Below are positions 1 through 57,165 of a DNA stretch of 57,165 nt, in pieces; the first letter of the stretch is position 1; each line of letters opens with the position of its first letter. Both the position numbers and the translations under genes were made by a program. The stretch covers positions 312,831 through 369,995 of the forward strand of contig BCKE01000016.1 in assembly GCA_001600495.1 (NCBI GenBank), given 5' to 3'. The notes under the pieces were generated by a model. That model made no database searches. It had not been told where the DNA came from and saw only the letters and a program-made list of their open reading frames with translations. Source of the DNA: Pilasporangium apinafurcum (taxonomy: Eukaryota; Oomycota; Peronosporomycetes; Pythiales; Pythiaceae).

Positions 1-817
1 GCACGATGAGCAACCTTGTACTAACTCACACCGTCCCACTTTGCACTTGCACAGCAACGGATGGGGACGCTCCATGGTGCTGTAATTGTAAGAGCAAAGC
101 ACTGTCTAAAAGTTGACAGAAATTTCTGTGCTTCAATATCCCGGAACACTTAGTGCAGCTAGGTTATCATCAGTAGCTCCGCTTTTGCCGCCAAATTCGG
201 AGAAGTAGAAATAAACGGCAAACATTCCTACAGCTGCTATTTCACCCAATAAGATTAGGACAAATGCTAATTAATACCCGATTTTTTAACTAAAAGCAAT
301 GACCAACATGCTAAATCAATGCAAATCCGAAGCAAGGTACATATGTTTGGATGCTTGTTGCTCAACAACCACTAAGTCTATTTGAACACTGTTTGCATTA
401 TCCGCCACCAAATGTAAGCGACTTTCTTGCACCAAGATTGCACCCTCAAAGAAATATTTGCGGATCTTTTGGGTCAAGGAAGCCCCCAGAAATCCGGCGC
501 CCTTGACTCGCGGATTGCTTGTTAATAGTCTGATTTAACTGTTCCAGCGCAGTGGAGCTGTTTTTCATTTTTATTCCATTTTTCAAAACGACTATTTTTC
601 AACCAACATAGCTGTTTTGGGACGCGGACACATATTTATTTCTATAAATTTTATCATTTTTTTAAAAAAAAATGACGTTTGTTTACTGGACGCATGTAGA
701 TACTGTATCATCACTAATAATGAAGCAAGAGAAAATGGTTCAACGGTTCACTTCAGTCTCACATTCATCCACCCCTTCAACAACTCAAAAGTATCACGTG
801 AATCTTTACAGGAAATT
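1..817. other. Upstream intergenic region, no gene seen
   Basis: The stretch has many stops in all frames and no recognisable protein family. The frame of the downstream gene is open back to about 617, but it has no ATG before 818, so the extra part is probably 5' flank or leader. Confidence 0.5.
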
Positions 818-3004
818 ATGGAAAACAGCCCAAGATGGGTAGCGTTGGCGTTGCCGTGGTGCACATATTTACGTGGCCGTTTGCGCTTGTGCTCGATCCA
901 CACGGTAGGCGGATATGAACACGGCGATGAGGGCAGCTGGTGCATCTGGGTGAACTTGTCTCCGGATGACCAAACAGGACAGAATGACAGGGTCATACTT
1001 CAAGCGATTCATATTCTCAGCATGGTCGCGCGGATTGACAAGCACGTGTGGCAAGCGCTATTGCTGAAGAAATGCCAAGTGGAAACAAACAATCCCGACA
1101 AATTAATCGACGATGATCCAGTGTTCCTTTTCTATAGCTTCGAGAACACATCTAATGGTAACTCAAGTGAGCGCCATCTACGCTGGTTGAAGTCCTTGTC
1201 CAGTCATTTTACGGCAGGAATCGATCAAGATGTAATATATCGCAACACAGTGGAGAAGCTACTGAAGGTGCTTAATCAAACCAGCGAATCCCTCGCTGCT
1301 CAATCGCGAAACATTCGTATCATTCTCCGGTTTAATCCGGAATTTAGTGCAGAGGACAGCTACGCTCTGTCCACCTATCTGCATTGTGCCATTGAACTTG
1401 TACAGTGTCTTCAAACGCATCGAGAAACATCGTATGCCGACTTTATCCTGGAGAGTCTGGATATTTGCTTGCCATCGTTCCGACTAACAGGTGAAAATAC
1501 AACGCTATTGGATCAATTGGTCTCGCTCAACGATGTGAAAATATCTGCGTTGCATTTAAATTTGGAAAAGCATATTGATCACCATGGTGTCATGGAAGCG
1601 TTGGGACACCTGTTTCGTCATGTGGTGGGCTGTTGCATTTCTGTTTGCATACCCCCACTGGATCAAACCGAATGTTGTGGCAGTTCCACTGATGAAAGAG
1701 AGTTACGAGAGATTGCGGTGCATGGACCACAATCAGCTCCGGAGTATTTTGTAGCGTTTTGTTCAGCTGTCGCATATTGTGAATGCCGATGTGACCTGTC
1801 TATGAATTATGTGCTGGAAGATGATCCACCCACGCTTCGCATGTTCAAATGGAAATGGCTCGCGTATGCGCTGTTCAGTCGCAATGCAGCGTCCCCAACC
1901 CAGTTTCTTTCCTTTAACTGCACAGATTTGCAGATGAGCGATATTGAGGCCATATCGAGTATTATCAATGCTGAATACCCACTGAAAGAGCTGATAGGGG
2001 TTTTGTTCGATGACCCAAGTCCTCAGGAGAGTCAAATGGTGCATTTACGAAAGGGAACGATAATTGAGATTATTTCCGTCTATCCAGAATTAGCAGATCA
2101 AAATGAATGCCTTTCCTCGGTTCGTTTAGTGTCTGATGGCAAATTTGATTTGATCAACTCAAGTTCGAAAACACAATTTACGTATTTTTTAGTGCCTGGT
2201 TATGGGGTTTGCCGAGTTCAAAACGATGCGATTATGAGACGAGAGGTTAAGAATGTGCCGATGGAGCCCCCTTTCCAAGCGGTCAGAGGTGTATCCATCT
2301 GTCTGGCAGAGGGAAATGATGACCATTTGCCTGCGATTGCGGCGTTTGTAAAGCTCCTCGGGGCCGGATTGCAGTACTTACAATTATATGATAGGATTCG
2401 ACACTCATTTCTCGCTGAAATCCTGAATTATTGCTACGATGTGACGCATCTCAAGCTGAATCATATTCAGGTGAACTCCATGGATGTCTTTGTGCGTGCT
2501 GTTGAAGAACAGAACTATCCGCAGCTGATATCGCTAGACATTGAGCGATTGGAGTGTCGTAGTTCTGAGAGCGTTACTCTTTTCGCTCGCACACTCGGAA
2601 ATCCAAATCATGCGATGTCGCGGTCGCTGAAGCATCTTTCGATAGGCGATTTTGATGGGGTCTCAAGCACACTGGATGCAAACAATTTGAATGCGTTTTT
2701 GAGCATGCTGGAAACCAATCGAGTACTCAGTGATATGCAACTATATGTTGAGCCAAATCTGTATGCAAAATTTGCCAACGCGTTTGAACAGTTTAACGGT
2801 GAACCTCTTCCCGTTGTAAGTGAGAAATTTCCATTGTCGTGCCGATTGGCGTTTCTCAGTGTTATTAGAGACACCTACAAACGGGGATTAGATGGAGAAA
2901 AACTTCCTCGGTATGCTCTGAATCGTCACGTCTGTGGTCTCATTTTCGAGTTTGCTGCAACTCCTGTGCAGCGGTATGTCAAAATTTACGATCGAACACA
3001 ATAG
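818..3004 (+). CDS. Orphan repeat-type protein, paralog of the gene at 16003-18207
   Basis: This is a 728-residue intronless reading frame. I do not recognise a named family. The first in-frame ATG is at 818; the frame is open further upstream but only through a TTG at 617. The paralog at 16003 starts at nearly the same place relative to the shared LPWC motif, which supports 818. Shared landmarks with the paralog are LPWC near the N terminus, VPGYG-C at about residue 459 in both, and a C-terminal H-V-x-x-LIFEFAAT motif. The second half has leucine-spaced segments that could be irregular leucine-rich (RNI-like) repeats, but this is inference. No signal peptide or membrane segment is visible, so a cytosolic protein is likely. 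Preservation of the frame in two diverged copies argues that it is a real gene. Function unknown. Confidence 0.72.
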   Translation: MENSPRWVALALPWCTYLRGRLRLCSIHTVGGYEHGDEGSWCIWVNLSPDDQTGQNDRVILQAIHILSMVARIDKHVWQALLLKKCQVETNNPDKLIDDDPVFLFYSFENTSNGNSSERHLRWLKSLSSHFTAGIDQDVIYRNTVEKLLKVLNQTSESLAAQSRNIRIILRFNPEFSAEDSYALSTYLHCAIELVQCLQTHRETSYADFILESLDICLPSFRLTGENTTLLDQLVSLNDVKISALHLNLEKHIDHHGVMEALGHLFRHVVGCCISVCIPPLDQTECCGSSTDERELREIAVHGPQSAPEYFVAFCSAVAYCECRCDLSMNYVLEDDPPTLRMFKWKWLAYALFSRNAASPTQFLSFNCTDLQMSDIEAISSIINAEYPLKELIGVLFDDPSPQESQMVHLRKGTIIEIISVYPELADQNECLSSVRLVSDGKFDLINSSSKTQFTYFLVPGYGVCRVQNDAIMRREVKNVPMEPPFQAVRGVSICLAEGNDDHLPAIAAFVKLLGAGLQYLQLYDRIRHSFLAEILNYCYDVTHLKLNHIQVNSMDVFVRAVEEQNYPQLISLDIERLECRSSESVTLFARTLGNPNHAMSRSLKHLSIGDFDGVSSTLDANNLNAFLSMLETNRVLSDMQLYVEPNLYAKFANAFEQFNGEPLPVVSEKFPLSCRLAFLSVIRDTYKRGLDGEKLPRYALNRHVCGLIFEFAATPVQRYVKIYDRTQ

Positions 3005-3379
3005 GATGCAATGCTTAACATTCCTATCTTTTCATTAACCTGCGAAATGCAATGAATGTGTGAAAATTATTTAGTATGCTATCGCAATCTGTTAACCCGA
3101 GTATTTTCATGTATCTGTCTACTGAAGGTGCGAGACACTGTGCCACAGAGAAATCACAACCACTCGAACCGTGGAAACTGATGATTGGGATGATAAACTT
3201 GCTTCGGCCTGCCGTGAAGACATACACGAACAGGGAAACTTCGTGCGAAGCGACAAAAACACGTTTCTGAAGGCTATTTGTCACAACTTAAGTCATTGTA
3301 TACTCCATATATGAAATTTATTTATTTGTATCCCTCAATGGCTCAGTATTACCACCTCATCATTGACTAGAGGCTAATC

Positions 3380-3892
3380 CCAACTTCCATCCTCATTTCC
3401 TCGTTTCTCTTACTTGTAGGATACACTTTGACATGCTTTTTAAAGTAGATTCACATCGATAGAAGCAGAAATTTGTTTCGAGTTCCCCGCGATGAGCTCT
3501 TTTCAGTGTCATTCTTCTTTTCAAGAACAGATGTGAGGCGATGACAGTGGATGCTCGAGGAGATCGAGTGCATGGAAAATAAAAATGATCGTCTAGAAAG
3601 CGTGGCGCGGTAGTATCAGTGTGAAAGGAAGACAAAGACCACACATACAATTGTGAGGAACAGTATACGACGAAGACTTGTTCTTAGTGTGAGAGAATCA
3701 CCCACGCGATGAAGTACCAGAAAGTCTTTCAGTATCCTCGCTGCAAGTTCGTCCTTGATAGAGATGCCAATGCTGCTAGAAACATCTTTCTCAAGGATGA
3801 ACACCTATTCACCTGGACTCATCGAGTGCAGGTATCGAAGATTCCTACTCCGCAGTTGTCTAGTCTTAGCTAGCTTTTGCTAATCAAAGTCA
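3380..3892 (+). pseudogene. Relic A of a TnpB/OrfB-like (Fanzor-type) nuclease element
   Basis: The C-terminal end of a TnpB/IS605-OrfB-type nuclease is readable on the plus strand from about 3655 to a stop at 3871-3873. It has TTKTCS, then a TAG at 3685-3687 where the sister relic at 41.9 kb has an aspartate codon, then C-E-R, a damaged second zinc-ribbon knuckle (Y-P-R-C instead of CPHC), and the RuvC-III signature DRDANAARNI. The 5' part (3392-3600) aligns by eye with the left end of the relics at 41705 and 12115 (shared GGATA-ACTTTGAC and ATCGATAGAA words). The middle of the gene is missing, so this is an internally deleted, dead copy. Open frames on the opposite strand here are antisense shadows. 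Confidence 0.72.
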
Positions 3893-5060
3893 AACCCAAA
3901 CAGAAAAAATAGAAGGTCTTCCCTGAGGTACTTTGGTATCTTATATGATATTTTGAAAAAGATAATGCTTGAGACGGCTCGTCAGACATGAACATACTCA
4001 GTGCGACTCCCAAACAGGATAGAAACCACGCTATCAATAAACTCAAAGAGAAAAGATTGGCCCAGTCAGAAGTGCCTTCTTGGTGATTTTTTATGCTTAT
4101 AATATTGCGTCAACACATTCCTTAGTTCCATGCTTGCTGATGTGTGAAGTGAAGATGCCAAGATTCGATTGGACTATCAACAGACAAGATCATATATTGT
4201 AAAAAATAAATAGTAGTGGAAGTCGTTGCTTGAATCAGCATGCGAATGTGGGGAGCGCTTTTGTTAAATGAAGGTGACGTCGTGCATGGTTCATCCTTGT
4301 CGGCAACACCATCAAGTGTATCCGAAAATGCGCATGATGGACTGGGATGACGATGTCTGTGCACGAGAGTGTCCAGCAGTTTCAGTACACTTTGACTTGT
4401 TGATGTGTCGTAACGTTGTGTGGATACGTTTACTCACACACTTGCTGATCCGGCAAGCAACGAACAAAGCCAGTCACCAATCTTCTTGTCTCCACGGATG
4501 CGAATGCAAAATAGGGGCGCATCCAGCCTGATCACTCTGCTGAAAAGGAATCTCGTCTTGAAGCAACTCAAAGTATGGGTACACACCAGTTCAATGAATT
4601 GCACGACGACCGCTTACACAATTCAATGGCAACGTACTTACTGCCACGGTGAGCGATTTTCTGGCTCGTAGTCCATGGTCGTTTCTCGGTGTCTTCACAG
4701 AAAGATGCAGCAATTTGCCATTATGAGCTGTATCGTCATGTGTACACTTTAGCTTTCAAAGTTACTGTGTTTTGTCAAGCGCATCGAAAACTGTTCAAGC
4801 GTATGTAGTACGAAACAAGGCTGCACAAATTACGATTATCACTTTGCCAACCCTGCAGTACATAGGTTTGGACTCTTGTGTTGTCTAGCGTATTCGAGGA
4901 ATTCAAGCAATTTCATGTTACCACTGCCGTGAAAGTTGCATGAGTCTGAATATTTGAAGAGGCTATGAATCATGGTAGTGATCTTCCATATATGGACAAA
5001 ATGTATTGTGTCTGCCTACGACAGGACAGCAGCGTACGATGTCGAACCACGTAGTCATAT
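3893..5060. other. Intergenic, no supported gene
   Basis: There are only short, unrelated frames in this stretch. I see no recognisable protein motif, RNA gene or clear repeat. Confidence 0.4.
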
Positions 5061-7088
5061 TTAGTCGCGCGTACTTTCCGTCCTGAGCTCTTCACCCTTG
5101 CGCTCAATGATCATCGAAGCCGCTTGGGTTAATTTGGTTAAGGTCGAGTATTGCGACAGCGTGATCTCTCTCAACATTGTGTCGATACAACAAAGCGAGC
5201 CCACCACTACACCATTCGTAGTTTGAATGGGGACACCAAAGTAGAATTTGAGGCCACCATTTTTCACATGCCCAAGGTTATGAAAACGAATATCGGCTTC
5301 CAGGTGCGAAACGAGAAGCGGTTTATCTCCCATCAATACATGCTGACAAATCATGTGATGACGAGGGAAGCTCGTCATTACAAAATCATCCCGAGTCGCT
5401 GACAAGATGAGCTGAGAGTCTCTGCCTATAATTGACACCATCGTACAGAAACATTTCATCTCTTCGCTGATGATATCGCAAATGATATCAAGTTCGCGCA
5501 TGCGGCCCAACCTCATCAACTGAAGACTTGCAATGGCATCGAGGCGTTTGGACTCATTGTCTGGGATAGGTGCGTAGCGAACATCGGGTTCTGATTCTAT
5601 AGATGCCTTGATAGGATACGTTCTAGTCTCTGAATTTGCAAGCACGCAATCTTCTAAGAGTGGAAGGTCATTAAGATAAGCATCCACTTCGCCAAGAATG
5701 TCGTACTCTTCTGAGTCGGAGCTGGCCGTGCTTGTACTTGCTCGCATCCGCGATGAATCCGCCGAGAAACAATCCTGAAATAAGTGCTGGATCACATTCA
5801 TTGTAGCGGTTCTCTGTTCTGGCTCTGATGATACTAGCAATTGCTTTTGCAAATGCTGCACCGCCTTTTTGCCTGATGGTAATGAGGTCTCAGCATCTGG
5901 TACAATTCGAGCAGATGTGCTTTGCTGTCCGACCTGAATGTGTGAGTATTCACAACGGTTTACACATTCCACACATCTGAGGCAGACCACCATCGTCGTA
6001 CAGTGGCCGGTGTAGGTTTCTATTGGTTCTCTTGGAGCACATTTATCACAGACGTTATAAGAGCACAATTGGCAGCGCTTCTTTTTCCATCCAGAAGGAA
6101 GCAGCAGCAGATTTTTGGTACAACTGATGCAATGTGTGTTCTTGATCTTGCAGGACGACAGATCCGCAAATACTTGTGTTCCTAATCGTCGGCGACGGAT
6201 AATCTCTGGCAAGTACTCCAAGCCTTTCGCTAGCGCAATCAATCGGCTTTTGGATGCTTTCGATGTTGCGAAGCCTTTGACATCTGTATTGGCGCCTGAG
6301 AAATGACCATGAAAGCTCAATCGCACCGTTGAACTGCTGCTGTTATTGTTATCATCAGCTCTTGTTGGTATGGCTACGTAGGCTGCGAAGAGATCGTGAA
6401 GATGGTCAACACGATTGTAAGAGACTTTGCCGCTAATGAGATCGTGTTCATGCATTGAAGTAAACGTGATGGTGAAGCCATTGTCGCCTTGATTTGGTAA
6501 GAAATGTTCCAAAAAACACCATTGCTCGTTGCGACTGAATACATTCGAGCGCACAAAGCAACTCGTCTTAACCGCTAGTTGATTGCCATGTGGAAGAACT
6601 TGTTCATTGTCATCACCTGTCAATATATGTACCACTGAGCCGTAAATGAATTGTTGTTGGTACAGTCCCTTCATCACTGAGTTGTGGTCATGATCAGTTG
6701 AAGCACGCAAGATGTTGGACAATTCTTGGGGACTACACGCGATCTCAATCGATGCAACCACTTCGAAACCAGTAGCAAAATCATCCGTTTGGAGCTGGCG
6801 AGAGTGTAATGTGAAACTCTGATTGTTGAGTCGATCATCACTGTTATTGTTTCCGTCGAGTCGACCCCATGACACCAGTGACGGAAGATCATCATGTGTG
6901 AGAATGGTACTTGTCTGGAAGTTCTGCGCTTTCTTGACAAGGTAAATGTCATCGACTCGAACCGTGCGATCGGAATAGTTTATCGATGATTTGTTGTTGG
7001 GGGTTCTTGGTGAAGTCATCGAGTCGACTTTGAAGACGGAACTATCGTTCGATCGATAGCTTCTGGGGTGAGTTGGCTTAACTTTCAT
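5061..7088 (-). CDS. START-like / FYVE-like zinc finger / GAF domain protein (copy A)
   Basis: The protein has 675 residues and is intronless, with the ATG at 7086-7088. The order is a Ser/Asn-rich N terminus, a region at about 95-300 resembling the START/Bet v1-like lipid-binding folds that often precede FYVE fingers in oomycetes (inference), and a FYVE-related zinc finger at about 313-380 with paired cysteines C320/C323, C339/C342 and C347/C350. A Ser-rich linker follows, then a GAF-like domain at about 528-662. A membrane-lipid or small-ligand sensing role is plausible but unproven. Residues 24-479 are encoded by DNA with no difference that I found from the inverted paralog at 9527-11563. 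The first 23 residues and the GAF end differ clearly, so the two genes share a converted core. The canonical FYVE basic motif R-(R/K)-HHCR is not evident, so phosphoinositide binding is uncertain. Confidence 0.85.
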   Translation of the reverse strand: MKVKPTHPRSYRSNDSSVFKVDSMTSPRTPNNKSSINYSDRTVRVDDIYLVKKAQNFQTSTILTHDDLPSLVSWGRLDGNNNSDDRLNNQSFTLHSRQLQTDDFATGFEVVASIEIACSPQELSNILRASTDHDHNSVMKGLYQQQFIYGSVVHILTGDDNEQVLPHGNQLAVKTSCFVRSNVFSRNEQWCFLEHFLPNQGDNGFTITFTSMHEHDLISGKVSYNRVDHLHDLFAAYVAIPTRADDNNNSSSSTVRLSFHGHFSGANTDVKGFATSKASKSRLIALAKGLEYLPEIIRRRRLGTQVFADLSSCKIKNTHCISCTKNLLLLPSGWKKKRCQLCSYNVCDKCAPREPIETYTGHCTTMVVCLRCVECVNRCEYSHIQVGQQSTSARIVPDAETSLPSGKKAVQHLQKQLLVSSEPEQRTATMNVIQHLFQDCFSADSSRMRASTSTASSDSEEYDILGEVDAYLNDLPLLEDCVLANSETRTYPIKASIESEPDVRYAPIPDNESKRLDAIASLQLMRLGRMRELDIICDIISEEMKCFCTMVSIIGRDSQLILSATRDDFVMTSFPRHHMICQHVLMGDKPLLVSHLEADIRFHNLGHVKNGGLKFYFGVPIQTTNGVVVGSLCCIDTMLREITLSQYSTLTKLTQAASMIIERKGEELRTESTRD
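5650..7024 (-). repeat. Left arm of a 1375-bp inverted repeat
   Basis: The reverse complement of this block matches 9591-10965. Paired coordinates always sum to 16615, so there is no indel. Every stretch I compared matched, and several antisense frames are identical in both copies. Identity stops abruptly at both ends, inside coding sequence. Confidence 0.9.
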
Positions 7089-9526
7089 GTCAGATCTTAG
7101 TGTATATCAGTCGAAGGCGCACACCGTCGGAGTGGTTTGTGTGCGCTGGCGACTAAAATTTGGAAACTGAGTGTAGTATACGGATCTCATGATCGAGCAA
7201 TGAATACTAAAAAATTGTGAGGCTAAAAATAACCAGTGTCTAATAACATACATGCTCCACATAAAAGCGTGAGATCTGTACTGTTCCTCAGACTGTTACC
7301 TGGACAGGAACAATGAAATATCGGACCAACCACACCCTGGCTCATATCCTATCACAGATACATTTCAGTAAGTTGGCTCTAATGCAACAGTCAAGCCGTG
7401 ATATGGAACGAAAGCTTATATAAGCGGAGATATACATATTCGGTGTATGGGTGATAGAACATGGCATTCTTTGCCATAGAGTGTGATAAAACTTTCCAGT
7501 TTTTCCCAGAACGGACCTAATTTTTCGCCTACAGTAAATTTACTTGCATATAATGAAGTAACATGAGCTGGATTATTGAGAGCGATATAGAACTATCATC
7601 AGTCACTCGCGATGTCCTATTGGTCATGAGTAAATCTGTACCGTTACAAGCTCCGTCGGACAGGAGATCAAACTGAACTGAACGAACCAAAGCACGAAAG
7701 ACACATACCACTAAAAAGTAAGCATGATGGTGAACCGGCTAAAGGAATCTCTCCCTAAGTGTGTGCGAGGCGATGAAATTGTGATTTCGCTAGAAAAAGA
7801 TGAAATTTTCGACGCTTTTGGCTTCATTTACTCTAAAGCTACAGCGCACGATGAAGCCGACATTGTGAAAGATGACTTGGCAATCTAACCTTTGTCAGCG
7901 TTCTGCGTGAAGGGTTATAAAAGTACATTGGTTGATTTGTACTGACAGAGGTTCAAAGAGCTTGATCCATCAGTACATGAAGAATTAAACATTGTTCTTG
8001 ACGGCTATGATAGGCTTAGCAACAGTCCGAGAAAATGCGGACGTATAAAAATAAGCAAGATTAGACATCATCTAACATGGAGTGGATATGCGGTGCTGGT
8101 CTGAAAACTGTCCTACGCACACCAGAGAAGAACGGTCAGACGTGGAAATCGGACAGTTTTTCGTGGGACTGCTTTGTTATTATTTATAACCGATTGATAT
8201 TGCACCTATACACCAGTGAGATGACGAAATAATATAACGAGTACAAGCACGTGCACGTTTAGTTTCTGTTGATGCAGATACCGCTCTGTTTCTTTGCGAG
8301 GGCGTGAGAGTAAGCACACGCTACCGCGTGCTCTCGCGGCTGGTAGTTACTGATTGTCAGACTGAATTAAAGTTATAAAATCTCACACCTCATCCGCAAC
8401 CACCTACTGATATTTGGATGTGTGAAAATTACAATACCAGAAAATGAAGAGGAAATAACCGTCTAGCACAGATGAACAATGCAACGCATAGGTTCCTTCC
8501 TCCTTACCACAATATTAAAAAGATTCTAACACATCTTTGATGGCATTTTGCCCTGGTGTTCCCAACGGTCAGCCAGCTGCACATCCATAAAAAAAGTTGA
8601 CGAAAATGGTAGAGGCTGGTCTATCATGGGGTAGCAGACAGATCCTAGAGGAATAGCTAGGCGGATCAAGTTTGAAACCTTAGCGACATCTATTGGAGTA
8701 ATAGCAAACTAGTAAACCACAAATTAGATTAAAAAAGAACGAGTATGGCGATGTCGTGTTATATTCGTGTTTCACTAAGTCTATCACACTACTGCTTAGT
8801 TGTCGTTCACATCAGATTTCGCGCAAAAACATATAAATTGCTCTGTCCCTTGGCACTGAATATACCCAACCTCACTCTAATGCGTCGTTTATTTCTTGAG
8901 AAATACATCCACGCATCATTTTAAGTCATTCAATACTGTCTTACGTCAAGTTGATTTCAGATTTACTATTGATGGTTGATCAGCAAGTAGTATGGTTCCG
9001 ATAGCTTTCATCAACACCAGCCACCAACGCGAAGTTTAGGGTATTCGGATGCTGTTGTATACACTGGTTACACCCATTTGTTGAATCTCTGCAGAGCTCG
9101 GATCCTCAGAGCATTATCCGGTGCAGCGAAGCGATATGATGAGGCGCCTGCCTCACATATTCTCGCCCACACTTCCCATAAGCTGATGATTTTCGTCAGA
9201 TCGAATAAATACGTTGAACGTTGAGAATAGTACATAACCTGAACAGAGTCATCTCATGTTGAGTCGTCTTGACAGTTAGTACCGGCCTGTTACTAGATGA
9301 ATAGTGTGTTAATGCAGTGCGATATGTTATTTTTGATTTTTTTCTTTTTTTACATTGGAGTGTCCGTTTACTTGCGCTTCTGGGTCATGTGGTTGATGTC
9401 CATTCGATGTGTCGTTGTTCGGAATTATAGCAGCAGCGCTCACTTTTAAATCTCCAGCCACCAATTCACAGATACAAACTCCGATCAAGGCCGTTCCTAT
9501 TACAAGCAATATTTTAGCCAACTGTA
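7089..9526. other. Spacer between the inverted FYVE/GAF genes; no supported gene
   Basis: This 2.4-kb stretch lies between the 5' ends of two divergently oriented paralogs, so it must hold both promoters. Frames are short and interrupted. A frame near 7725-7890 is open but short and matches nothing I know. A hydrophobic minus-strand frame at 9327-9521 has no ATG and is not accepted as a gene. No transposon ends were recognised. Confidence 0.4.
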
Positions 9527-11563
9527 ATGAGCTATCGGGGAAACTACCGCAATTTTTTCCAACGACATGTCGAACCTTCTACAGACGTCAACTCGATGAC
9601 TTCACCAAGAACCCCCAACAACAAATCATCGATAAACTATTCCGATCGCACGGTTCGAGTCGATGACATTTACCTTGTCAAGAAAGCGCAGAACTTCCAG
9701 ACAAGTACCATTCTCACACATGATGATCTTCCGTCACTGGTGTCATGGGGTCGACTCGACGGAAACAATAACAGTGATGATCGACTCAACAATCAGAGTT
9801 TCACATTACACTCTCGCCAGCTCCAAACGGATGATTTTGCTACTGGTTTCGAAGTGGTTGCATCGATTGAGATCGCGTGTAGTCCCCAAGAATTGTCCAA
9901 CATCTTGCGTGCTTCAACTGATCATGACCACAACTCAGTGATGAAGGGACTGTACCAACAACAATTCATTTACGGCTCAGTGGTACATATATTGACAGGT
10001 GATGACAATGAACAAGTTCTTCCACATGGCAATCAACTAGCGGTTAAGACGAGTTGCTTTGTGCGCTCGAATGTATTCAGTCGCAACGAGCAATGGTGTT
10101 TTTTGGAACATTTCTTACCAAATCAAGGCGACAATGGCTTCACCATCACGTTTACTTCAATGCATGAACACGATCTCATTAGCGGCAAAGTCTCTTACAA
10201 TCGTGTTGACCATCTTCACGATCTCTTCGCAGCCTACGTAGCCATACCAACAAGAGCTGATGATAACAATAACAGCAGCAGTTCAACGGTGCGATTGAGC
10301 TTTCATGGTCATTTCTCAGGCGCCAATACAGATGTCAAAGGCTTCGCAACATCGAAAGCATCCAAAAGCCGATTGATTGCGCTAGCGAAAGGCTTGGAGT
10401 ACTTGCCAGAGATTATCCGTCGCCGACGATTAGGAACACAAGTATTTGCGGATCTGTCGTCCTGCAAGATCAAGAACACACATTGCATCAGTTGTACCAA
10501 AAATCTGCTGCTGCTTCCTTCTGGATGGAAAAAGAAGCGCTGCCAATTGTGCTCTTATAACGTCTGTGATAAATGTGCTCCAAGAGAACCAATAGAAACC
10601 TACACCGGCCACTGTACGACGATGGTGGTCTGCCTCAGATGTGTGGAATGTGTAAACCGTTGTGAATACTCACACATTCAGGTCGGACAGCAAAGCACAT
10701 CTGCTCGAATTGTACCAGATGCTGAGACCTCATTACCATCAGGCAAAAAGGCGGTGCAGCATTTGCAAAAGCAATTGCTAGTATCATCAGAGCCAGAACA
10801 GAGAACCGCTACAATGAATGTGATCCAGCACTTATTTCAGGATTGTTTCTCGGCGGATTCATCGCGGATGCGAGCAAGTACAAGCACGGCCAGCTCCGAC
10901 TCAGAAGAGTACGACATTCTTGGCGAAGTGGATGCTTATCTTAATGACCTTCCACTCTTAGAAGAGTGCAAGTTGGCTAATGCAGACGCGAGAATGTATC
11001 CATTAGACGTTCCCACAGATTCAGATCCTGACGCACTTCTCACCCCCATTCCAGAAAATGAAATGAACCGTTTGGAGACCATTGAAAGACTCCATTTGAT
11101 GGATTTAAAGCGCATGCGCGAGCTTGACATCATTTGCGATATCATCAGTGAAGAAATGAAGTGCTTTTGCACCATGGTCACAATCATGGGCAAAGATTCC
11201 CAAGTGATCTTGGCAGCTAGCCGTGAAGATTTTGTGATGACCAACATTCCACGAAGTGAATCGATCTGCAAACATTTGGTCATGGATGACAAGCCGCTCC
11301 TCGTACAACACCTTGAAGCAGATGTCCGTTTTCATAATCTCGGTCGTGTGAAAGAGAGTGGGGCCAAGTTCTTCTTCGGAATCCCCATTCAAACTACCGA
11401 TGGTTTTGTGGTTGGATCAGTCTGCTGTTTAGATATGGTGCCAAGAGAGGTCACACTATCGTGCTATTCGACACTCATGAAGTTGACGCAGGTTGCTTCA
11501 AAGATCATTGAGCGCAAAGGTGAAGAATTGGACGAAAAGAGGATAATACATGGTCAAATGTGA
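9527..11563 (+). CDS. START-like / FYVE-like zinc finger / GAF domain protein (copy B)
   Basis: The protein has 678 residues and is intronless, with the ATG at 9527. The architecture is the same as copy A: lipid-binding-like region, cysteine-paired FYVE-like finger and C-terminal GAF-like domain. Methionine 24 (MTSPRTP) is at the same residue number in both proteins. From there to the PLLE motif near residue 479 the two proteins are identical. After that the linker and GAF domain diverge, for example ECKLANADAR here against DCVLANSETR in copy A. The GAF core words RELDIICDIISEEMKCFCTM and RFHNLG are kept in both. The different GAF ends suggest different ligands or partners on a common membrane-targeting core. 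The genes are arranged head to head about 2.4 kb apart. Confidence 0.85.
   Translation: MSYRGNYRNFFQRHVEPSTDVNSMTSPRTPNNKSSINYSDRTVRVDDIYLVKKAQNFQTSTILTHDDLPSLVSWGRLDGNNNSDDRLNNQSFTLHSRQLQTDDFATGFEVVASIEIACSPQELSNILRASTDHDHNSVMKGLYQQQFIYGSVVHILTGDDNEQVLPHGNQLAVKTSCFVRSNVFSRNEQWCFLEHFLPNQGDNGFTITFTSMHEHDLISGKVSYNRVDHLHDLFAAYVAIPTRADDNNNSSSSTVRLSFHGHFSGANTDVKGFATSKASKSRLIALAKGLEYLPEIIRRRRLGTQVFADLSSCKIKNTHCISCTKNLLLLPSGWKKKRCQLCSYNVCDKCAPREPIETYTGHCTTMVVCLRCVECVNRCEYSHIQVGQQSTSARIVPDAETSLPSGKKAVQHLQKQLLVSSEPEQRTATMNVIQHLFQDCFSADSSRMRASTSTASSDSEEYDILGEVDAYLNDLPLLEECKLANADARMYPLDVPTDSDPDALLTPIPENEMNRLETIERLHLMDLKRMRELDIICDIISEEMKCFCTMVTIMGKDSQVILAASREDFVMTNIPRSESICKHLVMDDKPLLVQHLEADVRFHNLGRVKESGAKFFFGIPIQTTDGFVVGSVCCLDMVPREVTLSCYSTLMKLTQVASKIIERKGEELDEKRIIHGQM
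9591..10965 (+). repeat. Right arm of a 1375-bp inverted repeat
   Basis: Partner of 5650-7024, with arms separated by 2566 bp. The boundaries fall within codons of both genes rather than at gene ends, which fits gene conversion better than a fresh whole-gene duplication. Confidence 0.9.
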
Positions 11564-11761
11564 TTGTTTGGGTAGAACTCCGTCTATTAGCATGTGGTCA
11601 GCATTACAAAATAGAAAAAGAAAACCTCGAAAACAAAGAGCAGCTACACGAAATTTGTACAAATCACGATCAACTTCATTGCGTATTTGAGCGATCCATT
11701 GTCTTTCAGAATGTTGGTAGTTATGATCGTGTGATATGGATATAGTGCTCCTCACACCCGA

Positions 11762-12115
11762 TCATCCTTCCTCCTGATCATACTTCAGTAGCATCTTGAA
11801 TTTATAATGAGACCACGTGAGCATTGTTCTTAGTGCCTTACTTGAAATCCTTTTTTGCTTGGATGTCATCTTTGTAGTCCCGAAGGGTGAAAGAAGGACT
11901 TCATGGTAGTTGTTTGATAGCCACTTGGAGACTTTGTTATGCATGTTCGACGTCATCGCTTCGCATTCGTTCTTGGAAAGAAGGATAGCGCCGAAAAGAA
12001 TTAATTGCAAAGAATTCAAAACAAGTTTCTGTTTCTATCGATGTGGATTTACTTGCTTTAAAAATCAGGTCAAAGTGTATCCTAGAGGTAGGAGAAATGG
12101 GGGATAAAGATAACA
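11762..12115 (-). pseudogene. Relic B of a TnpB/OrfB-like (Fanzor-type) nuclease element
   Basis: A minus-strand frame at 11762-12019 reads like the segment just before the zinc ribbon of TnpB/OrfB proteins. It has a KVSKWL-NNY motif, a SPFGTTKM motif, then ALRTMLTWSHYKFK, matching the family pattern of a beta strand, K-M, then R-x-M-x-x-x-x-H-x-x-F. Upstream (12019-12115, read on the minus strand) lies the same left-end sequence seen in the relics at 3.4 kb and 41.7 kb, with a TAG interrupting the join. The C-terminal zinc ribbon and the RuvC-III motif are absent, so the copy is truncated at both the middle and the end. Confidence 0.6.
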
Positions 12116-12962
12116 AGAAACCCTCAATATGGGATGACGATTTTCACTTTCCACCTCGTTTCTGAACTCTCCACACGAACAGTCGGACGTGTCGTGCATT
12201 TTTATGCGACTGTTAATTCTGCCAGCTGAGTTATGTGAGATGTGACAGGCATATGACATAAGTACCTTGATGTGGGAGTGCAGTATTTCTGTTTCATTTC
12301 ATAGAAGCGTTTTATGAGAGATAGAGCGAATCGAAACGTCATCATCGTTGCCGTATCTAATAGTTGAAAGGAACCAGATGATCGCTGATATCGGATCCGA
12401 AACAGCCCAAAACACGTAGTGATCAATGATGAGTTACCTATGGAGAGTGTTTCAAGAACCTTGAGACGAAAGGAAATAACACGATTTTCTTATCTTTAGC
12501 GTTTGTGACGTTCATTCTGACGCCGATTATTCTCAGTCGTTGAGCAATTTTGTTGCCAAAGTAGCATACATTTTCAGTAAACAAAAACACTTGTTAAAGT
12601 ACTTAACCGCAATGGATTTTGGGTCGCTTGCGGTCTCGTTCATTCTTCAATTTCCCCACTAATAAAGTGCATAAGCAATTGCTGACATGGCCCTCAAACC
12701 GCATAAACACACTCCGGCTCAGTCATTCTTCTGCGCCATTTGTTCAGTCATGTCAATAAGCTTCAAGCTCACTCAATAGCACGTAAAATCACGCCCTGGA
12801 GCACTACCTATGAAAGTCACTTTCAAAGCGTCAAAACCACACTTTATTTCTCGCAAATTGGCTCAGACAACCAATTGTCACATCTGTTTCCAGATCGAAA
12901 GGTTTAAGTGAACAATGCCGATCTAGTCAAGCAAGCTGAGCTGTTCAGAATTAGTGTTGTAG
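12116..12962. other. Intergenic, no supported gene
   Basis: Only short interrupted frames are present. No family, RNA gene or obvious repeat was recognised between relic B and the palindrome at 12968. Confidence 0.4.
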
Positions 12963-13013
12963 TTAACCTTTATTTCCCACTTGTACAACGTGTTGTACAA
13001 GCGGGAAATAAAG
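12963..13013. repeat. 46-bp near-perfect palindrome preceded by a terminal motif
   Basis: TTAACCTTTATTTCCC at 12963-12978 runs into two 22-nt arms (12968-12989 and 12992-13013) around a central GT, with one mismatch. The arms would form a strong hairpin. The same terminal word, allowing one or two changes, begins TnpB relic C at 41705 and occurs reversed at 25604-25620 next to other palindromes. The site lies about 380 bp upstream of the Fanzor-type pseudogene. It could be a mobile-element end or a small palindromic MITE-like element. Confidence 0.75.
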
Positions 13014-13391
13014 ATTCAAACTAAGATTGCCTTGAGAGTAGATTTTAGGATTCACTGGATGGAGAGACTCCTTGGTGTCTTTTGCTGCGTGCGCAACCAT
13101 CTTGAAAGGTCACGTTGACGATCAATCGCGTTTCCAGAAAAATTATACACCTTGGGTGGGGAAAAAAAATATATGGAGTTAGAAAAATCAACTCTTGAAT
13201 GAATTGTTTCCGGCTTCTCAATAGCGAAGCGTATTGAAGTATTTACCACCTCAGGTCCATCTATTTAGTGTCGCCTCAACACCATTCGCCAAAACAGAAA
13301 GAACCGCAGCTTTGAGAAACAGCATAATCAAAGGCATCGAAAAAATCAAACCAACTACGAGGTGTCCTTGTTTTTGAATGTTGTGATAAAA

Positions 13392-15207
13392 ATGGCATCA
13401 ATGAGCGACGGTATTGAAGAGAACATGATCAAAAAGTGGAGAGCCCGCCCGGGTTTTGCGGAACGGAAAGTTCGACGAAAGCAAAGCGTATACACCACTG
13501 TGAAGACTGGGTGGCAAAAGTTTTGCAAAGACAAACAAATGGCGGAAAAGATTGATGAGGCTGTGCGACTTTGTTCAAGAATAGCATGTGAGGCATCTAT
13601 ACTGGCATCTGTCCATGTTCTGCGATTATTGGAAGCTGGTGAAGAACTTCCTCCATTGAATAATGACTTTTTCAATCGATACTTATCTACAATAGCCAAC
13701 TTGGCCGGCAGCGGATAGGTCCATCCTGACTTGGAAATCAGTCTAGACCTTTACAGGACCCAACACTCTTCAGTTTATGAACCGACAGAAAAAAATCCTA
13801 TATGAGTCAGATGTTGGTTCTGATCGCTCAACAAGCAAGGCAGAATTTTCAAGTCAGCAACCGAGTGACGTTCTACTCCCGGTTGTGTAAGTGGATGCAC
13901 CTGCAGATACGTCTTCATAAAAACACCTATTTTGAAAAGCACCAAGACAAGATAATCAAGAGTGCTGTTTCACTGCTGGTCCGTGCAAGCATCCAAGCTC
14001 AGTATAGCTTATCCGTTCTGATCTCCGTGTACTCCAGGTTCAAGAAGTATCCCATCCCTACTGAGGAGATTATTTGGATGCAGGAATTATCGGATAGAGT
14101 GAGAAACGAGATCGAACCACTGCCACTTGACTTGAACAAATCACCGGAATGTTACATGCCTTTTCTCCGCACAATGCTGAAAGACATACAAGCTCACGTG
14201 GATGATGGAATGAAGGGTTGCCGAGTCTGATCTCTGCTTCCACAGAAACAGTTCAAACCCATTTTCATCAAGATCAATACCACCGTCCTGAAGAAGCTTG
14301 CTAAGGCTTTGGATGACCCTGTTGAGCTTTACGCCGATAAAGCTGAGTTATGGCGCACGTACTTCAATATAGGTCTTGTGACCAAAGACCAGCGAAAGGA
14401 ATTTGAGCACTTCATCTCGACCGACGGTATGTCAGTTGGTATGACAATCTCTTGTCCGAAGCTTCCCGCGAAAGAGAAAAAAGAGACATTTTCTCTTGAA
14501 GACCGGATCATCAGTTTAGACCCGGAAAGAAAGAAGATCTTCACTGCTGTTGTCTACAGAGATGAAAGCATGGCTACGCTGCAAAAATCGAAAGGAGAGA
14601 ACGTCAAACATGAAGTCATCCACTGGTCGAAGGGTCGTTTCTACAGAGAGTTCGGCTACCATAGACGAACAAAGTTGACGAAAGAGTGGATTGATGCTGG
14701 GCCTGACATCAAAACCTTCAATGAAAAGGTTTCTTCGGCAAAAGTTGCGAACCTTGTCTCCTATTTGAAACGGGTGAGATTTTGTCTCGTGTATTCATCA
14801 AGGAGGATGAAGAGGCTACGATGGTCGACCTGCATCCGTCGACAACAGACGTACGAGAAGGTAGTCAAGAACCTTACAGGTGGTAATAAACGAACCGTTA
14901 TCGCGTATGGAGATGCAAGTTTCACAAGCTCAGCTAAAGGCAACATTGTTGTTCCCACAACGACCCTACGGAAGAAAATTGGTTCCAGATGTCGTGTTGT
15001 GCTTGCCACAAGAAGATGAAGAGATTCGTCCATGACAGAAAAATTGTCAGTGACGGTCTTTATGGTGTGCGACACTGCAAAAATAGTGAATGCTATCGCA
15101 CATTGTGGGACCGTGACATCAACGCCGCGATCAACATTTTGAGACTATTCATCGACCAAGTGAAGGAAAAGAGGAGACTCGAGGCGTTCACGAGAAGTAA
15201 AGGATGA
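13392..15207 (+). pseudogene. Nearly full-length, inactivated Fanzor-type (eukaryotic TnpB-like) nuclease
   Basis: About 605 codons of a RuvC-type, presumably RNA-guided, nuclease can be followed in order. The N-terminal helical part contains ASILASVHVLRLLE and RLCKWMHLQIRL. The RuvC-I strand is SLDPERKKIFTAVV, with its aspartate kept. The RuvC-II entry is YGDASF followed by PTTTLRKKIG. A zinc ribbon (CCAC and C-x4-C) and the RuvC-III motif DRDINAAINI follow. In-frame stops at 13716-13718 and 14228-14230 and a frame change near 13795 break it. Near 14985 the sequence jumps from the RuvC-II strand directly to the zinc ribbon in another frame, so the segment that normally carries the RuvC-II glutamate appears deleted. 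I placed the start at the ATG at 13392; the frame is open from 13362 through a GTG. The gene is dead as written. Confidence 0.78.
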
Positions 15208-16002
15208 AGTGGCGCTCGAAGTCAAAACTGAGGTGATAAGCGACCTCACTGCTATGATTCTGGAAACGGATGAGTGTAGCCTTTAAACAAAAGTTAGATC
15301 GATAAAATTTCCTGGGTTTAAATATCATTTTCAAAAATGATAGCTACCTCCACAAAAGTGTATAAATATAATGCCTTCTTCGACAACACTGCCGTCGTCC
15401 CAAAGGCAATATCCCAAAGTACCACCTTCCCATAGCTCCTCTGTGTGGAGGGCACTTCATACTACATTCCTTTGGTTCTTCATTATGCACAGTTGAATCT
15501 GTGTCAGTAATTTTTTTTTGACATTTATGACATGTTTTAAAAAAAATGTTCAAGTACAAAACTGAGTCCAAAAACGTCAAAGTGATTTTCTCTGAATAAC
15601 CTTATGGCGGATAGCTATCACGGCCATTTCTGTAGTATAACACATATAACGACAACTCATTTCTTTACCGTCTTTGGCAACTATACCATAGAATTGGTAA
15701 GACAATAAAGAAATGTTCTAAAATTATATAACTAAAAAATTTTATATTACCACTACAAAATTGTCGTTATAGTATTAATACGTTTTAAAAAAATTTCAAC
15801 TAACTTAAATAACTGTATTTTTGTACTTGTTGAGTCGAAGATTTAACCTAAATTTGTAAAAATTAGATTATGATTTCAGTCAATATTATATAAAACGTTA
15901 ATATCAACGTTTTTTATAATTCAAGAATTGTAGTTATGCTTTTTGACAAAATTCCCAATAATCTATTACTACTGACGAATAAACGTGAGAGGCTAATTGG
16001 GC
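15208..16002. other. AT-rich intergenic region with a small hairpin
   Basis: The part from about 15640 to 15980 is strikingly AT-rich with many A and T runs. A perfect inverted repeat lies at 15323-15331 and 15334-15342 around CA, 116 bp after the end of the Fanzor pseudogene. It could mark the element's right end, but a chance AT-rich hairpin is also possible. No gene is seen. Confidence 0.45.
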
Positions 16003-18207
16003 ATGAACGTGGAGGAGCTGCGCCATCTAATGCTCCCATGGTGCATGCATTTGCACACGCACCTGGCTGCTGCGACACACAGGAGTAGAATATCTACTAA
16101 ATATTGCACTATACGTGTGTATCTAGCCGAAGGTATGCTTGAAAAAGAAGTGCAACGAGTTCGCGAAGGCATCGAGCTGCTCCATATGACTGGAGTGATT
16201 GACAATAACTATTGGAAACAGCTAATGCCCGTACACATTCAAGAGTTTCTCACCAGCCAAGCAGCTTCGCATGCGCAAGATCTACCGTTTCGGTTGCAAA
16301 TGACGGTGGAGCATGATAATCTAGATACCATGCGAGCGTTGTTTTTGGGCTGGAATTACAGCACGCTGAGTGAAAGCTACCGTCGACAAATGGACTGCTT
16401 CCGTCAGGTCATTCTGAAGACGCGCCCACGAACAGAGACAGACTTGATCTTTGCGACAAAACGTGAAATCCCAATCCATTTATGCTTTCGTGTGCATAAA
16501 ATGCAGCCTGCTACAACACGAGTTTTTCTGGAAAAAATTGTTGAATTGGTAGAGATGATACAAGCAGAAGAAGAGCTCGCCCACAATTGGGAGTGTGGTG
16601 ACGACAATGATGTCTTTTTCTGTGGCTTCCCGTTTTACATAGATGGGGGCCAGATAGAGCTCAATTGTACAGAGATTACGGAAAATATTGCAGAACTTTT
16701 GCTATATCTGATGGATTACGGAGTAATGGTAACAGCACTCGAGTGCACTGATCCATCGATAGTAACAAACCCATCTGGACAAGCGCTTGCATCGGTCCTT
16801 GCTGCAATTACTCATGGAAGTACTTGTAGTACTCGAGCCCAATCACGGCGAGACATGATATCTGGGAGATTTGACGTGAACAAGGTATCACTTGTGTTAA
16901 CGGGTCCTGGGATCGATACACGCTCCTTTACAGCGCTATGCTCTGGGCTTGGATCAAACACGCAGGTAAAAAAGGTTACATTGAAGAATAACATGGCAGT
17001 AAGCTCACGAAGCGAGAGAAGCAGACGGTGGCAATGGGTCGCATATTCTTTGTTCAGTCATGCAGCGTCGTCGAGCATTTCCAGTGTTCGTATTAGAGAA
17101 GAATGCCTGGATTCAGAAGACATGGATGCTATGATGGCTATTTTGAAGGCGACATATCCTGAGAAGATGTTGATGAATTCAGTTTGGTCACCAGCCACGC
17201 AGATGACCCATGAGTGGGATGATATTGACGCAGTCTGTGTGAAAGCTGGAGCCTCCATTCGAGTCACCCCTTTTCGTATGGCTGATAAAACAGCAGTAGC
17301 CTGGATACGGCTAGATGATGACACCCAGTTCAAGCTGATCAATGATGAAAGTGCTTGCTCTTGGGTGGATATTTTAGTCCCAGGTTATGGCCAATGCTGG
17401 GTCAAGCGTGAGCACATCGATTGCTACATCGCAGCGTCTACCGATGAGCCCCAAGATCCAATCCATCACGAATTTCCTACCTGCCGAGATACTTTGGTTT
17501 CGTTATCGTTAAAGGTGCAGAAAGAAGTGGATTGCGCAACAATGGATTCCTTTTCACGTCTCGTGGGTAGAAAACTCAAATCCTTTACAGTTAGAGGTAT
17601 CTGTGGTGACTGTGTCCAAAGTATCGTGAAAAACTGTCCGCGACTAACGACTCTTAAGATTTGCGAGCCAGCTATGACTACTCTGGACGAGATTATCAAA
17701 GTGTATCAGCATGGAAGATGTTGGATCTCCTCTTTAACCGTTCAAGACTTCCGCCTTATACCAGCAAGTATAACCCATCTAGCTAAAGTCTTGTCAGACC
17801 CAAGAAATAGGCTATCGTGTGTGCTTGAATCGCTCACCATCATCACTCACTCTGAATCATCTATTTTGGGCGAGGACAATTTATGGCAATTACTGGAGAT
17901 GCTTCAATCCAACAAACGCTTGTCGTATGTGGAGCTTCATATTTATTGGCAACTGCATCAAGATTTCCACGAGCTCTTCGCTGAGCATCACCAAGAACCG
18001 CTGCCCCCGAAGCCGCTCTCACTTCAAAGCAAGCTGAGCTTCCTCAGCGTTGTCAACCATTTCACTCAAAAAGTCTTTCAAGTCAAACAAACGCGTACAA
18101 AACGGCGTCTCTCGCATGTATCGTTGGACTGTCACGTTATTTCGCTGATCTTTGAATTTGCCGCCACATCCACAACACGCACAGTCGTTGTGAAATGGAG
18201 AACATAG
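16003..18207 (+). CDS. Orphan repeat-type protein, paralog of the gene at 818-3004
   Basis: The protein has 734 residues and is intronless. The first ATG is at 16003; a TTG two codons upstream only extends the open frame. It aligns over its whole length with the 728-residue protein at 818. Shared landmarks are LPWC at the start, a KW-W-A-Y-x-LFS motif, VPGYGQCWVK at about residue 459, and C-terminal CHVISLIFEFAAT. Sequence divergence is substantial, so the duplication is old, unlike the recently homogenised gene pairs in this window. Leucine-spaced segments in the C-terminal half suggest RNI-like or irregular leucine-rich repeats. No targeting signal is seen. Function unknown. Confidence 0.75.
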   Translation: MNVEELRHLMLPWCMHLHTHLAAATHRSRISTKYCTIRVYLAEGMLEKEVQRVREGIELLHMTGVIDNNYWKQLMPVHIQEFLTSQAASHAQDLPFRLQMTVEHDNLDTMRALFLGWNYSTLSESYRRQMDCFRQVILKTRPRTETDLIFATKREIPIHLCFRVHKMQPATTRVFLEKIVELVEMIQAEEELAHNWECGDDNDVFFCGFPFYIDGGQIELNCTEITENIAELLLYLMDYGVMVTALECTDPSIVTNPSGQALASVLAAITHGSTCSTRAQSRRDMISGRFDVNKVSLVLTGPGIDTRSFTALCSGLGSNTQVKKVTLKNNMAVSSRSERSRRWQWVAYSLFSHAASSSISSVRIREECLDSEDMDAMMAILKATYPEKMLMNSVWSPATQMTHEWDDIDAVCVKAGASIRVTPFRMADKTAVAWIRLDDDTQFKLINDESACSWVDILVPGYGQCWVKREHIDCYIAASTDEPQDPIHHEFPTCRDTLVSLSLKVQKEVDCATMDSFSRLVGRKLKSFTVRGICGDCVQSIVKNCPRLTTLKICEPAMTTLDEIIKVYQHGRCWISSLTVQDFRLIPASITHLAKVLSDPRNRLSCVLESLTIITHSESSILGEDNLWQLLEMLQSNKRLSYVELHIYWQLHQDFHELFAEHHQEPLPPKPLSLQSKLSFLSVVNHFTQKVFQVKQTRTKRRLSHVSLDCHVISLIFEFAATSTTRTVVVKWRT

Positions 18208-18567
18208 AACATCGTATAGAATGTGGAGAAGCACAGCACGTAATGCATCACACTGGTCACTTCGTCAATGACTGGTATCGCGATTTGAATGCTGCTCCTC
18301 AGCAGTTTGGTCGATGAACCCATTTGGAAATGTGTCAATGTATCCATTTGGTAATAAATGGATGACGACGGTTACAATCCAGTAGTGACCGGTTTTTGTT
18401 GCATGCAATTAACGGTTAGGGTTGGCGTTATTGCTTAAGATGGAAGCGTGGATCATTCGCAAGGTTGAAGATCAGAGAAGGAAAAAGCAGAAGCTGTTCA
18501 ACGATCGCTCGAAGGCGCTGATTTCTCGCGTTTCTAGGTCGAATTAGCCACCGATCGACCACTGCGT
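18208..18567. other. Short intergenic region
   Basis: Nothing is recognised apart from short repeated words around CCATTTGG near 18318-18352. It must hold the terminator of the upstream gene and the promoter of the carboxypeptidase gene. Confidence 0.4.
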
Positions 18568-20736
18568 ATGTTAAGAAACATTTCTTCTATCGACCACACC
18601 GAAGAAACTACTCTAGTACACCTAGCACAAGCTAAAATAGACATGTCACCAACACCTCGACAAGAAAACACAACTTGGAAAATGAGTGAACATGACGATG
18701 CGATTGCATTAGAGAAGATGACCAAGATTGGTCCTGGGAAGCAAGAATTTGTATTTAACGAGAAAGGATTGGTATTTTCGTCGCAGTTTGATGGGGGAAA
18801 TCTACAGCATGTCGAGCAAATCGACGACTGCGGTCAACCGACCACATTCCACCTCCGAGTTGCAGAAGACGCGTCGGCGTTTGGCATTTCGACAGGATAT
18901 ACGACGTGGTTTTACTTTGAAATTCACGGAATGGGTTCCAATATTAGTGATGATGGGAAGAATAGACGTGAAATCCGTTTGGTGTTGTTGAATATGAACC
19001 CTCAGCGAGGTCTATATACAAACGGATACACCGTCATGTTCGCCGCGACTGACAAGAAAGAGTCAGATGCTATACAGTGTGTTTTTGAAGATGAGACGCA
19101 ATGGAAACGACTTCCAACCCCGCTTCAGTTTGAGAAATACGTCATTACCTCAACTGGGAACAGTGTGGAACCCTCTGAGGATGATGAAGGAGAAGGTGGG
19201 AACAATACACAACCTGTCACTACGAAGCAAAATAAAGAACCAGCAGCCAAAGAAGTAACACAGGAAACCAAAATGAAGATCTCGTTTACGTACAAATTCA
19301 AATCTGCAGACGAGCGCGTTCGATTCGCGTTCTGTTATCCATTCACTTACACACGTGTACAGCGAGAATTGGCTGTATTCGATCAAAAGTATGCAGTATC
19401 GGCTACTCATCAGAATCTCACTCCAAAGTCACCATCTATATCAGCTACGTTGACACGACCACGGTCTCAGTCTCTGCCGAGTACAGCTGCAACCTCATCT
19501 CCAACTATTTACTATCATCGAGAACTGTTGGCAAGGTCGCTGGGTGGACTGCGCATCGATTTACTCACTATATCCTCATACGATGGGATCACATCCACTC
19601 GAGAGCCAATAATTCTTCCACAGCTTGAGAAAGAGCTACCACAGCTACGCGCATTCCAATTTGATGTGAAGAAGAAGAAAACCGTCTTCATTACCGCACG
19701 TGTGCATCCGGGCGAGACACCCGCAAATTTTATGTTAAATGGTATGATGCAACTGCTTCTCCATCCAACCGACGAACGTGCTCGTTCCCTACGGCGTCAC
19801 TTTGTGTTCAAGATTATCCCGATACTTAATCCCGATGGAGTCTGCCAAGGCTTCTACAGAACCGATCTCTGCGGTGTGAATCTCAACCGCGTCTATGAGG
19901 CTCCGACCATGGAGTTTTCACCGTCTGTATTTGCTACCAAAGCGGTGATGGCACAAATAGTGAATGAATATGGTGGTGCCCATTCTGTAACAGCACAGGA
20001 AAATGTAATTTATTTGGATCTCCACGCACACGCGAATCGACGAGGATGTTTTGTATACGGAAATTATTTCCTGAGCGAAGACGAAGTGGAACGGCACAAC
20101 AGTAAAATGAAATCGAGCGGCTCAGCTTCAATCGCATTGACGAAGCAGGTTGAGACCCAATTGTTTGCACGCCTGGTCAGCTTGCATACGCCCTACTTTG
20201 ACTACTTGGCGTGTTCTTTTGACAAGGCGAACATGACGCGGAACGACCTTCGTGACAACAACAATGCGACCACATCTCGTCAAGGATCCAGTCGTGTGGC
20301 ACTATACCAGGCAACAGGATTAGTTTATGTGTATACAATCGAGTGCAACTACAACGAAGGTCGGAAGGGTATCCGTCCTTCCACTACGAGCTCTTCGTCT
20401 TCAGGAGTACAGAGTTCGTCAGCTTCCACATCCAAAATCAATTTGAACCGCCCAGCAGTCGCGCCCGTATCTGCTAATGGTCGCTTGTATACAAAATATA
20501 GTCCCACGGAGTGGACGGATGTCGGCACTAGCGCAGTTTTGGCACTCTTAGATCTTTTTCAGCTGCCTGGAAGAAGTAAAACAGTAGCTGAATCTCCGTA
20601 CCGATCACTGGACGGTATTCGAAAAAGCTTGTGGGCAGAAATTAAGCCAGCATTTGATACCAGCAAATCTGAGACGATTATCTCGAAAAATACGCTACAA
20701 ACTGCTTTGGTCAAACACGCACCATCGAAGATTTAG
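18568..20736 (+). CDS. Cytosolic carboxypeptidase, CCP5/AGBL5-like (M14 family)
   Basis: The protein has 722 residues and is intronless, with the ATG at 18568. The N-terminal CCP domain contains FSSQFDGGNL (about 70-79), typical of the family. The metallocarboxypeptidase domain has the zinc motif HPGE (H380, E383), RTD (431-433), GVNLNR (436-441), the third zinc ligand in LDLHAH (H486) and the catalytic glutamate in YTIECNYN (E592). YRTD-x-x-GVNLNR is most like CCP5, which removes branch-point glutamates from tubulin and other proteins. In an oomycete the expected site is the zoospore flagellum and other microtubules. A low-complexity acidic insert (about 200-235) and Ser-rich inserts (about 285-312 and 603-625) separate the conserved parts. 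All catalytic residues appear present, so it should be active. Confidence 0.92.
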   Translation: MLRNISSIDHTEETTLVHLAQAKIDMSPTPRQENTTWKMSEHDDAIALEKMTKIGPGKQEFVFNEKGLVFSSQFDGGNLQHVEQIDDCGQPTTFHLRVAEDASAFGISTGYTTWFYFEIHGMGSNISDDGKNRREIRLVLLNMNPQRGLYTNGYTVMFAATDKKESDAIQCVFEDETQWKRLPTPLQFEKYVITSTGNSVEPSEDDEGEGGNNTQPVTTKQNKEPAAKEVTQETKMKISFTYKFKSADERVRFAFCYPFTYTRVQRELAVFDQKYAVSATHQNLTPKSPSISATLTRPRSQSLPSTAATSSPTIYYHRELLARSLGGLRIDLLTISSYDGITSTREPIILPQLEKELPQLRAFQFDVKKKKTVFITARVHPGETPANFMLNGMMQLLLHPTDERARSLRRHFVFKIIPILNPDGVCQGFYRTDLCGVNLNRVYEAPTMEFSPSVFATKAVMAQIVNEYGGAHSVTAQENVIYLDLHAHANRRGCFVYGNYFLSEDEVERHNSKMKSSGSASIALTKQVETQLFARLVSLHTPYFDYLACSFDKANMTRNDLRDNNNATTSRQGSSRVALYQATGLVYVYTIECNYNEGRKGIRPSTTSSSSSGVQSSSASTSKINLNRPAVAPVSANGRLYTKYSPTEWTDVGTSAVLALLDLFQLPGRSKTVAESPYRSLDGIRKSLWAEIKPAFDTSKSETIISKNTLQTALVKHAPSKI

Positions 20737-21319
20737 TAGTAGAAAGATGGAATTAAATAAGTCTCGAGCCTGCTCGTTCTCCACAATTGGAGCCTACATG
20801 CTCGACATCAGGAATGTTGCATCACACGTAGAATGAACTTTCTGCTATGTCGAGTATGCAAAGTTGTCACGTCATAACGAACAGGATGACTAGATTAGTT
20901 AGACAGCCGAGAAGCAAGTCGAACAAAGCTGGCACTCACCAGTTATTGCTGATTGCGCATTTAGGTAGTCACTTTATCGACCAGGGTTGTAGGGGATGAA
21001 TTATCTTCGTCAGATTGACGATTGTAATGATGGGTGAGTACTTGACTGTTGCTGTATTGAGCTTTTTTATTATACTGATACAGCATTTCGTATTTCTCTT
21101 TCATTCGATAGACACAGTTTTCCTGATTTATGAGTACGTCAAAACGAAAGGGACATGAGTCTGGCTTTGAGATCTGGAGATAAATGTTGACTCTTCAGCA
21201 ACAAATCTTCATGATTGGATTTGTACCAAATTCGGATTGAGCATCAGCATTCACTACACATCTCAGGCACATTTTGATTTCTCAAGACGAGTGGAACCAA
21301 CAAGTATTACGAAATTGTT
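20737..21319. other. Intergenic, no supported gene
   Basis: Only short frames are seen, with no motif recognised. It lies between two genes in the same orientation. Confidence 0.4.
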
Positions 21320-24076
21320 ATGGCAAGTCCGAGTATACTTGATGTACCAGCAGGCACTCACCTGGCAATCCATTATATCCAGCCATTGTATGGTGACGAA
21401 GAAGCCATCGATACCTGCCGTGATCTCAGAATTTGCCAACGTGAGATACCTCGCTTTTATCTCAGTAGTGACTCACCAGGGGCGGATTTTGCGATATTGG
21501 AAGATCAATTCGACAATCTCCACGGAAAAGTTAAAGACAACGCAGTACCAAATCGCACACATGACCGCAATAAAGATAACGAGATGGCCTCAATGCTGTC
21601 AACCATCATATGTCGAACAAGTTGGTTTGTCATCGTACTATGTTTCATCAGTTATGTTGGTGGACTTCTCTTGTACTCTACTGCTCTTTATCAGGACGTG
21701 ATACAAAAGTGGATACTGAGCAATTTGAACTGCTACTTGCATACGAATCAAAACTGGGATGGTATTGCATCATTGGCATTTTTGTTGGGCTGTGGTTTCT
21801 TTTCGGCCTTTGTTGCTAGTATGTTGTGGTTCGCCCTCCAACGTAGCGTGTTGCGTTACAGATCATACCGGTTTGAATGGCTCTCACAACTTCTGCACCG
21901 GAAACCTGCTCTTTGTATCCCTTCAAACATCTCATTAATGGGCGGCACCTGTGACATAGAGTGGAAGATTGTGTACATCAATGCCACATGGAGTGAAATT
22001 ATGCTGATGATCTTTGTGTTGAGTGGAAATATCTTCGTGTTTGTAAACCAATTGGCCAGAGAGGTACAAACAGCTTCGTCATCAAAGTCCGGCAGCCTAA
22101 GAAAGATCGGAAATGGCTTTGGGTATTCAAGTTTGTTTTCATTGGTGTGGCTGTTTCTCCCAGTGACGAAGCAAAACAGTATTTGGATGGATATTCTTCA
22201 TTTACCGTATCCATTCGCGCTCAAATACCATCAATGGCTGGGAAAACTCGTTGTAACACTGGCACTGCTACATGGACTCTGTCATGCAGTCGCGTTTGGA
22301 CTAAAGGGAGAATTTACTGCGCAAATGATGCCACACTTCCGCTCCATGTTCGATGATTTCCCCCTTCACGATTTAAATGGCGTCAATACATTCGGTCAAG
22401 TTGCATTAGCAATGATGCTCTTGATTTTGCTTATGTCGCTTTCCGCCATACGAAGAAAGTGTTACACATTATTCAAGGCAATTCACCAACTTCTTACGGC
22501 AGGCATAGTGTTTGGAGTTTGCATTCATTTCCCACCAGCGCTTTGGTGGTTATTACCACCTTTCTTGAATCTTCTGACGGAGAAAGTCATTGCTATTGGC
22601 CATGCGCAATTCCCTGTCGAAATCATCGACATGTCTCCACTTTCGAATGGAATTACTCGGATGGTCTTTCGCCGTGGGTTGGGTCGCTGTGAAAGCGGTG
22701 GTCAGTTCAGTCCAGGCCAGTTTGTGTATCTTCGTGTCCCATACATTTCATGGTTACAATGGCATCCTTTCTATATCACCAGCAGTCCAACACGACATCC
22801 TGCGAGCTTTACTTGTTACGCCCGAGCGATTGGACACTGGACAGAAGCAGTACATGATCTCGCCAAGTTTGCGTATGCTACGAAGGAAGCGCCAGTAATA
22901 CACATCGATGGGTTCTACGGTCCATCGAATCAAACGTTCTACACACAATATCATTGCTTGGTCCTGATGGCAAGCGGAATCGGTGTGACTGCAATGCTCA
23001 GCATTCTGGAGGAACTATACATTCAGGTACTAGAACAAGTCGACCAAACCACGTTAGAGTTACCGACAGATGCGATCAATGGGAAAGTGATTTGGTTTCT
23101 CTGGACATCGAGAGATTGGTGCTTATTGACAGAATTTGAAGATTTGTTGCTTCGCATTCGTGTGCTGGATCCGCATGAGAGATATTTTAAGCTGCGATTG
23201 TATTTCTCCAAGTCATTGACGACGGAGGAGCTGGGATTTATTAGACGTGAGCCTTGTGTTTTTCAATCGAGTGTACGACCGGCTCAGCAACATTCCTATC
23301 ATCTGAACGACGAACAATACAAGGTTCCGTTCGCTTCAGTGCCTCAGAATAGAGGTGGGTGCTGTGGCTGGTTTACAAGTCGACCTTTCCAAAAATCTAT
23401 CACCAGACATATCTCAAAGATAGCAGTTCAATTTATTGTACTACTGACAGCAGTTGTTGTTGCGATCCATTTCGAATGGAATGACAAATCCAGTTATGAG
23501 GATAAAGGTACCGGTGTAAGTAGAAGCAGTGAGGAGGCCATGTTTCGTCCAATGCAACATCTCAAGGAAGCAATTTGTGTGCTGATCGCGTGCTTTAGTG
23601 CTTTCTTTGTCGTCTTCGTTGAAGAATGGATCCGTACTTGCAAACAACGGAGCTACAAAACATTCATCAATCACGATAACTTCCTCCGTAAAGCTTTTGA
23701 TGCTCAAATAGATGACTTTGCTCTTCGATCGCGGAATAAACGGCATGAAAATAGAGCCAATAGTGCCATCATGACACCGTTTTGCACTCCGGAAGAAGAC
23801 TGGCTGAGTGACGGCCTGTCGATCCTACAATCACTATCAATTGGTAGCGACATTAGAGAGCGGCTAAATGTTTTCCCCATCCGACCAGATTTGGACAAAT
23901 TCATCGAAACCATTGGCCAATCGTTCTCCAGTTATGCAGGGACGATCGGTGTATTCGCCTGTGGAAGCAATGAGTTTGTGCATGCTACAGAAGCTGCGAT
24001 TATCTCCACGGAACAAGACAAAAGGAACAGCGTGAAAGCTAGTTTTAAGTTTCATCGGATGGACTTTCAGCTCTAG
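21320..24076 (+). CDS. NADPH oxidase / ferric reductase family flavocytochrome
   Basis: The protein has 918 residues and is intronless, with the ATG at 21320. It should be a multi-pass membrane protein that moves electrons from NADPH through FAD and two hemes across a membrane, to oxygen or ferric iron. Membrane segments start at about 102. Two histidine pairs with NOX-like spacing (H304/H318 and H389/H403) fit bis-heme ligation. The FAD motif is HPFYITSS (482-489). The nucleotide-binding loop is MASGIGVTAML (550-560), followed by IWFLWTSRD (591-599). The C terminus has VFACGS (878-883). Two further hydrophobic segments (about 702-717 and 751-768) interrupt the NADPH domain, a feature reminiscent of plant FRO-type reductases. 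No EF-hands are seen. Substrate choice between superoxide production and iron reduction cannot be decided from the sequence. Confidence 0.88.
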   Translation: MASPSILDVPAGTHLAIHYIQPLYGDEEAIDTCRDLRICQREIPRFYLSSDSPGADFAILEDQFDNLHGKVKDNAVPNRTHDRNKDNEMASMLSTIICRTSWFVIVLCFISYVGGLLLYSTALYQDVIQKWILSNLNCYLHTNQNWDGIASLAFLLGCGFFSAFVASMLWFALQRSVLRYRSYRFEWLSQLLHRKPALCIPSNISLMGGTCDIEWKIVYINATWSEIMLMIFVLSGNIFVFVNQLAREVQTASSSKSGSLRKIGNGFGYSSLFSLVWLFLPVTKQNSIWMDILHLPYPFALKYHQWLGKLVVTLALLHGLCHAVAFGLKGEFTAQMMPHFRSMFDDFPLHDLNGVNTFGQVALAMMLLILLMSLSAIRRKCYTLFKAIHQLLTAGIVFGVCIHFPPALWWLLPPFLNLLTEKVIAIGHAQFPVEIIDMSPLSNGITRMVFRRGLGRCESGGQFSPGQFVYLRVPYISWLQWHPFYITSSPTRHPASFTCYARAIGHWTEAVHDLAKFAYATKEAPVIHIDGFYGPSNQTFYTQYHCLVLMASGIGVTAMLSILEELYIQVLEQVDQTTLELPTDAINGKVIWFLWTSRDWCLLTEFEDLLLRIRVLDPHERYFKLRLYFSKSLTTEELGFIRREPCVFQSSVRPAQQHSYHLNDEQYKVPFASVPQNRGGCCGWFTSRPFQKSITRHISKIAVQFIVLLTAVVVAIHFEWNDKSSYEDKGTGVSRSSEEAMFRPMQHLKEAICVLIACFSAFFVVFVEEWIRTCKQRSYKTFINHDNFLRKAFDAQIDDFALRSRNKRHENRANSAIMTPFCTPEEDWLSDGLSILQSLSIGSDIRERLNVFPIRPDLDKFIETIGQSFSSYAGTIGVFACGSNEFVHATEAAIISTEQDKRNSVKASFKFHRMDFQL

Positions 24077-24224
24077 ATCGAGCGAAAAATACTTCCAGGA
24101 TATGGACACAAGGGCAGAAGTTACAATGAATGCATTAAACACATGTTAACGAACAAAAGAGACATGCAACCCACCACATGCAGCAAAAAAGCAAAACTGA
24201 CAGAATATATGGATGGGAGTACAA

Positions 24225-24980
24225 TCACAACGTCTTGTTAGCGGCTTGAAAGTTGTAGACATTGATCTTGGCTTGTTTCATCACGCGCTTGTGCAATTCT
24301 GGACGATAACCAAGTGGAAAAAGAGCCTCGAGCAGCACAAACATAGGCGCCGTCACCAATGCCTGGTCCAAGCTATCCAGTAACGCTGGTTTGCGACGCT
24401 CAAAAACTCCATGACCAATAAACTAAGAGATAGAACGAAATTATAGGTGAGAATGGACCACTACGCAGATGAAAATCGTAAGTAGTTCATAGGAAACACA
24501 TTTACCTGCAGTGTCCAGGCAATGCAGTGGATGGGTAACGCGAGTTGCCATCCATCGACACCATACGCCTCAGGGGCGATCTGGGACACATAGTTGGCAA
24601 ACAAATAGCAAGAAACCACCAGGAACGCGCCCAATGTGCCAGCACTAAATCATTAATAACGAGCAGGTTAGCAGACCATTTTGCTCAGTCAACAACAACC
24701 GATTATTTTACACCTACTAGATGTCGAGCAGTATGTACCAGACCATATAAACACCCGCGAGCACCGCTGAGGGGTTCATGACCATGTACTGACTGTACGG
24801 TAGTGCATCCAGGAATGCTGGTTTGTCCATGAGCATCGGCAGATCGGCAAACATGATGAGTGCTGTGAGGAAGATGGGCCAGATGCACATGAAGTGGATG
24901 TACTGATTGATATTGTTGGAGTGGTAGGACATGTAGAACACCATTTGTTTCTCCAGGTCGAAGCGATCCGAGAGCCCCAT
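24225..24980 (-). CDS. Mpo1-like (DUF962) membrane dioxygenase, copy 1, three exons
   Basis: I rebuilt three exons on the minus strand: 24718-24980, 24506-24644 and 24225-24422, with GT-AG introns of 73 and 83 nt. The joined frame gives 199 residues. The family signature is clear: YHSNNINQYIH early (pattern H-x4-N-x3-H) and IGHGVFERRKPAL at the start of exon 3, with hydrophobic helices between. Yeast Mpo1 is an ER dioxygenase in the alpha-oxidation of 2-hydroxy fatty acids derived from phytosphingosine; the same role here is inferred. The C terminus ends in NKTL. A paralog with the same intron positions and exon 2 and 3 lengths lies at 32341-33124. Simple open-frame scans miss exons 2 and 3. 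Confidence 0.88.
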
Positions 24981-25551
24981 AATGCCAAGAAGATTGTGTT
25001 TGATTCAATGGGAGGCGCTTTGGTTTGAATGCTCTTTGAGGTCAATTGGAAAATGAACGCAACTACCTACCTCCAAAAGCGACTCTTGGCCACAAAGACG
25101 CAGCACATATAAAAGCAGCAAGAAAATTGGTCCAGATACTAATCACATGTAGGCAAACTATGGAAGCAAGAGTGGTCGGCGGCACAAGCACAGTGAAGAG
25201 AAGTTCATTTTGGAACAAGTTACAAAAAAACACGTCACGAATGTCGGACTCAACTTTATGCATGAAATCACAGCGGTCAATTTATTTTGAGAGGGTATTA
25301 GATCTCTCAGCACAAGAATTTCTGTGCAAGAATACTGGCGAGTCTAGTAACGCGTAGCGAGCGTACAGGAGCGCTCTTATTGTTTTTTCAACGCGATTTG
25401 TCCCATGGGCTATCTCTCTGTCTGATACACACAGTCATTATCAGACTGAAGGACCGGAACACTTGCTGCTGATTACCCATCAGTAAAATCCAATTTGTCC
25501 ATAAAACCCAATGATTAGTCCAGTGTATGTTTGTGCAACCTTACCCTCTCT
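24981..25551. other. Intergenic, no supported gene
   Basis: This spacer lies between the Mpo1-like gene and the palindromic cluster at 25552. A minus-strand frame and a plus-strand frame are open for 60 to 100 codons but match nothing I know. Confidence 0.35.
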
Positions 25552-25620
25552 TTTGTACAATGCGTCGTATAAACTGTACAAATGCACCACGTGTGGTGCA
25601 TTTGGGGGAATAAAGGCTAA
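25552..25620. repeat. Palindromic cluster ending in a mobile-element-like terminal motif
   Basis: There are two inverted repeats side by side. TTTGTACA (25552-25559) pairs with TGTACAAA (25575-25582). AAATGCACCAC (25580-25590) pairs with its complement at 25593-25603 around GT. The cluster ends in GGGGGAATAAAGGCTAA (25604-25620), the reverse complement of the motif that starts at 12963 and 41705. TTTGTACA also echoes the arm of the 12968 palindrome. It looks like one end of a small element of the same family. Confidence 0.7.
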
Positions 25621-25823
25621 CTTGCTTCAAAGCTGAAAGAACATGGTACATGCGATTGTTTATTATTCGACAGAAATGCATGGTCTTCACACAATGACGG
25701 TGTGAGTTTCCTTGTGGATGTAGCCATGATATTGACACTACTCATTACATTAATGGAAGGGACGAAACGGTCCCATTTGTTCTTCATTTGTCGCTGCACT
25801 GTGTTAATCTATTCAAGGCCTAT

Positions 25824-28800
25824 TTACGAAGTCACCACAATCTCTTCCAAAGACGCCAAATTTCGCGCAATGCCCTCGGCTCCACTCACCAGGCAATTGA
25901 GCAGCAGCATTTCCTCCATCGATACCTTCTCAAAACGTCTGCTTTCCATTAGCCATTCCACATAGGCCGATTTCATTTGGTCGGCGATATCACTGAGAGT
26001 AAAGTCTTCAACATTCAAGACATCATGCTGACGACACATGGGCGAGTGGATCGGACCCATTGTTGATGCTCGCTTGGCGTATGGAATGGATTTACTCGGT
26101 GTGAATGCTTTCTTAGGGGTAAGTACAGCAGTAAAGTCGTTCGGTCCTGGAGTTGAGGAATTGGCGGACGTGGGACCATCATTGCTACTTCGACTTCTCT
26201 CTTCATTGATGCTGGTCAGTCCCGACGCTCGACCACCACCAACTGCAGCTATAACCGGAGCTTTTGGTTTCCTTCGGTTGTACACTTCCACCTCCAATTT
26301 CAGACCATTCTCGAGCGCATTCATGAACTCTTCAAACGAGACCTTGCCGCTGTTATCTGCATCGACGATCTCCATAAAATCATCGACGTACTTGTGGATC
26401 TCGTCTTCCTTTACAGCGCCAGATTGCAAGAAAATCGCTTCTAGCATCACAGACACTTCATCCGCATCAATTTCGCCACTACAATCTTTATCCGCAAGGC
26501 GGAATGCTTCCTTCATCTGCATAAAGATAGCAGTTTGTTCCGGATCAGCATAAAGGAAACCGTCACCAAAGAGCATGTGCAACGTGTTGAAGGTATCGTC
26601 CACAGCTGCCTCGAACTGCTTGCTGGCAAGCTCCCACCGTGCTTGACTACTCATATGTTGGTCGTTTTCGTCTTCGCCTCCGCCATCACGAATATCCACG
26701 GCATTCAGATTCACCTTATCCTGCTTCACGCGATAGTTGAACCAGTTCACCAGTTTGTAAAGCAAATTGTTGTTGTTAAGTAACCGGTATGAAGATTCGA
26801 GCACTGATTCGTATTTTTGATACGAAAACGCAGGTTTCCACAACAGCGGCTCAGCATTAGCTTCAGTGAGTAGGTTCTGCTGTTGCACCAGTAATGCTGG
26901 CAATTTCTCCTGCAGAGTCTTCCGCAGCTCTGTCATAGTTTCATCACTCAGCACATCTTTACTTGACAAGTGATGTCCGAACAGAATATCAAACGTCTTT
27001 TTCAATTCATCGAGAGTTTCTTGGATGTTTTTGCGAAGCAAACTCGTGGCACTTTCAGGACATAAAGCCAGTTCGACCAAAATGAAAAGAACGATACCAA
27101 CTGATGTTTGGGCAAGACTCGAATATGATGAGATTGCAATTGTCGCAGAGCTGTCAGAACCACCTGCATAGCACACATCGGATTGTCGAAGCAAGATACC
27201 TGCAGCAATAAATGCCGACACGAGACCAGCGTAGGATCCGTAGCCACCAGTGAAGCGCACATACATGGAGATAGCGACCCAGATGAAGAGCGCAAACATT
27301 GACAGGAACGTATTCAGGTACCGCGGATGGCATACTTGTGTGATGAAAAACTGAAACACAGACGGAACCACACTACCAGCCACGACACCACCAACTCGAT
27401 TCACAGTGACGCTAAAGGAACCGCCGATGTGATTTCCCATGACGTACGCAACAGCTGCTGGTGTCGTATTACTGTAACCGTAGACATACACCGCCATGAA
27501 AATGCCCAAAAAGATAGCCATCGAGACTTTGAATGCAGAGAGTAATCGCAGACGCGAGTACGTGTGGCACACGAAGAAATCTTTCACAGCCTTCTTGATA
27601 AATGACTTCGCGCGAATACCGGTAGCATAGTGCTTATTGTTATGGTTCTCTTGGAAGTCAATCAGCGTAGAGCAGAACGAGTTGAGTGAGAAGAGAAACA
27701 AGTTCAGTGGAACATTGCCCTCCACATCCTTGAGGCTGACTTTCTTCGTGCGCAACGTGCGGTTTTGGATTGCTCGGTAACGGTGAAGAGTACTTTCCAT
27801 ATGAGTCTCAAGTGGGCGGATCGATTTCAGCTCCAAATCTGTTAAACACACAAACACAGCATTCTATTAGCGGTTCAAGTATGGATGTCAATCAAGATTG
27901 CTACAGTGAATAGCTTACGTAAGACAGAGTTGTGGACCTCTCGGGAAATCTCATTCAAGAGATCGCCCGATCTCAGCTGAATGACGTAAATTTCACGTTG
28001 GAGGACTTTCATGAACGAAAAATGAAGATCTTCGTACTGCTCAAGTTGCATGGCGTTGTTAAGCGATCGAAGATCAGCGATCAACGACCCGACAAGACGC
28101 ACATAATTCTTGACCATCGAACGATTGAACTTGAGGTAAATGTGGAAACCAAATAATTGCTCCCACCAAACGTCCTCAAGGAGCACGTTCATGCGTCGGT
28201 GACGCGCAGCAGCAGCATTGAACTTCCGTCGAAGCTTCAACTTGAGAAAATGCATGTGATCCACGTTCTTATTCTTAAAGCAGTACGAGTCGATAATAAT
28301 GTTGAGAAGGTCCAAAATATCGTCATGAGCCTTGAGTGATTCCTGTCGCAAGCGGTTGATGGCACTAACAAAGCACATACACGAACGAAGTCAGCTACAA
28401 TGACAAAGAGATTATAAAGCGCCGCAAACTTACAAGACCGGATACGGGACGAACATAATGAGCAAGGAAATCAAACTACCGACAAACCCAACGAGGAAGT
28501 ATAATTCGAGATTGCGCAGGATGTTATTTGTTTCGAAGTACGAGTCACCAGTTTGCTTGAGCTTGGAGCTATCGAGTGGATCGGTCGGATTGATGATCGT
28601 CAACGCTACACAGATTGCACGAGACAGCAAGTTAGCTTCGGTGGTTGTACATATATAGTCATTAACTGGGACGTACCAAAATAGAGGTTGTTACCAAGCG
28701 CAAACTTCTTGGTGTTGTTTTCAATCGGAAGCAGCAGGATCACGACAGTGAAGAGCATCATCCATGGCAACACCATATAGAAATTGTAAGTGTTGACCCA

Positions 28801-29532
28801 ATACGAGCTGGCATTAAATGTCTTGGTGATCTCAAAGAACCCATCATATGGATCGTCGGCGTTCGGATTGTATGTGCGCACGTTGAAAATAGCAAAAAGA
28901 ACGATATTGTACAACAAAGCCATGCCTGTGCCATAAAACGCTTGACAAACTTCGCGTAATGTGCCGCCAACATTTTTCCCCGCAGAGAAAATCACAGCAA
29001 CAGCGCAGTAGCTGAGACCACCAAGGTAGTACCAGTCTGGAAAGAAAAACCATTTCTTGTCATGCTCTACACCTGGTTCATAACCTGTATCCCGCGTTTG
29101 AATCACAGCTGCAATGAGCACACCACACGCTACACGAAGTGACATTTCCGCATTGAACCGAAACTCCGCTACATACATCATATTGCCTCTGTTAAAACAT
29201 CATGTTACAATACTTTGCATGAGTACCATGCAGCAAAATGACAACGCACGTGTGAATTTGGATTGTTTGAGCGATCCTTTCCGATTACTATTCATGTCAA
29301 TGCGGAGCTTGGCAGCTTTTTCTGGGAAATCTTCACTACCGACGGTGCCCTTGCGGACACGCGTAGTCAATGGACTTTGCAGCCCATTTATATCATTCAA
29401 TGGCACCTTCAATTCACTACACATAGACACAACACATGTCATAGTTAAGCACAGAACTTTCCATTCAAGCATTTTTTTTTGCATCAGAGCCTACTTTTGC
29501 GGGCTCTTTGTCGAGAGCAATCGACTCGACAT
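25824..29532 (-). CDS. FUSC/ALMT-like multi-pass membrane protein with two EF-hands, six exons
   Basis: Minus-strand exons that keep one frame are 29495-29532, 29246-29416, 28677-29188, 28434-28605, 27919-28364 and 25824-27838. They total 3354 nt (1117 residues). The last four junctions are firm; the 29246 donor (GTTGTC) is weak and could shift. Two hydrophobic blocks, each of several helices, flank a charged helical cytosolic region. This two-block layout and the second block with PAAVAYVMGNHIGG and GGVVAGSVVP resemble the FUSC / aromatic acid exporter / ALMT superfamily, so anion or organic-acid transport is inferred. After the second block come EF-hands with loops DKDCSGEIDADE and DADNSGKVSFEE, which keep the usual calcium ligands and suggest calcium control. 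A Ser/Pro-rich tail follows. The 12-residue first exon (start MSSRLL) is inferred from codon phase. Confidence 0.82.
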
Positions 29533-31241
29533 CGTTGCGTCTTAGCCTTCTTTTGCAAATGTGAACGTCAGGAAGAGGATTGATCTGGAAGAGACGATTG
29601 ACGCCACTGACTGGTGCGGGTAAAGCTGCTTTGACAAAAAAAAGGAAACGCACTGTGAGGAGCTGTGGCTGATGCCTCTTTGAAATGGAGAATAGGTAAC
29701 CTCACCCTACCCATCCCCCATAAATAAAGCAATGAAGATTGGTGATGCAAAGTACTATCATTTTCTAAGGATGAGGATCAGGACAATTAATCGATTGAGG
29801 CTAGGGATGATACGGTAAAGGTTTAGGGCAATATAATACAGGAATTTAACAAGGCCTGTCTATATTATTGCAAATGGTGAGCAAGGCGATTGACAGCTTG
29901 TCTATGGAACATACGGAATCAGGTGGACCAATCAAATCTACGAAGAAAGATCTTAAACTGAAATTACAAAACACGATGCCAAGAACCAAAATGCATTTTC
30001 TGATCCGAGTTGACCAGATCTAGGCAAACCTGGCAAAAAGGCCAGCGTTTTAGGATGAGTGTTTCTGTTTGTCAGCGCATCTTCGTTCATGATGTGAAAG
30101 AGAATTCGCGACAAATATCATGTTTGCTGTGTGAAGGATTCTTTTACTTGAAGAGATGGTTTGTGTGAAGGATTCTTCTTTTTTCAAGGATGTTTTTGGC
30201 GGCCATCATCCATTCTCTCTCCCTTTGTGATTCTTGTCGCGTTGATAAAGACGAGACTTGCAAATGATGAATTTTTTTCTCACATTTGTATTGTGCATTT
30301 GGACACAATTCAACTGAAGAACGACCACAAAATCTATGCTTCAGTATCATAAATGATAGCTGTAGTATCCAAAGCTTGAACAAATCTGATCTAACTGACC
30401 AGTGTGTGGTGGATATCGAAAGTGTCACGGAGAAAGCTCCTCCTATTCACTAAGGAAGAACGGATACAGAGATCTGGGTAACGAAGGCTCCGAAGTAGTT
30501 GTGGTAACTTTGCAATCCAATAGTAACAAATCCCACGTTAGTCATGGCTCCATTTTTGAAGGTGGTTATAGTGGTATCGTATAATGGAATTTGACGGCCA
30601 TTTGATCTGACTATGTGACTGTCAGTTTTTGTCGCAGAACTTTTGCGTACCAAGGTGCTGATTCTTGCTCGCTGCGGTGCCAGCTGGCGTCTCTCCACAT
30701 GTGATACAACGGATTTCGTGACGTACCCTTAGAATAACAAAACCCCAAACGTTCGCAAATCCATTAGTATCTAGAAAAATGACGCCAGCACAAATGTCCA
30801 GTCTCTTTGGTTAATGATAACGCTCTTTGTTGTGGTTTTATGCGTCGACTTTCTGGATCTTGATGCGTGATTGGTTGCTGTGGATCTATCAAGTGGTTTA
30901 TTGTGTGTAGTTGTGATGCTTGTCCTCTGCAGAACGCAGTACTGTGATGGAATGACGTTCGATTGTATCAGACAAAGCCCTATTTCTGAATGCTCTGAAC
31001 ATGGGGTATACTGTCATAGCCAGCGTATGTTGTCAGTGTGACGCGAATATCAGCATCTTGCGAATCGAACGGCTGTCCATTGACCAAAATGGCTTTGACA
31101 AAACTCATCCACGAACTTAAGCCTTCCTTATTCATTCTATTCAACCTCATTTTAGTGAATCGTACTTAAATGAGAACAACGTACTTAATGAGGAATGATC
31201 CAGATTGAATCTACGCATGCACGAAATGCCCAACAAGAGCA
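29533..31241. other. 1.7-kb intergenic region, no supported gene
   Basis: It lies between the 5' ends of two divergent genes. A short direct repeat of GTGTGAAGGATTCTT occurs near 30131 and 30164. No protein family or RNA gene is recognised. Confidence 0.4.
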
Positions 31242-32194
31242 ATGGAGGAAATCTTGGAAATGACCAAGTATGCCTTGATCGGGATTAATATCCTGTTATT
31301 CCTCTCTACTGCCCTGGTGTTTTTCTCTCGATCTCCACGTAGTACTATTAGTGGCAGAACCAAAACAGTTGACAATTCTCAAGTGGCCAAACGCGCACTT
31401 CTGGTGACAGCTCACCCGGATGATGAAAGCATGTTCTTCCTACCACTTTTGCATTCCTTTCATGAAGCCCAAGGGCAGAATGAAGACGACGATGCGGAAT
31501 GGGATGTGCATTTACTCTGCTTATCACGTGGTAATTTTGATGGACTCGGGGATATCCGTGCCAAGGAGATGGTCGCCTGCGGTGAGTTTATTGGACTCAA
31601 GAAGACCAACATTTACATACTAGAGGATCCAAAGCTACAGGATGGTATGCAAACCATTTGGGATCACGATCATATTGCTCGTCTAGTGCTGGACTGCGTG
31701 GACAAGCATAATATTGACGCGGTACGTGTAAAAAAATGTCGCCTACTTCATATTTTCCCTATATCTGCTGAGTGTCTATTTGTATGTGATAGGTGTTCAC
31801 GTTTGATGACTATGGTGTATCTGGTCATCCAAATCACATCGCTGTGCACTTTGGTGTGAAGCTCGCTCTTGAAGAACAGCATAGGCGATGCAGTCAATCT
31901 GACTCATCCAGACTTCCTGTGCGCGGTTGGGCGTTAGAAAGCACAAATATCGTGCGGAAGTACATCGGCCTTGTGGATGCAGTTATTTCGTCGTGGCTCG
32001 CAGGCCCAACTACAAATAAAGCGTTCGTGTTTCTCTTCAAGCCGCAGTGGAATTATCATGCCATGGAGCTTCATCACAGTCAATTCGTGTGGTATCGTCG
32101 TCTTTTTGTGATTTTCTCGCGATATACATTTGTGAACACATTTACACCTCTTGCGCATAAGCCCACCTCTATAGAAGACAAGAAGATTCAATGA
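31242..32194 (+). CDS. PIG-L family N-acetylglucosaminyl-phosphatidylinositol de-N-acetylase, two exons
   Basis: Exons 31242-31721 and 31793-32194 join in phase 0 across a 71-nt GT-AG intron to give 293 residues. A single N-terminal membrane anchor (about 10-29) precedes the catalytic domain. The zinc-site motif AHPDDE is near residue 59. The second motif, SGHPNHIAVH, follows the splice junction within FTFDDYG. This is the pattern of PIG-L/GPI12, the ER enzyme that removes acetyl from GlcNAc-PI in the second step of GPI-anchor synthesis. Length and topology match that enzyme. It is relevant to the neighbouring elicitins and the protein at 53742, whose hydrophobic C termini look like GPI-addition signals. 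Confidence 0.9.
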
Positions 32195-32340
32195 GCGTAG
32201 TGATCTTTCGATAATAGGATAACACACTGAAACAAAACAACGATGGAATACACATGGACAGATGGAACACTCCCATTTCATATTTGGAAGTTAAGCAATG
32301 TGCTTTGCACAAACTGCACCGTACCATTGCCTTGTATTAA

Positions 32341-33124
32341 TTAGAGAGTCTTGGAGGCAGCCTGAAAATTTTTGATGTTGATTTTCACTTGTTTCATCAC
32401 ACGACTGTACATTTCAGGGCGGTATCCCAATGGAAACAGTATCTCCAACAGCACAAACATCGGTGCAGTGATCAATGCTTGATCCAAACTGTCGAAAAGT
32501 GCGGGTTTGCGGCGCTCAAAGACACCATGGCCAATGAACTATATGTCATTAAGCATACACCACACAGCGGTTAACCATTCTGACGTAAATAAAAATCAAT
32601 CAATAATAGCATGCGATTTGAATGCGTACCTGCAAGATCCAAGCGACGACGTGGATCACGATTCCAATATGCCAGGCCGGCACACCATACAGCGCTGGCG
32701 CAGCACCCGAGAACCAATTCGCAAAGATGTAAATGTTGACAATAATCGCAGCACCCAAACTTCCAGCCCTGTGCATTTTTTTGCATCATTGAGATCACAA
32801 AGAATCAAATGAGCAAATGCGGTTGATCATAATCATAGGTAAATAAAAAAAAGCTTACCAGAAGTCGAGCAAGATGTACCATGGAATGTAGATGGCAGCC
32901 ATCACCACTGATGCATTCAACACAATATACTCGCTGTATGGTAGGTTTGCAAGGAACGCTGGTTGTTCCATGAACGGTTTGGTGTCGGCCAACATTATCA
33001 TGCCAGAGGCGAAAATCGGCCAGATGCATGCGAGATGAATGTACTGGTTGATCTTGTTGTCATGGTAGGATAGGTAGAATGTCACCTGCTTCTCCAAGTT
33101 GAAACGATCGGAGATACGACCCAT
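32341..33124 (-). CDS. Mpo1-like (DUF962) membrane dioxygenase, copy 2, three exons
   Basis: Minus-strand exons are 32859-33124, 32630-32768 and 32341-32538, with introns of 90 and 91 nt. The joined frame gives 200 residues ending SKTL. Signatures are YHDNKINQYIH and FIGHGVFERRKPAL. Exons 2 and 3 are exactly as long as in copy 1 (139 and 198 nt), and the introns sit at the same codons and phases, while the DNA and intron sequences have diverged. The genes are therefore old duplicates of one three-exon ancestor. The expected role is ER 2-hydroxy fatty acid oxidation, as for yeast Mpo1 (inference). The stop at 32341-32343 lies about 150 bp from the stop of the convergent PIG-L gene. Confidence 0.88.
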
Positions 33125-35428
33125 TTGTGCACGAAAATGCAGGAAAGAAGTGTTTGGTTGCCAGGAAAATCGGAAATGACAAATGGTTTCGATGCTTGAT
33201 TGTTAAAAGTGATGGAGGAATGTTCAACCTCAAAGTGCATCATCAACTCAATTTTATCCAATGAAATTATGTTTATTCAAAAATTACGAATCATGATTGG
33301 AGAAAATGGACTAAACATCGCTTTTGTAGTTAATGGACTTAATATCCAATCATAGATTTTCATCAAAATAATATTTATTATTGGATGAAAATGGGGTAAA
33401 CTCGTAATCAGTTGGACTAATCAGCACAATACCAAAGTTGAAGGTGGGATGAGGAGGTCACAGACCTTAAGGTCCTGCTTCATTTCATTCGCGGAGCCTG
33501 GACGCGGCAGATATTGTGTGTTCCGCTTCGATATGATTGTCTGATCTGTGGTCACAGGCAATTACAGGCATGCTAGATGCGGTATCAAGAAATATGAGAT
33601 AAAAAGAATAAGCATTCTATGATGAGTCCAATGCTGGGCATAATCGTTCATCAAATACATGGATGACTTGTGCTTCCCGTTATCCGGAGTTAATTCGAGA
33701 GAGAGAGAGATGAATTGCTTTCTAGATCAACAGACGTAGGTGTCGAATTAGTCGGTGAGTAGTGAAATGTGCTTATAATAGAATTCGTCGAATTAAACTC
33801 CCGTGTTCATTGACCGTGATGCAGAACGTTCATAGAGCATCACTTCATTCAACCATAAAGATGATGGGTCATATTGTGACCGCCGTTCCAGTCAATTCTG
33901 GGACTGGTAGTGGTGTCCAGGAACACGTATCAAACAGGGGCTGAGTGATACATCTGTACGGAATATCGTCTCTCCACTTTACGATGACGATGCACATGAT
34001 ATAGGGCATATCAACAACATCAGTACAATCGACGAAACCATACTCAGGAAGAAAATATATGATACAAACAAAACCAATTCTTACATGGCTTGAGTATTCA
34101 GACGCTTGGACCCAACTCATGTATAGGTAAGTGCGATTTCCATGGGAACATCTTATGTTTGTGGCGGCCTATGGCAATGTGCCTTACTACCATCCTGTCG
34201 GCAAACTTGAGCGACGACACCTGGTACAGTGTCATGCTCATATGTAGTAACATCAGCTACTGCTGCTGAGCAATTATATCGGAGCGTTAGGTGTCGTCAC
34301 TGTCGCGCGGAAATAGCACCTCACGAATATGCATTTCAGTAGGCACTTGGCATTTGGCGGTACGCGGTGGAAGATTCGAACCAGCAACAGAGAAAAGTAA
34401 TGTTTGATGAGTTTTACGTCGGAATGAACGTATGTGTGACGGTCAATATATCGAAAGTGCGACCGACGACACCACCAGCACGTTCTTCTCTTTTTTCAAC
34501 CCATCTGCCTGTCGAAGGACCAAAACAGCCGCTGATCAATACAAGTAGATCGCATGCTTTTGTAAAAAAAAAGTCGCGAATGGTTATCTACCGGCACGGA
34601 CGACATCGAAGATGTGGTGCTGAGTGATATTCACAACCAAGTACGGCAAGTCCTCCATAAACGTACAAAATTGGACGCCAACTTTGGGAAAGCCAAGTGT
34701 CGGTGACAGTGTTATGTAAGATGCATTTTCTTTGTTCTTTCAACTCTGCTCATATTGTTCTGGTAAGCAGAAAGCAAGACCTCATGCCAACAGGCTGTTA
34801 CGAGTTGTAAAGGCACAGCTTTTCGATGCAACAACAGAAAGAGAAGAGTGCGCTGTTGAGATGATCGAAAATAGATACAAAATCGTCCGTCATGATGGAA
34901 GAAGAAAACACACAAGTAAATGAAGAAGATTCGACTTTTCAATGCCCACTGGATGAGGAAAATTTTTTAACCAGGCGTGCAAAGGGTGCGAGTCGCCAGG
35001 TTGTGTCTCACGTACCAGTGCAGCGACTTTCTTCCATAAAATCCCTTTTCGGAAACGAACAAATAAAAAATCTCCAGAAAAAAATGTGCAACGTAATTTC
35101 TTCGACAAACATGTGTTCTATGCTCGTTATGTGGCGCTGCTCACGATGTTGCGCACGGGATGCGAAGATCCAGTCTGGAACATCTCGATGACGATGTGCG
35201 ACTGTTGGAGGTAATGGGTTCGTTTCGATTTCTTTCCGTTTTTTCATAACCTTGACGCAAAATAGCACAAACAAAACGCCCTCTTCGCTCCATCCATTTC
35301 TGCAGAAACGATTGTACTCTGCAAATTCAATCTTCATCATTCTTAGACTTTCTGTCTGCCTCGGACTTGCAACAAGCACATAGACGTTCCCAGTCTCCAT
35401 ATCATTACAAAAACCGCAATTCAAGAAA
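33125..35428. other. 2.3-kb intergenic region with possible gene debris
   Basis: A GA microsatellite lies near 33700. Between about 34370 and 35200 several short plus-strand frames follow one another; a helical-looking one near 34597-34695 has charged residues (DDIEDVVLSD). They may be debris of one interrupted gene, but I cannot name a family or prove continuity. Two related AT-rich words around 33270-33440 hint at an old inverted-repeat element. Confidence 0.3.
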
Positions 35429-36022
35429 ATGAAGTTCTTCACGGCTGTTGTGACGTCTTCACTGTTTGCAAGCATAGCTGCTGCGGCCGACTGCACACCT
35501 CAAGACCTCGCCTCATTAGCTACTAACCCTGAGACACGTACCTGTGTCGAGCAATCAGGTGTGAACTTTTCCACGTTAACGCAACCGCCAACGAGTGAAC
35601 AATCCGCGGCCATTTGCAATGTAGACGCCTGTACCAACGTCCTGAACAGCGTGTTGAGTAGTAATCCTCCGGATTGCGTGCTGCCTGGATCGAGTATCCT
35701 CTATCGATCGCAGTTTTTGGATGTGATTTCCACCTATTGCCAGAACAACAACGCTGGAGTGACCTCTGGTAGCTCAACTGGCTCTGTGGCAGCTGGTGAT
35801 AGCAGCAGCAATGCTGTTGTTGGTGATTCGAGTACAATCGGTACCGATAACTCTGCTTCCACCGTTGGAAGTGCCTCTTCCGTAGGCTCCGACACCGTAG
35901 GTTCCGGCTCGGCAGGAAGTGGATCGAAGAGTAAAGAAGCCAGTGGTGCAGCATCTACATCCTTCTCACTCGCGGTAGTCTCGAGTGTGGCTCTCGCTGT
36001 TGGTGGCGCTATGTTGTTCTAA
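35429..36022 (+). CDS. Elicitin-like secreted protein 1 with Ser-rich stalk and GPI-type tail
   Basis: The protein has 197 residues. A signal peptide of about 19 residues (MKFFTAVV...AAA) is followed by an elicitin domain with six cysteines in the family spacing: DC, TC, IC-x4-C, DC and YC. A Ser/Gly/Thr-rich stretch (about 110-175) then leads to a hydrophobic C terminus ending MLF, which looks like a GPI-attachment signal. Elicitins bind sterols and other lipids, which sterol-auxotrophic oomycetes must acquire, and several are recognised by plant immune systems. The long tail puts this with the wall- or membrane-anchored elicitin-like class rather than the small 98-residue secreted class. 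It is the first of three tandem paralogs. Confidence 0.9.
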   Translation: MKFFTAVVTSSLFASIAAAADCTPQDLASLATNPETRTCVEQSGVNFSTLTQPPTSEQSAAICNVDACTNVLNSVLSSNPPDCVLPGSSILYRSQFLDVISTYCQNNNAGVTSGSSTGSVAAGDSSSNAVVGDSSTIGTDNSASTVGSASSVGSDTVGSGSAGSGSKSKEASGAASTSFSLAVVSSVALAVGGAMLF

Positions 36023-36694
36023 TTGCTTTTGAGTAGCTGATACAGGCTGAAGGTTATTGTGAATCCTCTGTAACGTATGAGCATTCGTTGTTTTGGTTTA
36101 TTTTCTCGTTTGCCATCGTTTGGATCCGATCGACACCATCAAGGTCAGGAAGAATGCCCAGATATTAGTTGAATAAATGGCTGTGATGGATGTCGCTACA
36201 TTAAATGTAATTGATGAACAATGGACAGAAAAAAGTCTTGTCATCGTTTGTAAGCTTTCGTGTCATTTCGAAAATGTACATGGCAAAGAACAGTCAGTAA
36301 TGTACACAATTGGCGAATAGCCGTGTCAAACAGACGTCGACATTGTTTCCATTAGCAAAATTCTCTGCAACACACACGAAAACCTGGAAGCCGATTTTTG
36401 GCATTCTGTCCAATTTTTGAATGTAGAATCAGATGCAATTGACAGTATCAAATTTGTCTTATTGAGTGTCTCTATACAAAAACTATATACTCAGATCTGA
36501 GTCGACATACGATTTTTTCGTGTGGTCGAAAGATGATATGGACCCTAGTCCAGGTGATTCGTCTGGAAACATCCAGACAAATTGCTGCCGATGATCTCAC
36601 TCGCCAATTCTCAATTGGATCTCTATACCAACAGCTCGGCATATTGACATAAGCCAAGAGCTACGTGCTAACCTTCGCTCAAACCTATCAGCAA
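36023..36694. other. Intergenic between elicitin genes 1 and 2
   Basis: No gene or repeat is recognised. It presumably holds the terminator of the first elicitin gene and the promoter of the second. Confidence 0.4.
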
Positions 36695-37291
36695 ATGAAA
36701 CGCCACGCGTCCATCCTCCCGTTTGCGCTCTGCATCGCAGTCGGTCTTGTACCCACTACTACCAACGCCGCTACCTGCAATTTAAGTGACCTAAGCGTAT
36801 TCGCATCGGATCCAAACCTCGTGCTCTGTCAAACCGAAGCCCATGTCTCAATTTTGGAGCTCACTGGTACGCCGAATGATGAACAGCTTGCAGCGCTTTG
36901 TAGCACGAAAGCATGTGTAGAGCTTGTACGCGCCGTTCTGAAACTGAACCCTGAGGATTGTACGGTTCCTACACCTAGTGCACTGCTGTTGATGAGTGAA
37001 TTGGTCGAGCCAGTCGCCAAATATTGTGCAGCTGAAGGCATCGACGTCACGGTTTCTAGTTCTTCCTCTACTTCGTCTGAATCAAGTGGGGCGGATGTCG
37101 ATGTTGGCACCGTGACGGCGAGCTCTGCGACAAGCGAAGACGTTGATGCCGACGCTGGGTCACCCAGTAGCAGCAGTACAGAATTGACGCCCACACCTAC
37201 ACCAGATAGCGGAGCTTTATCATCGCGGTTCGCGATGAATATTGGATTCATGATTGTCGCAAGTGCGTCCGTCATGTCGTTGCTGATGTAG
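36695..37291 (+). CDS. Elicitin-like secreted protein 2 with acidic Ser/Thr stalk and GPI-type tail
   Basis: The protein has 198 residues from the ATG at 36695. The frame is open upstream to a GTG at 36665, but the ATG gives a much better signal peptide (MKRHASILPFALCIAVGL). The six elicitin cysteines are present (TC, LC, LC-x4-C, DC, YC), with the PNDEQLAALCSTKAC core. The stalk is rich in Ser, Thr, Asp and Val, and the hydrophobic C terminus ends in SLLM, as in GPI-anchored proteins. Loops and stalk differ from the first paralog, so the duplication is not recent. Confidence 0.88.
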   Translation: MKRHASILPFALCIAVGLVPTTTNAATCNLSDLSVFASDPNLVLCQTEAHVSILELTGTPNDEQLAALCSTKACVELVRAVLKLNPEDCTVPTPSALLLMSELVEPVAKYCAAEGIDVTVSSSSSTSSESSGADVDVGTVTASSATSEDVDADAGSPSSSSTELTPTPTPDSGALSSRFAMNIGFMIVASASVMSLLM

Positions 37292-37940
37292 GGAACGTGT
37301 CATCTATCCTGTATGTCTTCTATCCATCGAGTATGAATAAGAACGCGAATGCAATAGCTAGTGACCACGTTATCAAACAATGAAGCCACCAAAGGGCATA
37401 AATATGTTGTACGATTGATGGAGTAAGCGATGTTCTTCCATTTTGCTTAACATGGTTGTTATAATGATCAGCAATACGTTCATCAATGGTCTACTCATAA
37501 TGCCGATGTTCTAAGCTCTACATTGCGTTTCTTCCTCGCGTAATTATGTTTTTTCGCGTTCATATGTTTGATACGACACCTTGATCTCTTTTGTCTCCCT
37601 CCCTAGGAAAGTCGGACACTTGCCGTTCGAAGTGACCTGAACAGGACACAGTGGGATCAAAGTAACATCAGTCGCCTGTAAGTTACGCTGAAATATTTCA
37701 CTACTACGGCGTAAAAAAAGCAAATCACTCCCATTTACTTTGTGAAGTAGCGTTTGTGACCGTAATATATTTGATACAATAATTTACGTAGTCGCAGCTT
37801 GTGTCACGAAAAAGCCAGAAAACGCAACTGAACCCAACGCGATGTGTCTTATTCCCAACCACCAAAAGACACACCAAGCTCCTGTCAAGAGCATTTGCAT
37901 TTCCTGAATTTCCTTCTCTCACACACACACTGCGATCATC
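37292..37940. other. Intergenic between elicitin genes 2 and 3
   Basis: No gene is recognised. A short CA run lies just upstream of the third elicitin start. Confidence 0.4.
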
Positions 37941-38501
37941 ATGCAGCTCAAGTTCCCATCTCTTCTTGTGCTCGGTGCAGCACTCACTGCCCCATTGACA
38001 ACTGCCCAAGATTCTGATGCCCCAGTGTGTCAAATCAGTCAATTGAGCTTGATCGCTAGTAACCCCAATGTACAAGTCTGTCAAAATGACGTAGGCTTCG
38101 CCGCCGCCGATCTCGAAGGTGTTCCCACGGATGCGCAATTGGCCAAGGTCTGTGCTTCGGAAACTTGTGTCGAGCTCTTCAGTGAACTCTTGGCGCTCAA
38201 CATTACCGATTGCCACATCCCAACTGGTGGTGGAATTCTGTTCATCAGTGAATTTGTGAATCCAGTCGTAGAGTACTGCGCCAGTGAAGGCATTATCATC
38301 ACAGCATCGGGAGTATCATCCGGCTCAGGCTCGGGGTCGATTGCGACAGCCGGCACGGTTGACGCAGGTGATGATGAAAAAGCATCGGCCAGTGCGTCTG
38401 GATCGGCTGGTGACACACCTGCACCAACTGGTGCTGCATCACATGCTGCATTTGCCAGTGGGAGTGCGATGCTTGTAGCATTAATTGCGTCGTTGCTGTA
38501 A
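37941..38501 (+). CDS. Elicitin-like secreted protein 3 with short stalk and GPI-type tail
   Basis: The protein has 186 residues, with the ATG at 37941. Its signal peptide ends near TTAQ. The elicitin domain has six cysteines (VC, VC, VC-x4-C, DC, YC) and the family words PTDAQLAKVCASETC and NITDCHIP. A Gly/Ser/Ala-rich stalk and a hydrophobic end (VALIASLL) follow. It is closer to paralog 2 than to paralog 1: both have N-P at the second block, LFISEFV or LLMSELV before the last cysteine, and a C-A-x-E-G-I motif. A role in lipid or sterol binding at the cell surface is inferred from the family. Confidence 0.9.
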   Translation: MQLKFPSLLVLGAALTAPLTTAQDSDAPVCQISQLSLIASNPNVQVCQNDVGFAAADLEGVPTDAQLAKVCASETCVELFSELLALNITDCHIPTGGGILFISEFVNPVVEYCASEGIIITASGVSSGSGSGSIATAGTVDAGDDEKASASASGSAGDTPAPTGAASHAAFASGSAMLVALIASLL

Positions 38502-38854
38502 TTGTATGCAGTTATAAGCTCGTTGAATTGTGGCAATCAGCTTTTGAGCTTCAAGTAGATAGGATAAACATTACATAGCTGCTCATTTTTGGATCCAATA
38601 TATATACCGATGTTTGTACATTTACGTGTTTTCATTTTACTTTCACACCAACCAACATACACAAAGCACCCACTAAACTCAAAAATGAGCTGCGTCGTCA
38701 TCGTTTTTTTCTGAAATGGTAATTGATGTCCATTTGATGTGCTGCTGGGATCAGATCTGATCCAAGAAAAGCTCCGATATTATTGTTGATCATGGCAAAC
38801 TGAATACAAACTATTTAGTGTATATAAACGATGACAAAGGAACTCAACCTCAAA
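38502..38854. other. Intergenic between convergent genes
   Basis: It holds the 3' ends of elicitin 3 and of the FHA-CHAT gene. Nothing else is recognised. Confidence 0.4.
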
Positions 38855-41590
38855 TCAATCCATATTCATCGGTTGCAATGTACTTTCGTCGACGACGATG
38901 TTGTCCATCTGAACTTGATTCAGTTTGCCCGCGAGATCGGCGATACGTTTTGGGATCCCTTGGGTGGCATGCAACGCTGGATGCGTGATGATCAGTTCGA
39001 GTTTGTCCGTAGATGTTGGCTTCTTAGCTCGTTTCAGTTCTTCTATCCTGATGGGTCGGCTCACAAGGCTAAGTAACATCTTGGCCGACATCTTGGCTGA
39101 AAAACGTGAGAGTGCATACACTCGTTCACCATGGCCAGCGACTGCCCCATCAGCGCTGATAGATGTTCTTGCTGTTAAGACGATCTTTAGTGACGCGTTG
39201 TTCGTCAGTAAGTTAGAGAGAAATGCACGGAATCGCTCCCGACGAACATCACTGCGAAGCAAGTAATCACATCCGTCCAATACCAAGAGCAGTTGCTGTG
39301 ATTTTAATTCTATTCGTCTTTTGTGTTTGTCGAGATGTTCGCGGATCATGGTATCCAGTCGCGTGAGCACACGGCACTTGGAGTTGGAGATGCTGACATG
39401 ACGGCGCACCAACTCGATATTTTCGTCCATTTCTTCTTGAGCCAAATCGGCAACAGAAAAGATACGCACGCCTCCCTCTGAGGTGATCCGTGGACCGACG
39501 TAATTCGCGACAGCATGTGCGACAGCAGTTTTCCCAATGCCTTCTTCTCCACAAATGGTAACCAAACGAGTGATTCGCGACTGTGTGATCATCAGCGCCA
39601 AGCAGATCTTGTACACCTCTACCGCCCGGTTACAAAACCCTTGACACATCGCTGGGAGATCGTCAAACCACAATTTCGGATAACGTTTCAAGCGCAACGT
39701 GCCCAGCTCAGAGTCTTTGTTGCCGTTGGCTTCCATCGTGTCCAATGGGAAAATAATCTCGTTGTGATCGCCATTTTCTGGAAGAAGCATGAACTTTTCA
39801 GCTACTTCCATGGGCCCGCGGATATTTGGTGACTTCGCCACGGCCTGCTGTGCGATCTTGAAACTCGCACCAACAGATTTTCCGGTCGCGAGTGCAAGAT
39901 AAAACGACCGCGTGAATTCAATTGCAGCATAATCTTCAATTTTCTGATTGATGCGGACACCAATAACGTGTGGGATCCCACACGCTACAAATGCATACGC
40001 CAGTGGTGCAGATGAACAGGCCGATACAAACGCGAGCCGCAATGGAGACTCACCAAAGTTCCCTCCGGCTGAGAAAAGCTCCTGCAGACTACTATGGGGA
40101 ATCGGATGCACCAATCCCATACCATCTTCAAAATACAAGTGTTTGTCGTCACCATGACCCGAAAAATGCAGTGCCCGACAACCGAGTGTAATTATGGACC
40201 GGAAGTTCTCCGTATTTGCAAATCTGGCACTCACATTGATCTGTCTCGGATACAAAAATGTCTTCGACGCACCCTCATCACCTTCCATTGTAACTGAGCT
40301 CGGTGCAGGCTGCTTTGCATACTGAGAGGCTTCAATCAAGCTTTGCTTTAAAATCGAGTACTCTCGCTTCACATCTAGCTCTGAGATGGGGTGATACTTG
40401 CCGTGAACATCTTTCCCTACTAACGGAGTCGAAAATAATACCCCCAGTGTATATTCTTGCAGAGATCTAGGTTGTTGAGAATGATTTTGCGACTCTCCGA
40501 TGACCGCATGTCGTACATTTCCTTGGTATGGTATCGGTGTAGCTGATACCTGTGCACCACGAACATGGGGATCCTCCACTATGTAGCCCAACAACACGTT
40601 CCCTTGTCTCGAAGAAAGTAATGTGATCTTTTGTCCGTCCGATAATTTGTATGGTCTGTCTTTTTCGATCTTGACCCCATTGATTCGAATGCCATTGGTA
40701 CTTTTATCAGTAATAAATACTGCAGATTGATTAGTTTGTGGATCTGCCATGCACTCCACTAAGCAATGCGTCCGACTCAGTTTAATGGGGTCGATACCAG
40801 ACGTTTTGCGGTCAAAAATGTTCACAAATCGATCACGTCCAAGCACGACCCGACCACTGTTGCGATGCATTTCAATACGGTATAGACCATGTTGCTCCAA
40901 ATCATTCTTCTGGTAAGCCGTGATGGCACGGTCGACTTCTGGGTGGAGCACTAGTCGCATGACGCACATTTCTGGACTCTCTTCCAACGTTTGCGTACAT
41001 TCTTGGGTGTTTTGCTGAGAGATCGAAAGGACTTCCATCATATTCTGGGAGCCTTCTTTCATCGCTTGATACTGTTCTTCTGGTGTTGGACGATCAACGG
41101 CATGCATGCCCATCGTTGGTCCTACACTCTTCGATGAAGTCATCATAAATGGATTATTGTTCATCATAGTGACGTCGCCACCATCCATGAATCCTGGTGT
41201 GGGAGCAGACATGCGGAACCTTTTGCTGGCGCTACCGCCATTTAACAAATCGCTATCCGGTAATTCTCGTGCGTTCTTCATTCCAGAAAAAGTGGACGTT
41301 GAGGACGGCGGTGTCGGCACAGGCGTAGTGGTAAACGGCGACGGACCCGTGGTACGCATAGTCGATGGACTGGATGCCCACATTTGCAACACTGATCCTC
41401 CTCCTGTTCGCATGTCCTGCAAATTATTAGGGGAGTTGGTGGCGCCAGTGATCGCGTGTGTCAGATCTGGAGTGACCAAGTCTCCGCTGATTGCCTCACC
41501 TTTGCGTTTCCTGACCTCTAGCATCGCGCTGTTGTCCAGAAACGGGTGGAAATCCGCCACAACGACATGCCCGCCATTGCTCTCCGCCAT
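38855..41590 (-). CDS. FHA - CHAT (caspase-like) protease - STAND/NB-ARC-like NTPase protein
   Basis: The protein has 911 residues from the first ATG at 41590; the frame is open a little further upstream but only through a TTG. A low-complexity Ser/Thr/Pro-rich N terminus (about 40-170) comes first. An FHA domain lies at about 235-335, with GRVVLGRD, LSRTHC and STNGIRING, the residues used to bind phosphothreonine. A CHAT domain lies at about 385-590, with the catalytic histidine in HFSGHG (H479) and cysteine in VSACSS (C525). A P-loop ATPase lies at about 660-890. It has Walker A GEEGIGKT (681-688), Walker B LLLVLDGCD (767-775), a sensor-like IVLTAR (803-808) and a GIPKRIADLAG segment (878-888) resembling the NB-ARC GLPL motif. 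No repeat sensor domain (LRR, WD, TPR) follows. The likely role is a signal-activated peptidase, but the substrate is unknown. Confidence 0.85.
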   Translation of the reverse strand: MAESNGGHVVVADFHPFLDNSAMLEVRKRKGEAISGDLVTPDLTHAITGATNSPNNLQDMRTGGGSVLQMWASSPSTMRTTGPSPFTTTPVPTPPSSTSTFSGMKNARELPDSDLLNGGSASKRFRMSAPTPGFMDGGDVTMMNNNPFMMTSSKSVGPTMGMHAVDRPTPEEQYQAMKEGSQNMMEVLSISQQNTQECTQTLEESPEMCVMRLVLHPEVDRAITAYQKNDLEQHGLYRIEMHRNSGRVVLGRDRFVNIFDRKTSGIDPIKLSRTHCLVECMADPQTNQSAVFITDKSTNGIRINGVKIEKDRPYKLSDGQKITLLSSRQGNVLLGYIVEDPHVRGAQVSATPIPYQGNVRHAVIGESQNHSQQPRSLQEYTLGVLFSTPLVGKDVHGKYHPISELDVKREYSILKQSLIEASQYAKQPAPSSVTMEGDEGASKTFLYPRQINVSARFANTENFRSIITLGCRALHFSGHGDDKHLYFEDGMGLVHPIPHSSLQELFSAGGNFGESPLRLAFVSACSSAPLAYAFVACGIPHVIGVRINQKIEDYAAIEFTRSFYLALATGKSVGASFKIAQQAVAKSPNIRGPMEVAEKFMLLPENGDHNEIIFPLDTMEANGNKDSELGTLRLKRYPKLWFDDLPAMCQGFCNRAVEVYKICLALMITQSRITRLVTICGEEGIGKTAVAHAVANYVGPRITSEGGVRIFSVADLAQEEMDENIELVRRHVSISNSKCRVLTRLDTMIREHLDKHKRRIELKSQQLLLVLDGCDYLLRSDVRRERFRAFLSNLLTNNASLKIVLTARTSISADGAVAGHGERVYALSRFSAKMSAKMLLSLVSRPIRIEELKRAKKPTSTDKLELIITHPALHATQGIPKRIADLAGKLNQVQMDNIVVDESTLQPMNMD

Positions 41591-41704
41591 TTCTTTTCCG
41601 CTTTTGATGTCTTCTGTAGCTCTTCGTATTCTGTACCAGTCCAAAACAAAAGAAAGATAAGATGAAGAAAAATTACTGTTTGAAAAATACGTGAGTGAAG
41701 GTCT

Positions 41705-42180
41705 TTAACCTTTATTCCCCATTTCTCCCACCGGTAGGATATACTTTGACGTATTTTCCCCTCTCCATCGATAGAAGCAGAAACTTGTTTCCAATTCTCC
41801 GCAATGACCGCCATTCTTCTTTTCAAGAACGGATGCGAAGCGATGACAGTGAATGCACGAGGAAATCGAGTGCGTGGAGAATCAAAGTGACTGTCCAGAA
41901 AATGTGGTACGGTAGTATCGGTGCGAAAGAGAGGCAAAGATCACAGATAGGACTGTAAGGAACACTACAACAAAGACTTGTTCTGATTGTGGGAGAATCA
42001 ATCACAATATGAAGCACCAAAAAGTCTTTCAGTGCCCTCACTGCAAGTTCGTTGTCGATAGGGATGTCGATGCTGCGAGGAACATCTTTCTTACGAATGA
42101 ACACCTACTCTCCTTGGCTCATCGACTCCAGAGGTCGAAGACGCCTACTCCGCCGTGTCTAGTCTAAGCTAGCTTTTGTT
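41705..42180 (+). pseudogene. Relic C of a TnpB/OrfB-like (Fanzor-type) nuclease element
   Basis: It starts with TTAACCTTTATTCCCC (41705-41720), the shared terminal motif. The C-terminal zinc ribbon and RuvC-III motif are intact in one frame from about 41961 to a stop at 42165: TTKTCSDCGR, then CPHCKF, then DRDVDAARNI. The region between the left end and the zinc ribbon is too short to hold the RuvC-I and RuvC-II parts, so the copy is internally deleted. Beyond the coding end, the word CTAGTCT-AGCTAGCTTTTG is shared with relic A. It sits about 100 bp upstream of the FHA-CHAT start, in the divergent promoter region. Confidence 0.75.
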
Positions 42181-43296
42181 AGTTAAGTCGGATCCAAAAA
42201 ATAACGGTTATACTATAATATTAAGATATTGAGAATTTAATTCATGTACAAATAAAATACCAAATAACTTGTGTAATATTTCGATTTATTACAAGGCGCA
42301 TAGAGAATGTTCCCTTTTTTTACTATAGTGTAGTCGTAAGTAAATACCGTACTGTCACTATTCTCTTAGTGACAGCAGCGTCAGTTCTATGACGCAGTTA
42401 TGTACATACTCTTACACTTGGTGCTCTTTGCAATAAGGTACCAATATAGGATTGCCAAGACGTGGACTACCCCATAATAGGACATCTGAGAAGAGTAATC
42501 TTGAAAAGAATGGGGCACAAGTAGCTGCATTTTTATCACAGAATGCAGAGAGTCGACAAGCCGCCGTAGCAATAGACACCATAATTGTGCGGCAATTAAA
42601 ATCATATTAAGATTCTAAAACCTGTAGCGGCTTTATAGAATATCTCGTAGTCGTAATTGTAAGAGAAACAATGAGGCAATCACCAAGGACGTCCGAGCTA
42701 ATTCGCCAACTTGTGCCAACAACAGAGAACATAACAAGCTGCTCTAAAGAATGCAATAACTTGCCAAATGGCATTTTCTTTCTGAGCCAAGTTATCCGCA
42801 AAATGCATATTTACTCCCATAAAGTAGCGAAAAACATTAGATGTGATGTGGTCCTTGTGTGAGAGAATGATAAGAAAGCATGGTATGATGATGACATGGT
42901 GATAAAGTTACTGACTTGGTCATATCTTTCGACTGAAATCAATGTCGCGAGATTATTAAGTGAAATAGATGACAGAGTCACCAAGCTGCGCTTGAAAGTT
43001 TACGTTATGGATGATATGTGGAGTAACGTACTAGAGATGAAGAGCTGCCGCATGATATTATTCAAGTGTCATCTTCACTTTATTGATAACAGACGTGTAC
43101 AACATAAAGAAAAAACACCATCAACTTATCTTGCTATAAGGTGATGGTACAGAGTTGATTTCCGTCTTTTCGGGTCATTGGATAGATTCGTTATCAACTG
43201 CTCAAAGGCAAGTCAGCTGTGTCGATCAAGTCACTGTCGGAACCATAATTCTACACGGATACATGGCCAATTCAGCAACCAGCATTCATATACACC
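42181..43296. other. 1.1-kb intergenic region, no supported gene
   Basis: It is AT-rich at the left. Frames of 60 to 80 codons occur on both strands, for example 42896-43144 on plus, but none has a recognisable motif or a partner exon. Confidence 0.35.
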
Positions 43297-43716
43297 TCAA
43301 TGCATGGAGACGACTTTCCTTACCTCTGAGAACATGCGAAAACCGCCTTTCAGTACACGAACTTTAGGCTTTCTATCTGCGTCGCCCAGCACTCCAGGAA
43401 GCCGGTCATGCACGCGTCCTGCACAAAAAGGCCCTCGTCCATTGCTGTTGAAACAATGGAAGACGATCGTGTCTTCCTCGGCATATTTTTGGAGAAAGGA
43501 ATCGACAAAGCTTTCATCTTCAAAGTTCACTTTGGGGATATTCACAGCACCTTTGATGAATCCACCCGACGTACCAGGATCTCGGACATCCACAACAAGC
43601 GGACGACGAGTAGTGGTGCTGGTGCTTTGCATCAACTCGCCCAGTTCAGTTGCTTCCAAGCGCGGCACATCTGGTGCCACAAGCGCTATTGCTGCTGCTG
43701 CGGTGATGTCTGCCAT
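43297..43716 (-). CDS. Rhodanese/Cdc25-type phosphatase or arsenate reductase (Acr2-like)
   Basis: This is a small 139-residue single-domain protein with its ATG at 43714-43716. The rhodanese fold is marked by LVVDVRDPG (40-48), GGFIKGAVNIP (51-61) and the active-site loop HCFNSNGRGPFCA (87-99). The loop fits C-x5-R (C88, R94), the seven-residue type found in Cdc25 phosphatases and Acr2/ACR2-type arsenate reductases, rather than the shorter sulfurtransferase loop. The RGP-x-CA continuation is typical of Acr2-like proteins. It is probably cytosolic. Either protein-phosphatase or arsenate-reductase activity is possible. It stands alone, 520 bp from a divergent PDR transporter that could share regulatory DNA. 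Confidence 0.87.
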   Translation of the reverse strand: MADITAAAAIALVAPDVPRLEATELGELMQSTSTTTRRPLVVDVRDPGTSGGFIKGAVNIPKVNFEDESFVDSFLQKYAEEDTIVFHCFNSNGRGPFCAGRVHDRLPGVLGDADRKPKVRVLKGGFRMFSEVRKVVSMH

Positions 43717-43816
43717 TACTCTGACGAGTTCTGCGGTAAGGCTGGCAGATGTAGATGCACAGATTTGGCGCTCTTTTGTGGGTGAAATGATTATTGGTAA
43801 TTAATCAACGTATATC

Positions 43817-43860
43817 TATTGGCTGAAAATATACATAATATTCTTTTATTGGCTGAAAAT
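43817..43860. repeat. Two direct copies of TATTGGCTGAAAAT
   Basis: Copies at 43817-43830 and 43847-43860, spaced 30 bp start to start, lie between the rhodanese and PDR genes. They contain an ATTGG (inverted CCAAT-type) core, so a regulatory role is possible but unproven. Confidence 0.5.
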
Positions 43861-43927
43861 TTTTTGTTAATTGTATGGAGATATTTAAACACGACATTGT
43901 GTAGTTTATCGAGTAACGTCCTACTGT

Positions 43928-43975
43928 TGATTCACAATCGCCATCATCTTGACTGATTGTGGCGATTGTGAATCA
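43928..43975. repeat. Perfect 16-bp inverted repeat with 16-nt loop upstream of PDR transporter 1
   Basis: TGATTCACAATCGCCA (43928-43943) pairs exactly with 43960-43975. It lies 259 bp before the PDR ATG. It may be a regulatory hairpin or a trace of a small inverted-repeat element. Confidence 0.7.
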
Positions 43976-44234
43976 TTCGCTTTATCCAAATGCAAGTAAA
44001 TGTATGGCGAGGGAGAAACTGAATGCGGCGAGTCAGCGATGAGATGATGGCGATTACAATATCGATGAACCTTTTGAGACATCGACACAAACGCTCAACA
44101 GAATGTATGTACTCGTGTCTGCCCACTCAGACCACTGAAGATAGTCAAGCATTTCAGCATTTGTCGCATTCACCTCAGGACGAATTCTGTGCGTACTCTT
44201 CACTGATACAAGCGCAGTAGCCATTCGAGAAATT

Positions 44235-47200
44235 ATGACTTTCGATGCCCAGCTTATGGACGCCAAGCACATGCTGTTGTCGCTTCGACCAGAGGAGCTC
44301 CATGAGCAGATCGCCAATAAAATCGAAGTAGCCCGCGGGAAGCCACTACCGCAAATGGAAGTGCGATTTCAGAACGTTTCCATCTCTGCTGACATCGTCG
44401 TGGCGGATACTGATGGCAAATCGGAATTGCCAACACTTGTGAACCATATGAAAAAGAGCTTCAGCAAACTCACTGGCAAACAAAAGAGCCGTATTGTGAA
44501 AAAGCAAATCCTACATAACGTCAGTGGTATCTTTAAACCAGGCACTATCACGCTCGTATTAGGGCAACCTGGATCAGGTAAATCAGCGTTGATGAAGCTG
44601 CTGAGTGGCCGATTCCCCATGTCGAAGAACATTCACATCGCCGGCGAGATCATGTACAACGGCGTGTCAAGTGACGAGCTCCGCAAGCGACTACCGCAGT
44701 TTGTGTCGTACGTGACGCAGAACGATAAGCACTTCCCCACACTGACGGTACGAGAGACACTAGAATTTGCACACGCCTGTTGTGGTGAAGGATTATCTAC
44801 GGAAGCGAAACAGCAATTTGTGAATGGTACTCCCCATGAAAACAAAGCTGCTGTAGACATCGCTCAAGCCCTCCAAACCCACCATCCTACCGTAGCGATC
44901 CAGCAGTTGGGGCTAACCAATTGCCAAGACACGATCGTCGGAGATGCCATGCTGCGTGGGATCTCTGGAGGTGAACGCAAGCGCGTGACGACCGGTGAAA
45001 TGTACTTTGGCGACAAGTACGTGATGTTCATGGACGAGATCAGCACAGGGCTCGATAGTGCTGCGACGTTTGATATCATCAAGACCCAGCGCAGCATTGC
45101 CAAAGAATTCCGCAAGACCATCGTCATTTCGCTGTTGCAACCAGCACCTGAGGTGTTTGCGTTGTTTGATGACGTGCTGATCCTGAACGAGGGGCAAGTA
45201 ATGTACCATGGGCCGACCGACCAGGTTGTCGACTACTTTGGCGGATTGGGTTTCACGTGTCCATCGAATCGAGATGTGGCTGATTTCTTATTGGATTTGG
45301 GTACATACCAGCAATACCAATATCAACAGACGTGTTCACCCAGCAACGGTATCCCTCGTGAACCAAGTGACTTTGCGCTAAGTTTTACACGCTCATCGAT
45401 CCATCGTGCAATGTTGGATGGCCTGAATGCCCCCATTGATCCAGCACTGCTCGATGACAACGTACACCACATCGAAGCACTACCAGATTTTCACCAATCG
45501 TTTCTGGAAAGCACACTGACGCTGATGAAGCGCCAGGCCAAGATCACGGCACGGAACACGGCGTTTCTGAAAGGCCGTGCGTTCACAGTCATTATCATGG
45601 GGCTGATCTACTCGAGTGTGTTCTTCCAATTTGATGTCAAGAACGTGCAAGTCGTGATGGGCATCATCTTTTCCGCAGTGCTTTTCCTCGCGCTGGGCCA
45701 AGCCGCGCAGCTTCCGTTAAACTTTACAGCACGTACGATTTTCTATAAGCAACGTGCTGCCAACTTTTACCGGACGTCGTCTTTTGTGGTATCGAACTCC
45801 GTGAGTCAGATCCCAATTGCACTCATGGAGAGTCTCCTCTTTGGCTCGCTGGTCTACTGGATGTGTGGCTTCCTCGATGATGTCAAGAGCTACGTGATCT
45901 ACCAGATCCTACTATTGCTCACAAGTCTGGCATTTGCGTCATGGTTTTTCTTCTTGTCCGCGATTGCACCCGATCTACACGTGGCCAAACCAATGGCTAT
46001 GCTGTCGATCATGATTTTCATCTCATTTTCGGGGTTTATGGTCACGCAAGGCCAAATCCCTTCGTATTTTATTTGGGTCTTCTGGCTCGATCCCATCGCA
46101 TGGTGCGTGCGTAGCATTGCCGTGAATGAGTATCAGAATGAGCGGTACAATGTCTGCGAGTACGATGGCGTGCCATATTGTGACATGTACGGCAAGAAGA
46201 TGGGAGAATATTCGCTCAGTTTGTTTGATGTGGAATCAGGAAATGAATGGATCTGGTTCGGTATGGTGTTTACCATTGGGGCGTATGTGGTCTTTATGAC
46301 GCTTTCATGCCTTGTTCTCGAATACAAGAGATATGAGGCCCCTGAACACGTGAGTGTCGATTTGGAGGACCGATTTGCCCAGAACAATGACAAGGAAGCT
46401 ATTGTTGGAGGTAATGATGAGTACGGACTCGTGCAAACACCAACAGGCTCCCACGTTGATGTGATCTTAGAAGTCAAGGAATCCCGCGAGAAAAACTTCA
46501 TTCCTATCACTGTCGCATTTAAAGATCTTTGGTACACTGTCCCTGACCCAGCTCAACCAAAAGAGACGATCGATTTGCTGAAAGGAATCAGTGGTTATGC
46601 TTTGCCTGGCACAATCACTGCCTTGATGGGATCTTCAGGTGCTGGTAAAACGACATTGATGGATGTGATTGCTGGCAGAAAGACTGGTGGCAAGATTCGT
46701 GGTCAAATCTTACTGAACGGGTACGAAGCAACCGACTTGGCTATTCGTCGATCCACGGGTTACTGTGAACAAATGGATATCCATTCGGAAGCTGCGACTA
46801 TTCGAGAAGCATTGACATTCAGTGCTTTTCTTCGTCAAGGTGCTGATATTCCAGATAGTAAGAAGTACGATTCGGTGAATGAGTGTTTGGATTTGTTGGA
46901 TCTGCATCCAATTGCAGATCAAATCATTCGTGGTAGCTCTGTGGAACAGATGAAGCGGTTGACAATCGGTGTAGAATTGGCTGCACAACCGAGTGTGATT
47001 TTCTTGGATGAACCTACGAGTGGTTTGGACGCTCGATCAGCAAAGGTGATTATGGATGGTGTGCGTAAAGTGGCAAACACTGGTCGCACGATCTTGTGTA
47101 CTATTCATCAACCTTCATCTGAAGTATTCCAAGTGTTTGATAGTTTATTGTTGTTGAAGCGTGGTGGTGAGACGGTGTTTTTCGGTGACTTGGGTGAAAA

Positions 47201-48329
47201 TTCGAGTGAGTTGATCAACTACTTTGAATCGATTGAGAATGTGACAAAGTTGGAAGATGGATATAATCCAGCGACTTGGATGTTGGAAGTGATTGGTGCT
47301 GGTGTTGGCAATGATAATGGGAAGAATACCGATTTCGTTTCAATTTTCCAAGCAAGTGAGCATAAGCGTATTTTAGATGAAAACCTGAATCGTGAGGGTA
47401 TCTCTCGTCCAGCAGTTGGTGTTCCAGCTTTAGAATTTGGGAAGAAGCGTGCTGCGACAGAGATGACACAGATGAAGTTCTTGGTCATGCGTTTCTTCCA
47501 GATGTACTGGCGTACTCCATCGTATAACGTAACGAGATATGTGATCTGCCTGATCCTGGCACTCATCTTCGGGCTGATTTCAGTTGAACAAGAGTATCAT
47601 TCCTATCAAGGTGTCAACACTGGCTTGTCCATGGTGTTTGCGTCTACAATATTTATCGGGCTGGTATCATTCAACAGCGTACTTCCGTTGGCGTCTGAGG
47701 AACGTGCCTCTTTCTACCGTGAACGAGCCTCGCAGACCTACAACGCGTTTTGGTACTTTATTGGCGGAACCGTTGCTGAAATCCCCTACGTGTTTACCAG
47801 TTCATTACTATACACGGCCGTTTATTTCTCAATGGCTCACTTTACTGGAGTAGTGCGATTTTTCACTTTTTGGTTCCACATGTCGCTGCAAGTGCTCTTG
47901 CAAACGTACACAGGGCAGTTCCTCGCCTATGTCTTGCCGAGCGTCGAGGTCGCGGCGATCGTCGGTGTGCTACTCAACTCGATCTACATTCTGTTCATGG
48001 GCTTCAACCCTCCTGCAAACGAGATTCCAACGGGATACAAGTGGCTGTACCACATTATACCGCAAAAGTATTCGCTGGCGATTCTTTCTGCTATCATTTT
48101 TAGTGATTGCCCTAGTGATGGTGATGATAGCGATTTGGGCTGCCGACATATGCAGAACACGCCTCCTACCATTCCACAAGACATGACGGTGAAGGAATAT
48201 ACAGAGGAGGTGTTCCTGATGAAGCACGACGAGATCTGGCAGAATTTTGCGATCCAGTTGGGCTTCCTCGTGCTCTTCCGCGTGTTTGCACTGCTCGCGC
48301 TGCGGTTTGTCAATCATCAAAAGCGATAA
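44235..48329 (+). CDS. Full-size ABCG/PDR-type ABC transporter 1
   Basis: The protein has 1364 residues and is intronless, with the ATG at 44235. The order is NBD1, six-helix membrane domain, NBD2, membrane domain, the reverse topology typical of pleiotropic drug resistance pumps. NBD1 has Walker A GQPGSGKS (110-117), signature SGGERKRVTTG (about 244) and Walker B MFMDEISTGLD. NBD2 has GSSGAGKTT (about 799) and FLDEPTSGLD (about 922), with a modified signature SSVEQMKRLTIG. These pumps export hydrophobic drugs, plant defence compounds or lipids at the plasma membrane. Residues about 734-1098 come from a DNA block matching transporter 2 without a visible difference, while the flanking parts differ, and the block has more T-ending codons than the rest of the gene. 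Confidence 0.95.
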   Translation: MTFDAQLMDAKHMLLSLRPEELHEQIANKIEVARGKPLPQMEVRFQNVSISADIVVADTDGKSELPTLVNHMKKSFSKLTGKQKSRIVKKQILHNVSGIFKPGTITLVLGQPGSGKSALMKLLSGRFPMSKNIHIAGEIMYNGVSSDELRKRLPQFVSYVTQNDKHFPTLTVRETLEFAHACCGEGLSTEAKQQFVNGTPHENKAAVDIAQALQTHHPTVAIQQLGLTNCQDTIVGDAMLRGISGGERKRVTTGEMYFGDKYVMFMDEISTGLDSAATFDIIKTQRSIAKEFRKTIVISLLQPAPEVFALFDDVLILNEGQVMYHGPTDQVVDYFGGLGFTCPSNRDVADFLLDLGTYQQYQYQQTCSPSNGIPREPSDFALSFTRSSIHRAMLDGLNAPIDPALLDDNVHHIEALPDFHQSFLESTLTLMKRQAKITARNTAFLKGRAFTVIIMGLIYSSVFFQFDVKNVQVVMGIIFSAVLFLALGQAAQLPLNFTARTIFYKQRAANFYRTSSFVVSNSVSQIPIALMESLLFGSLVYWMCGFLDDVKSYVIYQILLLLTSLAFASWFFFLSAIAPDLHVAKPMAMLSIMIFISFSGFMVTQGQIPSYFIWVFWLDPIAWCVRSIAVNEYQNERYNVCEYDGVPYCDMYGKKMGEYSLSLFDVESGNEWIWFGMVFTIGAYVVFMTLSCLVLEYKRYEAPEHVSVDLEDRFAQNNDKEAIVGGNDEYGLVQTPTGSHVDVILEVKESREKNFIPITVAFKDLWYTVPDPAQPKETIDLLKGISGYALPGTITALMGSSGAGKTTLMDVIAGRKTGGKIRGQILLNGYEATDLAIRRSTGYCEQMDIHSEAATIREALTFSAFLRQGADIPDSKKYDSVNECLDLLDLHPIADQIIRGSSVEQMKRLTIGVELAAQPSVIFLDEPTSGLDARSAKVIMDGVRKVANTGRTILCTIHQPSSEVFQVFDSLLLLKRGGETVFFGDLGENSSELINYFESIENVTKLEDGYNPATWMLEVIGAGVGNDNGKNTDFVSIFQASEHKRILDENLNREGISRPAVGVPALEFGKKRAATEMTQMKFLVMRFFQMYWRTPSYNVTRYVICLILALIFGLISVEQEYHSYQGVNTGLSMVFASTIFIGLVSFNSVLPLASEERASFYRERASQTYNAFWYFIGGTVAEIPYVFTSSLLYTAVYFSMAHFTGVVRFFTFWFHMSLQVLLQTYTGQFLAYVLPSVEVAAIVGVLLNSIYILFMGFNPPANEIPTGYKWLYHIIPQKYSLAILSAIIFSDCPSDGDDSDLGCRHMQNTPPTIPQDMTVKEYTEEVFLMKHDEIWQNFAIQLGFLVLFRVFALLALRFVNHQKR
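46434..47528 (+). repeat. 1095-bp direct repeat inside PDR transporter 1
   Basis: It matches 51508-52602 at a constant offset of 5074 bp, with no difference in the stretches compared and identical antisense frames. A second shared patch of 44 bp is at 47700-47743 (partner 52774-52817). Confidence 0.9.
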
Positions 48330-49290
48330 GAATTTCGAGGTGCAGCGTTGCTCTCTATGTGTCAATTGGGATCAGGGAAAGAAAACGTGCTGTATGGAGA
48401 GTATGGATGCATATTAGAGGATTTTCTTCATGAGTTTTACTTATGTTTGCATAGTTTAATACAATACATGGTCTTGTACTTGAGTATCCATTCTCCATTT
48501 CGTTTGCTACTTTATATTTCAGAATATCAGAAGCCATGTTGTCATTGTCATTGAAGCCATTCTGTGTTGTCCTCATTCAATGTTTGGCTGGTCCAACTTT
48601 GTGATGATATTTCATTTTCTATCTTGAGTTTACATCCAAGTACAATCTCAGACTTGTCGTGTGACGTCATAGTTCACATTGAAATCTGAAGCAGCATTGG
48701 ATGGGCAGGCAGGGACGCGATTTGGTGAGAAAGCTGCCATCTACTTTTAGTCTGAGAGGAGAGACTTTGTTTCGATTGGTGGGATGGAGATTCACGTGTT
48801 TTCAATTCCTCAGCAAGTCAAGACGCGTGTCTGGCTGATCCATCAGACATCGTTGACGTAAAACTCATTTCCTGTTTTTTACGCACAAAGTTCAGAAAAT
48901 CTGCCTATCCGGATGATGTGTCGCAGTGGTTTTTGGTTTTTTTTTGTGGTTTTTGGTTCGTGCGGTGTGGACGACGCAGCCATTCCAGCCAATCAACGTC
49001 GCCCATCCCACTGGATCAGTAGAAGTTGGGCGTAATAATCACCGATGGTTACGCCACTAAAGCGCTACAACCTGCCAAAAAATCGTTGATGCAACAACTT
49101 CGTCTCTCTACATCACAGCTCATGATCTGTTGATGGATCATATGTTCGTCTCTACGCATGACATGTATCAATCTCTCTCTCTCTCTCTCGTGTCTCCACT
49201 CGTTTGCCCCCATTTGTGGAGACAATCTCATTCCCACATTTGCCTCCTCGTGCACGGTCACCCACACGAAATTGATAACCGCACGTAAAG
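48330..49290. other. Intergenic between the tandem PDR genes
   Basis: It contains T/G-rich low complexity near 48930-48960 and a TC microsatellite near 49170. No gene is recognised. It serves as terminator of transporter 1 and promoter of transporter 2. Confidence 0.5.
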
Positions 49291-52200
49291 ATGGCAATCC
49301 CATCAAAGGACGACCAAGGCATATCGTCCAAACCTACGATTGAATACCATAATGCAAAGACACTACTAGCACATGGACCAGATGAACTGCATGGACACAT
49401 CTCCAGTAGAGTCGAAATCGCGTTGGGCAAGTCGCTCCCGCAAATGGAAGTGCGGTTCCACAACATTTCCCTTACGGCTAAGATCCCAGTCTCGGATGAC
49501 AACAACAAGAACCGCTCGGCGGAACTACCAACGATCGCAAACCACCTCAAAAAATCTGCTGGCAAGTTCTCGACAAAGAAGCACGTCGGTACCAAGCAGA
49601 TCTTGAAAAATGTAAGCGGGGTGCTTAAACCTGGCACCATCACATTGGTTCTGGGCCAGCCTGGGTCCGGCAAGTCTGCACTTATGAAGCTACTAAGTGG
49701 CCGGTTCCCCATGCAGAAGAATATCTCACTCGAGGGAGATATCTCTTATAATGGAACACCACGTGAAGAACTCGCAAAACGGCTGCCGCAGTTTGTCGCC
49801 TACGTGACGCAACGCGACAAGCACTTCCCCACCCTCACCGTCAAGGAAACGCTCGAGTTTGCACATGCGTGCTGTGGTGGCGAACTTTCGAACCGAGTGG
49901 CGCAGCACTTTGTGAATGGCACACCCGAAGAGAACAAGGCTGCCTTGGATGCTGCACGCGCACTCTACAAACATTTCCCGGACGTTGTAATTCAACAATT
50001 GGGACTGGAAAACTGTCAGGACACGATTGTCGGTAATGCCATGCTGCGTGGTGTCTCTGGTGGTGAACGCAAGCGCGTCACAACCGGTGAAATGCAGTTC
50101 GGCAACAAGTACGTCACGCTCATGGACGAGATCAGTACGGGGCTCGATAGTGCCGCGACGTTCGATATTATTACGACACAGCGCAGTATCGCCAAGAAAT
50201 TCCGCAAGACCATCGTCATTTCACTATTGCAGCCTTCGCCGGAAGTTTTTGCGCTCTTCGACAATGTGATGATTTTAAACGAAGGCCAGCTTATGTATCA
50301 CGGCCCTATTGACCAAGTCGTCCAGTATTTCGCTGACTTGGGGTTCGTTTGCCCTCCACGTCGAGATGTTGCAGACTTCCTCTTAGATTTGGGCACTGAT
50401 CAGCAGTATCAATACCAAATATCGAACTATCCAAGTGACAAGGCTATGCCACGGCGAGCAAGTGAATTTGCGGCGCTCTTCGTACGCTCATCTATTCATG
50501 ACAAGATGCTCGAGGATCTGAACCGTCCATTTGATCCCTTGTTACTGCAAGACAAGGAGAAGCATGTCGATCCATTACCAGAGTTTCACCAAAACTTTTG
50601 GGAAAGCACAGCGACGCTCATGGCGCGCCAGACCAAGGTCACCCTGCGTAATACGGCGTTCTTAAAGGGCAGAGGCATCATGGTCGTCATCATGGGGCTC
50701 ATGTACTCGAGTGTATTTTACCAATTCGACGTTGCTAATGCACAAGTGGTGATGGGTATCATTTTTGCTGCAGTTTTGTTCCTGGCACTAGGCCAAGCAT
50801 CTCAGATTCCGACTTTCTTGGCCGCAAGAGATGTCTACTACAAACAACGTGCAGCCAATTTCTTCCGCACATCGTCTTATGTGCTTTCGAGTTCGGTCAG
50901 TCAATTACCATTGGCATTGATGGAGAGTGTGCTGTTCGGAACACTCGTGTACTGGATGTGTGGATTTGTGCCCACGGCTCAGGCGTACTTGATCTACGAA
51001 CTGATGCTGTTCGTGACCAACTTGGCATTTGCGGCCTGGTTCTTCTTCTTGTCCTCGGTGTCTCCAGACTTGCACGTCGCCAAACCATTGTCCATGGTGT
51101 CAGTGCTCTTTTTCATCCTGTTTGCTGGCTTTGTAGTGTCTAAAAACCAAATTCCGGACTATTTCATCTGGATTTACTGGATCAACCCCATTGCATGGTG
51201 CATTCGCAGTTTGGCCGTCAACCAATACCGCGATGATCGCTTTGAAGTGTGTGTCTACGATAACGTGGATTACTGTTCGAATTACAACATGAAGATGGGG
51301 GAATATTCGCTCAGTTTGTTCGAAGTGCCCTCGGAGAAGGAATGGCTCTGGTATGGCATGATCTTCATGGCATTCACCTACATTTTCTTCATGGCATTAT
51401 CCTACTTTGCCTTGGAATATCACCGCTATGAAAGCCCCGAAAACGTAACAGTCGACGGTGAAGATGACGATCATTTCCGTATGAGTGATGAAGAATATGG
51501 ACTAGTACAAACACCAACAGGCTCCCACGTTGATGTGATCTTAGAAGTCAAGGAATCCCGCGAGAAAAACTTCATTCCTATCACTGTCGCATTTAAAGAT
51601 CTTTGGTACACTGTCCCTGACCCAGCTCAACCAAAAGAGACGATCGATTTGCTGAAAGGAATCAGTGGTTATGCTTTGCCTGGCACAATCACTGCCTTGA
51701 TGGGATCTTCAGGTGCTGGTAAAACGACATTGATGGATGTGATTGCTGGCAGAAAGACTGGTGGCAAGATTCGTGGTCAAATCTTACTGAACGGGTACGA
51801 AGCAACCGACTTGGCTATTCGTCGATCCACGGGTTACTGTGAACAAATGGATATCCATTCGGAAGCTGCGACTATTCGAGAAGCATTGACATTCAGTGCT
51901 TTTCTTCGTCAAGGTGCTGATATTCCAGATAGTAAGAAGTACGATTCGGTGAATGAGTGTTTGGATTTGTTGGATCTGCATCCAATTGCAGATCAAATCA
52001 TTCGTGGTAGCTCTGTGGAACAGATGAAGCGGTTGACAATCGGTGTAGAATTGGCTGCACAACCGAGTGTGATTTTCTTGGATGAACCTACGAGTGGTTT
52101 GGACGCTCGATCAGCAAAGGTGATTATGGATGGTGTGCGTAAAGTGGCAAACACTGGTCGCACGATCTTGTGTACTATTCATCAACCTTCATCTGAAGTA

Positions 52201-53403
52201 TTCCAAGTGTTTGATAGTTTATTGTTGTTGAAGCGTGGTGGTGAGACGGTGTTTTTCGGTGACTTGGGTGAAAATTCGAGTGAGTTGATCAACTACTTTG
52301 AATCGATTGAGAATGTGACAAAGTTGGAAGATGGATATAATCCAGCGACTTGGATGTTGGAAGTGATTGGTGCTGGTGTTGGCAATGATAATGGGAAGAA
52401 TACCGATTTCGTTTCAATTTTCCAAGCAAGTGAGCATAAGCGTATTTTAGATGAAAACCTGAATCGTGAGGGTATCTCTCGTCCAGCAGTTGGTGTTCCA
52501 GCTTTAGAATTTGGGAAGAAGCGTGCTGCGACAGAGATGACACAGATGAAGTTCTTGGTCATGCGTTTCTTCCAGATGTACTGGCGTACTCCATCGTATA
52601 ACTTGACTCGTTTCATCATCTCTCTCATCTTGGCGCTGCTGTTCGGCTTGGTCTACATCAATGCGGAATACTCGACTTATCAGGGCATTAATGGTGGTGT
52701 CGGTATGGTCTTTTTGTCGACTGTGTTCATCGGCATCATTTCCTTCAATAGTGTGCTTCCCATTGCCTCAGAAGAACGTGCCTCTTTCTACCGTGAACGA
52801 GCCTCGCAGACCTACAATGCATTGTGGTATTTTGTAGGCTCAACCGTTGCTGAAATCCCTTATGTCTTCCTCAGCACACTCTTGTTTACCGCGGTGTTCT
52901 ACCCCATGGTGGGATTCACCGGCGCTAGCCGCTTCTTCTTCTACTGGCTCAACACGGCATTGCATGTGCTGCTGCAGACTTACATCGGGCAGTTTTTGTC
53001 CTACTTCATGCCCAGTGTGGAAGTCGCGGCAATCATCGGTGTGCTATTGAACTCGATCTTCATCTTGTTCATGGGCTTCAATCCGCCGGGTGATTCCATT
53101 CCAACGGGGTACAAGTGGCTCTACCACATCACGCCTCAAAAATATACTATGTCGATCCTCACAGCCATTATCTTTGGTGACTGCCCCAGCGATGGTGTTG
53201 GTAGTGAACTGGGCTGCCAACAGATTCTGAACGCACCCGCGACCATTCCAGAGGGATTGAGCGTCAAGCAGTATGTCGAAAGCGTGTTCTTGATGAAGCA
53301 CAGCAACATTTGGCGGGATTTCGGGATCATCATCGCATTTATCGTCATCTTCCGTGTACTGGCGTTGCTGTCATTGCGCTATGTCAATCACCAAAAGAGA
53401 TAG
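49291..53403 (+). CDS. Full-size ABCG/PDR-type ABC transporter 2
   Basis: The protein has 1370 residues and is intronless, with the ATG at 49291. It has the same NBD-TMD-NBD-TMD layout as transporter 1 and the same motifs: GQPGSGKS, SGGERKRVTTG, LMDEISTGLD, GSSGAGKTT and FLDEPTSGLD. Both proteins end in VNHQKR. The N-terminal half and last membrane domain are clearly diverged from transporter 1, while residues about 740-1104 (NBD2 with its flanks) are identical. The NBD2 signature is SSVEQMKRLTIG here too, as expected if one copy overwrote the other. Probably a plasma-membrane efflux pump for xenobiotics or host defence compounds; the diverged membrane domains suggest different substrates. 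Confidence 0.95.
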   Translation: MAIPSKDDQGISSKPTIEYHNAKTLLAHGPDELHGHISSRVEIALGKSLPQMEVRFHNISLTAKIPVSDDNNKNRSAELPTIANHLKKSAGKFSTKKHVGTKQILKNVSGVLKPGTITLVLGQPGSGKSALMKLLSGRFPMQKNISLEGDISYNGTPREELAKRLPQFVAYVTQRDKHFPTLTVKETLEFAHACCGGELSNRVAQHFVNGTPEENKAALDAARALYKHFPDVVIQQLGLENCQDTIVGNAMLRGVSGGERKRVTTGEMQFGNKYVTLMDEISTGLDSAATFDIITTQRSIAKKFRKTIVISLLQPSPEVFALFDNVMILNEGQLMYHGPIDQVVQYFADLGFVCPPRRDVADFLLDLGTDQQYQYQISNYPSDKAMPRRASEFAALFVRSSIHDKMLEDLNRPFDPLLLQDKEKHVDPLPEFHQNFWESTATLMARQTKVTLRNTAFLKGRGIMVVIMGLMYSSVFYQFDVANAQVVMGIIFAAVLFLALGQASQIPTFLAARDVYYKQRAANFFRTSSYVLSSSVSQLPLALMESVLFGTLVYWMCGFVPTAQAYLIYELMLFVTNLAFAAWFFFLSSVSPDLHVAKPLSMVSVLFFILFAGFVVSKNQIPDYFIWIYWINPIAWCIRSLAVNQYRDDRFEVCVYDNVDYCSNYNMKMGEYSLSLFEVPSEKEWLWYGMIFMAFTYIFFMALSYFALEYHRYESPENVTVDGEDDDHFRMSDEEYGLVQTPTGSHVDVILEVKESREKNFIPITVAFKDLWYTVPDPAQPKETIDLLKGISGYALPGTITALMGSSGAGKTTLMDVIAGRKTGGKIRGQILLNGYEATDLAIRRSTGYCEQMDIHSEAATIREALTFSAFLRQGADIPDSKKYDSVNECLDLLDLHPIADQIIRGSSVEQMKRLTIGVELAAQPSVIFLDEPTSGLDARSAKVIMDGVRKVANTGRTILCTIHQPSSEVFQVFDSLLLLKRGGETVFFGDLGENSSELINYFESIENVTKLEDGYNPATWMLEVIGAGVGNDNGKNTDFVSIFQASEHKRILDENLNREGISRPAVGVPALEFGKKRAATEMTQMKFLVMRFFQMYWRTPSYNLTRFIISLILALLFGLVYINAEYSTYQGINGGVGMVFLSTVFIGIISFNSVLPIASEERASFYRERASQTYNALWYFVGSTVAEIPYVFLSTLLFTAVFYPMVGFTGASRFFFYWLNTALHVLLQTYIGQFLSYFMPSVEVAAIIGVLLNSIFILFMGFNPPGDSIPTGYKWLYHITPQKYTMSILTAIIFGDCPSDGVGSELGCQQILNAPATIPEGLSVKQYVESVFLMKHSNIWRDFGIIIAFIVIFRVLALLSLRYVNHQKR
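51508..52602 (+). repeat. 1095-bp direct repeat inside PDR transporter 2
   Basis: Partner of 46434-47528. The boundaries fall in coding sequence before and after NBD2, and the gene spacing is unchanged, as expected for non-reciprocal conversion. Confidence 0.9.
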
Positions 53404-53678
53404 ATTAAAAAAATTTATGTGCATAATCTAAATAGACTGATTAAACTCCCCTATGGTGTATCTAGCGATTTATTACAGTTTATTACTTCTACAACTGAAT
53501 ATGATTGTTGTTCTGCTTGCTCATCATGCCTTTATACCCTGTGAAGCATCACTCTAGATACCACTCATAATTTCTGTTTTCTGGGTGGAAAGAGGTCCAA
53601 TTATAAAAGGAGGAAATTCTGCTTCTCCTGTTCTTTTGTTGTGAACAGTGAACACACATCCATGCATGAGATACCGAG

Positions 53679-54419
53679 ATGTCAGAATTAAATCCGTCAT
53701 CTACAGATCATCCATCCTCTACCGCCATACAGGTCACCCTCATGAAGCTCCACAGATTGATTGTATGGATTATGACAGTCTTGCTGATAATTATTAGACA
53801 CATCGCGACTGGATACGTGACGTGGAGCTCGTTCACAGATGCGAATTGTTCTGGTGTGCCGATGATGTTTAGTCAAACAGCACCAGAAGAACCCTGCAAG
53901 TCCACGGAGACCTGTTATGAACTAATCTCATACTATAAGACAATCAATAGATCAGACAGTGTCTATAAAGGTGTCAGCTATGGCTGTACATCGAGTGACG
54001 AATTTTCCAAGTTTAGCGAGGTTTACGGAAACGCACCCTACCTCGTGATAGAAGAATATTGGACGGATGGCTGCGTGAATGGTTCGCAGCGCAAGGCACT
54101 TCTCGCGGACGGGAGCTGCTTGGGTGACTACAGCCCATACACATTCCAAATAGTAGTAAATACTGATGGTTCAGTCGACATCATCCAGTTTAACAATCTC
54201 AACTGTAGTGCAGGCGGTGAGAGCGATGTGTACAACATCTCCAGCACTGATGTGGAGAATCATAGCTGCCACAATCTCGATAAAAAGTACTACCTTTTTC
54301 TCGACGGTGCTTTGGTAGGCGCACCGATAGTGGTTTCATCTGCCGCAGATGCTACTGCATTTGCCGTCTCGATGGGAATTTTCGTTTTTGCCAGTTTGCC
54401 GATGGTTTTCCAACTTTAG
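53679..54419 (+). CDS. Secreted or surface cysteine-containing protein, family unknown
   Basis: The frame gives 246 residues from an ATG at 53679. A second ATG at 53742 (MKLHRLIVWIMTVLLIII) would begin a conventional signal peptide and may be the true start; from 53679 the hydrophobic segment sits at about 28-40. The body has ten spaced cysteines, starting with ANCSGVP and ESCK-like C-x-x-x-x-x-C units, and N-x-S/T sites, as in extracellular domains. The C terminus (about 222-246) is hydrophobic with a small Ser/Ala stretch before it, as in GPI-anchored proteins. Similar ectodomains occur in oomycete secreted proteins and receptor-like kinases, but no kinase follows here. Function unknown. 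Confidence 0.7.
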   Translation: MSELNPSSTDHPSSTAIQVTLMKLHRLIVWIMTVLLIIIRHIATGYVTWSSFTDANCSGVPMMFSQTAPEEPCKSTETCYELISYYKTINRSDSVYKGVSYGCTSSDEFSKFSEVYGNAPYLVIEEYWTDGCVNGSQRKALLADGSCLGDYSPYTFQIVVNTDGSVDIIQFNNLNCSAGGESDVYNISSTDVENHSCHNLDKKYYLFLDGALVGAPIVVSSAADATAFAVSMGIFVFASLPMVFQL

Positions 54420-55799
54420 TGGATATAATTTGTACGTCCACATACCAAGTCACTACAAGGCAGGATGCCAGAACTAATTCATTGGCCAACGTTATATAAT
54501 ATAAAGAGAAATAGCACTTCTCTTATGGATACTAACTAGGCTGAAATGGTAAATATGAACAGCTTCATGCTGTTCCTATGGAGATAGATTGTGTCTGCGA
54601 TGATAATGCAAAGTGATCCACGCGTACGTAATTAGGCGGAATACGAACATGGTGCATCCAATCGCAATTAGAGGACGTGCGGACCAACTTCTTGCATACA
54701 AATCAGTGATGTAACAGTGTACAGTGGTGGTCGACTATAAACTATTGTCTAGATCATCAACGGGGTTTACCAACTGGACGCATCAGTGCATAATGTACGA
54801 GGGAACAGTAGCGCCTATGTTGGAGCATTTTCAAGTGTATCAATGTGTTAGCTGTGCTTTAATTGTCGCTTACGAGGATGAGTAAGATTTCGTTTTGATC
54901 GTTGGCCTAATATTGATGAAGCATGCAAAGTGGTGTGATTTATTATGTAGGAAACGTGGATCAATTTAAATATTAGGTTATGGATGTGATAGTACAACTG
55001 ATTTGTGCTGTAACTAATACAGCACACACTCAAAGTTTGAATTTGAACTGCCTCCAAGGATCTTAGTTCACCATAGCACCGGTCGTCTCGACATTGATGT
55101 GTCGACAGCGCAAAACAAAGGAGCACTTCAATTTATGTATTAGTTGCAAGTATCACTTAGAAAACGCTGCTAGTATCTCGCAATTGTTGAAATACTTTGA
55201 CATCAGCGAGAAGAGTCAAGTGTAACCAACTAGTCTGCTGAATCTACTCTCCCGAAATCCTCTCCCCCATGTTCGAGGCATGCGTATCTCCCTGTTGTCC
55301 GCAGTCAAATGACTCATGGAAATGATAATGACGTATGCCATCAAGCTTTTCCTGTCTCTCAATATCAGCAACGTTTTCTTCTAGTTTGCAGTAACATGCC
55401 GCAGATGCCTCACGTTTGTGTACTATATACGACCGGAGACAAAAGGCATCATACTTGAAGAAATTGAAGACTTGTTTTATCTAAGCGGTAGCAGGAGGTT
55501 GCCTGTCTCTCCTGGTATTGTTAAAGATAATACCTCTGCGAGTGCGGGTTATTACCAAAGGCATCGAAAATGTCACCATAAAAATTCCTAAGATGTTCCC
55601 TCACATTTGCTTTCGGGGTTTGTTCTAATGCCATAGCGTATGGCTATCCTAAAAGAGGGACAAGCCTCCCTGTGGGCACTCGTGGACGCTTGTTATTCTT
55701 TCTACGTTCTGCAAGCTAATCAACTTGCGCTAGAGATTGCAGTTGGATCATAATTACTACCAGCATTGTCTAGCTTTTCTTCTGTGGTCACGTCTGTAC
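54420..55799. other. Intergenic, no supported gene
   Basis: The stretch is AT-rich with frequent stops and no family recognised. It separates the last gene from a transposase relic. Confidence 0.4.
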
Positions 55800-56350
55800 A
55801 GGTAGCAACTTCTTACTTACCGAGTTCACACTTCCTGAAAACAAGCACCAATCAACACCATTGAGTGATGCTGCTAAGATCAACGAATGTAAATTTCCTC
55901 GTCTTCCTGGTTTTCTCACAATAGTTATCTAATCCTTCACACTTCATGCATACTTTCGGCTGTGATTGAGAAAGAATGCTGCTTCATCCAATGCTATCCA
56001 CTTTTTCCCTGTATGTTTGGACAATGATGACAAAAAATGGCGTTGTTGTGTGCTACAGGCTTCTTGATAAGCAATGGAAGCCTTTTTTGTACATGATTTT
56101 ATGTTCTAGCAAGATGCGCTGAACTGTTCGTAGAGAGACATCAACGTCATACGTATTTTTCACGAATACAACTCCGTCAGCAAGTGTGCCTGTATTACGA
56201 TTGAGAAAAAAATTGACGAGTTGGTTGCGCTGGTTGTCGTTCAATTTTCGCAGATGAGATCGATTGAGAGGTCGTGCTGCAAACTTAACACCACTGAGCC
56301 AATATTGAACGGTTTGTTTGCTTATATCAAGAATCTCAGCAATCTAGTTG
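55800..56350 (-). pseudogene. Decayed DDE transposase (Tc1/mariner-IS630-like)
   Basis: Read on the minus strand from about 56340, an N-terminal helix-turn-helix region is readable: QTVQYWLSG, then KLNDNQRNQLVNFF, then SLRTVQRILLEHKI. This is the pattern of IS630/Tc1/mariner transposases. After a stop near 56055, pieces in other frames continue with WIALDE-AAFF, resembling the first catalytic D-E motif, and SLILAASLNGVD-like words typical of the strand before the second aspartate. Several frameshifts and stops make it inactive. Terminal repeats were not found. Confidence 0.65.
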
Positions 56351-57165
56351 AGGGTGAATCCTTGGATCCGAAGACGGAAACAAATTTATCGTTCAACAAT
56401 TGATTTCATGGCTATATATTTTTATGGATAAAAAAGGTGACATTTTCGCTGCAACCCGTAATAACGTTCGAGTTGCTTTTGTGCCAGCATAAATGTGCTA
56501 GCTTTTCTTATTATTATTTTAACAAATAGTAGGAGCCAATTGGTAGCTTTGAGATGCCATTCAATAAAATATGTAGCATTGGATGTTTATTGATAGTGCG
56601 CGACAGCGTCGAGAGTGATAATCCGTTGTAGTGTCTTCAGTTTGAAATGTTTTGAATTAAAAATTTACCACTAGATTTTTTAAATCATCGTACGTTGGTT
56701 CATACAGTTGATAGCTGATCTCTCGTTTTACTGGCATAACTAAGTGGGAGATTTTTTTTGCCAACCATATCGCACTTTAGACGAGGTAAACCGATGATGA
56801 AGATGATGCATATAGTAACTCGGATGTTGATCTCGATTCGTCTGTGGAGGATGAATTAGACAACTAGCATAGTGAAATCAAGTTTAAGTTTTGTCTCGAT
56901 TTCTTTTACGTTTGAATTGTGCTTATAGTCGAGTGTGTGCTTTCCTGACTCAAAAAAAGTGTACTTTAACAGTAACACAATGCAATGTCTATTTGAGTTT
57001 TCACCCTTGATGCTGTCGACCGCTATGAAGCTAAATCAACCGACTGACAAATTAACAAGCAATCCGCGAGCCAACGGTGCCAGTTTTCAGTTGTTTTCCT
57101 AAACTCAAAAAATCCGCAACTGCCTTTTAGCACATAATATTTTGGCATAGGATAGTTTTTTATTT
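56351..57165. other. AT-rich end of window, no supported gene
   Basis: An acidic run (DDEDDAYSNSDVDLDSS) is readable on plus near 56790-56860, preceded by stops. Acidic N termini of this kind occur in piggyBac-like transposases, but nothing else supports that reading. Confidence 0.35.

Follow-up and report, generated by a model that had tools for sequence, protein, structure and literature searches.

What an oomycete gains from a protein that joins a phosphothreonine reader, a caspase-like protease and an assembly-type ATPase in one chain is the question raised by a gene in the genome of Pilasporangium apinafurcum. The window, the whole stretch of DNA analysed here, comprises 57,165 nt (GCA_001600495.1, contig BCKE01000016.1:312,831-369,995, forward strand), and all feature positions follow its numbering. 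The gene occupies 38855..41590 on the minus strand as a single exon encoding 911 amino acids, with its ATG at 41590 and its stop codon at 38855-38857. Upstream of this ATG the frame stays open for 18 more codons, back to a TTG, and the homologue P0004 begins at the place matching the ATG. The original prediction of an FHA domain, a CHAT protease and a STAND ATPase in this single polypeptide is confirmed by Pfam, by the structural model, by PDB matches and by conservation. Pfam detected FHA (1.4e-9, residues 249-324), CHAT (5.2e-9, residues 453-591) and NACHT (1.3e-7, residues 675-839), all above the curated cut-off. In the AlphaFold models, which are single chains, pLDDT per ten-residue block was 88-97 for the FHA domain (211-340), 55-96 for CHAT (381-620), where the majority exceed 70, and 74-96 in the ATPase (651-900). 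PDB matches are consistent with the three assignments; with the family profile as query, only three distinct sequences were found at E <= 1e-3, SAVED-CHAT (1.8e-5) and the FHA domains of MEK1 (2e-4) and CHK2 (2.4e-4).

A search with the window protein yielded 46 matches, the named ones coming from Phytophthora, Nothophytophthora, Peronospora, Hyaloperonospora, Peronosclerospora, Globisporangium, Pythium, Albugo, Saprolegnia, Thraustotheca and Aphanomyces. Their source records label the protein hypothetical, unnamed, uncharacterized or FHA domain-containing, and a literature search returned no paper on an oomycete FHA-CHAT-ATPase protein among the matches listed. Alignment A1 has 31 rows, one for the window protein and one for each of 30 homologues, 27 assigned to named oomycete species and three others; it omits 16 of the 46 matches, namely eleven orthologues, one of them a named partial, and the five lowest matches. 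These five are more distant; P0042 and P0044 combine this CHAT with LRR-like stretches, and P0043 is a member of an SH2 paralogue group described below. The wider alignment A2 uses 44 of the 46 matches and has 45 rows. Pfam at E <= 1e-3 assigned CHAT to 31/31 members of A1, NACHT to 28/31 and FHA to 26/31. The P. apinafurcum genome holds one full-length copy, and the core is strongly conserved from Saprolegniales to Phytophthora, including species that we take to be obligate biotrophs. Two peptide patterns matched 68 stretches in bacterial genomes, none of which was confirmed, so that at this sensitivity no FHA-CHAT-ATPase was found there. Note that our tree covers 40 of 128 sequences, that its label 'bacterial' is backed by a source name in only three of seven rows and that its LRR label denotes weak or precomputed matches. 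As a separate observation, P0042, P0044 and P0105 have LRR-like stretches fused to the same CHAT(-ATPase) core and are probably of protist origin.

The CHAT domain spans residues 380-617 (39740..40453, minus strand) according to Pfam and structure matches. Its predicted catalytic residues, His479 (40154..40156, minus) and Cys525 (40016..40018, minus), align with HFIGHG and NAC of PDB entry 8tl0 in the profile comparison, and each is present in 31/31 rows of A1 and 44/45 rows of A2, the remaining row having a gap. The original prediction had named failure to find a CHAT fold, and loss of the dyad in all orthologs, as outcomes that would count against it; the fold was recovered by profile and structure, and the dyad is intact throughout the 31 aligned proteins. 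A CHAT fold with its His-Cys dyad is present, and proteolytic activity is predicted from these residues. The closest CHAT structure, 8tl0, is titled an activated filament, and its partner domain is SAVED according to the entry title, whereas the oomycete protein has FHA in this role; SAVED-CHAT is presumably without a STAND ATPase. The caspase/metacaspase family PF00656 had no match in six frames of the genome, in a search whose control matched in 1 of 14 genomes, a result that does not amount to absence. A Pfam scan of the 16 neighbouring ORFs of the window revealed no evident substrate.

The STAND ATPase of NB-ARC/NACHT type follows at residues 646-905 (38876..39655, minus), leaving only 6 residues to the C-terminus. 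Walker A (GEEGIGKT, residues 681-688, 39527..39550, minus) has K687 and T688 in 30/31 rows, the other row being without the region; D772 of Walker B (LLLVLD, residues 767-772, 39275..39292, minus) and P880 of GIPK (residues 878-881, 38948..38959, minus), a motif that we take to be GLPL-like, are each found in 29/31 rows, with two gaps. All three motifs are thus present on an NB-ARC-like fold; by sequence Pfam favours NACHT and has no NB-ARC entry for the window protein. The closest ATPase structures include resistosomes, with which p97, ORC and further AAA+ rows are level, and the last residue aligned to NRC4 lies 6 residues before the chain end. True NLRs carry a winged-helix part, and with little chain left beyond about residue 905, the protein may be without it. 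The Pfam search of the protein also gave no repeat family (LRR, WD40, TPR, ANK) that could form a C-terminal sensor. Compared with plant NLR resistosomes, Apaf-1 and CED-4, to which the ATPase bears a likeness that other AAA+ families match with almost equal scores, the oomycete protein has its protease in cis and a phospho-reader in place of the repeat sensor.

This reader is the FHA domain at residues 209-342 (40565..40966, minus), identified by Pfam, model, PDB matches and alignment. R252, S272, H275, N299 and G300 occur in 31/31 rows of A1, and G251 in 28/31, with R in the other three. The phosphothreonine-binding residues (GR, SxxH, NG) are present along with the profile match, and phosphothreonine binding is predicted. 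In Foldseek the FHA domains of spliceosomal Pml1 and of DDL outrank that of Chk2, and the FHA folds of RNF8, MDC1 and kinesins match as well. Chk2, Rad53 and MEK1 have an FHA domain of the same fold; their output is a kinase, whereas that of the oomycete protein is a CHAT protease with a STAND ATPase.

The segment ahead of the FHA domain adds features that the domain reading of the original prediction, otherwise upheld, had overlooked, as it had the paralogue family. The N-terminal tail (residues 1-177, 41060..41590, minus) is mostly modelled with low confidence. A motif scan located two NLS-like basic motifs in it, RKRK at residues 27-30 (41501..41512, minus) and KRFR at residues 123-126 (41213..41224, minus). 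Such a motif occurs in 28/30 tails, compared with 0.4-15% of shuffles, and both Albugo rows are without it. The tail is followed by an SQ/TQ cluster at residues 181-200 (40991..41050, minus). Within a 25-row set, A1 without P0019, which is truncated, and without the five rows from Saprolegniales, the sites SQ181, SQ191, TQ195 and TQ199 are kept in 24, 23, 25 and 22 rows, respectively. Conservation of at least 80% in residues 1-208 of this set applies to 4/4 S/T-Q sites, but to only 1/42 other S/T-X sites. Residues 188-203 have a pLDDT below 50 and yet a mean identity of 0.85, compared with 0.36 for residues 1-177. As members of one conserved block, the S/T-Q sites do not count as independent observations, and a docking function might also explain why the block is conserved. 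Across A1 the first 208 residues contain at least two S/T-Q in 31/31 rows and at least three in 28/31, and the clustering is matched by <=5% of shuffles in 29/31 rows. The Saprolegniales have their S/T-Q at shifted positions, with a density that does not exceed chance in P0040 and P0041.

An SQ/TQ cluster domain is defined by at least three S/T-Q within 100 residues; the window protein has four within 20. The Leu at +3 after T199 resembles, we believe, the T68 site of Chk2. In PMC4296918, S/T-Q is described as the target of ATM/ATR-type kinases, and Chk2, like the oomycete protein, has an SQ/TQ cluster ahead of its FHA domain, which once phosphorylated by ATM/ATR binds the FHA domain of another Chk2. 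Three features, the paralogue family, the NLS-like motifs and the SQ/TQ cluster, speak for a nuclear input of the checkpoint type.

Besides the FHA-CHAT gene, the genome contains four CHAT-ATPase genes (C83, C58, C63 and C13). The first, L002:853-3810 (C83), encodes a protein with a STAT-type linker and an SH2 domain, a phosphotyrosine counterpart of the FHA protein. It shares the CHAT-ATPase core (91.5 bits; 304.5 bits to the core profile), but has the linker and SH2 domain at its C-terminus, where the FHA protein has an N-terminal FHA domain and SQ/TQ tail. This paralogue is common in oomycetes (Phytophthora, Pythium, Lagenidium, Saprolegnia, Aphanomyces, Achlya), with no Albugo protein among the named matches. 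STAT SH2 domains pair reciprocally. As Chk2-type FHA and STAT-type SH2 readers are both used elsewhere for reciprocal phospho-pairing, their presence on one core suggests a shared principle in which the protease core assembles upon phosphorylation. The second gene, L013:1201-4356 (minus strand, C58), is a ten-exon FHA-CHAT-ATPase paralogue that has lost both catalytic residues. It retains FHA and Walker A, and an SQ and a TQ precede its FHA domain. None of 7994 candidates scored was a homologue at E <= 0.001, and the paralogue may accordingly be lineage-specific or too diverged. The remaining two, L014:2727-6959 (C63) and L016 at about 2046-7362 (C13), are CHAT-ATPase genes whose products carry TPR repeats; the HFSGHG and (S/N)SCHS motifs are intact in both.

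A candidate kinase for the S/T-Q sites is encoded in the same genome. Six FAT matches indicate PI3K-like kinases, and UME and FAT matches within one 3121-aa frame on C7 mark an ATR-type kinase gene, if UME is taken, as we do, as a mark of ATR. The ATM-type TAN domain had no match in the genome, and none in the controls either. The FHA profile gave 21 matches at 18 places. At 16 of these, the window gene and C58 being excluded, a scan with a kinase catalytic-loop pattern detected no Chk2-type FHA-kinase; it covered 14 places plus two others for which only open stretches of at least 300 aa were scanned, one locus (L022) includes 513 N, and a kinase that is diverged or split into exons could escape such a scan. 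Two pattern matches (L017, L028) did not look kinase-like by eye. The lineage may be without a recognisable Chk2-type FHA-kinase, a weak hint that the FHA-CHAT protein may fill the seat of Chk2.

Our preferred reading, to which we assign a probability of roughly 0.45, is that of a nuclear, phosphorylation-switched single-chain protease, in which neighbouring molecules join through phosphorylated tail and FHA domain, thereby clustering and activating CHAT. A PI3K-like kinase, ATR or a relative, would phosphorylate the SQ/TQ cluster directly ahead of the FHA domain, and the FHA domain of a second molecule would bind that phosphothreonine as in Chk2, giving pairs or chains of molecules. ATP binding by the neighbouring NB-ARC-type ATPase would lock the assembly, and the assembled CHAT domains could then reach their active arrangement and cut one or more nuclear substrates. 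The outcome would be checkpoint or cell- or nucleus-fate signalling rather than pathogen sensing. The domains with their residues, the conservation of the SQ/TQ cluster and of the NLS-like motifs, and the depth of conservation are computational results; from them we infer the nuclear location, the kinase, the binding of the tail by FHA, the assembly, the cleavage and its substrate. In animals, DNA-damage kinases and caspases are connected via several separate proteins. Here one protein, conserved within a large lineage of eukaryotes, unites a checkpoint-type switch, an assembly ATPase and a caspase-like protease, and if it works as it looks, cell-stress kinases would be tied directly to protein cutting. 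The protein would offer access to the oomycete machinery that executes regulated fates of cells or nuclei, and exemplify NLR-type proteases rewired to endogenous kinase signals, with SQ191, TQ195, TQ199, R252, C525 and K687 as precise testable residues.

It is possible, though we consider it doubtful, that the FHA domain instead docks the protease on another phosphoprotein of the cell cycle, spliceosome, chromatin or trafficking machinery, where CHAT cuts locally and the SQ/TQ block, rather than being an FHA ligand, binds a partner or has a regulatory role. FHA domains read sites of many kinases, the folds of Pml1, DDL, RNF8, MDC1 and kinesins match, and the S/T-Q positions are fixed only outside Saprolegniales, but docking leaves unexplained both the four conserved tail sites directly ahead of the FHA domain and the linked assembly-type ATPase. 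Distinctly unlikely, in our estimate, is an NLR-like cell-death or non-self sensor comparable to gasdermin-cutting fungal CHAT-NLRs or bacterial CHAT-STAND proteins. The resistosome-like ATPase would suit such a role, and the SH2 paralogue has CHAT or CHAT-STAND relatives in Nostoc, Ardenticatenia and Anaerolineae. According to PMC10197012, PMC12881547 and PMC9815663, there are fungal NLRs with CHAT domains, some of them adjoining gasdermins, and CHAT lies N-terminal to the STAND ATPase in one eukaryotic polypeptide as it does here; the pairing described in the first two speaks for the sensor reading. The oomycete protein differs from these fungal proteases in having an FHA domain and SQ/TQ tail before CHAT, in being without WD40, TPR or ANK repeats and in its deep conservation. 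The pairing of CHAT and STAND is already known in NLR-type CHAT proteases. The single full-length copy, the strongly conserved core (mean identity of CHAT columns 0.86 in 25 rows), retention in obligate biotrophs and the lack of a Pfam repeat family make an immune role less likely, the first two speaking against a fast-evolving receptor, and PADLOC models gave 0 families at E <= 1. Of the two options in the original prediction, kinase-gated caspase-like signalling is favoured by domains, model and conservation, and immunity is the less favoured one. Gasdermin PF04598 had no match in the genome, nor in any control. LRR-receptor kinases are mentioned for oomycetes in a 2010 survey (PMC2939053).

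That CHAT has no proteolytic role, the protein being a phospho-regulated ATPase scaffold, is very improbable. The C58 paralogue shows that a CHAT fold can persist without the dyad, but H479 and C525 are retained in both alignments of the FHA-CHAT family as given above. A stand-in for separase is scarcely credible and was rejected: Peptidase_C50 is absent among the Pfam families of the protein at E <= 1, and the genome has a separate canonical separase-family gene (Peptidase_C50, 7.6e-33, C13:527314-527978).

Extending the preferred reading of a phosphorylation-switched protease to the paralogues leads to a more speculative proposal, which we hold to be rather unlikely as a whole. Oomycetes would possess a family of one-chain, phosphorylation-assembled 'apoptosomes', in which a CHAT-NB-ARC core is placed on an FHA domain with SQ/TQ tail (phosphothreonine, ATR/ATM-type input) or on a STAT-type SH2 domain (phosphotyrosine input), and the FHA paralogue without the dyad might act as a decoy. 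The FHA form would take the place below ATR that Chk2 holds in other eukaryotes, and in the multinucleate hypha it could clear nuclei that are damaged or in excess.

Several further genes were noted around the FHA-CHAT gene. Three tandem elicitin genes adjoin it at 35429-36022, 36665-37291 and 37941-38501 (Pfam Elicitin 1.1e-16, 8e-17 and 1.6e-18, respectively). On the other side, two tandem PDR-type ABC transporters occupy 44235-48329 and 49291-53403, and a small rhodanese-domain ORF (43297-43716, minus) lies between them and the FHA-CHAT gene. Directly upstream of the latter, 41916-42167 (plus) is a remnant with CSDCG...CPHC and DRDVDAARN motifs, resembling the zinc-ribbon end of TnpB/Fanzor proteins. 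An ORF with a Cas12f1-like TNB domain at L016:8447-9283 looks related to this remnant.
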